Shown: positions 1 through 64,000 of the stretch, piece after piece | Position numbering within the stretch: the stretch's first letter is position 1 | Layout: the number at the start of each line of letters is the position of its first letter | Source: Asterella californica | Taxonomy: Eukaryota > Streptophyta > Marchantiopsida > Marchantiales > Aytoniaceae | Direction: 5' to 3' | Assembly (NCBI GenBank): GCA_036924285.1 | Contig: JAYKYS010000011.1 | Location: 4,588,001-4,652,000 of the forward strand | Length of the DNA stretch: 64,000 nucleotides | Position numbers and translations under genes: made by a program | Notes under the pieces: model-generated | What the model saw: only the letters and a program-made list of their open reading frames with translations | Told to the model about the DNA's origin: nothing | Databases searched by the model: none

Positions 1-215
1 TTTAGATTACAATGTGATGGTTTGGAAGAGAATGAATATTTCTTCTACATCCATTGGTTGATCTCGAGCAAACGACTTGGGGTTTGGAAGTGGAACTTCC
101 ACAAGGTGTTGCAAGTGAGTCAAAAAAGCTATGGTGTGAATTTGAGACGGATATCACAATCAGAGAAAATATTACACCTTGTCAAAGTTGTTGATCGAGA
201 ATCTCTAACCACTGC
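1..215 (+). repeat. 3' end of a family-C LTR, cut by the window edge
   Basis: This stretch aligns by eye with the inner ends of the two family-C LTR arms further right, near 57625-57735 on the plus strand and 58990-59160 on the minus strand. Shared landmarks are a GATTACAA block, a CTTGGGGTTTGGAAG-like block and an AAGCTATNNTGTGAA block. Similarity fades after about 205-215. It is therefore the downstream end of an LTR whose body lies outside the window. The 72-aa reading frame over it is an LTR by-product. Confidence 0.6.
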
Positions 216-523
216 AGAAATAAACAGACAAAACAAATAAATAATCACGAGTACCTCGGGAAGTGCCTGCGTGAAACACTTGCCAAGGTTTGGCTGAAGT
301 CATAACTCCTTTCCGCGGATGTAGAATCTTTCAGAAAAAAATTCAACTTTGACAACCCCTAGTATGCATGCTTGAAACTATCAAAACCACAAGTAATAAA
401 CGAAATGATCAATTACGAGGACTCCGAAATATCCATAAAGTTTCCAAATTATCATAATAACCAAAAAATCACCGACAAAGAACATTCAAGCATGCGAGGT
501 GAAATATGCAAGGAAGTAATGCA

Positions 524-623
524 TATTTATAAGAGTCAACTAATCGACTCTCACCTTTGTTAATTAATAATATATATTTATAGGAGCCAACTAATCGCCT
601 CTCACCCTTGCTAATTAGTTTAT
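524..623. repeat. 50-bp tandem duplication
   Basis: A unit starting TATTTATA at 524 is repeated at 574 with a few substitutions. Both copies carry an AACTAATC core flanked by short inverted arms, GAGTC and GACTC in the first copy. The two units sit head to tail with no spacer. Confidence 0.6.
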
Positions 624-1356
624 TTCTTGTACACTTTCCGAACCTAAAGGATCCATCGCGAAAGAGTCAAATTATTGATGAAATATATAATGGTTTTCAG
701 CCTTAACAAACATTCTTTCCCCTTATGTGTTATAACCATGTCACACGACATATAAGTAGTACAATCATTTTATACAGCAAGAATTGATCTCTTTCCCGCC
801 AAAAAATGGTATGCTCGTACAAGTTATATTTCTCAAATGTGGACCACAAGATATCCCAAAATATCTTGAGAGGTACCCCTATGGATATCCATCCATACAC
901 TAGGAGCACTGGTGCAAGGACTGTGAGAAAAAAAGCAAGAAATCTAACAATGTGAAAGCAAAATATAATTCCGAACCTGACTAAAATTGTACAGAGTACT
1001 TATTCTAGTGAAATATACTACGAAGTGTGAAAGGTCCTAAGACCCAGTGTCATTTTAAATCTAAATGAGTCTCCCATACCTAATTTTGGTGTGAAGGTGT
1101 TAACTTTCAGATCTCCTAAAGTATTTGCACGTAGAGAATACAGAGACAAAGTTAATTCGCAAGAAATCTTCCAATTTGACAGTGAAGCTGAGTTTAAGTT
1201 TCATTCTTTCTCCCGTTAGAGATTTCTTTGACACCCTCTATCATTTGATAGTTCGTACGTTCTCTCATCTGATAAATTTATCATCCTTCGTTGCGTAGGG
1301 AAGGCGGCACTCTCCATGCGGCGATGTGAAATGTAGAAGAAATAACCCTGAGATAC

Positions 1357-1389
1357 TTTAGGGTTGCTCCGCGTGACTGTAAACCCTAA
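1357..1389. promoter_or_regulatory. Pair of telo-box motifs upstream of RRP1
   Basis: TTTAGGGTT lies at 1357-1365 and AAACCCTAA at 1381-1389, in opposite orientations and 15 bp apart. AAACCCTAA telo-boxes are known in plants to be enriched near the start sites of genes for the translation apparatus. They lie about 1.1 kb before the RRP1 start codon, so they would mark the promoter only if the 5' leader is long or spliced. That link is inference. Confidence 0.4.
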
Positions 1390-2240
1390 TTGATGAGATA
1401 TTGTTTCCGAGTACCGGTGGTGTCTGAAGTCGCGAAGTTCTTGTACTTGTTTTATTGTTCTTGTATCAGCTCTTTAAAGTTTCATCATGGTGTGCCCGAT
1501 CGGACGGTAGAGTACCTCTCGTTGTTGGCTGTCAAACTTTTGTCATCTTCTGCTGGAATTGCAGCTTCAACTACATCATCTTTCGCGTCTTTCACTTCTT
1601 TCTTTAGTACCGTAGCAGAGAGCGACGAAGGCAGTTTGCATATTCGAACCAAGGACCGAGATTGGATTCTCAAGGTGAAGATTTGAACTGTCTCTACGTG
1701 AGGGCTCCTCCCGCTTTAATTTCCGGCGAGGTTTTGTTATCTGAATGGCGCGAATTTAGCGCGAAATTGTATTGACTGATGACCGCACCTTGATTCCACA
1801 ACGTCTGTGTGGAGCGTGTTCTGATACGAGGGATGGAGGCTCGATGAGCCTTTGTATCCTCAGCTGGCGTTCGAGTTTCTTAGGGCCGCTTTGGAATCTT
1901 CAGTGTCGTTCGTTGTTTTACCATCACTGCCAGTATTACTGGATCAGTTCCCGTACAGTCGTCAGTAGTGCTACTGTTTTGCAAGGTTTGTTGCCTGTGT
2001 AATTTCCATGCTGTTGCAAAGATGCAGCGTGCTTAGGCTAGGAGGAGTTATGCTGCGTGAATGGTTAATTGACCTTAAATCCCGGAGTTCATTGCGTTCT
2101 ACGTTATCTGATCGTTACTTACAGATGTTGAGGCTCTCTCCTTCTCCACGACAGCAGATTTTTGTGATCTTTCGAGACTACCAGGCGGTCGCTTGGAGCT
2201 GTTGATGTAGGTTCTCATTGTTTTGGGGGATTCGCAGTGC

Positions 2241-2249
2241 GAACCCTAA
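2241..2249 (+). promoter_or_regulatory. Telo-box-like motif near RRP1
   Basis: GAACCCTAA, one base from the consensus AAACCCTAA, lies about 220 bp upstream of the RRP1 ATG. Its distance fits a core promoter or 5' leader element better than the distal pair at 1357-1389. Confidence 0.35.
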
Positions 2250-2471
2250 CTATAGTATCGTGTAGATTTCTATGGTGGCTTCCCCTCTCTTGATGACTTT
2301 GATGTTACTGTCCGCAGGCCGCAATATCGGATCACTGGTTCCGTCATGATCACCAGAAAGTACCCATTCTGGAGGGTTTGGGATGCCAACCTCAACTTGC
2401 GCTCATTGTCCACCTCCTTACGTTTATTTCGTGAAGGTTGGTAAATCCTGGGTGAATTCTCTTTGTTCGAC

Positions 2472-4400
2472 ATGGCGGGACCAGTAATGACTTCGGTAAA
2501 GGGGTCTAATCCTCTCTTAACAAGGAAGCTAGCTTCGACGGACAAGAAGACACGAGACAAGGCTGTGACGCTGCTTGCTCTTTGGTTGTCATGTCAGCAG
2601 GAGGTTGATGAGGAGAGCTTGAAAAAGGTGTGGAAGGGGTTATTTTACTGTGTGTGGCATGCGGATAAAGCTCCGGTGCAAGCAGAGCTCATAGAGAATT
2701 TAGCCAGCCTTCTCGAGAAGGCAGATGTTGATGTTTCGATATCTTTCTTCAAGGTCTTTCTGTCGACCATGAGAAGAGAGTGGGGTGGAATCGACAAATT
2801 GCGGTTAGATAAATTTTATCTACTTTTGAGAAGGTTTCTGTCCCACATGTTCAAGGTCTTGGATTCCAGAGGGTGGGATCACGCTCTTACTGCCAAGTTT
2901 ATGGATGCTCTGGAGGAAAGGGCATTTCTAGCCACTGACCGATTCCCAGCGCTGGGAATAAATCTTCACTTTACAGATATATTCTGGGACGAATTTCGGA
3001 AATTCCTTCCTGCTCCTCGTGGAGTCTTGGAGCTTCTGTTGAAACCATTCTTTTCCGTTCTCTCCAAAAGCACGGACAAGCCTTTGCTGAAGAGAGTCAG
3101 AGAAAACATATTTTATCCTCTGGTGGAAGATGGACGCACCTTCTCTCACGATATTGAGGTAGAAGGAACTGAGAACGCGACGCAAACTCTGGGCTACCTT
3201 CTCCATTCCACGCCTGTAGTTTCTCGGCTATTTGATCTGGCCTCATCTCCATCCACTCATCAACCTAACAGGAAGGTGCTGTATGAACTTCATGACGAAT
3301 TCAGCAAGGTAGCTAAGTTACTGGATGCGATTGAAAATACTGTTTATGATGATTATTTCCAGAAAAAGCAGAACATACTACTAGAAAGTGTAGCAGGGCA
3401 AGTAGCGCAGGTCGAGCCTGAGGAGGGGATAGAAGAAGGGGCCCGAATGTCAAGAAGTAGACTAGTGAAGAGAAAGCAGGCGAGAGCACAGATTCTCGGC
3501 ATCAGAGATCCAGTATCACTCAAATCGAAGAAGACAAGCAAGGCGAAGAAGGCACTCAGCAAGAAGAATTATGATGAACTTCCCGGCATTGGGAACGGAG
3601 ATCATCACGCTCCGGAAGTTGGTGGTGAAGAAGGTGGAGTCGGGGATGAGACGACAAAGAAGAAGCAAAATCTTAAGAACACTGTTGTCACAGTTGGCAT
3701 AAATCTTCCTCTACTGCAGAAACGTCTGGCGAAGAGAAAAGAGAAGAGGAAGAAAAAGGAGCCAGTCAGTGTGGCTTCTGAGCTGGGCAGTGTCTCTGCC
3801 ATGGAGATTAACATCGCCCAATCGTCGGCTTCCCCCGTGGGTGTGAATGAGAATGGCCATCAAAGCATCAATGACGTGACCATGAATTTGGAGAAGCAAT
3901 TCGACTTTGTCGCTGCCGAAGATCAGGGAAGAGCCCCCAAGAGTTCTGACCTGTCACCTTCTCTTGACTCGTCTCGTGAAACAAGAAGCAAGGGAAAGAG
4001 GAAGAAGGATAAATGTGCAATTCAGGCTGTGCCTGAGTCGGATGTGACTTCCAATGGTGTACAGAATGCAGTCGGGCCGACACCACCGAACACTGAGGAT
4101 GGCACCGAGGAGTCTGTGAAGAAAAATAAGAAGGTCCGGTTTGCTCTCAGGAACAATATTGTCTGGAAGCCCCAGGGTCCACTTCCTCCACTATCTGTTC
4201 GGACACCTCCATCTGCTACTCCTAGGGGAAGTGCTCTGAAGGTGGGAGTGCCCCCGGGACCTATTCGCACTAGGCCTATCCGCGCGACTAGGGGAACGGG
4301 CATGAAGTCAAGGAAGCGCGTCTCGAAGCAGTATATCTCTGTATCCTCTCAAAAGTCCACAAGAACTTCCACCAGGAAAGTGAGACGCCAAACTCTGTAG
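2472..4400 (+). CDS. RRP1: Ribosomal RNA processing protein 1 (Nop52 family)
   Basis: Encodes about 642 residues without an intron. The ATG at 2472 is chosen because the frame upstream reaches only a TTG three codons earlier. Residues about 10-225 form the Nop52 domain: helical, with the pattern of RRP1 N-termini, including a KVWKGLFYCVWHADK-like segment and an RLDKFYLLLRRFL segment. RRP1 proteins act in the nucleolus in maturation of pre-60S ribosomal RNA. The C-terminal half is low-complexity and rich in Lys and Arg, as expected for nucleolar targeting. Near residue 553 there is a KKVRF segment followed by a Pro-rich RGSALK block. Metazoan RRP1B uses a similar KVxF motif to dock protein phosphatase 1, so the same role here is inference. 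Family assignment is firm from the N-terminal domain; an unseen upstream exon is possible. Confidence 0.88.
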   Translation: MAGPVMTSVKGSNPLLTRKLASTDKKTRDKAVTLLALWLSCQQEVDEESLKKVWKGLFYCVWHADKAPVQAELIENLASLLEKADVDVSISFFKVFLSTMRREWGGIDKLRLDKFYLLLRRFLSHMFKVLDSRGWDHALTAKFMDALEERAFLATDRFPALGINLHFTDIFWDEFRKFLPAPRGVLELLLKPFFSVLSKSTDKPLLKRVRENIFYPLVEDGRTFSHDIEVEGTENATQTLGYLLHSTPVVSRLFDLASSPSTHQPNRKVLYELHDEFSKVAKLLDAIENTVYDDYFQKKQNILLESVAGQVAQVEPEEGIEEGARMSRSRLVKRKQARAQILGIRDPVSLKSKKTSKAKKALSKKNYDELPGIGNGDHHAPEVGGEEGGVGDETTKKKQNLKNTVVTVGINLPLLQKRLAKRKEKRKKKEPVSVASELGSVSAMEINIAQSSASPVGVNENGHQSINDVTMNLEKQFDFVAAEDQGRAPKSSDLSPSLDSSRETRSKGKRKKDKCAIQAVPESDVTSNGVQNAVGPTPPNTEDGTEESVKKNKKVRFALRNNIVWKPQGPLPPLSVRTPPSATPRGSALKVGVPPGPIRTRPIRATRGTGMKSRKRVSKQYISVSSQKSTRTSTRKVRRQTL

Positions 4401-4420
4401 GAAAGTGGGATTACTCTGAC

Positions 4421-4476
4421 TTTGGTGGAAGACTTTTCACTTTGGTGGGAGACTACTCTGGTGGAAGACTTTTCAC
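4421..4476 (+). repeat. Short repeats in the RRP1 3' region
   Basis: A 20-bp unit, GGTGGAAGACTTTTCAC with flanking Ts, occurs at 4421-4440 and 4457-4476, with a partial copy from 4441. It starts 20 bp after the RRP1 stop codon, so it is probably in the 3' untranslated region. Confidence 0.6.
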
Positions 4477-7108
4477 ACGCTTGTCACCAAGGTAGGGTGG
4501 ACGTTAGTTAACCTTATTTCACAAGCCCCAGTTGGTATAGCTCGGCAGTTGTTTCAGATGGATGCACAATCGTTGTCCATTCAAATCTTTTTGGTGCCGT
4601 TTCTGCTAATCATCAGGTAAAAGCTGATCACCAATTAGCTCAAATGAAGAGGTTTTTTATGAGACTACCGTGATGTGTGTGCGTGGACCTTCAGTGTAGT
4701 CACAACACTTCAGGGCCGATGTGCGCCAATGGTTTGTACTTTCTGAACGTGAACATCACCGTTGTGTTCACAAAGTATCTTCAGGGTCGAACCAATTTCA
4801 TGTCATTCAGGCCAGGGGCCGAAGCACGAGATAGTGCTTTGTCTCAGGTCGCTGTGTACTATTTCAACCGTCTTGATTGTATTAGCTAGCACATTTTGCC
4901 AGCCAAGAAAGTACCTGATCTCTTACTCATCCGTCTGGTCGCTTTTGGACCTCTTGCCTAAGTTGATGTGGGAAGCATACTTATAATTTCATCGGGATGG
5001 AAGCTCTTGTTTGGAGAGTTCTTCCCCGCAACCTGGAACCTATCAGTTCGTTTCCAGCATATGTACGCTTTTCATGTTTTAATGCTCCACACTTTCAAGC
5101 ACATTTCCTCTGGCAGCAAGAATGTCAAGCTTTGGCATTTCCGACTTTTAGGCGTTGTTCATGATACCAGCAGTCTCTGCCTTTCGCCGTGCCCAATTGT
5201 TCAGAAGTTGGTGTTTCGGTTCCTCGCCACCTTAACACCCTGAGGTTTACCCCCTCGTCTGCCGCGACGAGAAGTCAGCCAGTTTGAACAGGCTTTGGCT
5301 GAGGTTGTTATGCAGCACGTACCCGTAGAAACGAGTGCTTGATTTTCAAGTGAACGATCGGTTTCCTGTTCGAGTGATCTGTCAGAGTGACTGAACTCCT
5401 AACTGTCCTGATTCTGCCCCAGCAGCCATTATCTTTAAACTCGAGTATGATGGTCCCAAACATTCTTTCTGGTAGCTACCTCCACCTACGGAGTTTACAC
5501 CTGGGAAAGAAATTATACATACCACAAAACCTTTGAATTGAAGTGATTCCGAGTCTTCTCTTGAAAGGCGTCAAAGCACCAAAGACTTTCTATGATTATC
5601 ACCTCGACACAGGCGGAAAAATCACTTTATGGGGGTATGCAGCACGATGCTCCCACATTGGTTAAGATTACAATATAGGTTGATATGTCCGTCTGACATC
5701 CTTCTAGCGGCATTGGGCACGAATACTGTAGAGTTTGGCAGCCCGGCGACATCGTCCCCGAGATCCTTCATCACCGGAGCTAAGGTCCCCCGGTAGCTTG
5801 AACCCTTTTCATCCTCACCTAACTAGAATCTGGCAGGAGGAACGTCCATCTCCCGTGCTGATATTTACAAGGAAATTTGAGACGGTGATTGACGAAGACT
5901 GCATGGAATGAGCAACTAGCGATCGTGTCGAGGGAAACGTGCTTCACGACCGAACTGTCAAAAGATGTAGACTAAAAGTCAGCTTTGTCAAATTGCAGTT
6001 TCACGGATTAGGGTTGTTAAAGGAGAGCTCGCGGAAGGCGTACGCGTCTCCCCACACCATCTTCAGCCCGAAGATGCAGAAACAAGGAGCTGGTTGGTGA
6101 GTTGCATCAGGACGCTGCAGAAACGAAGTCTGCTCTGGACAATTTGTAGACTCAAACGACTTTCCGGAGGTAAGATCTAGGGAGGAGATATTATGCAGGG
6201 ACGGATCATATGGGGATAAGTTCGAGGAGTGAAGCATGCCAGAAGAAATCACAAGCAATGACGCCTTCAGCAAGAGCGAAGTGTGTCGGCTACTATGATC
6301 TTCGATTGTGCACCAATGGGGGTAAGTAACTGGGCGTTTACTCTTGTCTTATATGCATCAAGAATAAAGCTGTGTGGAAAACTATAATCGGCAGATTAAA
6401 TTCAAGCAAAATACCTCATAATGAGAACAAAGAGACTGTAAGTCTGGGAGGACAAATCTCGACTGGCATGAGGTGCAGAGGGCAAATGTTCAAACCCGTG
6501 TTTTAAAGCTAGTCGGGCCGGGTCCTCCAACCATGCAGCCTGTTGGTTCGGTTTTGACTCTTCGGTAAAATGAGAAAGTTCAAGCTTATGATATGACGAG
6601 AAGATACATGGTCGAGAAGATACATCTCTCACGAGTTCTGGGTCCTCAGCCAGCAAGGAGCGAGCAAGGAGCCAGCCAAAGTTCAACGGTTTGCTTACAC
6701 CTACAGGATGCCCGGGAAATATCTACAGGTTCAGTGGCCGGGGGTTCAGTGATCCATTTTCCTTATGACGTGGATCACTAATTAATTGTACATGAGATGG
6801 ATGGGAGGGACCCAGAAGATCTAGACGTAGCTTTAAGCCCTTTTCCTTCTGCCCAAGTCGCAGCATCTGTTGAAATGAGACTTCACGGGTCCAGAGTTTC
6901 AACCTCGAAGGATTCAGGAGAGTGAAACTGCAGGAATCATTGGGGAGACAACGGCCAAATAAACTTCCTAGTATACATTAAACTTTCGTATAATGAGAGA
7001 AGGCTTTTATCATCTCAGGATGATCGGACAGAATATTGAATCATGTTACGTTGTTGTTGAAAAATTTTGCTAGAGTGACGGTTAAATTCGCGCAATTGAA
7101 CCCGGCAA

Positions 7109-7157
7109 GGTCAGCTTGATGTAGTCTCCATCACCAGGAGACTACACCAAGCCGACC
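7109..7157. other. Hairpin with 21-bp stem and 7-nt loop
   Basis: Arms 7109-7129 and 7137-7157 are complementary over 21 positions, with a 7-base loop. On the plus strand there are two A-C mismatches. On the minus strand those positions become G-U wobbles, so a minus-strand transcript would pair along the whole stem. It is shorter than a typical plant miRNA precursor. It could be a fold-back element, a small-RNA source or a relic of an inverted duplication. Confidence 0.6.
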
Positions 7158-7235
7158 TACTGTCGACGTGCTAATACGAGATAGGCAAATGTGGGCTCTG
7201 TATAATGTACGTAAACATAAAGTATTCACAATAGA

Positions 7236-7350
7236 GTACAGTTCTCACGGTTCACTAGAATAGAAGGGTAACCTTTGTACTTTAACTATGGTTACAATAG
7301 AGGCGAACTTAACAGTATTTATGTAAAAAGTACAGTTGTCACGGTTCACT
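7236..7350. repeat. 21-bp direct repeat, two copies
   Basis: GTACAGTTCTCACGGTTCACT-type sequence at 7236-7256 recurs at 7330-7350 with one mismatch. A weaker GCGAACTT block follows each copy. No function is apparent. Confidence 0.55.
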
Positions 7351-7607
7351 GTCTTGATGCCTGCGAACTTGACCTGAACGTTGGAACTTTGATCATATGG
7401 CAGTCTCCCAATAGTGTCTTGAACCTCGTCAGATTTGTTTCGTTCTAGAAGCCTCGACTCGATTCCAATCAATTTTTGATTCTAAACATTTCGAACTTGA
7501 AGCAAGGGAGTGTTCTGATTTACGTTCCAAGACCTCGCCTGTAGGAAAGAGTTCATGCTCCGACCAGTTACTTTTCCTTGTTCCTGTTTCATTTCACTCA
7601 GACAACA

Positions 7608-7936
7608 ATGCCTATCAACGATCTCGAAGCTCTTGCAAACGAGATCGAGTCCGGAAATATCAATAACAGTAGACAGCAGACTGATGCGTACTACATTGAG
7701 AACGCAGACCGGTAACCACCTTTCATGATTTTAGACATCTTACGTGACCTCCAGCTAGCCTGGTGGGCACGGCCCAACTTATCGAGATTTTGGAACGATC
7801 CCTGCCGTCGGCGGGCATTGGCGATCGCTGGTATCGATGCTGTTATAGGTGGACGAATCACAAACTAAATACTATCTATTTGTCGAACGTTCTCAGCTGT
7901 GCCCCCGAATATATTCACTCAATAACATCCCGCTGA
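7608..7936 (+). CDS. Possible small two-exon gene, function unknown
   Basis: An ATG at 7608 opens a 34-codon frame that ends at a good donor (CCG then GTAACC at 7712). A CTAG acceptor at 7757-7758 would remove a 47-bp intron and join a second frame with no stop until TGA at 7934-7936. The predicted product is 93 residues (exons 7608-7711 and 7759-7936). The N-terminal half is acidic and helical-looking, and the part just after the junction (LVGTAQLIEILERSLPSAG) has coding-like composition. I do not recognise the protein. The intron is very short, and no promoter signal was identified. It could equally be a gene fragment or chance. Confidence 0.22.
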
Positions 7937-10638
7937 TCAACTTTCTCGTAAGGTCCTGCAGATGAGACCGTTTCCGAATTCTGGAATGTCAACAATGACA
8001 GACTGAGTAGATGCGGATTCATACATAAAGAGACCCCTTATCTGTACTGGTGCTTGATGGATTTTAGCCATCCTACTCTCTTTCCATCAGTCAAATTCTC
8101 TTGAGCCTTGGCACTTACTTACGGAGTGATCACAATAGAAGCCTGTGAACTTGAAGCACGTTAACCCACAACACGATCTTCGAACCCTTCGAGAAAAGCA
8201 AGCCATGAACCTTGTTTCTTCTAACACTGTGGTCCTCTGTATCCTGGCTACAATATCACTATCTTGTCAATTTTTTAGTGAATGCATATGGTACATCGAC
8301 CAAAGATGATAACTTCACTTATCGCTTGTATATGACTTGTAAAATTACCATGGGGAAGAATTATTTTTTCTAATGTTGATTTTGGGATAAGAAGAAGCAC
8401 ATTTGTGTATTTCACTGTATTGTTTTATCTCCATTTTATTCTTTCATTTTGACGATTTGATATTTGTAGGGTTAGACTTTAATGTTTATTTGCTCATGTT
8501 ATCAGTTATATATTTTTTTATGTATAGTATAATGGAAACATATATAAAAATTACATATTAAGTAGTTATATTTTAGTTTAAATAACGTTTATGCTGTGTA
8601 ATTTGTAACAGAAGATTGATTTTGTGAATTGCTTAGACCAGTTTTGATATAATAATATATAGTTTTAGTTTATCTGATTATTTCAGTAAATAAAAATATG
8701 TATATTTTGAAGCGAGTAATAGTTCTGTATATGATGTATCAAAGTACTACAATCTTGATAAACTCATGGATGTTCCGTTGTGTTAGGACAACACTCTGAA
8801 TCATTAGTTCTTTTAGTTTGTTGAGTACAGTTTCCTCTTTTGTTTTCTTTTCACTTTTATTCCGTCCTTCTGGTTTAACATTGGAATCTTATCTTTACGT
8901 TATGATTTCGTTTTAATATGCATATGATACTCGTCATCCACTATTTCTTTCTTTCATTAATAAAGGTGACATTTTTGTCTTAATTGAAGCTATATGTTCC
9001 CTTCAAATATGAGAAAGGGAAACCGAGAGGTTCTTAGGTGCGGAGATCTGGGATGCAAGACAGAAACCCAAGAGGGAAACAATTAGCTTTTCCTGATATT
9101 CAAAATCTCATTATTTATACTTCTCCTTTCTTCCAACAAACCCAAAATTTAGAAATAGACTTGAGCAGTCTTCATTCGAGCTCTCAAATGAACTCATGTA
9201 TCAAAAGCAAAAACAAAACCATCAAGATACACCGTTCCTTGTAATTAATTAATTAGTGTAGAGTTTGAGACTCCCTACAAAATCATGTGGTGTACTTCTT
9301 TTAAGCTAATATCTAATAGTATAAAAAAAACACATAATAATTTAAGTAAGTATGATATCTAAAAAGAATTTAGTGTGTAATTAACAAATAGTTGCGACAA
9401 AGAAGAAAATCATGTGCTATTTGCAGTGAAGCAGATATAGTTCTTTCTCAAACTATGAATTAAGAAGAATATATATGTGCTATTTGATCCACGTCATAAA
9501 AGATGAGTGTATTTAGTTTAAATATATGATTTTTTACATGATTTTTACATATACATGGATATATATTTTAATATTCAAAATTAATGACCATAATTGAGTA
9601 AGAGTTATTATTATAATATATATATTGATAAATAAATTCATAAAATCACTCGATATAGTTAAATTTCGTGTAATGGATTTGATGTGTAATTAGTATAGTA
9701 TAATCCCTACTAATTACCAATACTTGAAAATAATATGTATTTCACACCACAATCAATCTGGAACTTAATACTGTATGCACTAGATTAATACAAGTATGAT
9801 AACTTAGAAAACTTTCACGGTAATTAGCGTAGATCACACTAATTACGATGAATGGAGTTCTTATTAGACTTCCATGTTCTCCCAAAACACAAAACTTATA
9901 ACTATACCTGGGCAATCTTCATTTGAGCTCTTAAAAGCATCAAAGCGTAAGTTGATGCAAAGAAAACACTCTTTTACTAACAACTGAAACTAAGATCTCA
10001 TATCCATCCATACATATATCGATACTTGAGGATCGATATATTTGAGAACTTTTATCTTCCGTCAATCGGTCTACTGATGTTGATAGAGAAATCATTTTGT
10101 TGGACACTGTTGGCTTCTAGCACCTTTAGATTCATTATCTCTAACTTTTGATTGCGAATGACAAAATGTACAAACGTTTCTCCTTACGACTCAATATACA
10201 TATTGAAATGAATTGCTTGATATGAATTTTGACTTTCCTTAAAGTCAGATTTGGCTACTTTCCTCCTAATGAAACTGAGAAAGATTTTGAGTTCTCATCG
10301 TAAAGAAAGATAAAAACTTGATCATAAGAAGTTGAAAATTGTTGTAACTAATCTTTCACATCTCAAATTTCACCCACACTTCATCTTATAACAATCAAAT
10401 CCATGGATTGTTTGTCCCTACATTTAGATCAAAACTTCTTGATCTCTTGGGCATCAAGAACGACGAGCTTGGTGCAGTGATCGCAAAGAGCAAAATACCA
10501 GTAGATCATAGATGAGCAGAAACTTATGAAAGTGTTTCTTTACTAACTAATCTTCATCATATCTATGAAATCATCGAATAAAACTTGGAGTTGTCTGAAA
10601 AAACTTTTGAAAGAACTCAAAATTTTACTCCTCATAGA
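7937..10638. other. AT-rich intergenic DNA
   Basis: No coding region is recognised. From about 8300 to 10600 the sequence is strongly AT-rich with many short A and T runs. A diverged duplicate block, near 9130-9190 and again near 9870-9940, shares a CAATCTTCATTTGAGCTCT-like core. It is probably old transposon or repeat debris. Confidence 0.45.
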
Positions 10639-10989
10639 TGTCACGTCAGTTTGACACCTCGGTTAGGTTGACCGAGTGCGGAGTGATGAATCTCGGTAGG
10701 ACCGTTAGTGCTGTTACGGCGAGTTGGTGAGATAGCCCACTAGGAGTATATTTCGCAGGTAGGGCTTGGAGGCCTTAGTTCTTCGAGTTGAGCTTTCAAG
10801 CTCATGGCTATGGTGGATAGTCTTGGTGAGTGCAATCTGGATTCTCTACGAGCACAGAGTGGATTTGGCTCGACTTTAGTGATTGTTTAGTGCCCGTTGG
10901 TATGGTGGAGTGAGTACATACTGTGTATCACTCGAAGAACTCGAATTGCGAGGTCTGATTTAGATCTTTCAGGTCACAGATTTTTGCCA
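10639..10989 (+). repeat. 5' LTR of element D
   Basis: It begins TGTCACGTC and ends GCCA, followed one base later by a primer-site-like sequence. The first 80 bp and the last third match 45047-45187 by eye, with about 150 bp missing from the right copy. Divergence between the two copies is high, so D is old. The outer left edge is set by the TG start and by the start of similarity. Confidence 0.6.
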
Positions 10990-10990
10990 G

Positions 10991-11002
10991 TGGTATCGAA
11001 TC
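10991..11002 (+). other. Likely primer-binding site of element D
   Basis: TGGTATCGAATC starts one base after the LTR. It resembles the initiator tRNA-Met primer site TGGTATCAGAGC over the first seven bases and then diverges, fitting an old element. Confidence 0.45.
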
Positions 11003-12474
11003 GGCGAAACGACCGAACCAAACTATTTGGAGTTGGCAGATCGTTGATACCTTCGATTTGCGAGTGCGTGCCTACACGGAATGGTTCTTTTGATCGATCG
11101 CTGTGTGAATTACTACTGTTTGAACTTGTTCTTGGTCGAATTGGTGGTAAGGTAGTGCGGAAGCGCTGTTGGAATTTCTCGTGATAGATTTTGAGATCAA
11201 TTTGAGGTCAACAGAAGTGCGTCGGCTGTGATCGAGTGTAGTAAGTGCGCGCAGAGAAGATGATTTCAACGCAACAAAATCGTTTGATTTGATGAAAGAT
11301 CGAAAGAGTTACAAGAAGAAGAAGGTCACGGGTGGTCCAAAATCTGACGTAATCTGGCTTACGATGCCAATTTGGCAGATTTTGACCTTGTGGAGTGTGT
11401 CTTCGATCTCCAAGTTGCTGTTTTTGGGTTCTTCTATTCATGCGCATCCTGTTTGTGTTGTTTGGCTCGAGTTTCTTCTCCTACCCAAGCAGAACGGAGC
11501 GGAAAGTGAGCGGGAGTGTCAAGGTGTTTAGAGACTTCGAGGAGCAGAGGTGCGTGAGTGCGGAGGCGTGAGAAGCCGAGTGCGAGAGAGCAGAGACGGA
11601 GCCTGAGCTCGAGCTCGAGCTTGCCGCAAGCCAGCTTGTTGGCGTGCGTGCGTGCGTGAGAGAGGAATGCAAGTTTCAATTGTGTGAGAAGTGTAAAATC
11701 AGTAAGTCACCCATCCCAACACTATTCCTGAACTTGCACACTTAACTCTGTAGTCTTAGCTTTGGCTCTATCACTAGTCCAATAGCTCTTGGTGTCTTCT
11801 AGGACCTTCTCGCACGTTCCTAGAGGAGTGGTAGGGCAACCCCATAGTACTAAGGAAAAGCTGTTGTTGTGATAGTGTTTGTCGATACTGTAGAGACGCG
11901 TATGGAGGTAGTTGGTGACAGTTGTCTTGGGTGAGCTAGTAGAGCTACCACGTAGATATTTTTGGAGTTACTAGAGGTGTGGACATCTAGTTAGTGATCT
12001 TAAGTATAAGTTATGACAGTTGGTGATCATATATTGTGCATGTGGTCACCGAAGAGGAGTCGTCGATCCAGGTGGGGCTGGGTTTCTCGTTATGTGAATG
12101 TTTGAGTGTGGAGGATTATCGTTTGGACTTCTTGTGGTTGGAACTCCTCCATATTCTACTTCTTGTTTGTGCGCTGTGTTTGCTTGTGTTGACGCTTGAT
12201 TTCTAGAGTGAGTTCACTCCAGTGTGTTACCTGTAGTGAGACTAGAGTGCGGACCAGTCAGACTATCTTTGTTTCTCTCACGGTGCGGTTGGATTGATGA
12301 TCAATAGATCGTGAGAGGCTGCTTGTGGTGATGACATGTACAAGTTGTCGTTATCTTGATCGTCCTAGTAAGGGATAGTGAGCTCTGTAGGAGCGGGGTT
12401 AGGCAAGTTGTGGTTACGATGGTGACGTGGATTTCAGCATTCTGGTTGGAGAGTGTTCATGAGATTCTAACATC
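11003..12474 (+). other. Leader region of element D
   Basis: About 1.5 kb separates the primer site from the gag ATG at 12475. Short frames such as 11289-11531 have no recognisable domain. It is treated as the untranslated leader, though some unrecognised coding could be hidden by decay. Confidence 0.4.
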
Positions 12475-12530
12475 ATGGAGTTCTTGAGAGATTCTGATGG
12501 AGACGTCTCGGACAGTGGGTATACATGGAG
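12475..12530 (+). pseudogene. Element D gag, N-terminal fragment before insertion A
   Basis: An ATG at 12475 opens an acidic frame starting MEFLRDSDGDVSDSG, cut after 18-19 codons by element A. The sequence resumes at 20222 beyond the second copy of the TGGAG target duplication. One frame change is needed to follow it into the 20221-20448 frame. Confidence 0.45.
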
Positions 12531-13660
12531 TGGATTTTCGCACACCTACCGCCTTGTTGCGCCAGCGGAAGCTCTTGCTCAGTAGGTCCCGAAATTCAAA
12601 CCGCTAACCTGCAAACACAATCACAAGTTAGCGTCCATGCACCACTTACCTTAGTTCTGTTTGATCCGGACCGGAGCCGGACCGTCTCCCAATCATCAAG
12701 CTCAGCAATCCTAAGTCCCGACTTAGATCCACCTAAGTCGGTCCCAAACATGAGCAAGTCACAATATGACTTGGGGCGGACTTCCCATAAAGTCCAGGGT
12801 CCTAAACGGTGCCTCCAGCACACCTAGCGACCCAACCGCCCGTGATGTTCGTCTGGGTCCAGGCTCCCGAACGGCGGTCTAACCCGCCGACTCGTTCCCT
12901 AGTCTTGCCCCAGCCCTTACATCGTTCCTAAGTCTAGCCGTCCAAGTCTAGATCGGAACGTGCCTTGGAACTGACCCAGCCATCACCTCATGCCCCCAGA
13001 GTCCGCCCGCCGAACCCTGGGGTCGGGTGACTCGTCCTGGCCCACCCAGGCATCGAGCCCCCCTCATATATACTTCTGGGGATCGGCGGCCCCGCCCTCC
13101 TCTTTGGTCCCTGAAAATTATACCACAACCCGATTGTGGTTCGGCCATAACTTCCAGCTCGGAGGTCAGATCGAGGAGTGTTATATATCACTGGAAAGCT
13201 CTCGACGAGACCTTTCCAATGATACCTCACTCGCCTCGAGATCTTACGTGGAGCTCCGTCCACGACCTAAAACGTCCCTGGAGCTCCAACACTTAGCAGT
13301 TTTTCCGAAAACCTGTGGTCCAGACCCAGGGTCGAACCCTGTGGTTCGTCTGCGTCTCGGACCCACGTCTCGGTCCCACGTCTCGGACCCACGTCTCAGA
13401 CCTATGTCTGAGACTCATGTTTCAGCCCGTTCTCAGACTCGCCCCCTCAGGTCAGCGTTCGTCTGGGGCCCTCTTGGGTAGGCCCTTATGTCCTAACCCA
13501 AGGTTCTAACCTTGGTTCAGAGAACCACTTAGGGTTCTTTTGATCCCGACTTCCCGGCCAAGCCGTTAAGTCCTACTCGCAGCGTTCACAACCTAGCGCA
13601 AGTCCGCTAGGGTTCTGTTGTTCGCGTCTGCGCCCGATCTTGAGAATGAGGGGCGCGACA
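12531..13660 (-). repeat. 3' LTR of element A
   Basis: It starts in element sense with TGTCGCGCC directly after the polypurine tract and ends next to the TGGAG duplication. It has a 13-bp minisatellite (13352-13416) and an imperfect palindrome (13192-13218). Its last four bases at the outer edge (TGGA on the plus strand, 12531-12534) are not matched in the other LTR, where the primer site abuts, so the exact end is uncertain by about four bases. Confidence 0.85.
13352..13416. repeat. 13-bp minisatellite inside LTR A
   Basis: Five tandem 13-bp units of the type ACGTCTCGGACCC, the last two degenerate. The same array is in the right LTR at 19908-19972. Tandem units in LTRs often carry regulatory sites, but no specific factor is implied here. 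Confidence 0.75.
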
Positions 13661-14389
13661 CTCACCCCCACTTTGGAGGTTGATGCCCTCATCAACAATG
13701 ATCCTTTAAGTTAACACCAAGTTCAAAATGGGTAGCCAACCCCTTGGCGCCAGAATTGCGTTCTGGTAGCTAACCCGCAATTCCCTTCTTGGCTTGAGTC
13801 TTAAGTTGTCGCTAGAACCCTTAGAAAATTCCAACTAGTCTCGGGAAAAGCCTTACCTTTTTGGCTTACCCTAAACAAAACTAGTTGGCAACTTCTAAAC
13901 ATTCTACTTAAGACTCTAACTTGCAAACTATAAGTATTCACACCTACTTACGAGGTCCCCCGAAACTCACTTTCCGGTCGCAACCTGATTTGACTTAGAC
14001 GCGAGACTAAGTTTACTTTGTAGAAAATCACAAAGCAAGATCACCCCAAGCCCCAAGACAAGTATGAAAGTTCATACTTGCTTTGCCAACGCTACGACAA
14101 ACCTAAGTCTTGACATCAAGACTTAGTCTTGATTTAGATGCTTATCCAAACCAGCTTGCTTCCTTTGAGTGTGCTTCGTTCCTCCTCTTGACAACATCCT
14201 AGGCATCTGATCAGAACTAGTCATAGCCATGCACTCCCAATACAGTTAGACAAATTTTCAAGAAACAAGATCTTTATTTCCAAACACAAGTCAAAGCTAC
14301 AAAGTCCATCGGCCCAAATCGCCTCAAGTTGCTACTCGTATGGTTCGCCGTTTCTTCACCCCTCGCTGGAAGGAGATGTCCTCATCGTG
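13661..14389 (-). other. 3' untranslated region and polypurine tract of element A
   Basis: In element sense the last 14 bases before the LTR (13674 to 13661) read AAAGTGGGGGTGAG, a clear polypurine tract for plus-strand priming. The roughly 700 bp between it and the gag-pol stop codon hold no reading frame of note. Confidence 0.7.
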
Positions 14390-17300
14390 CTAACGCCCTT
14401 GTTGTCCTTGTCTCCGCTTGAAGAGGTCCAATGCTTCGCTCGCATGTGCGAGATCTTTCTCTGGCACCCAAGTTGCTTCCTTCAAATGGTAACCACGCCA
14501 TTTGACCAAGTACTCCATCCGGTTTGATTTGCGCCGAGATCGCAAAATGGACTCCACCTCATATTCTGCTTCGTCTTGCACGACATCAGGTTGAGGTCTG
14601 AGTACTTGTTTGCGCTCCGGCCGCAAATCATCCTTGAAGTATTTCTTTAATAAAGAAACATGGAAAGTCGGATGCAACTGCCACTCGCGAGGAAGGTCTA
14701 AGGTATAGACATCTTCATGCGGATTCTTGACAACAACAAAAGGTCCTGCAAACTTCGATGAAAATTTCGCCGATATTTCCTTTGGAAGTGTGAAGTTTTT
14801 CGCACTTAACCATACTTGTTCGCCCACTTGAAACTTCACTTGCCGCCGATGCTTGTTTACCTGCTTTGTGTATCTTTGCTGCGCCTTCTCGAGGTTCTTC
14901 TTTACTTGTTCCTCGCGCCGCTGCATTGCCGCCACCAACTCTTCAGCTGATGTTTGCCGTGTTCTTGGTCGTGCCGATGTAGAGCTCCCTGCAAGGGTCA
15001 AGTCAAGAGGCCCTTCTGGCTCACGTCCGTAAGCCAGCAAGAAAGGCGATTCGCCGGTTGCCGAATGCTTCGTGGAATTGTAGCAATACTCCGCAAGACT
15101 GAGCCACTCCGCCCAATCACTTTGGTCCGCGCTCACATAATTCCTCAAGTATTGATTCAGAACCGAGTTAACTCGTTCCGTTTGCCCATCTGTTTCTGGA
15201 TGAAAGGCGGTACTAAATTTTAATTTAGTCCCCAATTTTTGGAACAAGTGTTTCCAAAAGGCACTTGTGAACTTAGAGTCTCTATCTGAAATAATACTCC
15301 GGGGTAATCCATGTGAACGCCACCAAGTATCTAGGAACAACCGAGAAGTCGTGAACGCTGTTGCAGTGTCCAAGGTCGGAGCAAACTTCGCTAGTTTGCT
15401 AAACCGATCAACTATCACAAAAATTGCGTTGTATCCATTCGAGTCAGGCAGAGAGGTAATGAAGTCCATGCTGATGCTTTCCCAAGGTCTGGCTGGAATC
15501 GGCAAAGGATGAAGCAATCCTTGTTTCTTCTCATAAGAAACACGATTCGCTTGACAGGTTACGCATGTTTTCACAAAGTGGGAAACATCGTCTTTCATGT
15601 GGGGCCAATAAAACTTTTTAGCGATTACCGCTAAAGTGGACTTTTCTCCTTTATGGCCTGATAAGGGCACATCATGAGATTCTTTTAACAACTTGGTCCT
15701 AAGTTTTCCTTGTCCCACATAAACTCGACTTTGTTTGAACATGAGTAAACCATGTCTTAGCTGCATGTTCTGCAACTTCACCCCTCGCTTGAGCTGTTCC
15801 AGATACTCCTTCGCTTGATCGTCGCCCATGTAACCTTCACGTATTCGCCTCTCCAAATCTGACTCCTTAGGATACATAGCTCGCAAAATCTGTGTTGACG
15901 ATGGAAGATATTCCTCCTTGCGACTCAAGGCGTCAGGAACCACATTGTCCTTTCCCGCTTTGTGGATCAATTCCACATTCATGAGCGCCAAGGTATCATG
16001 CCACCGTAGTTGCTTGGGCGTCACCCGATCTTGTGTCTCGAAGTACTTGAGCGAGATGTTATCAGTATACACTTGGGTCTTGTGAAGTCCCAAGTAATGC
16101 CGCCATTTCCTCAAGCAATGGACAACCGCAAACAGTTCCTTCTCGTGAGTCGGCCATCGACTCTCTGTCCTAGATAACTTCTTGCTTTCGTACGCTACAG
16201 GTTTCCCATTCTGCACCAACACTCCGCCAATCGCATAGTCGCTCGCGTCCGTGTGCACCTCGAATGGTTTGTCGAACTCCGGCAGCTTCAAAACTGGCGC
16301 CTTTGACAAAATAGCTTTGATCGTCTGAAACGCATCATCCACCTCCTTGGTCCAACTTACCTGTGCGTCTTTGCCCGTCCAGTCCGTCAGCGGCTTCGCG
16401 ATCTTTGAAAACCCCTTCACATACTTGCGGTAGAACTGCGCCAATCCTAAGAATCGCCGCATCCCCTTCACTGTAGTCGGAGGCTCCCAAGTCACAATCG
16501 CATCCACCTTCTGCATATCCGGGCCGACTCCTTCTGCACTAATTACATGTCCCAAGAAGTTAATGCGCTCCAAACCAAACTCACTCTTGTCAATGTTGGC
16601 AAACAGCTTATGCTCCCGCAGCTTCGTCAACACCACCCTTAGCTGCTCCGCGTGCGACTCCAAGGTTTTGGAGTAGATCAAGATGTCGTCGATGTAAACG
16701 ATGACAAACTCATCCATCTCCTCGCGAAAAATTGTTTTCATCAATGTAGTGAACGTCGAAGGGGCGTTGCAGTGTCCAAATGGCATCACCACGAATTCAA
16801 ACGATCCGTATCTGGTTCGACAAGCGGTCTTCTCAACATCTGGGTCAGCTATCCGGATTTGGTAATATCCTGACTTCAAGTCTATCCTGCTGAAGTACTT
16901 TGCGCCCGCTAGCCTATCAAAGAGGTCGTCTATCCTTGGCAAAGGATAATTATTCTTCACCGTCACCTTATTGAGTGCACGATAATCTACGCAGAGTCGT
17001 AACTTCCCATCCTTCTTCTTTGCAAAAAGAACTGGGGCTCCATAAGGTGACTTGCTGGTTCGAATATATCCCCGCGCTAAAAGCTCGCCGAGTTGTCTTT
17101 TCAACTCAAGGAGTTCCACCTGATTGAGTCGGTAAGGGGCTTTGGAAGGTGGTTCTGATCCTGGCAAGACCTCGATCTTGTGATCCACCACCCGCCTTGG
17201 AGGTAACTCAGCAGGTAACTCGTCCGTCAAGACATCCTCAAACTCCTTAATCACTTCGCGAAGCACCTCCGGAAGTTTAGTCGCGTCTCCTGATGTTTCC

Positions 17301-18970
17301 TCTTGTCCGTCACCCGCCATCAAATCTGCAACCCGCATCAAACACATGACTCCGTCGTTGAAGTCCATCTGTTTGCCTTTGATCAAATTCACCGCAAAGT
17401 CATCAATCTTCCGCGCCTTCCGGATCAGCCTCACTCCCAGCTTCCGCCCTTTAACTCTAACGTTTAACCTTAAAGGTTTCCGCCTAAGTTCCACTTCAAA
17501 CCTGTCCAAGAAAGTATTCCCCAAAACCGCATTGATATCATCCATCTCGCACACCGTGAAGTTCTCTGTGAACTCCAACTTCCCACACACAAATCGTACG
17601 TCCAAGGCCACTTCAGAAGTTTGGTACGTCTTGCCCTTGGCAAAGCGTACCTGAATAGGCTTGTCTGCCTTGGAGGTAGACAAGCCCAACTTCTTCACCA
17701 ACTTTGGACTTATGAAGGAGTGAGTCGCTCCTGTGTCCACAAGAAAAGTAACATCACGGTTAGCAACCTTGGCTTGTAGATACATCAGTCCTGGCGTCTT
17801 CTTCGTGGTTCTCAAGGTCACAGTCATCTGGCCCTCCAACAAGTCCTTTGCAACAAATGCATTCATGCTACAGTTACTAACCTTAGGTTTTGTACACCCC
17901 TTAGCAATGTGACCCGCCTCGCCACAGTTGTAGCAAGTAAACTTAGCCCCATTGCCCTTCTGAGGTGTCTGCCCCTTCGGTTTCACTCCTGTTTGCTGCC
18001 GCTTTGCTGCCGGGGCAGAAGAATCCTTCCGATCCTTCTCACCCCCATCCCATTGTCGCTTGAAGCCCTTGTTCTTCTTCTGGAACTTGTCCGTGCTGCG
18101 AGGTTCAAAAGGTTTTTGTTGCTGGACGTCATCGTCCCCAATTCGCTCCGCTAGCTTCAAAAGTTCGGCACTTGTCGTAGGTAGCTCCGGCATCCGAAAG
18201 AGAGCCTTCTCCGAGCTGGACTTGAGTCCCCCAATGAATATACATATTTTGGTCTCCTCAGTCCACTTGGAGAACGAATCCAGTTTGGCACTGAACTCGC
18301 GCACATAAGCACTTAAGGTCCTTGTCTGCTTCAGCCGAACTAACTCAACACCGTCCCGAATCCTCTGATACTCCGGAGTGAATCGTCCTGCGAGTAACTC
18401 CTTGAACTCCTTCCAACCAAGCGCCGAGACGGTCAAGGCATGCTCATCCCTGTATGCGGTCCACCAGAGAAGCGCATGGTCCTTCAAGAACGTAACCGCC
18501 GCTCTCACTTTGTCTGACTCCTGAGCCTGATGCGCTTCAAAGTATAGGTCTAACTCGGTTAAGAAATCCTTAACCTTACGAGCCCGTCCTATACCTGTAA
18601 ACGGAGTCGGCAAATTCGTCTTACAAAGCTTCCTGGTAGACGAGGAACTTCCTTGGCCTGCCTCAAGTTCAGCGATACGTTTATCCCTCGAGGCCATCCC
18701 TTCCTGCATGGTCTTCATCATTTTGATGAGTTCCGCATACAAGGCTCCTTGACTTCCCGCGCCTGCATCGTTGGGCACCGTTGGCAAGACTCCATCTTGC
18801 TGCAGCGGTGCCACAGCTGGAACTGGGCTTCCTTGACGTTGGGGCGAAGGTTGTCGGTTATCGTCCCCTGACTGTGCCTCGGGGCTAGCTCGAGTCGATC
18901 TGGTCCCGGTGTCAGTTGCCGCTCCCCGTCTCTTGGTCTTCCTCCTGGAACTCTGTCCTTCTTCGGCCAT
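14390..18970 (-). CDS. Gag-Pol polyprotein of chromovirus A
   Basis: A single 1526-residue frame starting at ATG 18970. Domains by approximate residue: gag 110-330; zinc knuckle [14 protein letters not shown] at 345-358; aspartic protease with DTG near 412; reverse transcriptase 600-800 with YIDD near 758; RNase H 895-1040 beginning at a TDAS motif; integrase zinc-binding domain 1098-1137 (HxxxxxxH and CxxC); integrase core with Asp near 1168, Asp near 1227 and Glu near 1262; C-terminal chromodomain about 1468-1520 (YLVKWRGY core). All catalytic residues I looked for are present. The protein would package element RNA, copy it and insert the DNA, and chromodomains of this class guide insertion towards marked chromatin. 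Gag and pol are fused with no frameshift. RT has an unusual MPFGHCNAP where MPFGLxNAP is common. Confidence 0.95.
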
Positions 18971-19077
18971 CGCTCCAAGTATTCACCTAGAAACGCTGAT
19001 CCGCTTCGTGTCTTGCGTCCCTCCTCAAGCGTCCAGCCTTCAACCGCTACCTCAAGTTCTCGCTCACCGAAGCGTCG

Positions 19078-19089
19078 GCTCTGATACCA
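19078..19089 (-). other. Primer-binding site of element A
   Basis: On the minus strand TGGTATCAGAGC follows the 5' LTR. It is the standard site complementary to the 3' end of plant initiator tRNA-Met. Confidence 0.9.
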
Positions 19090-20216
19090 CTTTTCGCGCA
19101 CCTACCGCCTTGTTGCGCCAGCGGAAGCTCTTGCTCAGTAGGTCCCGAAATTCAAACCGCTAACCTGCAAACACAATCACAAGTTAGCGTCCATGCACCA
19201 CTTACCTTAGTTCTGTTTGGTCCGGACCGGAGCCGGACCGTCTCCCAATCATCAAGCTCAGCAATCCTAAGTCCCGACTTAGATCCACCTAAGTCGGTCC
19301 CAAACATGAGCAAGTCACAATATGACTTGGGGCGGACTTCCCATAAAGTCCAGGGTCCTAAACGGTGCCTCCAGCACACCTAGCGACCCAACCGCCCGTG
19401 ATGTCCGTCTGGGTCCAGGCTCCCGAACGGCGGTCTAACCCGCCGACTCGTTCCCTAGTCTTGCCCCAGCCCTTACATCGTTCCTAAGTCTAGCCGTCCA
19501 AGTCTAGATCGGAACGTGCCTTGGAACTGGCCCAGCCATCACCTCATGCCCCCAGAGTCCGCCCGCCGAACCCTGGGGTCGGGTGACTCGTCCTGGCCCA
19601 CCCAGGCATCGAGCCCCCCTCATATATACTTCTGGGGATCGGTGGCCCCGCCCTCCTCTTTGGTCCCTGAAAATTATACCACAACCCGATTGTGGTTCGG
19701 CCATAACTTCCAGCTCGGAGGTCAGATCGAGGAGTGTTATATATCACTGGAAAGCTCTCGACGAGACCTTTCCAATGATACCTCACTCGCCTCGAGATCT
19801 TACGTGGAGCTCCGTCCACGACCTAAAACGTCCCTGGAGCTCCAACACTTAGCAGTTTTTCCGAAAACCTGTGGTCCAGACCCAGGGTCGAACCCTGTGG
19901 TTCGTCTGCGTCTCGGACCCACGTCTCGGTCCCACGTCTCGGACCCACGTCTCAGACCTATGTCTGAGACTCATGTTTCAGCCCGTTCTCAGACTCGCCC
20001 CCTCAGGTCAGCGTTCGTCTGGGGCCCTCTTGGGTAGGCCCTTATGTCCTAACCCAAGGTTCTAACCTTGGTTCAGAGAACCACTTAGGGTTCTTCTGAT
20101 CCCGACTTCCCGGCCAAGCCGTTAAGTCCTACTCGCAGCGTTCACAACCTAGCGCAAGTCCGCTAGGGTTCTGTTGTTCGCGTCTGCGCCCGATCTTGAG
20201 AATGAGGGGCGCGACA
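19090..20216 (-). repeat. 5' LTR of element A
   Basis: Matches 12535-13660 over 1126 bases with a constant offset of 6556. Differences seen by eye are at 12542, 12664 and four other sites, all transitions. It holds the promoter for the element, reading leftward into the gag-pol ORF. Confidence 0.9.
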
Positions 20217-20614
20217 TGGAGTGAGGTATCAACTATCTACACCATTACCGTCGGTTGCTCAAGAGGACGAGTCAGACGCTAACAGTGCATTTCCTAGTGG
20301 TGAGTCTAGTGTCGCCACACCGTTGTTGTGGGACATGGACGAGATCTATGGGGCCACGAAAGGACCTCGACGTTACTCAGATACGGTGGGTACCATCGAG
20401 CTGGATGACTTCATGCAGGAGTTGGACAATTGGTGTGATCTGCAGTAGATGCCGAACCCATAGCTGTTTACACCCTTCATGACGTGGAAGAGTTTGTTCC
20501 AATACTTGGAGGGACCGCCGATAGACGATTATCATGAGTTCAGACGAGACTACAGTGTGGAGATTGAGTTGTGGGGACAACATTGGTCTTCCAACTACGT
20601 TTCTATCACTACGA
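20217..20614 (+). pseudogene. Element D gag, second fragment, between A and the B array
   Basis: It starts with the right copy of the TGGAG target duplication, continuing D gag after element A. The plus-strand frame 20221-20448 is acidic and ends at a TAG, and coding-like sequence carries on past it to 20614. It stops exactly where the B LTR begins (TGTCGG), and D resumes at 38472. Confidence 0.6.
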
Positions 20615-21987
20615 TGTCGGAGTGTGATCCGTCTACTTAGGAAAGCGCTGGGCTTCTGGCTGTGGTTGTTTACTCAAGAGGTTGGCTTTCAGGTCACAAC
20701 AGGAGCTATAAACACTCACACAGGAGTGTAGGATCCTCTGATATGCTCAAAAAGCGAAATTTAGGTCTCAATGGTAGTAATAGACTTAGGCGGTGAACTT
20801 TGACACTCAAAGAGAGGAAAACTATGAAGGTTTAGACCTCTAAACTTCCCCTACATGCAAATGAGGTACTACTGAACTCACAGACGAAGTTTCAACCTGA
20901 GATCAAATTCTGACACGGAGATATGAACAGAAAAGTTCTGAATAAGAGAATTATGGCAATTTCTGGTACCTAGACAACTATTCAGACATAGAACAGAGAA
21001 TTGGCTCGATGAATTTCAAATCTTCTTACAGTATTTGAAGTCTACAGGATGCTGAACATCCCTGTGAAGTTGGGACTTCTGAATGTTTGTAGAACTCCAG
21101 ATCTCCTTCTCTAAAGTCGCTGCTCTAGATTAAGAGCTTTTCAAACCCCCTCTGCTTCAGCGGCCGCCCTGAATTACTCAATTACTCAAATGATTCAAAA
21201 CTTTTTGGAAAGTCGTAGCCCTCCTGACAGTGAACGCAACCACGAAGTTTTGAAGTGATTTCTTCAATTCTGCTGCAATTGGCACCGAAAACCCCAAAAT
21301 CAACAAAAGTGACGCAGTTTTGGCACAATCCGAACTTCAATTGGGCATAACTCCTTGTTTATTGATCCAAATCGAGCAAACATTTCACTGACAGTGCTTG
21401 GCACGACGAGCTCTCTCTTCCTGTGCTCTCAGATTTCGAAGATACCTCACCAATTGCTCGAACTCTCCTCTAGAGCTCTGTTTCTAAACTTAGAGTTTTA
21501 CAAAAGACAAAAATGGACCAATGGGAGTTCATAGCTCCACTTGACTGTCCTTTTGTGCCTTAAACTACCTGGTAACTTATCTACACTCATAGGCTACCAC
21601 GTCAAGCCCCCTAGAGTGCCAGCGTAAAACTTAAACTACCTAAAATGACATATAGCCCTGAAAAATAACTTCAATTAGCTAGAAAGCGTGCATGGGCGAC
21701 AAGTAAGTACAACCCATGAGCTCAAACCCCTATCAGCATGGAAACCCTAAGTTATGTACATTGAACGTCATAGACAAGTAAGAAGTCACTTGCACAAGCG
21801 CACAAATGCTTGAACAAGATACCTAACATACTATCAGCCTACTAGGACTCAAAATAGTGTTAACACCGTATGCAAAGGTGTCAAACATATACATAAAGGA
21901 CTAGAAGTAATATGAGCTAACTTCTAGAACTACCAAACCTAAGCGTCGGAGTAGAAGTCAAGCATGTAGCTGCCAAATGGCGCGACA
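20615..21987 (-). repeat. Family-B LTR copy 1 (recombinant)
   Basis: 1,373 bp, starting TGTCGG and ending GCGACA, with inverted TGTCG/CGACA termini. At 20709 and 21313 it differs from LTR copies 2 and 3, yet at 21971 it carries the base of copies 2 and 3 and not that of the LTR tails. It therefore looks like a head from the original 3' LTR joined to a tail from a 5' LTR. Confidence 0.85.
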
Positions 21988-22611
21988 ACGGGCGCAGTTT
22001 CGGGAGGCGTAGCACTTGTGAGTTCGGGTGCCAGTAGTAGTGATACATCCACGGGTGGCGAAGTATCTACTACCAGCGGTACATTCACTAGTAGTGGAGA
22101 AGGTGGTAATGCGAGCGAGATACCACCAGGGTTTAATCTTGTGGTTCCGTTCTTTTAGTGTTTGAGGAAGAACTATCAGGATGTGCGGACCGACAAGTTG
22201 AGGAGTCTGCAGGAAGACTGGAGAGAGCCTACGCGAGACGTTTACTTGCATGAGGTAGTTGATTATCGTTATCCAAGGCATGACTGAAGCATAGGCAGTC
22301 TAGTTCTAGTATGAAATATTAGACCGGGAGCTGCGTAGGAGAGTCAGCGATACCACTCTCCTTAGAGACACTACTCCGACGTTGGCGGTTGTCTTTGGTT
22401 TGGCTGACCGGATTGAGCTCAACATAGTGGAGGAGAGGGTGGTGGTTGCTAGGTTCAGCAAGGAAACACCATATGGAGCAACCAACTCTTCTCGAGGATC
22501 ACAAGCTGCGTAACAACATGGTGGTGGTGGCAAAGATCGTGCTGAACAGTCATGATCACAAAGAGGTGTTGAAGGACATGGTCGGTAGAAGCCCATGCCG
22601 TCCTTCTCTAG
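21988..22611 (+). repeat. Duplicated D-gag segment, copy 1
   Basis: 624 bp identical by eye to 30230-30853 and to the start of the right-hand D sequence at 38472-39095. It encodes part of a D gag frame ending in a TAG near 22157 and is not part of element B. Its right end joins the middle of a B LTR at 22611/22612. Confidence 0.85.
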
Positions 22612-22906
22612 TGGGCGACAAGTAAGTACAACCCATGAGCTCAAACCCCTATCAGCATGGAAACCCTAAGTTATGTACATTGAACGTCATAGACAAGTAA
22701 GAAGTCACTTGCACAAGCGCACAAATGCTTGAACAAGATACCTAACATACTATCAGCCTACTAGGACTCAAAATAGTGTTAACACCGTATGCAAAGGTGT
22801 CAAACATATACATAAAGGACTAGAAGTAATATGAGCTAACTTCTAGAACTACCAAACCTAAGCGTCGGAGTAGAAGTCAAGCATGTAGCCGCCAAATGGC
22901 GCGACA
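22612..22906 (-). repeat. Partial family-B LTR (295 bp), 3' LTR remnant of copy 1
   Basis: It corresponds to the right-hand 295 bp of the full LTR (21693-21987). It sits directly against the polypurine tract of the B internal region, so it is the remaining U3 part of the 3' LTR. The rest was replaced by the D-gag segment at the breakpoint. Confidence 0.85.
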
Positions 22907-22954
22907 TCCACCCCCTCTGAACCTGCACATCCTCCGGTATGTGCCAGACCCAGA
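22907..22954 (-). other. Element B 3' untranslated end and polypurine tract
   Basis: In element sense AGAGGGGGTGGA precedes the LTR start TGTCGCGCC. The same block with small changes precedes the family-C LTR near 60818-60830, which shows that B and C are related. Confidence 0.75.
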
Positions 22955-24154
22955 TCAAGACTCTTCAACTTCAGCTTCAAATTCATCTTCAACCTCCATT
23001 GAGTCTTCAGCTTCATCCTCAGTAAGCTCTGCAATGTTCTGGTCGTCCCCTCTCCTTCTAAAGAGTTTGATTCTCTTCCCTGCGACTGGTATCTTGAGCA
23101 CTGCACCATCTAACTCTCTCAAAGAGTATGTGCCATTATCATAAACTTCTAACACCACATAAGGTCCGAACCATCTCTTGGAAAACTTTCTGATAGCGCT
23201 ATGCTGATTATCAAGACTACTATCATAGACTAACACCCAATCACCTTCCTTAACTGGTTTGGGTCGTAATCTATGCGTTCTATCAAACCTGCCTTTGTTT
23301 CTCTCTCTAGCAGTCTTTAACCTTTCCACAGCTTTGGCAACATCCTCAGGTCTTCGTTCTAACTGTTGGATCCTTAATGTAAGAAGTTCCTCTGTACTTC
23401 TACCATCTTCCCATGGCAACACATTCCAAGTAGGCACAACCTCCTCAATCGGCATCACAAGTTTTTGCCCTAGTATCAACTCTGCTGGCATGTAACCTGT
23501 AACGGTACTATGAGTTGTACGATCTGCCCACAAAGCAAATGGTAGCAGTCTAGGCCATTCACGGATCTTACCCTTGCAAGCTTTTACCAAAGCTTTGATG
23601 ATTGGCGGATGACCTCTTTCGCTCTTGTGATTCCCTTCAGGATTGTAAGCAGTGGTTAACGCCAACTTGATTCCCAATCTCTTGAAGAACTCAACTGCTT
23701 CTTGTGCATCCAGCTCAACCCTATCTGCAGTGATCTTTCCCACACACCCATATCTACAAATAACATCTTCAAGTAGAAAGCGGCAAACACTAGCAGTGGT
23801 CTTCGTCCTCAGAGCACGGCCTTCGACTTGGTTAGATAGATCTTCTCTAGCCAAGACTAGATACCTCATTTGTCCAAGTCCAAATGGCATAGTTACCAGA
23901 TCAACTACCCATTTATAATGAATGGCTAAAGGATAAGTAGGATGCAATCCATCACGATGGCGTACATTGGAGTACATCTGGCAGGGTATACAAGATGAAA
24001 CAAACTGTACTACATCCTTATACATACCCTTCCACCAATACTTTTCCTTCATCTTGGCAAATGTAGCCCAAACTCCTCTATGACCGGCCCATAGACTCTC
24101 ATGGAACTCCTTGATCAGCTTCTGCTGCAATTCCAAGTCACATACCACCCTCTA
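22955..24154 (-). pseudogene. Element B integrase, copy 1
   Basis: About 400 codons in the same frame as the RNase H segment, from which a TAG at 24154-24152 separates it. It has the zinc-binding domain (HESLWAGH and CIPC), the core with Asp in VVDLVTMP, a second Asp in ITADRVELD and Glu in NPEGNHKSE, then a basic C-terminal domain and an acidic tail rich in Glu. There is no chromodomain. Its first codon in the open segment is not an ATG, so it depended on read-through from upstream pol. In the second copy this frame has an extra nonsense codon. Confidence 0.85.
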
Positions 24155-24883
24155 CGGTATACCTCCTTGTAGCTTAGGGCGCTTCCATAGATGTCCTCCA
24201 TGTAAAAAGTAACCATAAGCTATTCTACGGATCCTCTTGAAATCTGCATCAGACCAGCCTTCTTGCCTTTCCAGTGAACTCAAATAGCGCCCAAGATCCA
24301 ACCACTCGCCATCATACATAGTTTCCTCAAAAAACTCCAACGAGGCTGCAAAACAGCTTCTATCTCTTCTAGCAAGAGCACTAGAATAGAACTCTGTTCC
24401 CACATCCTCCTGATCATCTATCATTTCTTTCTCATCGTAATACCTAGCCCTTGATAACATATCTGCCACAAGATTATCTTTTCCTGCAATATGTCTAAAC
24501 TCTGGGTTCAAGGACTTGATATATGCTATCCACCTCAACATAGCAATATCTGGAGTTGTACAGCTAGTGATCATTCCCAAGAGAGGTAAACAATCTGTCT
24601 CCACAACCACAGGTGCTCCTATCAAGTATTCCTTATCACTCTTCATCGCAGTAACTACTCCCCATAGCTCTCTCTTGACTTGAGGGTAGTCTCTCTGCCG
24701 TGAACTTAATACCTTAGCACCAAAACGCACCACATATCTATTCCCATCCTCATCGTCTTGTCCTACAGCCCATCCAATGCCAATAGGACTAGTATCAACA
24801 GTAAGGATAACAGATCTGCCCAACTCATATGTTACCTTCCGTAGAGTTGGTGGTGAAGACAACAGATCCTTCAACTTCTTCAT
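24152..24883 (-). pseudogene. Element B RNase H and linker, copy 1
   Basis: This 243-codon segment contains an RNase H fold with VDTSPIGIGWAVG at the start, a KRELWGV block, and DNLVADMLSR near the end. It is in frame with the RT segment upstream, interrupted by TAG codons at 24919-24917 and 24910-24908, and ends at a TAG at 24154-24152. All three stops are one C-to-T change from a glutamine codon, though the original residues are not known. Confidence 0.82.
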
Positions 24884-24916
24884 AGACTCGCTTTGCTCCT
24901 CTTGCCACTAAAATCT

Positions 24917-27283
24917 CTACCCCTTCCTCAACAACTTGTACAGCGGATCTGCTACATGGGCAAAGTGTGGAATCCATATATGGTAAAACACACATGCACC
25001 TAGAAACCTTCTCACCTCAGTAACTGACCCACAAGTCTCCTTCATCCTTCGAATGGCATCAACCTTGTTTGGACAAGGTTTCCGACCATAAGATCCACAT
25101 AGGTGCTCCACAATCAACACCTCCTGTTCTCCAAACACAGACTTTGCTCCTGATAAAGTCAAATGAACCTCCTCCAGTCGACTCAGTATCTTATCACAAT
25201 CAGCTATGTGATCTGCAACAAACTTACGGCACCCCCTCTGATCCATTATCTCATTCTTCTCCTCCTCAGCACATCCTTTGATCGGCACATCATCAAGGAA
25301 TGACATAGTTTTTTCAGGAACGAAGTCCCTCAAAACTTTGTTCATGCCATTCATCATATGTGCTACAGAATTGGTAGCACCTTGCGGCAAGGTGCACATC
25401 CTCAGTAACCCTAAAGGTGTCCTCATTGTAGTCAAGTCTCTACTTTCATAGGATAACTGAAACTGATCATAACCTGAATATAAGTCTCCCATCGAATAGA
25501 TAGCACGACCAGCAAAAGCCTCTACAAACTCGTCTACAATAGGTCCTATACCCATATTTCTGATAGTTACCTTGTTAACTGGCTGCATATCTTGAATGAA
25601 TCTCAAAGCTCCACTTTTCTTCGGAACAGTAAACCATCTGCTAGAATAGGGAGCTATAGATGGTTCCAAGATACCCATCCTAATCCTCTCATTGAGCAAG
25701 TCTATCAGCTTTGGCAGATGAGCTCTAGGCACAGGGATAGGACGTAGATTCCAAGGCACATGCGGTATAGTAAAGATTACCATAGGTGCAACTACACTTG
25801 GATCTACACATCCTACTTCATGTGACTCAAATGCAAACGCCTTACCATGCCTAGATAGCATCTCCCTGAAGCTCTTCTTCTCCTGCTCGGTAAGAAATCC
25901 ATCACCCCCAATCCTCAGCTCCTTCAGTGTTGTTTCTGTGAACTGGTGCCCAATTCTTCTCGGTCCTCTGAGCGTCGGTTCTCGTGCATCTTGCTCCATC
26001 TTCTGATTGTAATCGAGTGGCAAAGACAAAGCCACTGGTTTGACTTTCTTTGCCACTGACTTGTACTTGGTCTCCACATACACCTCTTGTCGATCTATAA
26101 ACTTATCAATTACATCATAAAGCTCCTTGGAGCTCACTCTCACCACTCTATCTACATCATCTATAGAACTTTCTACTATAGATTTCAACTCCCCTATAGT
26201 ATCTACCAAATACTGTTCTTCAAACACTCCAGATATGTATTCATCTCCTGCTAACTCTCCATTATCCCACAAAGACTGCTGTACACACTTCACATGTTGC
26301 CTCTCAAACCTCTTCAGATTCTCAACCTTCCTATAACACACTGATCCACATGACGTCAATCCTAAGAAGCCAGTGGATAAAGCCTCATGTTCTACTGGAT
26401 CAGGCGAGAATTCTATCTCTACTGTACCGTTGAAGTCTCGCTTCAATGGTACTCTGCCAAAACCCCTAGACTTTCTAAACTCCTGAGTAATCTTAGGTAG
26501 TGGACGGTCTCTCAAGCTATCACGATTCCTCTCATGTTCTGCAGCAACAGTAAAAAACTGAACAGCTCTTTTGCCGTCTCTACTACGTATCCTAGCATAG
26601 GCTGAACCATCATCCATAACTCGTGTCTCCATTCTAACAGCAGTAATGTAAGGCTGCCCTAGAATGATAGGATAGGTTGACATGTCTTGCACAAAGAAAT
26701 TCTGAACATCACTGATGTCACCCACAGTTACCTTGATGTTGGGACAAGCACCATAGAGTTCTCCCCGCTGGTTGTTGACAGCACGGATAAGCCATCCATG
26801 GTCGGTGTCTATGGGCCACCTCCCACGCTTGTACAGCTCCTTAGACATCAGATTAATCTCTGAGCCGTGATCAATCAATGCCACCACAGGTTCCTCTAGA
26901 TCTCCCAGCTTCACTAAGGTCTCTGTGGTTGCTCTCGCCCAATGGTTGTGAGAATAATGGCTCTTCTGCGATGCTTCCACCTCATCTTCAAACCTCACGT
27001 GCTGATCTGATCTCCCCTCTGATACTTGAGAGCAGTAACCAGCAATCTCATCTTCCTCATCCTCCGACAGTTTGGTCCCTAGAGCGTTAAGCGTAGCTGC
27101 TTCACCCAAGATCTGACGTTTCCTCTTGATGATATCTATGATAACCTCATGGAACTCACGCTTTGCAATCCCAAGAATCTCACCCAAAGTAAACTCAACC
27201 TTCCCATTCAAGATACGGTTCTCTAACACCTGCTTCAAGTCTGTAGCAATCTCAATGTCAGACTGAAGTTTGTATGTAGGCAT
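24917..27283 (-). pseudogene. Element B protease and reverse transcriptase, copy 1
   Basis: This 788-codon open segment begins MPTYKLQSDIE, a pre-protease helical region seen in a distinct Ty3/gypsy group known from fungi and some plants. The protease motif is IDHGSEIN near residue 138, with His where most have Ser. The RT has a QGATNS block and the active site FLDD near residue 663 in place of YxDD, which is usual in this group. It ends at a TAG before RNase H. The upstream gag linker is in frame with it, but the gag frame itself is shifted near 27390. Confidence 0.87.
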
Positions 27284-27339
27284 CTTACCCTTCTCCTTGC
27301 TTCTCTCTTTCTCCTTTGGTGTTGTAGGTGGTAGATCCT

Positions 27340-28434
27340 CTATATTCTCCTCCCGAGTAGGTGTTGTCTCCTGCCTTGTCTCTGGTCTAGCCCTTCACTC
27401 CTTGTAGCAGGTCGTTTGGCTGTAGAAGCCTCACCTGCATCCTCCCTCCTGCGTTTTTCTTCTAGTACAGCTTCATGCTGACTTCTTGCAACATAAGCAT
27501 GCACTGACATAGTATCCACAGGATCATTCCATCCTGTAGCTTCTCGAATTGAGTTGCCAACCCTTCGTAGCACATCCTTGTCTAGCTCTGTTCTAGCTAC
27601 GAACCGCACTACATCAGACCACAACCCAGTAGTCCCTTTTTCTCTCTCCATCTCCACTTTCACTCCACATGTAGTAGCATTCACAAGAGAAACAACATGT
27701 GATGTTGATATTTCATTCACAAGTCTCTTCATACCACCCTTGCCAAAGTTGGTTCCCAACATCATCCCAGTCTCTCTCATATGGATCTTACCATCTTTGA
27801 AGAAGATCATATCCTTCCTCAATGCATCTGAAAACTCCCCACAATCTCTTCTTACATGATCTAGGCTATCACACCATATACAGCGATGAACAAAGCCTTC
27901 TCTCATCTGAGGTCTCTGCATAGCAGGCTGTACATTCTGCTCCTTCTCTTCTAACCTAGTGAGCTTAAGCTTAAGCTCCTTCATACCCTTAATCAACTCA
28001 TCAAGCGGTGAGTCTTCCTCTCTAGCAATTACCAAAGCAGACTTAGTAGGCAACTGCTTGACAGGAATTATCAGAGGTGCTGCTTCACTTACCACCACCT
28101 TGTCCCTTCTTCTCTGTCTCTTGGTCAGCAAAGAAACAACCTCTTCAACCTCCTTCCAATCAGTCTTCAATCCTCTCTCCTCACCCTTGTCTTCCAGCAA
28201 CAGCTCAAGCTTCTCCTGAATAGTCACGTCCGCTGCTTGTAGAAAAAGCTCGGTCTTCTCCACCTCTAGTGTAAGCTTCTCTGTCCTAGAAAGCTGAGCA
28301 TACTGACGATCAAACTCCCTTAACAACTCATTTACAGACAAACCTTTGTTAGGCTTAACCACCCACTCCAAGAACGTTCTCTTGGTCACCCTCTCTGAAT
28401 CTTCAGTGTAGTACTCCTCCTTCAAAGCTCGCAT
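27340..28434 (-). pseudogene. Element B gag, main part, copy 1
   Basis: A 364-codon segment with a charged helical capsid-like region and a zinc knuckle CIWCDSLDHVRRDC (near 27840-27890). It is followed by a KDGKIHMRETG block also seen in family C. A frameshift near 28420 separates it from the N-terminal part and another near 27390 from pol. Gag proteins form the particle in which reverse transcription takes place. Confidence 0.8.
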
Positions 28435-28780
28435 AACAACTCTGTCCTTGCTGCTGCTTGAGCTCCTTCACACGCCCACGAATCTCAGGGACAACAGCAA
28501 GTTCAAAGTTCTCCACCATCTCCTTCTCAAGTACCTTGTTCACCTCCATCTCCTTAGATAAGTACCGCACGTACTTGGAAATATCTGTCCCCTTGAACTG
28601 ATCCATCTGATGCACCACAGATTGCAACGCCTTGGTTGCTAATACCTCCTTCCTCTCTGTGCTCTGCTGCTGCTGCATAAACATGGAAAAAGCTTAGAAC
28701 ATCTTCATCGTAGCAGCATCCAACTGAACAAGTTGCTGAGCAGCAGCAGCACCTCCACTTGATGATCCTTGGTTGGCCAT
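28403..28780 (-). pseudogene. Element B gag N-terminus, copy 1
   Basis: Translation would start at ATG 28780 (MANQGSSSGG), run through an Ala- and Gln-rich stretch, and hit a TAA at 28696-28694 after 28 codons. The frame then stays open (MFMQQQQSTERKE) to 28403, overlapping the next gag segment in another frame. The early stop is in both array copies. Confidence 0.7.
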
Positions 28781-28856
28781 GATATCTGATCCTGTAACAC
28801 TCTCAAGAAAACTCCCACCCTAGGTGTTTCACGTCGAGTTCACCAAAAAGAGACTA
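28781..28856 (-). other. Element B leader, primer site not identified
   Basis: Only 76 bp separate the LTR from the gag ATG. No standard primer site is present. The first TGG-starting candidate (TGGTGAACTCGAC) lies about 11 bases inside the LTR junction and does not match a tRNA end I know. Confidence 0.5.
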
Positions 28857-30229
28857 TGTCGGAGTGTGATCCGTCTACTTAGGAAAGCGCTGGGCTTCTG
28901 GCTGTGGTTGTTTACTCAAGAGGTTGGCTTTCAGGTCACAACAGGAGCTACAAACACTCACACAGGAGTGTAGGATCCTCTGATATGCTCAAAAAGCGAA
29001 ATTTAGGTCTCAATGGTAGTAATAGACTTAGGCGGTGAACTTTGACACTCAAAGAGAGGAAAACTATGAAGGTTTAGACCTCTAAACTTCCCCTACATGC
29101 AAATGAGGTACTACTGAACTCACAGACGAAGTTTCAACCTGAGATCAAATTCTGACACGGAGATATGAACAGAAAAGTTCTGAATAAGAGAATTATGGCA
29201 ATTTCTGGTACCTAGACAACTATTCAGACATAGAACAGAGAATTGGCTCGATGAATTTCAAATCTTCTTACAGTATTTGAAGTCTACAGGATGCTGAACA
29301 TCCCTGTGAAGTTGGGACTTCTGAATGTTTGTAGAACTCCAGATCTCCTTCTCTAAAGTCGCTGCTCTAGATTAAGAGCTTTTCAAACCCCCTCTGCTTC
29401 AGCGGCCGCCCTGAATTACTCAATTACTCAAATGATTCAAAACTTTTTGGAAAGTCGTAGCCCTCCTGACAGTGAACGCAACCACGAAGTTTTGAAGTGA
29501 TTTCTTCAATTCTGCTGCAATTGGCACCGAAAACCCCAAAATCAACAAAAGTGATGCAGTTTTGGCACAATCCGAACTTCAATTGGGCATAACTCCTTGT
29601 TTATTGATCCAAATCGAGCAAACATTTCACTGACAGTGCTTGGCACGACGAGCTCTCTCTTCCTGTGCTCTCAGATTTCGAAGATACCTCACCAATTGCT
29701 CGAACTCTCCTCTAGAGCTCTGTTTCTAAACTTAGAGTTTTACAAAAGACAAAAATGGACCAATGGGAGTTCATAGCTCCACTTGACTGTCCTTTTGTGC
29801 CTTAAACTACCTGGTAACTTATCTACACTCATAGGCTACCACGTCAAGCCCCCTAGAGTGCCAGCGTAAAACTTAAACTACCTAAAATGACATATAGCCC
29901 TGAAAAATAACTTCAATTAGCTAGAAAGCGTGCATGGGCGACAAGTAAGTACAACCCATGAGCTCAAACCCCTATCAGCATGGAAACCCTAAGTTATGTA
30001 CATTGAACGTCATAGACAAGTAAGAAGTCACTTGCACAAGCGCACAAATGCTTGAACAAGATACCTAACATACTATCAGCCTACTAGGACTCAAAATAGT
30101 GTTAACACCGTATGCAAAGGTGTCAAACATATACATAAAGGACTAGAAGTAATATGAGCTAACTTCTAGAACTACCAAACCTAAGCGTCGGAGTAGAAGT
30201 CAAGCATGTAGCTGCCAAATGGCGCGACA
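28857..30229 (-). repeat. Family-B LTR copy 2
   Basis: Same 1,373 bp as copy 3 at every diagnostic site (28951, 29555, 30213), so both derive from the original 5' LTR. It acts as the 5' LTR of internal copy 1 and is followed on its right by D-gag DNA. Confidence 0.88.
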
Positions 30230-30853
30230 ACGGGCGCAGTTTCGGGAGGCGTAGCACTTGTGAGTTCGGGTGCCAGTAGTAGTGATACATCCACGGGTGG
30301 CGAAGTATCTACTACCAGCGGTACATTCACTAGTAGTGGAGAAGGTGGTAATGCGAGCGAGATACCACCAGGGTTTAATCTTGTGGTTCCGTTCTTTTAG
30401 TGTTTGAGGAAGAACTATCAGGATGTGCGGACCGACAAGTTGAGGAGTCTGCAGGAAGACTGGAGAGAGCCTACGCGAGACGTTTACTTGCATGAGGTAG
30501 TTGATTATCGTTATCCAAGGCATGACTGAAGCATAGGCAGTCTAGTTCTAGTATGAAATATTAGACCGGGAGCTGCGTAGGAGAGTCAGCGATACCACTC
30601 TCCTTAGAGACACTACTCCGACGTTGGCGGTTGTCTTTGGTTTGGCTGACCGGATTGAGCTCAACATAGTGGAGGAGAGGGTGGTGGTTGCTAGGTTCAG
30701 CAAGGAAACACCATATGGAGCAACCAACTCTTCTCGAGGATCACAAGCTGCGTAACAACATGGTGGTGGTGGCAAAGATCGTGCTGAACAGTCATGATCA
30801 CAAAGAGGTGTTGAAGGACATGGTCGGTAGAAGCCCATGCCGTCCTTCTCTAG
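30230..30853 (+). repeat. Duplicated D-gag segment, copy 2
   Basis: Same as 21988-22611 by eye, at the 8,242 offset, with the same breakpoint into the LTR tail at 30853/30854. Confidence 0.85.
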
Positions 30854-31148
30854 TGGGCGACAAGTAAGTACAACCCATGAGCTCAAACCCCTATCAGCAT
30901 GGAAACCCTAAGTTATGTACATTGAACGTCATAGACAAGTAAGAAGTCACTTGCACAAGCGCACAAATGCTTGAACAAGATACCTAACATACTATCAGCC
31001 TACTAGGACTCAAAATAGTGTTAACACCGTATGCAAAGGTGTCAAACATATACATAAAGGACTAGAAGTAATATGAGCTAACTTCTAGAACTACCAAACC
31101 TAAGCGTCGGAGTAGAAGTCAAGCATGTAGCCGCCAAATGGCGCGACA
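30854..31148 (-). repeat. Partial family-B LTR, copy 2
   Basis: 295-bp LTR tail against the polypurine tract of the second internal copy. It carries the 3'-LTR type base (C at 31132), like the first tail (22890) and unlike the full LTRs (T). Confidence 0.85.
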
Positions 31149-31196
31149 TCCACCCCCTCTGAACCTGCACATCCTCCGGTATGTGCCAGACCCAGA

Positions 31197-32396
31197 TCAA
31201 GACTCTTCAACTTCAGCTTCAAATTCATCTTCAACCTCCATTGAGTCTTCAGCTTCATCCTCAGTAAGCTCTGCAATGTTCTGGTCGTCCCCTCTCCTTC
31301 TAAAGAGTTTGATTCTCTTCCCTGCGACTGGTATCTTGAGCACTGCACCATCTAACTCTCTCAAAGAGTATGTGCCATTATCATAAACTTCTAACACCAC
31401 ATAAGGTCCGAACCATCTCTTGGAAAACTTTCTGATAGCGCTATGCTGATTATCAAGACTACTATCATAGACTAACACCCAATCACCTTCCTTAACTGGT
31501 TTGGGTCGTAATCTATGCGTTCTATCAAACCTGCCTTTGTTTCTCTCTCTAGCAGTCTTTAACCTTTCCACAGCTTTGGCAACATCCTCAGGTCTTCGTT
31601 CTAACTGTTGGATCCTTAATGTAAGAAGTTCCTCTGTACTTCTACCATCTTCCCATGGCAACACATTCCAAGTAGGCACAACCTCCTCAATCGGCATCAC
31701 AAGTTTTTGCCCTAGTATCAACTCTGCTGGCATGTAACCTGTAACGGTACTATGAGTTGTACGATCTGCCCACAAAGCAAATGGTAGCAGTCTAGGCCAT
31801 TCACGGATCTTACCCTTGCAAGCTTTTACCAAAGCTTTGATGATTGGCGGATGACCTCTTTCGCTCTTGTGATTCCCTTCAGGATTGTAAGCAGTGGTTA
31901 ACGCCAACTTGATTCCCAATCTCTTGAAGAACTCAACTGCTTCTTGTGCATCCAGCTCAACCCTATCTGCAGTGATCTTTCCCACACACCCATATCTACA
32001 AATAACATCTTCAAGTAGAAAGCGGCAAACACTAGCAGTGGTCTTCGTCCTCAGAGCACGGCCTTCGACTTGGTTAGATAGATCTTCTCTAGCCAAGACT
32101 AGATACCTCATTTATCCAAGTCCAAATGGCATAGTTACCAGATCAACTACCCATTTATAATGAATGGCTAAAGGATAAGTAGGATGCAATCCATCACGAT
32201 GGCGTACATTGGAGTACATCTGGCAGGGTATACAAGATGAAACAAACTGTACTACATCCTTATACATACCCTTCCACCAATACTTTTCCTTCATCTTGGC
32301 AAATGTAGCCCAAACTCCTCTATGACCGGCCCATAGACTCTCATGGAACTCCTTGATCAGCTTCTGCTGCAATTCCAAGTCACATACCACCCTCTA
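31197..32396 (-). pseudogene. Element B integrase, copy 2, with extra nonsense codon
   Basis: Same as the copy at 22955-24154 except that a CAA glutamine codon is TAA here (32114-32112, base 32114 versus 23872). This splits the frame into 31197-32111 and 32112-32390, between the zinc-binding domain and most of the core. The change must post-date the tandem duplication and is a C-to-T change on the coding strand. Confidence 0.87.
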
Positions 32397-33125
32397 CGGT
32401 ATACCTCCTTGTAGCTTAGGGCGCTTCCATAGATGTCCTCCATGTAAAAAGTAACCATAAGCTATTCTACGGATCCTCTTGAAATCTGCATCAGACCAGC
32501 CTTCTTGCCTTTCCAGTGAACTCAAATAGCGCCCAAGATCCAACCACTCGCCATCATACATAGTTTCCTCAAAAAACTCCAACGAGGCTGCAAAACAGCT
32601 TCTATCTCTTCTAGCAAGAGCACTAGAATAGAACTCTGTTCCCACATCCTCCTGATCATCTATCATTTCTTTCTCATCGTAATACCTAGCCCTTGATAAC
32701 ATATCTGCCACAAGATTATCTTTTCCTGCAATATGTCTAAACTCTGGGTTCAAGGACTTGATATATGCTATCCACCTCAACATAGCAATATCTGGAGTTG
32801 TACAGCTAGTGATCATTCCCAAGAGAGGTAAACAATCTGTCTCCACAACCACAGGTGCTCCTATCAAGTATTCCTTATCACTCTTCATCGCAGTAACTAC
32901 TCCCCATAGCTCTCTCTTGACTTGAGGGTAGTCTCTCTGCCGTGAACTTAATACCTTAGCACCAAAACGCACCACATATCTATTCCCATCCTCATCGTCT
33001 TGTCCTACAGCCCATCCAATGCCAATAGGACTAGTATCAACAGTAAGGATAACAGATCTGCCCAACTCATATGTTACCTTCCGTAGAGTTGGTGGTGAAG
33101 ACAACAGATCCTTCAACTTCTTCAT
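32394..33125 (-). pseudogene. Element B RNase H and linker, copy 2
   Basis: Same predicted protein as the copy at 24152-24883, with the same flanking TAG codons. The shared lesions show that they existed before the array duplicated. Confidence 0.82.
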
Positions 33126-33158
33126 AGACTCGCTTTGCTCCTCTTGCCACTAAAATCT

Positions 33159-35525
33159 CTACCCCTTCCTCAACAACTTGTACAGCGGATCTGCTACATG
33201 GGCAAAGTGTGGAATCCATATATGGTAAAACACACATGCACCTAGAAACCTTCTCACCTCAGTAACTGACCCACAAGTCTCCTTCATCCTTCGAATGGCA
33301 TCAACCTTGTTTGGACAAGGTTTCCGACCATAAGATCCACATAGGTGCTCCACAATCAACACCTCCTGTTCTCCAAACACAGACTTTGCTCCTGATAAAG
33401 TCAAATGAACCTCCTCCAGTCGACTCAGTATCTTATCACAATCAGCTATGTGATCTGCAACAAACTTACGGCACCCCCTCTGATCCATTATCTCATTCTT
33501 CTCCTCCTCAGCACATCCTTTGATCGGCACATCATCAAGGAATGACATAGTTTTTTCAGGAACGAAGTCCCTCAAAACTTTGTTCATGCCATTCATCATA
33601 TGTGCTACAGAATTGGTAGCACCTTGCGGCAAGGTGCACATCCTCAGTAACCCTAAAGGTGTCCTCATTGTAGTCAAGTCTCTACTTTCATAGGATAACT
33701 GAAACTGATCATAACCTGAATATAAGTCTCCCATCGAATAGATAGCACGACCAGCAAAAGCCTCTACAAACTCGTCTACAATAGGTCCTATACCCATATT
33801 TCTGATAGTTACCTTGTTAACTGGCTGCATATCTTGAATGAATCTCAAAGCTCCACTTTTCTTCGGAACAGTAAACCATCTGCTAGAATAGGGAGCTATA
33901 GATGGTTCCAAGATACCCATCCTAATCCTCTCATTGAGCAAGTCTATCAGCTTTGGCAGATGAGCTCTAGGCACAGGGATAGGACGTAGATTCCAAGGCA
34001 CATGCGGTATAGTAAAGATTACCATAGGTGCAACTACACTTGGATCTACACATCCTACTTCATGTGACTCAAATGCAAACGCCTTACCATGCCTAGATAG
34101 CATCTCCCTGAAGCTCTTCTTCTCCTGCTCGGTAAGAAATCCATCACCCCCAATCCTCAGCTCCTTCAGTGTTGTTTCTGTGAACTGGTGCCCAATTCTT
34201 CTCGGTCCTCTGAGCGTCGGTTCTCGTGCATCTTGCTCCATCTTCTGATTGTAATCGAGTGGCAAAGACAAAGCCACTGGTTTGACTTTCTTTGCCACTG
34301 ACTTGTACTTGGTCTCCACATACACCTCTTGTCGATCTATAAACTTATCAATTACATCATAAAGCTCCTTGGAGCTCACTCTCACCACTCTATCTACATC
34401 ATCTATAGAACTTTCTACTATAGATTTCAACTCCCCTATAGTATCTACCAAATACTGTTCTTCAAACACTCCAGATATGTATTCATCTCCTGCTAACTCT
34501 CCATTATCCCACAAAGACTGCTGTACACACTTCACATGTTGCCTCTCAAACCTCTTCAGATTCTCAACCTTCCTATAACACACTGATCCACATGACGTCA
34601 ATCCTAAGAAGCCAGTGGATAAAGCCTCATGTTCTACTGGATCAGGCGAGAATTCTATCTCTACTGTACCGTTGAAGTCTCGCTTCAATGGTACTCTGCC
34701 AAAACCCCTAGACTTTCTAAACTCCTGAGTAATCTTAGGTAGTGGACGGTCTCTCAAGCTATCACGATTCCTCTCATGTTCTGCAGCAACAGTAAAAAAC
34801 TGAACAGCTCTTTTGCCGTCTCTACTACGTATCCTAGCATAGGCTGAACCATCATCCATAACTCGTGTCTCCATTCTAACAGCAGTAATGTAAGGCTGCC
34901 CTAGAATGATAGGATAGGTTGACATGTCTTGCACAAAGAAATTCTGAACATCACTGATGTCACCCACAGTTACCTTGATGTTGGGACAAGCACCATAGAG
35001 TTCTCCCCGCTGGTTGTTGACAGCACGGATAAGCCATCCATGGTCGGTGTCTATGGGCCACCTCCCACGCTTGTACAGCTCCTTAGACATCAGATTAATC
35101 TCTGAGCCGTGATCAATCAATGCCACCACAGGTTCCTCTAGATCTCCCAGCTTCACTAAGGTCTCTGTGGTTGCTCTCGCCCAATGGTTGTGAGAATAAT
35201 GGCTCTTCTGCGATGCTTCCACCTCATCTTCAAACCTCACGTGCTGATCTGATCTCCCCTCTGATACTTGAGAGCAGTAACCAGCAATCTCATCTTCCTC
35301 ATCCTCCGACAGTTTGGTCCCTAGAGCGTTAAGCGTAGCTGCTTCACCCAAGATCTGACGTTTCCTCTTGATGATATCTATGATAACCTCATGGAACTCA
35401 CGCTTTGCAATCCCAAGAATCTCACCCAAAGTAAACTCAACCTTCCCATTCAAGATACGGTTCTCTAACACCTGCTTCAAGTCTGTAGCAATCTCAATGT
35501 CAGACTGAAGTTTGTATGTAGGCAT
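33159..35525 (-). pseudogene. Element B protease and reverse transcriptase, copy 2
   Basis: Same predicted 788-residue product as 24917-27283, including the IDHGSEIN protease motif and FLDD RT motif, and ending at the same TAG. Confidence 0.86.
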
Positions 35526-35581
35526 CTTACCCTTCTCCTTGCTTCTCTCTTTCTCCTTTGGTGTTGTAGGTGGTAGATCCT

Positions 35582-36676
35582 CTATATTCTCCTCCCGAGT
35601 AGGTGTTGTCTCCTGCCTTGTCTCTGGTCTAGCCCTTCACTCCTTGTAGCAGGTCGTTTGGCTGTAGAAGCCTCACCTGCATCCTCCCTCCTGCGTTTTT
35701 CTTCTAGTACAGCTTCATGCTGACTTCTTGCAACATAAGCATGCACTGACATAGTATCCACAGGATCATTCCATCCTGTAGCTTCTCGAATTGAGTTGCC
35801 AACCCTTCGTAGCACATCCTTGTCTAGCTCTGTTCTAGCTACGAACCGCACTACATCAGACCACAACCCAGTAGTCCCTTTTTCTCTCTCCATCTCCACT
35901 TTCACTCCACATGTAGTAGCATTCACAAGAGAAACAACATGTGATGTTGATATTTCATTCACAAGTCTCTTCATACCACCCTTGCCAAAGTTGGTTCCCA
36001 ACATCATCCCAGTCTCTCTCATATGGATCTTACCATCTTTGAAGAAGATCATATCCTTCCTCAATGCATCTGAAAACTCCCCACAATCTCTTCTTACATG
36101 ATCTAGGCTATCACACCATATACAGCGATGAACAAAGCCTTCTCTCATCTGAGGTCTCTGCATAGCAGGCTGTACATTCTGCTCCTTCTCTTCTAACCTA
36201 GTGAGCTTAAGCTTAAGCTCCTTCATACCCTTAATCAACTCATCAAGCGGTGAGTCTTCCTCTCTAGCAATTACCAAAGCAGACTTAGTAGGCAACTGCT
36301 TGACAGGAATTATCAGAGGTGCTGCTTCACTTACCACCACCTTGTCCCTTCTTCTCTGTCTCTTGGTCAGCAAAGAAACAACCTCTTCAACCTCCTTCCA
36401 ATCAGTCTTCAATCCTCTCTCCTCACCCTTGTCTTCCAGCAACAGCTCAAGCTTCTCCTGAATAGTCACGTCCGCTGCTTGTAGAAAAAGCTCGGTCTTC
36501 TCCACCTCTAGTGTAAGCTTCTCTGTCCTAGAAAGCTGAGCATACTGACGATCAAACTCCCTTAACAACTCATTTACAGACAAACCTTTGTTAGGCTTAA
36601 CCACCCACTCCAAGAACGTTCTCTTGGTCACCCTCTCTGAATCTTCAGTGTAGTACTCCTCCTTCAAAGCTCGCAT
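35582..36676 (-). pseudogene. Element B gag, main part, copy 2
   Basis: Same 364-residue product as 27340-28434 with the same zinc knuckle and the same frameshifts on both sides. Confidence 0.8.
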
Positions 36677-37022
36677 AACAACTCTGTCCTTGCTGCTGCT
36701 TGAGCTCCTTCACACGCCCACGAATCTCAGGGACAACAGCAAGTTCAAAGTTCTCCACCATCTCCTTCTCAAGTACCTTGTTCACCTCCATCTCCTTAGA
36801 TAAGTACCGCACGTACTTGGAAATATCTGTCCCCTTGAACTGATCCATCTGATGCACCACAGATTGCAACGCCTTGGTTGCTAATACCTCCTTCCTCTCT
36901 GTGCTCTGCTGCTGCTGCATAAACATGGAAAAAGCTTAGAACATCTTCATCGTAGCAGCATCCAACTGAACAAGTTGCTGAGCAGCAGCAGCACCTCCAC
37001 TTGATGATCCTTGGTTGGCCAT
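36645..37022 (-). pseudogene. Element B gag N-terminus, copy 2
   Basis: ATG at 37022 and the same early TAA (36938-36936) as in copy 1. Confidence 0.7.
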
Positions 37023-37098
37023 GATATCTGATCCTGTAACACTCTCAAGAAAACTCCCACCCTAGGTGTTTCACGTCGAGTTCACCAAAAAGAGACTA

Positions 37099-38471
37099 TG
37101 TCGGAGTGTGATCCGTCTACTTAGGAAAGCGCTGGGCTTCTGGCTGTGGTTGTTTACTCAAGAGGTTGGCTTTCAGGTCACAACAGGAGCTACAAACACT
37201 CACACAGGAGTGTAGGATCCTCTGATATGCTCAAAAAGCGAAATTTAGGTCTCAATGGTAGTAATAGACTTAGGCGGTGAACTTTGACACTCAAAGAGAG
37301 GAAAACTATGAAGGTTTAGACCTCTAAACTTCCCCTACATGCAAATGAGGTACTACTGAACTCACAGACGAAGTTTCAACCTGAGATCAAATTCTGACAC
37401 GGAGATATGAACAGAAAAGTTCTGAATAAGAGAATTATGGCAATTTCTGGTACCTAGACAACTATTCAGACATAGAACAGAGAATTGGCTCGATGAATTT
37501 CAAATCTTCTTACAGTATTTGAAGTCTACAGGATGCTGAACATCCCTGTGAAGTTGGGACTTCTGAATGTTTGTAGAACTCCAGATCTCCTTCTCTAAAG
37601 TCGCTGCTCTAGATTAAGAGCTTTTCAAACCCCCTCTGCTTCAGCGGCCGCCCTGAATTACTCAATTACTCAAATGATTCAAAACTTTTTGGAAAGTCGT
37701 AGCCCTCCTGACAGTGAACGCAACCACGAAGTTTTGAAGTGATTTCTTCAATTCTGCTGCAATTGGCACCGAAAACCCCAAAATCAACAAAAGTGATGCA
37801 GTTTTGGCACAATCCGAACTTCAATTGGGCATAACTCCTTGTTTATTGATCCAAATCGAGCAAACATTTCACTGACAGTGCTTGGCACGACGAGCTCTCT
37901 CTTCCTGTGCTCTCAGATTTCGAAGATACCTCACCAATTGCTCGAACTCTCCTCTAGAGCTCTGTTTCTAAACTTAGAGTTTTACAAAAGACAAAAATGG
38001 ACCAATGGGAGTTCATAGCTCCACTTGACTGTCCTTTTGTGCCTTAAACTACCTGGTAACTTATCTACACTCATAGGCTACCACGTCAAGCCCCCTAGAG
38101 TGCCAGCGTAAAACTTAAACTACCTAAAATGACATATAGCCCTGAAAAATAACTTCAATTAGCTAGAAAGCGTGCATGGGCGACAAGTAAGTACAACCCA
38201 TGAGCTCAAACCCCTATCAGCATGGAAACCCTAAGTTATGTACATTGAACGTCATAGACAAGTAAGAAGTCACTTGCACAAGCGCACAAATGCTTGAACA
38301 AGATACCTAACATACTATCAGCCTACTAGGACTCAAAATAGTGTTAACACCGTATGCAAAGGTGTCAAACATATACATAAAGGACTAGAAGTAATATGAG
38401 CTAACTTCTAGAACTACCAAACCTAAGCGTCGGAGTAGAAGTCAAGCATGTAGCTGCCAAATGGCGCGACA
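37099..38471 (-). repeat. Family-B LTR copy 3 (outer 5' LTR)
   Basis: Full 1,373-bp LTR forming the right edge of the array. It ends GCGACA, after which D gag resumes directly with ACGGGCGCAG. It holds the promoter that would drive internal copy 2 leftward. Confidence 0.88.
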
Positions 38472-39441
38472 ACGGGCGCAGTTTCGGGAGGCGTAGCACT
38501 TGTGAGTTCGGGTGCCAGTAGTAGTGATACATCCACGGGTGGCGAAGTATCTACTACCAGCGGTACATTCACTAGTAGTGGAGAAGGTGGTAATGCGAGC
38601 GAGATACCACCAGGGTTTAATCTTGTGGTTCCGTTCTTTTAGTGTTTGAGGAAGAACTATCAGGATGTGCGGACCGACAAGTTGAGGAGTCTGCAGGAAG
38701 ACTGGAGAGAGCCTACGCGAGACGTTTACTTGCATGAGGTAGTTGATTATCGTTATCCAAGGCATGACTGAAGCATAGGCAGTCTAGTTCTAGTATGAAA
38801 TATTAGACCGGGAGCTGCGTAGGAGAGTCAGCGATACCACTCTCCTTAGAGACACTACTCCGACGTTGGCGGTTGTCTTTGGTTTGGCTGACCGGATTGA
38901 GCTCAACATAGTGGAGGAGAGGGTGGTGGTTGCTAGGTTCAGCAAGGAAACACCATATGGAGCAACCAACTCTTCTCGAGGATCACAAGCTGCGTAACAA
39001 CATGGTGGTGGTGGCAAAGATCGTGCTGAACAGTCATGATCACAAAGAGGTGTTGAAGGACATGGTCGGTAGAAGCCCATGCCGTCCTTCTCTAGTCAGC
39101 AGCAAACGGGTCCTTGCTGGACATGTGATGATCCTCATCAACAAAAGGAATGTCCACAAAGGAGAGGTGGTTATGAGACGTCTTGGACGTCTCAAGTGAT
39201 GTCTATGCAATCTGAGCATAACGGGCAACCAGGTCACAATAGTGACCATTGTTTTGACTTCCACCCCGAGCTATATCAAGGAAAGACTGATCGTGGACGA
39301 GGCAGAGGAGCTCAGAGAGGTCATGGTGGTCGAGCTGGAGATAGGGGCCCAGCACCTGAGAGAGGACGAGTCTATCCATCGTTTGCTTCGACGTCATATG
39401 CGAGTATGGCTGCTAGGATTGAGCAGTTAGAGCAAGGATAA
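38472..39441 (+). pseudogene. Element D gag, C-terminal part with zinc knuckle
   Basis: Follows in frame from the D fragment left of the B array. A Ser/Thr/Gly-rich stretch leads to a TAG near 38641, then further coding-like sequence with changes of frame. The frame 39079-39441 carries a zinc knuckle, CWTCDDPHQQKEC, spaced C-x2-C-x3-H-x4-C, one residue shorter than the usual x4 before His. It is followed by a Gly/Arg-rich tail, as in nucleic-acid-binding gag ends. Confidence 0.7.
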
Positions 39442-39990
39442 CTAGTATGGCTAGGGCTCAGCAGAGCTCTCGTTCAAGAACAGAGGCTTCCACGTCTTAT
39501 CGAAGAGAAGGAGATGACTCTGACTTCATGGCTGGGGTGGTGCAGATTGAGACACATGTGATGGTGACTCGAGATGCAGTACGTGTCTCTGAGCCACGAG
39601 GTGCGTCGATGGAGTTGGATCCACAACAAGGGGAGGCTGGTAGACAAGCAAGGCTTCCTCATTCATTCACGTCATCGGAGACGTTGAGGACCACGTCTAT
39701 AGTTCCTAAACGGCCTATCGATGATGCAGTGGAGTTAGAAACATCGACATCCAGATGAGAGTGATGCGAGACAAACCTCGACGTCTGTGGATGTGCGTCA
39801 AATCCGATGTTGGAGACGGCTACAGCGGTTTTGCAAGCCCCACTATTTTCAGCCACTGATATGAAGACATTGAGAGTAAGACGGTAGATGTGTCCATGTA
39901 GTCAAAGATCAGGACAGCTACCAGTGGTATTTGGCAAGCGGCGACTGCTAGATTAGATTACCAGCTAGGCCGGCGATTGACCGTGCTGGT
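39442..39990 (+). pseudogene. Element D gag-protease linker
   Basis: The frame 39447-39758 is polar and low in recognisable structure (Ser, Arg and Glu rich). It links the gag zinc-knuckle region to the protease and is read as degraded linker; nothing else is recognised. Confidence 0.4.
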
Positions 39991-40523
39991 TTGGCACTAG
40001 GTGTGGTGCTGTTCGACAACAGAAGTGGTATCTTCTGCTTGGTGGCATCTTCAGGGAAGGTGTATCGACCGCAGAAAGTCTTGTTGGATTTTGGAGCCCA
40101 ATCGTTGATGTCGAGGAAGGCGGCGTGCATTAGTTTAGATTTGAGAAAGTCTGAGGTGGAGAAATGTCCATTCCAGCTACAGACATCTCTAGAGGATCAG
40201 GAGGTATATCTCTACACATGACACGCGAGATGCTGACGATGAGAGTTGGACCAGATCGTCCCACGGATGGCTTTATGATGAAAGTCAAGGTCATCGTTAC
40301 GACCGCGAAGTCGTATGATGTGTTGGTTGGAGATGATGTGTTATACCTTATGAGGTTCGTGATCGACTATTGGACAAAGATAACATCTTACAGACCAAGT
40401 TGGCAGTCCGATGAAGGACGAGTGAGCCGCTTATCAGTGCGGTTCAGTGCTAGAGTTGAGACAACGGAGCCTACACCAAGGACAATGACATCCGTTGCAA
40501 GGTTCAGTTCGGTCATCACTTGA
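39991..40523 (+). pseudogene. Element D aspartic protease
   Basis: The frame 39991-40221 has the protease active-site region as LLDFGAQSLMSRK, Phe standing where Ser or Thr is usual after the Asp. A shifted frame, 40164-40523, carries the C-terminal flap and dimer region with YDVLVGDDVLYLMRF and a DYWT block. A frameshift is needed near 40200. The protease would have cut the polyprotein. Confidence 0.7.
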
Positions 40524-40752
40524 CGAGTTGTTAGAAGGTAATGTCCATGCGGAGAATACTTCGGTCTTTGAGGAGGTGGGAGACATGCATAACATGACTA
40601 CGGTAGTACCATCTGCCTTAGATGTCCCACTTTGGAGTTGGAGTGGAGAGTTGCAGCAGTATGCTGATCGGTTGGTACAACAGGTTTGGAGTGAAACTTT
40701 TGTACCGCCAGAAGAGGAACAAAGAGTTGTTCCTGCTACTGGTCATGTGATC

Positions 40753-41842
40753 TTATCACCGTTGGATACGACTTCCATTGTGTGGCAATATCCAGAGGAG
40801 AGTGTATGTGTGCTGGAGCTGCTTGGAGATATCAGCACAGGTTTGGCTGCGGTATTGCATACATGCATACAAGTACAGCGATACTTGTATGTGGAGAGGG
40901 ATAAGGTTGCAGGACTTATCTCAATGCGTCATGTGACACTTTTGGTGTAGAAATATCCTGAGTTGTTGTCCATATCAGTCGTTAGAGGATACAAGCAAGC
41001 ATTACCGTAAGATATTTTGCTGCTGGGGACGCATGATCTTACGTTTCTTGACATCATTCACTTGGTGATAGCCGGGTGGTCATGTCAAGAGCACACGCGT
41101 GCTGGGAGAGATCATGGTTTATATGACCCACGATCTATGATGTTTTGGGAGATGTACGGATCTTACGACATCTCTAGATGCATCAGGTGGATTCTCTAGC
41201 GTACATCTTGGAGAAGGTTGTTTTGTTGGGTGATGCTCGTACACAGATGATGACGAGTGTGCACCAGGTGCGGTCTTGGGTTGGACCGGCAGTGCTGTTG
41301 TGATGGACGAACTTGTTACCGAGGGAGGTGCTCAAGCGCGCACACGATGCAGTGAGACGACCAGCGCACCTCACGGTTGATGGCATCTTGGATGCAGGAC
41401 GACGATCTCAAGTAGTGAGAGTCGTCGATAGATCACTCATGGTAGTGATGAACCTATTGGGACGGTCCATGGCAACGTTGCCCACTTTGGTGAGCTTTCC
41501 AGCGTCACATGCTTACAGAGATGGAGGACCTCGGCTGTGTGAGATGCTCGGTAAAAACAGTTGGTGGAGCTCAATGCAAAGGAGAGAGAGCGAGAGATGG
41601 ATTTCGCTATGGATATGACGGGGGTAGCTTCGACGTCAGAGATTTCACGTCGTCAGGTGTTGGGTCAAGCAATGGACTTGAATGACTTGACGTGGATTGT
41701 TAGCCTTGGATTGGTTGAGCAGCGTCGAATGCGATCAACGGGTGTTACTGCTCGGACACTTCTGAGCTCTTTGTCTACTAGGTCGGAGGAGGCAAAGGTT
41801 GGGGGTGAGGCGTGTGAAGTTCATCATCCTTGGACATCATGA
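40753..41842 (+). pseudogene. C5-cytosine DNA methyltransferase domain of element D
   Basis: Dnmt3/DRM-type methyltransferase motifs occur in order. Motif I (S-adenosylmethionine binding) is near 40809-40845 (VLELLGDISTGLAA, degraded from a G-x-G type). A YVE acidic block follows. Motif IV with the catalytic Cys is GWSCQ (Cys codon 41083-41085, Ser where Pro is usual), followed by GLYDPRSMMFWEM, close to Dnmt3 GLY...FFE. Motif VI is EKV (from 41211) where ENV is usual. WTNL is near 41304. A Dnmt3-like PTL block lies near 41490, and motif X as RRQVLGQAMDLN lies near 41650. The Arg-rich segment normally before WTNL appears deleted. Nonsense codons are at 40948-40950, 41008-41010 and 41196-41198, with frame changes near 41200 and 41550. 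The domain lies between protease and RT, and its last segment is in frame with RT, so it was part of the polyprotein. It would have methylated cytosine in DNA; this copy is inactive. Confidence 0.85.
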
Positions 41843-41899
41843 GATGTTATAAGAGAGAGTGTAGAGCTTGTAGCTAGGACTGTAGAAGTTTTTCGCACA

Positions 41900-43028
41900 G
41901 TGGTGGTAGAGGTTGTTGGTGGTGAGCAGAAAGAAACTGCTCCAGAGATTGAAGGATATCAGTCAACGACTTTGTCTTCTACCTCTAGCAAGGTGACAAA
42001 GGATACTTGGGAGCTGGAGATTGGACCTAAGCTTATAGAAGAGGAGAGACGAAGACTTCAGAGATTTTTGAAGAGCTACAAGAATTGTTTTGCCTTTAGT
42101 ATCAAGGATTTGGGCACCTTGAAGGGACCTGGTATACGGATCGACTTGGCTAATAACACGTTAATCTTTCGATATCTTTATAAGTACAGTTACATGGAGA
42201 GAGTCTTGATCCAGAATAAGACTCAAGATTTGTTGGAGGTTGGGTTGGTGGAGATGTCGCATGGCGAGTATGCATCTTCCACAGTTATGTCAGCAAAGAA
42301 GGATATGTATGAAAACTACACGAACAGACGGATATGTGGAGACTACTGTCTTATCAATCGGCAAACAAAGTCCGATAAGTATGCCATGCTGACACCTGAG
42401 GAGATCTTTGATGCAGTGAGGCATGTGAAGATCTTCAGTACTTTGGATCTTCGAGCAAGTTATCATCAGTTGCCAGTGAGAGAAGAAGATAAGTCTAAGA
42501 CAACATTCTGAAGAATTGATTCTCACGACAAGGATTGTTTGTATCAGTGGCGGTTCTTATCATTTTGGGTTGAAGAACGCCTCTGCTGAGTTCCAAAGGG
42601 TGATGGATAAGATCCTAGCAGGATTGGATTTTTTCAGATGTTATATTAATGACATCTTAGTCTATAGTGCTACAGTGGAGGAGCACGAGAGACACATACG
42701 AGATGTGTTCGAGCGGTTGAGAGCTCATGGGTTGAAATTACACCATGGGAAGTGTAAGTTCTTCCAAGAGTTGGTAGAGTATCTGAGCCACACCATCTAC
42801 CTAGGTGGGTTGGGTGTTCAACAGAAGAAGGTTGAGGCTATTGCACGTATTCCACACCCCACAGATGTGAGTCGAGTTCGGGCATTTGTTAGTTTGACGA
42901 ACTTCTATCGTCGATACGTGAAAAAGTTTAGTGCAATTGAGAAGTCATTGACCAAGCTGATGAAGGTGGACCAAGAGTGGCAGTGGAGAGATGAGCAAGA
43001 GCGAGCTTTTTGTAGAGCTCAAGGATAA
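41900..43028 (+). pseudogene. Element D reverse transcriptase
   Basis: Two frames, 41900-42511 and 42516-43028, joined by a frameshift near 42512. The first has the RT N-terminus and ICGDYCLINRQT and STLDLRASYHQL blocks. The second has FGLKNASAEFQ and the active site YIND. Its first catalytic Asp is Asn (codon 42648-42650), which would abolish polymerisation. The connection region follows (VRAFVSLTNFYRRY). Confidence 0.9.
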
Positions 43029-43659
43029 GTTGACATCTATTCCCATCTTGAGGAGATCCGTTAGGGGGCGTCCTTTCCAACTGCATAGTGATTGGAGTAT
43101 GTTGGGATTTGGAGCAGTGCTGACTCAGCATGATGATGAGAAAAAGAAGTTTGTGGCGGCGTATGTCATTCGCTCCAACAATTCAGCGGAGACGAGATAC
43201 ATTTCGTACGAGGAGGAGCGTTTAGCTGTAGTGTGGGCTGTTACACACTTCCGATGTTACATGTTTGAGAACTCCTTTACTCTCATCACTGATCACAAAC
43301 CGCTCAAGTGGTTGAAAGAGTCCGACAAGCTAACAGAGAAGCTTGCACGATGGACTCTGATTTTACAGGTGTATGACTTCCACATAGTGCATAGACCTGG
43401 AGTTGCAAACCTAGATGCCGATGGGTTGAGTCGTAACACATGCACAAGTCAGCAGGATCATACTAAGGCTCGATGGCATGACGAGGTTGATGAGATAGGG
43501 CTAGGATGGCATACATCTGTCTTTCTTTGTGTGTTGGCTATGAACTCTAGTATGGAGGACCAAGTCGTATCTTTCTCTGATCAGAGAATAGATGAGGAGT
43601 CTGCAGATCCTGAGGTGGAGATGGTGTTCCAGACCAGCGATATATCCATGACGATGTGA
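43000..43659 (+). pseudogene. Element D RNase H
   Basis: Frame 42991-43659 after one more shift near 43000. It begins FQLHSDWSMLGFGAVL, where Asp is retained and Ala is Trp, and includes EERLAVVWAV, the TDHKPLKWL block and DADGLSR. This is the standard gypsy RNase H order directly after RT. Confidence 0.88.
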
Positions 43660-44612
43660 TCATAATGGAATATCTACGTATTGACATGGTGGTAAGCACA
43701 GTAAGTATCAAAGAGCGAGATCGTGTCCTTCAATGAGCGAAGAGATTTTGACGAGAAGGACGACATGTACTTTGAGTGTGAGATGATGAGAGAGTACGGA
43801 TAGTGTCACATCCATCCTAGAGGACACAGTTAGTACGACATGCCCATGAGGAGTTGAGATATTTTGGAGTGAAGTGTACACATAGCTTACTCCAAAGACA
43901 GTATTGGTGGCACGATATGCGCATCGATGCGCAACAGTTTGTCGCACGATGTGTGATTTGTGATCGAGTAAGAGCATCATTTAATGCTCTTACTCCATAG
44001 TTACATCCTTTATCGATTATGGGGTTGAGTTATCATTGGAGTTTGGATTTTATGGGATCCTTACCGTTGACCGTATGTCACCACCTGTATGTGTAGATGA
44101 TGGTGGAGCACTTCTCCAAGTATAATTGAGTTGGTGACATTATCAGACAAGGCGAGTGAAGGGACGGCGTGTGCGTTCTTAGTCGAGTGCTGAGTCATTT
44201 TGGAGCATCAGTTGAAGTGCTGATGCACCAATGTACAAATTTTCTTGATGAGTTTCAGACCTTGTGTGATCAGACGCGATTGATCATAAGACTACATCTC
44301 GAGATCATCTTGAGACGGATGGTTTGGTTCAGCATAGAGACACGTTGGATATACGACTATCCGAGGAGGAGGTTATCGGTCATCGATTTGCAGGTTTCAT
44401 CTTGGCAATTATATCTATCTGTAGCAAACTGCACCGACGTTGGATGTAACCGTAGAGCGTACTATTTTACGAGTGCGTGAGATGTTACCTTCTGGAGTAC
44501 TCATGTTAAAGGGCGGTGATGGTGTTGTTTGGAGGACCATGTGCATAATTGCGCACCATGTCATCTTTCCAAGATCGATGGTATCGTTGACCCAAGCTTA
44601 GTAGTTGTACGT
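43660..44612 (+). pseudogene. Element D integrase
   Basis: A zinc-binding domain lies near 43830-43960 (HAHEELRYFG, then CVICD), followed by a core start SLDFMGSLP near 44040. Several TAG and TGA codons and frame changes follow. The segment 44169-44480 continues the core. The second catalytic Asp position reads LMHQCTNF, so Asp appears replaced by His. The third acidic residue is in another frame near 44310 (ETDG). The domain ends with an HNCAPCHLSKID-like block before the PHD-like finger. Confidence 0.8.
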
Positions 44613-44763
44613 GCGGGCTTGAGGTGTATGTTGTGTGAGTCTACTGGTGGAACAGCCTGTATGTTGGTGTGTGATGGTTGTTCGAGAAGTTAGCACATGT
44701 TACATTTGACTTCATCTCTCAATGTCATTCCTGTAGGACGGTGGGCTTGTCCTCGATGTATAT
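44613..44763 (+). pseudogene. PHD-finger-like domain at the C-terminus of element D
   Basis: One frame gives CMLC, then an 11-residue gap, CDGC, a His four residues later, and a final CPRC after RWA. This matches the C4HC3 layout of a PHD zinc finger, including the W-x-C-P-x-C end. Two lesions are visible: a TAG (44689-44691) at the residue before the His, and His where the sixth zinc ligand (Cys) is expected. PHD fingers bind histone tails, commonly methylated H3K4. Here it may have guided integration, as chromodomains do in other elements; that role is inference. Confidence 0.75.
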
Positions 44764-44913
44764 AGCAAAGATAACCGATTACATCTTTGCGTGGTATGGA
44801 TTGCAGACAGACGACTAACGATGGGGCGATGTAGCACTCGATCTCCTAATCTTTGCACCCATGAAGGTGTATACCACGTAGTTGGGATATGAGGCTATCT
44901 GGAGTTAGAGGGA

Positions 44914-44938
44914 CCTAACCGTCGGTTAGGGGGGTGAT
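44914..44938 (+). other. Polypurine tract and preceding palindrome of element D
   Basis: A GGGGGGTGA purine run ends near 44937. It is preceded by CCTAACCGTCGGTTAGG, an 8-bp palindrome around a central T. The run would prime plus-strand synthesis next to an LTR starting TGTGATACAC at 44939. Confidence 0.5.
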
Positions 44939-45294
44939 TGTGATACACTTGTGTATGTGTATGACATCGTCCATGTGTTATGTGTATATGTGGCGTATCT
45001 CTGACAGCGATGTATGTTGTGTAGCGATGTGTACGCGCATGACAGTTGTCACGTCAATTTGACACTTCGGTTAGGTTGACCGAGTGTGAAGTGACGAATC
45101 CTGATAGGGTTGTTAGTGCCTTTTGGCTCGACTTTAGTGATTGTTTAGTGTCTGTTGGCATGATGGAGTGAGTACATATCGTATATCATTGTGGTACACT
45201 TGTGTATGTGTGTGACATCATCCATATGTTATGTATATGTGTGATGTATCTCTGACAGCGATGTATGTTATGTAGCGATGTGTATGCGAACGTT
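44939..45294 (+). repeat. Element D 3' end: partial LTR between two 105-bp repeats
   Basis: Block X (44939-45043) begins TGTGATACACTTG and recurs near 45188-45294. Between them, 45047-45187 matches the 5' LTR (10639-10930) with about 150 bp missing. Either X is the true U3 start, lost from the 5' LTR, or X is a separate tandem repeat with the LTR piece inside it. The exact 3' boundary of D is therefore unclear. Confidence 0.55.
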
Positions 45295-48200
45295 AGATTC
45301 GAGAATAACACAAGATTTCAGAACGACTCAAACAATCCAACTATCATGGTAAGAAGTTGAAGAAATCTTTTCCTCTATCTATATGTTATAAATCTCGTAA
45401 AATCATTCACTCTTATTTCCTTTTCATGAATCATCTTTTTTTATCTGCAGTGCGTTCAGATTTGAATCCATTGACATCTTGCATATATGCATTGGATCTC
45501 TCAATTAACAAAAATATTCATTGATATGCCGTATGTGCAAGATGCTTAGATTCTCTATCAGTCTCAACAGTGCATTCCACCAGAAAAAGAGAAATAATAC
45601 CACTCTACGTTTAATATAACATCAATGACATAAGGTGCACTTATGACATCCCTCATGCTCCTCAAGCAAATACATCACACTGTCTTATCACTATGACATG
45701 AAGTGTGTTTGACATACATTGGATATCATACTATCGAAGATGTTGTGCTACTGAAATGATGACAACGAACACTAACATCTTCTTCTTTGATCCAAAAATC
45801 AATTTATTCAAATGGAGGATAGCATATTTCATTAAGTTTTTACTTAACCCTTCATCACAAAAAAGTTAGGTAATAAATTAACAGTTACCATACATTATGG
45901 CTGGGTGGCTTTTGGTCCCCGATCTTGTACTCTCATAATCAGGTGCTCATGCGTTTCAATTATGAGGTTTGTCTGGATGTTGTCTATCTGGATGCGATTT
46001 GTCTAGAGTCCGTTTTACACTTAATATATAGAAACAAAAGTGACTGTAAATGTGAACATAATGTTAAATTATATATTTTTCTATAACAAATAATTCAAAG
46101 TTCAAAAAACACTCCTCAACCTCACTCTATGCCTCCGAAAATACTTACTCTACTACACTGCCAAGAGCCAATCTGCCTTCTATAAGTTCCTCCTGCTACC
46201 CTAATTGTCCTCTTCTTTCTTCATGACCGATGTACATTTTGGTTGCATAATCAATAGGTGAATGGCTGTGAACAAATTTACTTCCGGCCGTCGCCACGTC
46301 TATATCCTGAAGAGAATTACATTCAACTGCAGTGGCACGTATGTACTCCGTACACAGAAGACCTAGGGGCCGATATTTTACAGTTTCCCTTTCTTCACTC
46401 TTTCCTCCACATCGACAGTCGACCTTACCATCGTAGAATTCAGTTGCGTATAACCACAATTCTCGACTCTCTGCTACGAAGTATTGCGTCATAAGGTTAG
46501 CATGTGTAAGAGCTTTCGTGTTTTACGGTGGAAAGGGTGCCGCTGAGAGAACGGTCAGGATTCCGTAAGAACGCGTTCATGCATAGAGTAGTACCAAGGC
46601 ATAAACTATCGGGAAACAGTTTGCGCGCGAGGGAGTACGAATATACGACCGGGTTCGTTAGCTATCTCACCATGTTTTTTCTAGACCGACCAACTCACGC
46701 CGACAATTAGCAGAAACCTACGTCCTTGTTAGTCCGGTCATTCCGCGAATGTTAGCGATAAAGCTCGGTTTTCGAGTAAGTTCGGGCTGTCGTTGAGAAA
46801 GAAATTATCCGTCGCCTTCTTTTCTTATCCTGCTTTTCTAGAAAATTTGCCGGGGCACATTACACGGTATGCCGGATTTAGGCTGGGACTGACGCGGCCA
46901 GCATCTCAGCAGAATTACAGGGTTATCTCAGCCTGAAACAACATGGTTCCTTCCAAGCGAATGCTGTTGCTGTCATATATGCTGAATAATTATCTTTGGA
47001 CCAACGAATTCGATATCATGGCAACGCATTGCTGTTATCCATAATCTCCTAAACTGAAGCTCCATTACTAGAACTTTGGAGGTCATTTTCTAGTCATCAT
47101 CCTTATGAACGGCAGCATTCCACCGCAAACACACGTCGTGTCGCTTTAACCCATCATGCGTAGTAGGATTGCCCACGTACATAACATTCATTCACGCTTT
47201 TTCCAACACTGCGATCATGATGACGACAGCTTGGTAACATGCTTGAAGCGAAGTGTACAGTACTTACCCGAGTGCCTTCAAACTAAATCGATGCACTATC
47301 ATATCCCAGAGTAGGGTTCATCCGGAATGTAAAATGTAAAATGTAAAATGGAATGTAAAATTACTTAAAATGTTGGAAGGATAACCAACTAATTCGCACT
47401 AAGCATTACCTCTGACAGCTGAGAGAGAGTGGCCATGACCCGGACCGAAGATTCTTGATCAACACCAGGGATCATAGGGTAATTTATACGGAACAGCCGA
47501 CAAGAGTATTCAAAATCTTTCCACGACCCTGAAAAGACCAAGGACTCGAACCGACACGGATCATATCAAGCTCTTAGTACAAAATTGACCCCAGTCATTC
47601 AGCTCAGTATAGCGTACACATTCCAACTGACGGGAGCATCACGCAGCACGAATTCTGATTTACGTCTACATACACTCTAAGGATACACTACAACTAGATA
47701 AATTAGAACACGATCCGCGAAACGATAGCATTCTCTTCACCGTCGTAGTGGACAGTTGGACATCTAACGACAAACATGAGCTTTCAGTCCAGACTTTCTC
47801 CGCAGAGCCAATAGGCTCAGTATAGCGTATATTGTCCAAGTGACGTGATGCATCACCAAGCTCAAATTCGCCCCAATGTAAAACCAAGGACAAACAAACA
47901 AAATCACCCTTTTCGCCCAAACTCGTCAGTGATTTCACCTGAATGAGCACCGACAACGGTAGTGAGTGAGAAAACAAGAAGACACTAATGGTGAAACTCA
48001 CTATCACTACCGTTTGACGATAAACGCTTCCACAGGAGGGCGAAGGAAGCATCACAATCCCCCATTCAATTTCGTTCCGCGGCCCAACATCACAGCATTG
48101 GTCAAAATCTCCCTCTACCGACGCCTTTCGGGAATTCAGGTCAACCACCTACCAATCAGGCGACCCAAACCCAACATCATAATCTCACATGTCGATATAA

Positions 48201-48360
48201 CAGACGCCACTTCGTTCACTCCCTTGCGGCGTGGTGAAGCAGTGGGGAACCCTAACTAAGGCGACTACGTCAGCGTTAGAGAGTGCAATAACCAGAAAGA
48301 GATGGAGAGCGAAAAGTCACGAGATAATCCATGGTATACTTTGAAATAAGAAAACACAGT
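45295..48360. other. Intergenic, no gene recognised
   Basis: AT-rich to about 46100, then mixed composition. It has a short AAAATGT tandem near 47328-47358. A diverged direct repeat starts with a GCTCAGTATAGCGTA core at 47602 and 47815. A telomere-like GAACCCTAA lies near 48247. Reading frames at 46196-46492 and 47666-48148 lack domains and good starts. The right end probably holds the RPL27a 3' region. Confidence 0.45.
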
Positions 48361-48603
48361 ACTTCCGGATTCGATTGAACAATGTACTTTCATTACTTCT
48401 GCAGACACACAAGACTGGACGATCGAAGTAGGTGGTGATACAGATATATATGACCTGGTCGGATAACCTCGATTGAGAATTCGCTTTCGATCAGGTGAGC
48501 GACATCCACTGTCCTGTGTACCTACAGGTTTTCAACCCCACTGGACTTTAAGCTCCGGGGCTGCTCCCTGCTTGAGATAAACTACAGCTGGCTTCTAGAT
48601 CAT

Positions 48604-49044
48604 CTAGGCAGTCAGAATGACGGCACCACCGGCTTCCTTGATCTTCTTCTCGGCGAGCTTGGAGAAAAACTTGGCCTTCACGACCATGGGCTGAGTAGGA
48701 AGACCACCCTTTCCGAGTACCTTGAAGTACCCGTGTTGTGTGACGTCCAATAACGGAGCAGCAGATTCGCCACTGGCCTTCTGCTTAATGTCTTCGGGCA
48801 CCAAAGACCACAACTTGTCGACATTCACGATGGGACAATGAAACTTGTTCATCGTTTTGTGGAAATATCTCATACCAACCTTACCGAAGTAACCAGGATG
48901 CCATTTGTCGAACAAAATTCGGTGGTGGTGCATACCTCCAGCATTACCGCGACCTCCAGGATGCTTTCTGTGCTTGCCAACCCTTCCATGACCAGCACTA
49001 ACATGTCCTCTCTTCTTCCGATTCTTTTTCAATCTCGTCGTCAT
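48604..49044 (-). CDS. RPL27A: 60S ribosomal protein L27a (uL15)
   Basis: A 146-residue uninterrupted frame with ATG at 49044-49042 and TAG at 48606-48604. The N-terminus ([19 protein letters not shown]) and the Gly/His-rich [16 protein letters not shown] block are diagnostic of eukaryotic uL15. The ending [14 protein letters not shown] is plant-like. The protein is a core component of the large cytosolic ribosomal subunit. Length is normal for the family, and no residue loss is seen. An intronless coding region is usual for several plant copies, and I see no poly(A) or target duplication to suggest a retrocopy. It reads away from the LINE at 49.4-53.8 kb, and its upstream side carries a telo-box. 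Confidence 0.97.
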
Positions 49045-49430
49045 CTTGAATCCTGGAAATCACAACAAACCACGACGGCACGAGCCGATCGCATCGATTG
49101 AAAGAAAGGATAGGAAACAAGCTCAAGCTCGCTCTTGACCGAGACTCCAGCTCCCCAGACTTTAGGGTTAGGGTTTACGAAGCCCTCTCATTTACTCTAA
49201 CATCTGAAGAGTTCACTTCTGTGCTCTCTCTACGACGGCAGTTGGACGGTTCATCTACAGCAGCTCCGTCCATTCATTCTGCCTGCGGAGAAAAAAGGTG
49301 TTCGAGGGTAGTAGATTCATCTACAGCAGTTCCGTCCATTCCCTATCTGGTGGCCACTGCGGTCGTGCTTCTGCCGACCAAAGCAGAACGCAGCTGCAAG
49401 GTTGCGGGCTGAATTCCGACGGCCGTTCAT
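49045..49430 (-). promoter_or_regulatory. RPL27a promoter region with double telo-box
   Basis: TTTAGGGTTAGGGTTT at 49161-49176 is two overlapping plant telomere units, 117-132 bp upstream of the RPL27a ATG. In plants such telo-boxes are typical of ribosomal-protein promoters. Further upstream a 26-bp direct repeat (49250-49275 and 49316-49341, one mismatch) may be a duplicated control element. The region ends near 49430 at the LINE. Confidence 0.65.
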
Positions 49431-49581
49431 AGTTGCTAGTAACCGGATTCGACTAAACTGTTTGATAGTTTAGTTGGGTTGGTTTTTCTCTTTGTGAAAA
49501 CAAACTTGAGAGGAGGAGATATATTGCATCCAAAGTGCAATTCTGGTTGAGGAGAAGAAGAAAAATGTTTATGAATGAATA

Positions 49582-52500
49582 TCAAGCCCAGAAGACCCAA
49601 ATAGTCAAAAGACAGAAAAAAATACAATACAAAGTCAACATGTGAGCGTAGGAAACCCTAGGAGATCTTATCAATGCAAAAGAGCATTGGTACGACAAGA
49701 ATATATCTCTAATATAAAGCCTTGGTGGGAGAGCTGACATCTGTAAAAGTGTATAGAAATCACTAGCAACTATCTTATGTCTACATCTAATCTCATCATA
49801 CAAGGGACATACAATGAATACATGATCTTCATCCTCTATCTGATCTAAATCACAAAGTCTACAAAACCGTTCACTCCTAACAATGTTTAACCAACGTCCT
49901 TCCTCAATGCCAAGTCTATGAGAGCTAGTGCGGTGCTGAGCGATGATATGTCGAAGAGAGATTGAAATAGGTGCTCGGTGGTACTCTTGTTCACAATACA
50001 CCAACATGGGATTGACATGCTGCTGATAGTAAGCCATCTTGGTCTTGGGTTGAGCCCATATAGCATGTAAAAACTTTTTCTGAATCAACTCCCGAAGAGC
50101 AATAGGTGGAAGGTCAAAATCACGTTCAAAAATATTGTATTTTTCACACCAAGCCACCACATCAGCATATCAACCAAATGAGAATGTAGCTCTTAGAGCT
50201 TGACAAGGTAATCTCGTCTCTCCAAGAGATTTCACTCTTGAGACATAAATGATAGTCAAGTAAAGAGCTTTTGCTTCCACGGATAAGCAATCAGATTCAG
50301 CAAGGAGCATAGCATATGGTGTTTGGCATCTTACACCAAGCTCCACTTGTAAGAACACTTTTTGAACCTTCTCAATACGTTCCCAAGCTCCTTTTCTTGC
50401 ACCAGGCCCCCACACTTGAACATCATAAAGTATCACAGGCAAAATCAAACTCCTGAAGAGAAACTTTCTCAAATCCCATGCTAAGAGATGAGCACGTCGA
50501 CAATGATTCAAAAGAGAATACAAAGCTTTGTAATCAGCTTCAACTCTCTTATGGATGCACAAAGTCCAACTGTAGTTATGAGAGAAGTCAATGCCCAAGT
50601 ACTTGTAACTCTCCACTTGTTGTAAAACTTGGCCCTTGTAGAGAAAAGAATGGCGGACTTTTGAACCCACCACCATCACCTTGGACTTCGAAAGGTTCAC
50701 TTCCATCTGCATGTTGTTGCAAAAGACCTCAAGAGCATCCAAATGTCGTTGTAAACTCAAAGGATCACGTGATAGAAGAATGATATCATCAGCATAAATC
50801 AATGCTTGAATGATATAAATTCCTAACTTCACACCTTCTTCTCCAAATTCAGCAAGACATCTCTCCATGTCATCAATGAAGATACCAAATAGAGTAGGAG
50901 AGAGAGGACAACCTTGAATGACTCCAATAGTGCTAAAGATCTCCTTTGATTGTGTAGAGTTTAGAAACCGCTGCCATCATGTCTTTAGGAACACCAATGG
51001 CAACAAGTCTGTCCCATAAGAGCTTCCTAGGTACCCTATCAAAAGCTTTTGTGTAATTGATAAAAGCAGCATAGAGAGATTTATCATTTCTTTTTGACTT
51101 CTCCCAAGCAACACGAAGACAAAAGATATGATCAATGGTGCTAAAGGTAGGACGAAAACTTGCTTGTGAACGAGCTCTCACATTGGATCCTTCTGCCCAA
51201 ACACTGAGTTTTCTCTCTAGCAAGCTCCCATACAACTTGGCAAAGATGTTGCCCACCATGATAGTTCTATAGTTGGTAACATCATCCTTCTTGCCCGACT
51301 TGTGGATGAGAATCACTTTGCGCATGAACCAACTCTTAGGGAAACCATGTACAGTAGCATCATTCAAAAACTTGGTAAGTATAAGAATGAGAGAATCACC
51401 TCCCCATTGTAATAGCTCCGCAGAAAGTCCTTCTAGATCCTCAGATTTTCCACTTGCAAACCTACTGAGCTGATGTCGTACTTCGTCCATTGAAAATGTC
51501 TGTGGTAGTCCTTCACTTTGTGGCATACATGGTGCATGTGGAGAGAAGTGAAGTTGCTCAACGTAGGACATTAAAGCTAAAAGATCAAGACTTGGTGAAC
51601 TTGGACGAGATGCTAAACGTCTCCAAAAAGCTTTGGGATTCTTCTGAAAATCCAAAGCAAGTTCCAAGCCTTTCTTTCTCAAGAAAGTTCTCTTCTTACA
51701 TTTGATCAACTGCTTGTACAAGGTTGTTGCTTCCAAGTCACAAGCCTTGTCTAGAGCCTTTAACCCAGCAAGTTTGCACTCTTCATCAAACCAGCCATTG
51801 CAATTGTTACCTTTGAGCTTTCTGCTTGAGTGTTGAGAGAAAAACCGAGTTGCAATTTTCTTCAAGACATCTGTCAATTGTGTATCTCGTTGGTCAAGAT
51901 TGTGGCTCCATTGTGTAATAGATATCAAATTCTCTAGAGCAGTTTGATAAAGATGTCTTTTCCGGTGATCAAGACGAAGTCTAGAGGTAGTGTTGATCCC
52001 ATCAAAACCTTTCAACTTGTAAGATGCAAATGAGCTAGACAAGGATAGTGAGAACAGTAGAGGAGTGTGATCAGATTCATGTTGTAGATCCAAAACTTCA
52101 AATGCTGAAATGAGTGAACTATCAAGAGATGAGGAGAGGAGGTAGTCTACTATGCTTGATCCAGAGGTAGAGACGTATGTTTTCATGTTAGAGCTAGGAA
52201 AACGGGATGTACCGTTCAAAATTTTCAAACTACAGATTGCTCCAAAAGTCAAGAAGTGTTCTTTCATGTCATTGATGGATGTATCTAAGGAGGCACGGGA
52301 CCATGTAGGTTCATCATCTTCTTCAAGAATAGGAGAGTGGTCAAGAGCATAGAATTGTGTGAATTGGCAAGCGTGAACTCTAGCATTGAAATCTCTCACC
52401 ACAAAGACCTTGCCCTTCTCGTGATATCTCAAAACATCAATAGAAAGACGATGGAAAGGTTGGCTCGTGCTACATGCTCTAGTATGATAGATAGACATGT

Positions 52501-52833
52501 TCAAAGGTGCAAAATAGCAGATTGCGATATAACATGTAGATCTACTTTCTCCATCAACTCGAATCCAATGATATTGTCCACCCACATCCTAAGAACCACT
52601 TCAACAAGCTGATGCAAATAAGATCTGACGTAAGTTGCAATACCTCCAAAACCACGTCCTTTATGTTGCTTGCGCTTGTTTCAAGTAGAGCCGATCAAAG
52701 TAAAACCATCCAACTCATGTACATTGTTTCCTTCATGTCCCCATGTCTCCACCAAGTTGATGATATCAGCCTTGTTCCAAATTGGTAAAGCGCTTGTGTA
52801 CTTTGACTTAGTAAGCCCATGAATGTTCCACAT
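49582..52833 (-). pseudogene. LINE ORF2: endonuclease and reverse transcriptase
   Basis: ATG at 52833 (MWNIHGL) starts an APE-type endonuclease: the ETWGHEGN acidic block, then VVRDFNARV, IVDYLLSS and ESDHTPLLF motifs. RT follows, with LIHKSGKKDDVTNYRTI, motif A as FINYTKAFD and motif C as YADDI (near 50780). In motif A the catalytic Asp is Asn (codon 51058-51056). The C-terminus has CRLC and a later His and Cys (C-x2-C-x9-H-x4-C). Lesions are TGA at 52683-52681, frameshifts near 52590 and 50940, and TGA near 50172. It would have nicked target DNA and copied RNA there; this copy cannot. Confidence 0.88.
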
Positions 52834-52857
52834 TATAACTCTAAGGGTCGAAAATTG

Positions 52858-53604
52858 CTATTTGGAAGCATCTCGTCTCCTTTGTATGACAACAACACGT
52901 CCATCTCTCAAGAAAGCAATGAACCCTCCTTGTTGAACCTCTTTTACCTTCACAAGCTCCTTCCGCTTGGCTTCAGCTTGCAGCAGTGTGAGATCAGGAT
53001 CCAACCAGATCTGCCTCCCCTTCAAGACAGCTTTGTTAGTCATCGATGTATCTCGTTGTGCCTGATCTGTAAACTTAGCCAATATTGCTCGAGGTTGTGA
53101 GCTTTTTTATCCTATGCGGTAAGCATGAACTAGGACAGGCTTGTGAACATGTAACGTGTCAGCAAAAAAAGTGGTAGCTACTTCCTTGGTCTCCTCCTTC
53201 TCTAGTTCAGGTAAACCAGATATTCTCACATTCTTCACCCTTGAGAGTTGGTTCAACTTTTCATTCTCTTGCTCTTGAAAAAGAGAGACTTGAGCCGCCT
53301 TGGTAGCTTCAGCATAACATTTCATCTTCATCTCCAACTTCTCCACTACTTCTTTGAAATTATCATTTATCACCACAGATTTCTCCTCAGCAGAAACAGC
53401 AGATGCTGAGAGTGTAGAGGAAATCTCTTTGGTAGTTGTAGCAACAACGGTTTGCATGTTCTTCAAAGCATGAACATCGCACACAACAGAAACAAGCTCA
53501 CTCGTATGTGCTATGAGCTCTCGATGCTGATCTGCTACTTCAACCGATACTTCTTCCATCGCTGCCAACACCTTATGAAGGAGTTGTTTAATTTCTTCCA
53601 TCAT
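52858..53604 (-). pseudogene. LINE ORF1: coiled-coil RNA-binding protein
   Basis: The first in-frame ATGs are at 53604 and 53601 (MMEEIKQLL). A long helical, Lys- and Glu-rich coiled-coil region is followed by an RRM-like start (NVRISGLPE) and a C-terminal domain with AKFTDQAQRDTSMTNKA, the layout of L1-type ORF1 proteins. A stop at 53109-53107 interrupts the domain, and the frame continues to 52858. The open frame extends to 53655, but only through a TTG codon. Confidence 0.8.
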
Positions 53605-53790
53605 CACCGAAGAACTAGTCTCACAAATCAGCGAGCTAAGAGCACACCTCAACAACTCAATTCTCCTCAGTTCGTAACAAGATTTGTCTCAATGGAAGCG
53701 TCTCATCGAGACCTTTCCAATGGTACCAAGCTTACTCAAAACCAACAACCACAGCTCCTTCTCTTCCTCCTTTACTAACCTCACAAAATT

Positions 53791-54649
53791 ATCAACATTA
53801 ATTGGTTGACAACTAGCTTCAAGAATCAATTAATGGAAAATACATTAGATTGCAAGAAAATATGTAGATTTATGGACAAAAGGCTGATGCTCGATTTGCT
53901 TCTAAAATATATTTTAGACAAAAAGAGCAATAAGTGACTACTTTACTCTAAATTTATTTTATTAAATTTAAAATACTAAAATTAAAAACCTATACTGAAA
54001 TTACTTCACTTCATAACACATGGCTGCTAAATTCACCCAAAACCCATAAATAAGTTAAAAATACTGATCTTTCTCATGTTATAAACACTCTTGCCACTAA
54101 AGAGTACAAAGATGTGTAAGACCTTTAATTTATAGCTTAACTCTTCTAAGAGAAAAAGTTAGGCTGTATTATATATTTAAAATAAAAAATCTTCGGTTCT
54201 TTCGTTACGGTTGTTGTCCTTTTAAACTCGTTAGAGTTCTAATTGGTTATATGTGACTTGTGGTAGGTAGCCTTTACTAGAGGTTTGTACATGGATGTTG
54301 TTTGGATCAGGGTTTGAATCATGTGGTACTGTTGTCAAGTTGTTGTTAGCAGAGGGGTGTTCCCCTTGCTTTTAGTTACGATTCGGTAGTTTTAGACCTA
54401 TGTTGGGATTCGAAGACTTGCTTCAAGAGGTTGAACGCATATTACAGATCACTCAAATCTGTTTCTCAGTTATCTGTCCATAGAGAAAAGCAAGAGTGTA
54501 TATAAAATGAGGATTGGAATATCTTACAAAGCTTGTTCTTGTGGTTGTTTTTCTCTCTCGTCTTTTTTCATCACACGATATCTCCACATCTAGGAACCTC
54601 ATATTTTCTTAGATAACTTTCACGCACAATACGATACAATACAATACAA
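53791..54649. other. AT-rich spacer
   Basis: No gene recognised. Contains long A/T-rich runs and a short ATACA tandem near 54627-54650. Confidence 0.5.
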
Positions 54650-55977
54650 TGATGAACTCAACGTGAAAGTCCAAGTAGGAGATTTCTTATGTGTTGGAAC
54701 TTGGAAGAGAAAAAATAAATCATGAGCGAAGACGAAGACTGAATCAGTGGCTCAAGAAGGTGATATGGACCTATGATGATGAATATGTAGAAGGTTAGGA
54801 TCATGAGAAGAAGGGACGAGTCCTATGGACGAGATTAATAGATCAGAGGGATACTAGAGGTGTACTTGGATGCATCAACTACACGAGTATTTCAAGCCTT
54901 CACTTTGTTTTTGCGATAAGAGCAATAGAACAAACAAAATGGGACTTTGGGGACAAATGTGCTTTGAAGGGTGATCAACAAGCTCGATGAATTGTACGAA
55001 AGAGACATCTCAAAGTACTTGAGATGTTACAAGACAAAGATGAATTTGGATCAAGTATCGAAGAAAGAAATGATCGAGATATTCAATCGCAGTGGTGCTT
55101 GAGATAAGGTAGTATGTGAAGGATTTAGCAAAGCGTTTTGGGAAAATTGAAAGATGTTTTCACATGCATTGAGGAAGAAATATTTCGTGGAAAACTCAGA
55201 TCGAGTAACCAAGAAATTGTTTTTGCGATGGATCCACTGACCTAACAAGAGTTTACAGCCTATAGAGTTGTTAAGGAAGTTCGAGAGACCATTGTCTGAA
55301 CTATTTCAGGTGGAGAAGTTGACCTTCGAAACATACAAGATGAGCTATTTCTTCACGCTGTTGATGAAACATGGCAACAGCGGTTGGAACTACTTCTGAA
55401 AGATGGGGAGGAAGAAGGGGGTTGACAAAGAATTGAGAGGTTGTGCAAGAAGCGATGATCTTCTTGCCAACAGAGAAAATAGAAGATAAACGGTTAGGAG
55501 ACCGACACCAGTATCAATTACTATCACATCAGACGAGCAGTATCCGAGATTCAACCTCCAATTATGATCGTAGAGGAGAAGATCCAACCATCAAGAACAT
55601 ACGGCAAAAGATGCAAAATTTGTAAGCTAAGACTATTAGGTTGGAGGATAAATGATTGTCAACTGAGAAGGAGCTTGTACCCCAACCAGCATGGATGCAT
55701 TAGTGCGTGTGGTGTGATGATATTGATCAACAGCGGGAGGAATGCCTCGACTTTGCAGAGTCTTTGCAACAAGAGGTTATTTCTTGGGAGGATGTAAAGT
55801 TTGGGTTCAGAAGTACGTGTACTCTCCTTCAAGCCAACGTTGGTAAAGAATGGATGATGAAGTTTGTTAATGATACTTTATGGTACATGCAGTTGTAGTT
55901 ATCAAAGCTATAAGCTATAGTGCTAGGGTGGAAGAGATTGAGCACGATCTTCAAAAGGAAGATTTGAACTAGCACAT
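54650..55977 (+). pseudogene. Family-C gag remnant
   Basis: Coding-like sequence in several frames is related to element B gag. Near 55310-55430 it carries a KLTFETYKM...LFLHAVDETW...LELLLKDGEEEGG series. Near 55695-55890 it has a zinc-knuckle relative, CVWCDDIDQQREEC, with Gln where the zinc-binding His should be. Multiple stops and shifts are present. It runs straight into the family-C LTR at 55978, so the whole pol gene has been lost by deletion. Confidence 0.65.
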
Positions 55978-57745
55978 TCTCATGTTGTGACACGACTCAC
56001 ATGTGAATTTAACATAGAACTTGTATTGTGTTGTTTTGTTGTGTTTCGCAAACCTTTTCATGTAACTCGCATGACAACATATTATGTGTCACGTCCACGA
56101 TTATGTAGGATGTCAGATCGCATAATAATTAGATGTGTTAGCTCAGTGATCCATGGACATTCGCGTGAGTAGCTCTTGTTGTCAAATTTGAGTATAAGAT
56201 AGCAGGTCGAGGGTTCGTGAGTGCATTCTTCTTTACGTGGTGTTTAGTGAGTGTTTCTTAGTGTATTACTTGAAGGATTAGGAGCTATGAGAGTTGTATT
56301 TATGGATGGAGGATTGATCTGAGTTTTGGATCTTCTATTTCTGAATCCGTTCCTTATCAAGCTTCACTACTTCCATCGCAATCATTTTTGACAGTGGTTC
56401 ATTGTCTATTTTGAGGAAGAGTTCATGGAGAAGGAGATGGACTTGCCTACTCTAGTGATCTTGCTGATCGTGGCTTATGAGGAGAATTGAGACTTGACTG
56501 TGTACATCTAACTTTGACGGGTGAATGGACTTGAACTTTTTGATCAACCTCTCTATCAACATCTAGGTTGATATCCAATGTCACTGTCGCTGGAAGATCA
56601 ACCATCGTGTGTGGATTGTGAAGAACTTTGGTGAGGAATATTGTAATCAAGTGATAGCTTTCTCATTTCTTTTTGTCGTATTTTTCATCATAGATCGATT
56701 CAAGGTCATTATCTTGACTTTTGTATTGAATCTAGGGTATTTCGTGTCATTCTGATCTCTATCGTTCGGCGAGGGTGATTATTTTATGTTAAGGTTGGAG
56801 TCCATAGTATTTTGGTTCAAGCTTTGAATGTGTGAATGAGGTTTAGGGTTACAACTCTATCTATAGTGCCAAGTAGGAGACAAAGTTATCTTCAATCTTT
56901 TTTCTCATTGGTCTATTTTTGATTAATCAAGTTCATCCAAGTTCCAAGGACAGTTTTGGAGTTTCGGAAGTCTTATGAGAGTCATTCGTGGAGTGTGAGG
57001 TCTTGTTGGGAAGCACTCGAACTGAGCTACAATCTGGTGGGGAAGATCGATCGATTTGGAGTTCTTAGCGGAGTGTTATGATGGTTCAAAAGCAAAGGGA
57101 TCAAATCGTTATCCCAAGTCACATTTGTGAGTGTCTCGAGAGTTTAGAAGATGATCTTTCGGTATTGTCAAGAGGATTTGATAGTTGACGTTGTGTTGGT
57201 TGTATTGATATAAATTAGTCGTACATTTGGGTTGAATTTGACTTTGAAATGGTCGGTTGAAGTCAGTTGTAATAGTTGATAGACAAAAGTAAAACCGTTT
57301 TGCTTGGATTCAAGGATTGTGTTGTTACATTAGCATATGATAGGACTTTTAAGTGAAAATTTTGAAGATTGGAGTGTTCCCTATCAGCTTACTACATGTG
57401 AAATTTCAACTCATTTGGTTAAGAGAAAGTGTTGAGGTCGTGGATTTAGCCATTGGGGTCTGTAAAGCTCATAAGTTAGCACAGACAAAAGGTTTGGTCT
57501 ACTTCGGGCAATTGGTTTGGGGTCTAAAGCTGAAAATTCAGAGAGTAGTAGTGAGGGGTCAAAGAGAATTTCCTATGAAGTTTGAGTCCAATTGGAGATT
57601 TGAGTTGGGAGCAAGAGGTTGCCGAAGTGCAGATTACAACGTGTTGGGTTTTTTAAGAGATGAGAGATTTCGTCTACATCTCTTGGTTGGCCTTGAACAA
57701 ACAACTTGGGGTTTCAAGGTGGAACTTCTTGAATGTACTCTTGTG
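55978..57745 (+). repeat. Family-C LTR, left arm of inverted repeat
   Basis: About 1.77 kb that aligns base by base, in reverse complement, with 58987-60817. Landmarks are the TGTTGTGA-type start, a TTGTATTTATGGATGGAGGA block near 56290 (56295-56315), the GCCAAGTAGGA block near 56870, and the GTGAAATTTCAACTCATTTGG block near 57400. The right boundary is where similarity ends. Confidence 0.75.
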
Positions 57746-58263
57746 AACTAAAGCATATGTTTATCATGTATAGATCTTTCTTGTATTTAGAATAAGGTTG
57801 AACGTTAGTTGTGTTGTGTGGTGCAGTTGTGTTACACTTGAGTTCAAGTGAGGTCTGTAGAAACCAAGACAAAACATGATAGATTGGATATTGAAGGCAT
57901 TAGTATTTCATCAAGTTGATCTAAGATCTTGCCGTATCTCTCTACAGCCAGACACCATGTATATTCCCAAACCTAACTTCACGCTCTACGACAACGTGGG
58001 ATCAGGCGAGTTCATGTTGGATGTTACATTCGCAATGCAAAGAGAATAGAAGGAACGAGAAGAGACATATTCCGAGCAGCAAACTTGGGAGGAGAAAGTT
58101 CAGTAGGAAACTATTCTTATAGATTTGGCAATGGAGGACAATCCTTCACAACCAGAGAAGATGACTAAGGGATAGACAATGGACATGAGTGATCTGGTTG
58201 TGGACAAACAACAGCTAGATATTGATATGATAATAGATGTAAAGAGAGGTTGAGAGGAGCACA
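57746..58263 (+). other. Spacer with decayed coding-like stretch
   Basis: From 57958 one frame reads about 100 codons starting MYIPKPNFTLYDNV, polar and Glu/Gln-rich, interrupted by three TAG codons and a TGA. It looks like a decayed protein segment, perhaps of a retroelement, but I do not recognise it. Confidence 0.35.
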
Positions 58264-58560
58264 ATGAAGATGCAAAGGTTGGATTCATACGACATCTTAG
58301 TCTATAGTGCTACAGTTGAGGAGCACGAGAGATACTTACTAGATGTGTTCAAGCGGTTGAGAGCTCATGGGTTGAAGTTACACTCGAGGAAGTGTAAGTT
58401 CTTCCAGGAGTTGGTAGAGTATATGGGCCACACCATCTACTCGGGTGGGTTGGGTGTTCAACAGACGAAGATTGAGACTATTGCACGTATCTCACGCTGT
58501 CGTAAGAAGTTGAAATATGGTCTAGGAATACATGAGGTATCTGGCTCTGGAGAGATACAA
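58264..58560 (+). pseudogene. Family-D reverse transcriptase fragment
   Basis: From 58291 it matches 42651-42855 of element D at high identity (DILVYSATVEEHER, then a FFQELVEYMGHTIY block). It lacks everything before the second Asp of the active site and everything after IETIARIS. It is a D-family copy different from the one at 10.6-45.2 kb, trapped between the two C LTR arms. Confidence 0.85.
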
Positions 58561-58986
58561 CGGGACCCAAGACCTACTCGATGAAGTACTTATGCCTTCA
58601 ATATCTAATCTATTAGTCTTTGTCTTGGTTACTACTGATCTAACCTGATCCCAAGTGTAACACATGTGCACCGCACAACACGACTTGGAGTTCAATCTTA
58701 TTCTACGTACAAGGAGGAGTCATACACGATACATGTATGCTTTAGATCACAAAGCATTTTTCATACAATCTTTTGGCAGTACCCTCTTCACTACTTCTCC
58801 TCAACAAAACTATCTAAATGTTCAACTCTGACCTTCTATTGTCTGCTGATACGAGCTTCGTTCAAGAAGAAATCCACAGCAAAAGACGATCTACTGTGCA
58901 AGCTTCCCAACGAAATAAGGCATATGGACAGCAAACAACCAGAGAGCTCGGAGCGTGATATCAAAGATAACGGTATCTCGTAGTTA
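58561..58986. other. Spacer between inverted LTR arms, nothing recognised
   Basis: Short frames only; no domain or repeat identified beyond the flanking LTR arms. Confidence 0.5.
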
Positions 58987-60817
58987 TGGATTTCTAATCA
59001 GTGACTTTAGCAAGGTGTGGCGCCTTCACTGACCATGATCTCCGTACCAATTTCACAATATAGCTTTCTTGGTGCCCTTGCAGCACCTCCAAGAAGTCTC
59101 TCCTCCAATCCTCAAGTCGTTTGTTCAAAACTAACCAAGAGATTTAGGCAATCTCTCTTCTTTTTCCCCTCGTCATGTTGTAAACTGAACTTTGACAACA
59201 TCGTGTTCTCATCTCGAACATCCAATTGGACTCAAACTTCACAGGAAATTCCCTCCGACTCTTCATTACTTCTATGAAATTTCAACTTCAGATCCCAAAC
59301 CAATTGTCCGAAATGGACCAAGTCGTTCGTGGTGTTAATTTATGAGCTTTACAGACCCAGATTGCTAAGATCCACGATCTTCACATCTTCTCTTATCCAA
59401 ATGAGCTGAAATTTCACATGCAGCAAGTTGATAGGGCACACTCCAATCCTAGAAAGTTTCACTCAGAGATTCAGTTCCATGCTCATGACGCAACTCAAAT
59501 CTTGAATCCAAGAAAAACTACTTTACTTATGTCTCTCAACTGTCACAGCAAACTTCAATTGACCATTTCAAGGTCGAATCCAATCCTAATGTAGGACTAT
59601 TTTACAGCGGTGCAACCAGCACATCGTCAACTACATGATCCCTTTGACAGCTCCAGAAGATCATTTCTCAAACTCTCGGACCACTCAGAAACATGACTCG
59701 TGGTATCGATTTGATCCCCCTGACTTTGAACGATCATAACACTCTCCTCAGAACTCCAAATCGATTGATCTTTGTCTCCAGATTGTAGCTGTCCTCGAGT
59801 GCTTTCCAACGAGACCTCACACTTTCTCGAATGACCCCCTGGAAGACCCCAAAACCCTCTGTGGAACTTGAATAAATTTGATTGATCGAGAGTAAATCAA
59901 TAAGAAAAGAGATTGCAAATCACTTTATGTCCTACTTGGCACCATAGAACAAATTGTAACCTTAATACACTCTCACCCCTTCAAAGCTTGAACAAAATAC
60001 ATCGGCCTCAACGTTAGGATAATCACCCTCGTCAGACGACAGAGATTATAATGACACGAGAATACTTAAGATTCAATACAAAGTCAAGATGATGACCTTG
60101 AATCAATCTACGATGAAACGTACTATAAAAGAGAATGAGGAAGTCATCACTTGATTATAGTATTCCTCGTCAAAGTTCCTCGTGATCCACGCATGATTGC
60201 TGATCTTTCGTTGAAAGTGACATCAGATATCCATCTAGATGTTGAAAGAGACGTTGGCTGGAAAGTTCAGATCCATTCACCCATCAAAGTAAGATGTACA
60301 TAGTCAGGTCCCAATTCTCTCCGTATATGATGATTGGTAAGATCACCAGAGTAGGTGAGTTCATCATCCTCTTCATGAACTCTTCTCCTAAGTAGGCGAT
60401 GAACCATTGTCAAAAGTGATCACGATGGATGCAGTGAAGCTTGATTGGAATGATTCAGAAATGAAAGATCTAAAACCTGGTTCAGTCCTCCATCCATAAA
60501 TACAACTCTCGTAGCTCCTCATTCGTCACGTAAGACACTAAGACACACTCATGAAACACCTCCTAAAGAAGAATGTCTCATGAACCCTCGACCCTCTATC
60601 TTATACCCAAATTTGACAACAAGAGTCACTCACATGAATGTCCACGAACCATTAAGCTGGCATGTCTTGTATTGTGCAATCTCACATCCAGATACCGGTG
60701 AACGTGACATCTAATATGCTCTCAAGCGAGCTACACAAAAAGGTTCACGAAACACAAAAAGAAAACACAACACATGTTTTACACTAAATTCACATGTGAG
60801 CCGTTCACAACACGAGA
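58987..60817 (-). repeat. Family-C LTR, right arm of inverted repeat
   Basis: Minus-strand LTR directly after a polypurine tract (AGAGGAGGTGGA, 60829-60818), the same tract type as in element B. So in element sense this is the 3' LTR of the integrase remnant at 60884-61708. It matches 55978-57745 in reverse orientation at perhaps 75-80% by eye, and its inner end matches window bases 1-215. The inner limit near 58987 is approximate. Confidence 0.75.
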
Positions 60818-60883
60818 TCCACCTCCTCTAAACTTACATATCCTCCGACATGCGCCACAAACACTTACAAGTTGTGGACAACA

Positions 60884-61708
60884 TCACACAACTTCTTCGT
60901 CCTCCTGAATGATGTCATCGTTATCAGCATCTTCAAGAACATAGTCATCTTCATCGTCATTCAAGAGATCAAACTCCATTCCTACTTCCTCCATGCTTAT
61001 CTCTTCATCTCGCTTCTTGAAGAGTTTCACACGCTTTCCCGCAGTGGGAACTTTGAGCTTTGACCAATCAAGCTCTCAAAATGAATATGTAACATTGTCG
61101 TGTACAACAAGAATCACATATGGTCCAAATCACTGCTTAGAGAATTTTCTAAGCGCATTATGTTGGTTGTCCAAGCTACTATCACCAATATCCAGTCGCT
61201 TTCCTTAATCTCCTTTGGCCGTAACCGATGACGCTCATCAAACCTGCCCTTATTCTTCAACTGTACCTTCCTCAACCTATCAATTGCAGTCTCTATGTCC
61301 TCGGATCTCTTTTCGAGTTGATAAATCTGAAGTGCAAGAAGATCTTCCTTAGGCATATTTTGTCCTCGCAGGATAGAACGCTCCAAGTAGATATTTGCTC
61401 TTCAATGGACATGATAGATTTTTGCCCTTGCATTAGCTCCGCTGACATGTACCCAGTCACTGAGCTAGCATACAGCGATCAGCCCATAGAGCAAACGATA
61501 AGAGCCTCGACCACTCCTTCATCCTTCCTTTACAAGCTTTCACAATGACTTTCACAATAGGAGGATGACCTCGCTCACTCTTAGCAATCCCTTCTGGATT
61601 ATAGGTCGTAGTAAGAGCTAGTTTCACCCCGCATCTCTCCAATAACTGCTTAGCTTCAAGAGTATTCAACTCTCCACGATCAACTGTAATCTTCCCAACA
61701 CACACCAC
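60884..61708 (-). pseudogene. Family-C integrase remnant
   Basis: Frames 61457-61708 and 61114-61386, plus an acidic tail to a stop at 60886-60884, align in order with the element B integrase. Landmarks are VGKITVDRGELN with the second catalytic Asp, NPEGIAKSERGHPPI with the Glu, a RNKGRFDERHRLRPK-like region, and an Asp/Glu-rich end. The N-terminal half is missing at 61708, and frames change near 61450 and 61180. Confidence 0.8.
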
Positions 61709-62106
61709 TATATCAACGTCTTATATTGTTGCTCTCCAGTTTTATCTCATCTTTCCAACAAGTTGTTATATCTACATGCTAAGGCCCACACGACTGAGTC
61801 ATTTCTACCATCAGAAAATTATGCTCTTCCCTCATTCAAGCTTGTGGAATGACACCTTGACGTCATTCTTTATGTAAAAGTTGTGTAACCTGATTCCAAA
61901 AATAAACGAGGGGTCTCCAAGCATACATTATTTTGCAAATGATGTCCGAGCACTCTTCTTCGTGCACAACATGACAACCAAGCGGCAAAAAATTGAATAT
62001 CTAGATTCTATGACATTAACGTGAGATGGAGAAACTCAACTATGTTATTAGTATTCATATAGATGAACTCCTTGAATAATGAATCAACACGCTTACCAAA
62101 CCGCAT
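61709..62106. other. Spacer, no gene recognised
   Basis: Separates the broken integrase from the Mutator-like remnant. Minus-strand sequence next to 62107 may be further decayed transposase (a FKEFIYMNTNNIVEF-like stretch), but stops interrupt it. Confidence 0.4.
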
Positions 62107-62577
62107 TCAGATGTTCATTCTAAGGTGGTGAGTACAGTGTCCGTGAATAGTCCATGGAAAGACCTCGGCAATAACACCTTTAAGGCCCTTTTGCCGATCT
62201 GAGATTATCACCGTCTCTTCACTCATTGTGCATCCTATGACATCTTTTAACAACCGACAGAAACAAACCCAGTTTTTGAAGTTCTCTTTTAAGACCACCG
62301 CATAAGATAGTATAATTGACTTGTTCTCTCCATCCAGTACTGAAGCCATCATGATCTGGCAGGGGTACTTACAATTTTTATTGTGACAAGCGTAAATGAC
62401 AATAGTCCTCTGACAGAAAGGAAGAACGTAACTGCAAGCTCCAGGTAATATGAATGCTCTACAAAACATGCTCTCTCTCCTAGTGTCCAATTGTACTGTA
62501 GCTACGAGATCGATGCAAGATAAATGAGAGCACAATGCTAGTATGTAGTAGAACGAAAACTCTTCCGTCTCAAACAT
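62107..62577 (-). pseudogene. Mutator-like (MULE) transposase fragment
   Basis: A 156-codon frame containing the MULE core pattern: a Val/Leu-rich strand with LDGENKSIILSYAVV, a NWVCFCRLLKDVI helix, VIISDRQKGLKGVIAEVFP with the second acidic residue, and HGHCTHHLRMN with the conserved C/H end. MULE and FAR1-type transposases share this layout. Ends are missing, and no terminal inverted repeat was found, so it is a fragment. A domesticated gene is unlikely given the stops around it. Confidence 0.72.
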
Positions 62578-64000
62578 CTACCCCCGAGCATGCTCTCGTC
62601 CACGTCAGATCGACATGTACTCTATTCATTCCGAATGAGTCGTCTTGATTTTTTCTTGCAGATTTCACACTGGAATCATGAGATCTACCACCACTCGGTC
62701 ACTAAGTAACGTGCCTAAGAATCTCGAATTAGATGATGTCTCACGCCAAACTGCAAGATGGCTCGGGCAAGTGTGCAACAGTTCACATACAGTGACTTTT
62801 TATTCTACCACAGTTTTTTCTCATTGGGCTCTTATTCTCCAAAGACAACGATATATGACCATACTAGGCACGAGAGGCTCACCAATGTTGCAATACACTA
62901 TCTGACCTGCTGTCAAGTATCGTAGTCTCTTGCCAGTCTTGCTGCATCTATGTCCTCCATCTCTCGAACGCTGTTTGTACTTGATTATGCTTTAAATTTT
63001 GATGCGTAGAAAATATCATTCTCATCTGACCGCTGGAAAAGTATAATTGATCGTCAAAAGTTTCCGCATTATTATTGTTCATGTCCACTTTTGTGAATTC
63101 CATCATTGAAACTCTATAGATCAACACTTTGCATCGATAAAAAATTCTCGCTTACGTGCTACCGCTGACATATTTTCACTGTCATCCTCTCTCACTCTGT
63201 AAAACGGGTAACGCTGCTCATATTCGCACAAACAGTGTGCGCTTGGCCGCTCTCTGATATCGCGCATCAAATAGGATTCACTAATTGTCAATACAACCAC
63301 AACGTACCACATTGGACGGCACGGTGTACTGAAGACCAAGAAACTACCATCAGGCATGACCAAGAAGTACTTTCAAAGTGACCAGGGTGACCAAGAAAGT
63401 TAAATAATTTCCGGAATGACTTGAGTAAATATCTCATCTTCGATGATTTCAATCGAGCGCTGGTGACTACCAAGTTCCAATCGTGCACAGTTTCGGTACA
63501 GTTCTGCACTGCAATCCTTTCTCTAGAACGCTGGGCTGGAATGGTCGCTTTACACTCGGGTTATAACATTGACACGTCCTATTACACTTTACGTACCTTA
63601 CCTTAGTACTTACCTTGCATATAAGGATTCCTCAGTTAGATGAGGAGAGAAAACACATAACTTGTATCCTTTTCCTTTTTCCTTTAACCACGAGTATGGG
63701 TATAAAAGGAGAACAACTAATAGTCCTTTTTCTTTTTGTAGTTTTGTTCACAGAGAATATATATTCTTTTTCTTTCCGAAAAGCAATACAACTTTCAGAT
63801 CCATAGTTCTCAGTCAACACTAATTATTTTCATTTGAAAGGAAACACAAAATGCAAAGTTCTTCGAGAGCTTTACACTGAATCTCCACTTGTCAGATTTG
63901 ATTACCGGACGAGAATGCTACAACCAAAAGCAACATTTCTTCTTTTTGCGATTCTTGACTGGTAACTCATAAGTAGAGACTCTTGTAGGCCCGGAGCCCC
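62578..64000. other. Right end of window, nothing recognised
   Basis: Only short overlapping frames on both strands. No RNA gene, repeat pair or conserved protein identified. Confidence 0.5.

Follow-up and report, generated by a model that had tools for sequence, protein, structure and literature searches.

A DNMT3-type methyltransferase in a Gypsy-type retroelement

The 64,000-nucleotide stretch of Asterella californica DNA analysed here (the window) contains element D, a dead member of a Gypsy-type retroelement family which is old but was active recently and which carries a cytosine methyltransferase of the DNMT3 type. Intact members of this family in the host genome consist of one open reading frame (ORF A) for gag, protease and the DNMT3-type methyltransferase, a UAG stop codon, and a second frame (ORF B) for reverse transcriptase (RT), RNase H, integrase and a PHD finger. 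The parts of element D are the following, with identities given to the host copies L013 or L017.

10639..10874, + strand: 5' terminal repeat A1, 85.7% to repeat A of L013; begins TGTCACG, with TAGA immediately upstream
11498..12534, + strand: 5' leader and start of ORF A as far as a later insertion, in three pieces, 80-93% to L017
20217..20612, + strand: gag segment flanked by two later insertions, 89.6% to L013 95-490
38469..39877, + strand: gag continuation, 83.9% to L013 486-1915
39115-39153, + strand: zinc-knuckle-like motif CWTCDDPHQQKEC in gag (translation)
39879..40755, + strand: protease region and linker, 87.3% to L013
40087-40101, + strand: DFGAQ in the protease region; the L013 counterpart is DSGAQ
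40756..41743, + strand: DNMT3-type cytosine methyltransferase domain, broken, 88.6-88.9% DNA identity to the L013 domain
40813-40842, + strand: motif I (LELLGDISTG; translation)
41074-41088, + strand: motif IV (GWSCQ; translation)
41211-41219, + strand: motif VI (EKV; translation)
41304-41315, + strand: WTNL (translation)
from 41481, + strand: PTLVSF (translation)
41660-41683, + strand: motif X (LGQAMDLN; translation)
41957..41959, + strand: site of the putative leaky UAG of the relatives, located by aligning the window with 35 host copies; the window has TAT and then CAGTCA
41960..44327, + strand: remains of ORF B (RT, RNase H, integrase), 89.2% to L013 over 41297-44327
44622..44762, + strand: C-terminal PHD finger of the integrase ORF, with one internal stop (translation; PF00628 in L013)
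44938..45044, + strand: 3' repeat B1, 93.5% to B of L013
45047..45120, + strand: remnant of 3' repeat A2, 82.7% to A of L013 over 75 bases
45188..45292, + strand: 3' repeat B2 and end of the element, 91% to B of L013; TAGA follows after one further base

A young element (12535-20216), whose 1,126-base terminal repeats (12535-13660 and 19091-20216) are 99.5% identical, appears to have been inserted into element D. A 10,244-base repeat with 99.96% identity (20611-30854 and 28853-39096, offset 8,242 bases) reflects either tandem duplication in the very recent past or an artefact of assembly; it multiplies one gag segment of element D (21985-22612, 30227-30854 and 38469-39096). The window also holds a 203-base piece of the RT region of the same family (58289-58491, 92% identity). 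Its minus strand carries another gypsy-type element (33159-36709), in which no methyltransferase was seen and whose RT is only 23% identical, as well as an open frame of ribosomal protein uL15/L27a (48604-49059), for which the best PDB chains are 60S L27a-3 or uL15x.

Intact family members in the host genome

A search of the host genome (516.7 Mb in 773 contigs) yielded at least 123 matches to the Pfam methyltransferase profile PF00145 at E 2.5e-6 or better (123 of 1250 first-look candidates were scored), a number of which lie in open frames of about 1370 residues. Forty of these 123 places were inspected, 20 at 9 kb and 20 at 4.5 kb; four (L025-L028) were taken as possible cellular genes and 35 of the other 36 align to the family, L035 failing to do so. 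In intact copies the methyltransferase stands at the end of ORF A (about 1370 residues), while ORF B (1041 residues) is open in 8 of the 16 copies sampled at 9 kb and cut by the stretch or broken in the rest.

ORF B of L013 matches, in order, the Pfam families RVT_1, RT_RNaseH, Integrase_H2C2, rve and PHD finger (PF00628, E 6.7e-11); PF00665 and PF17921 are among its matches. The gag and protease of L013 ORF A gave no Pfam match; this frame has zinc-knuckle-like motifs at residues 375 and 409 and DSGA at residue 731. The protein order (gag with zinc knuckle, aspartic protease, RT-RNase H-DDE integrase) is that of Ty3/gypsy elements. Within the window RT_RNaseH is matched at 42964-43659 (E 1.2e-29), and the PHD-like finger of which the preliminary description spoke is indeed present, in spite of its internal stop.

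The termini turned out not to be plain LTRs. They are arranged A...B-A-B, with repeat A (297 bases) at the 5' end and B-A-B, with B of 107-108 bases, at the 3' end; identical direct LTRs at both ends are lacking. Because the 5' end has A only and the 3' end B-A-B, we name the element Gypsy-type by its proteins and DIRS-like by its repeats. Both copies with both flanks visible show a 4-base target-site duplication (CCTC at L017 and TAGA at the window copy). In five of seven copies B1 matches B2 exactly, with a single difference in each of the other two, and A1 and A2 of L013 show one difference in 222 bases, near-identity which indicates that the family moved recently.

Identity of the methyltransferase domain

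Motifs I, IV and VI, WTNL, a PTL block and motif X had been claimed between protease and RT; all occupy the positions given for them, and in the three-frame translation of 40753-41842 they are distributed over three frames. The damage to the domain comprises frameshifts, stops and a deletion over motif VIII, about 43 bases spanning this motif being absent near 41297-41305 of the window, as derived from two pieces aligned to L013. The profile search proposed as a check reached, with this copy alone, E 0.1 on the motif IV piece, which passes no threshold, and the pieces with motif I, WTNL-PTL and motif X gave no PF00145 match. The region is identified as a methyltransferase because related host copies match PF00145 (E 1.2e-8 for ORF A of L013) and align to 40756-41743; relatives of this kind carry the full PF00145 domain between protease and RT.

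Profile and structure rankings place the domain nearer DNMT3 than other C5-methyltransferases. DNMT3 proteins rank closer than the other enzymes among PDB profiles, and the top-ranked structure matches of the L013 domain are to DNMT3A (28.3, versus 24.4 for 4dkj and 23.7 for HhaI). The earlier assignment of the enzyme as DNMT3-like, and its placement after the protease and before RT in a Gypsy-type element, proved right. DNMT1 and CMT have no entry in the PDB-profile and structure lists, which does not amount to a test. Pairwise identity is non-discriminating, as the L013 domain is 25.7% identical to the host DNMT3 (L025, a gene with an intron in its catalytic domain) and 24.6 and 27.3% to the host DRMs (genes L026 and L028). 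A DRM origin is ruled out by the unpermuted order of motifs I, IV (PCQ), VI (ENV), VIII and X together with the profile ranking, and recent derivation from the DNMT3 gene of the host by the low identity to L025, measured over 268 residues. The phylogenetic comparison agrees: in a tree with two very long branches, the 29 element rows entered (26 of the 203 relatives listed below plus L009, L013 and L062) form a single clade at 100/99. A further PF00145 match in the host genome is L027.

Selection on the family and decay of the window copy

Median dN/dS, taken over pairs of open copies with dS above 0.08 (pairs which are not independent), is 0.19 for the methyltransferase (22 open of 35 copies, 108 of 231 pairs). 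The corresponding values are 0.15 for gag, 0.16 for the protease-linker, 0.05 for RT, 0.10 for RNase H, 0.16 for integrase and 0.08 for the integrase C part. The PHD finger, at 0.42 (13 copies, 13 of 78 pairs), is under weaker constraint.

Transitions in the window copy affect 278 of 2353 C or G sites versus 41 of 2238 A or T sites, and the C-to-T decay by context amounts to 0.108 in CG, 0.162 in CHG and 0.109 in CHH. Such a pattern is expected of a silenced, methylated copy, and ordinary host methylation explains it. Strand-specific editing was considered and rejected, C>T (121/919) and G>A (157/1434) being almost symmetric.

A conserved stop codon between methyltransferase and polymerase

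ORF A and ORF B share one frame and are separated by one TAG. This codon occupies the junction in 34 of the 35 aligned host copies (L036 is deleted there). The next six bases are CAGTCA in 32 of those 34 and CAATCA in the other 2; the window copy reads TAT CAGTCA (41957-41965). The preliminary description had argued that the last segment of the domain, lying in frame with RT, was part of pol. The frame is as described in the window copy, but in the relatives the TAG, replaced by TAT in the window, separates the two ORFs. In intact relatives the methyltransferase forms the last part of the gag-protease ORF, with the in-frame UAG standing before RT, and would therefore be produced on the Gag side.

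The host copies are mostly 92-99.7% alike in long alignments, and the shared stop therefore does not represent 34 independent cases. Independent support for stop and hexamer comes from L062, which is distant (ORF A 34% and ORF B 66% identical to the host family) yet has the same junction, TAG CAATCA. L062 is a retroelement contig of a cyanobacterium-labelled genome (CADCWO010000201.1), most likely a contamination, and the first and last 60 bases coincide, as they would if the assembly were circular. An in-frame CARYYA occurs at 14 of 4612 codon positions (0.3%) in these ORFs, both junctions counted. UAG CAR YYA is the known readthrough signal of tobacco mosaic virus, according to excerpts of PMC2194720 and PMC2754532, and the combination of UAG, CAR YYA and a frame open on either side, seen in 34 of 35 host copies and in L062, would constitute a readthrough context of this type. 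The stop is the same and the hexamer matches; the difference from the virus is that here the UAG would part a methyltransferase from the polymerase in a retroelement.

Database proteins end at comparable places. Of 25 relatives that combine protease and methyltransferase and have the whole domain, 24 stop 66-161 residues beyond it; five of six Marchantia relatives end 68-70 residues past it and the sixth, P0128, at 8, the figure for L013 being 71. P0155 and P0157-P0159 have the same domain order in one ORF running from the methyltransferase into RT.

Relatives and their architectures

The relatives listed number 203 (the best 120 of 247 from a first search and 83 of 83 from a second). Twenty-nine of these carry an organism name, which is Marchantia polymorpha, M. 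paleacea, Riccia, Calypogeia or Sphagnum in 28 cases and a bacterial bin in the remaining one; no row named Klebsormidium is among the 203. RT precedes the methyltransferase in 34 relatives, 28 of which have the integrase after it, and follows it in 14; the available piece contains no RT in 155. Rows P0160-P0202 mostly display a second architecture, in which the methyltransferase follows RNase H and precedes integrase, and a PHD finger is often present.

In a tree of the domain (83 rows; support in this and the RT tree is SH-aLRT only), the bryophyte elements and the rows ending after the domain form a 41-row clade (98), and the RT-methyltransferase-integrase order forms a 35-row group (80). 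Six further rows comprise the single-ORF P0155 and P0157-P0159 along with P0151 and P0187, both of which stop beyond the domain. The stop could not be assigned cleanly to a single side of the tree, and that claim was rejected, since P0151 ends 85 residues past its domain, yet groups with single-ORF P0155. The RT tree separates the two orders with one change each, which indicates that enzyme and polymerase have long travelled together. A scan of viral contigs returned zero relatives with a single-sequence query and 10 weak matches (25-39% identity) with an alignment query.

Comparison with known elements

Chromoviruses are Ty3/gypsy elements with an integrase chromodomain, a chromatin reader at the integrase end. 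The present family likewise has a chromatin-reading module at the end of the integrase in its polyprotein, but a PHD finger replaces the chromodomain and a DNA methyltransferase is added.

Methyltransferase-bearing retroelements of Klebsormidium nitens and dinoflagellates were described by de Mendoza et al. 2018 (PMC5890265, on parts of which this comparison draws). With its Gypsy-type proteins, DNMT3 domain and DIRS-like repeats our element appears to be of the KnitGypsy-Dnmt3 kind, and the kinship in kind with the Klebsormidium element proposed at the outset is thereby upheld. The two have in common an unrearranged DNMT3-type domain inside a Gypsy-type polyprotein, purifying selection (Ka/Ks under 0.2 in KnitGypsy-Dnmt3) and the union of DIRS-like repeats with Gypsy domains (Fig. 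4 legend of that paper), matching A...B-A-B here. They differ, as far as descriptions can be compared, in that the enzyme is reported within the Pol ORF in KnitGypsy-Dnmt3 and lies on the Gag side of the UAG here. The words 'PHD', 'readthrough', 'moss' and 'Marchantia' are absent from the main text of that article, and 'bryophyte' occurs once, for the cellular DNMT3. SymbioDIRS-Dnmt3 and SymbioLINE-Dnmt from the same work are also retroelements with captured cytosine methyltransferases, and the SymbioDIRS enzymes methylate CG in yeast; they use a tyrosine recombinase or LINE machinery, whereas ORF B has a DDE integrase.

By its rbcL the host is very probably a land plant and likely a liverwort, not an alga or dinoflagellate: among the 120 listed of 7997 hits in a database clustered at 90%, the best named identities are 271 of 280 to Marchantia paleacea, 293 of 308 to a record labelled Corallocarpus and 292 of 309 to the moss Fissidens. 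The portions of the open-licence literature examined report no methyltransferase-bearing retroelement in a land plant: PMC12344493 repeats the streptophyte and dinoflagellate cases, and a passage of PMC6338049 states absence from land plants such as tracheophytes. An excerpt of PMC5784723 gives Marchantia five cellular methyltransferases of the MET, CMT and DRM classes, with no DNMT3 in that count; among the relatives listed here, Marchantia protein records hold element-borne DNMT3-type domains.

Proposed role of the enzyme and alternatives

The observations as a whole are probably best explained by a dead copy of a recently active family; to the further reading, in which the methyltransferase is dosed and a PHD finger steers integration, we give about even chances. 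Starting from the observed placement, conservation, fold and selective constraint of the domain, we infer leaky-stop dosing, packing, action on cDNA and PHD steering from established biology. Most ribosomes would stop at the UAG and yield Gag-protease-methyltransferase in Gag-like amounts, and a minority would continue past it, adding RT, integrase and the PHD finger; the single-ORF relatives (P0155, P0157-P0159), which have no stop, and the weaker constraint on the PHD finger count against this model. The methyltransferase would then be packed into the cDNA-making particle, where it may methylate new cDNA, or would act soon after nuclear entry. Insertion would be steered into silent chromatin by the integrase-borne PHD finger, which would be of the kind binding histone H3 unmethylated at lysine 4, and the new copy would arrive already marked silent, doing little harm to the host and lying concealed among older silent DNA. 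Bryophyte CHH methylation is catalysed by DNMT3-type enzymes, according to part of a review (PMC8566409), and the host might take a DNMT3-type mark set by the element for a silencing mark of its own. The Klebsormidium enzyme showed no activity in yeast, a result that its authors call inconclusive in the section concerned (PMC5890265). No CpG depletion from self-methylation was found in L013 coding DNA (observed/expected 0.73) when set against the window (0.67), which speaks against strong CG self-methylation, or for too little time; the neighbouring gypsy-type element at 33159-36709 stands at 0.37. The earlier suggestion that the element could silence rivals or hide from defence receives no support from these CpG counts.

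That the enzyme acts in trans, with abundant Gag-side methyltransferase entering the nucleus and silencing competitors or host defence genes, is not very likely. Placement on the Gag side predicts high amounts and the copies are many (1250 first-look candidates), but such action would endanger the element's own expression, and across the whole window CpG is not markedly scarce (observed/expected 0.67).

We regard as unlikely a non-catalytic or RNA-directed role for which the domain would be retained, for example binding of element RNA or cDNA in the particle. All five motifs are exact in 16 of 22 open copies, and the six that depart from at least one of them would suit such a role, but PCQ and ENV are retained in all 22, and across 33 aligned relatives P, C, Q and E are each conserved in at least 90% and N is invariant.

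Quite unlikely, in our estimate, is a UAG that goes unread, with CARUCA coincidental and ORF B expressed after reinitiation, from an internal start or from a spliced RNA. Codon 11 of ORF B is ATG, and RNA structure after the stop is not convincing (z -1.8 in L013 and -0.8 in L009), with no convincing stem-loop; against this, frame, stop and hexamer type are identical in two lineages whose ORF A is 34% identical, at the CARYYA background given above. The idea that the motifs arose by chance in a decayed element devoid of a methyltransferase, to which the E 0.1 of the window copy alone might point, can be dismissed in view of intact relatives with the full domain, its fold and its selection.

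Returning to the dosed, PHD-steered methyltransferase, we advance tentatively that this may be an ancient plant lineage with a writer at Gag level and a reader on the rare integrase, whose copies would be born silenced; that the enzyme may stem from a single capture older than the split between moss and liverwort elements; and that it may form a second source of DNMT3 beside the host gene. Plants silence transposons by cytosine methylation, and because this is the same mark, a methyltransferase kept under selection by a transposon is a standing puzzle. Young open-frame copies, together with relatives in Marchantia, Riccia, Calypogeia and Sphagnum, bring the question within reach of tractable laboratory species, and a leaky stop predicts, testably, the dose of the methyltransferase.
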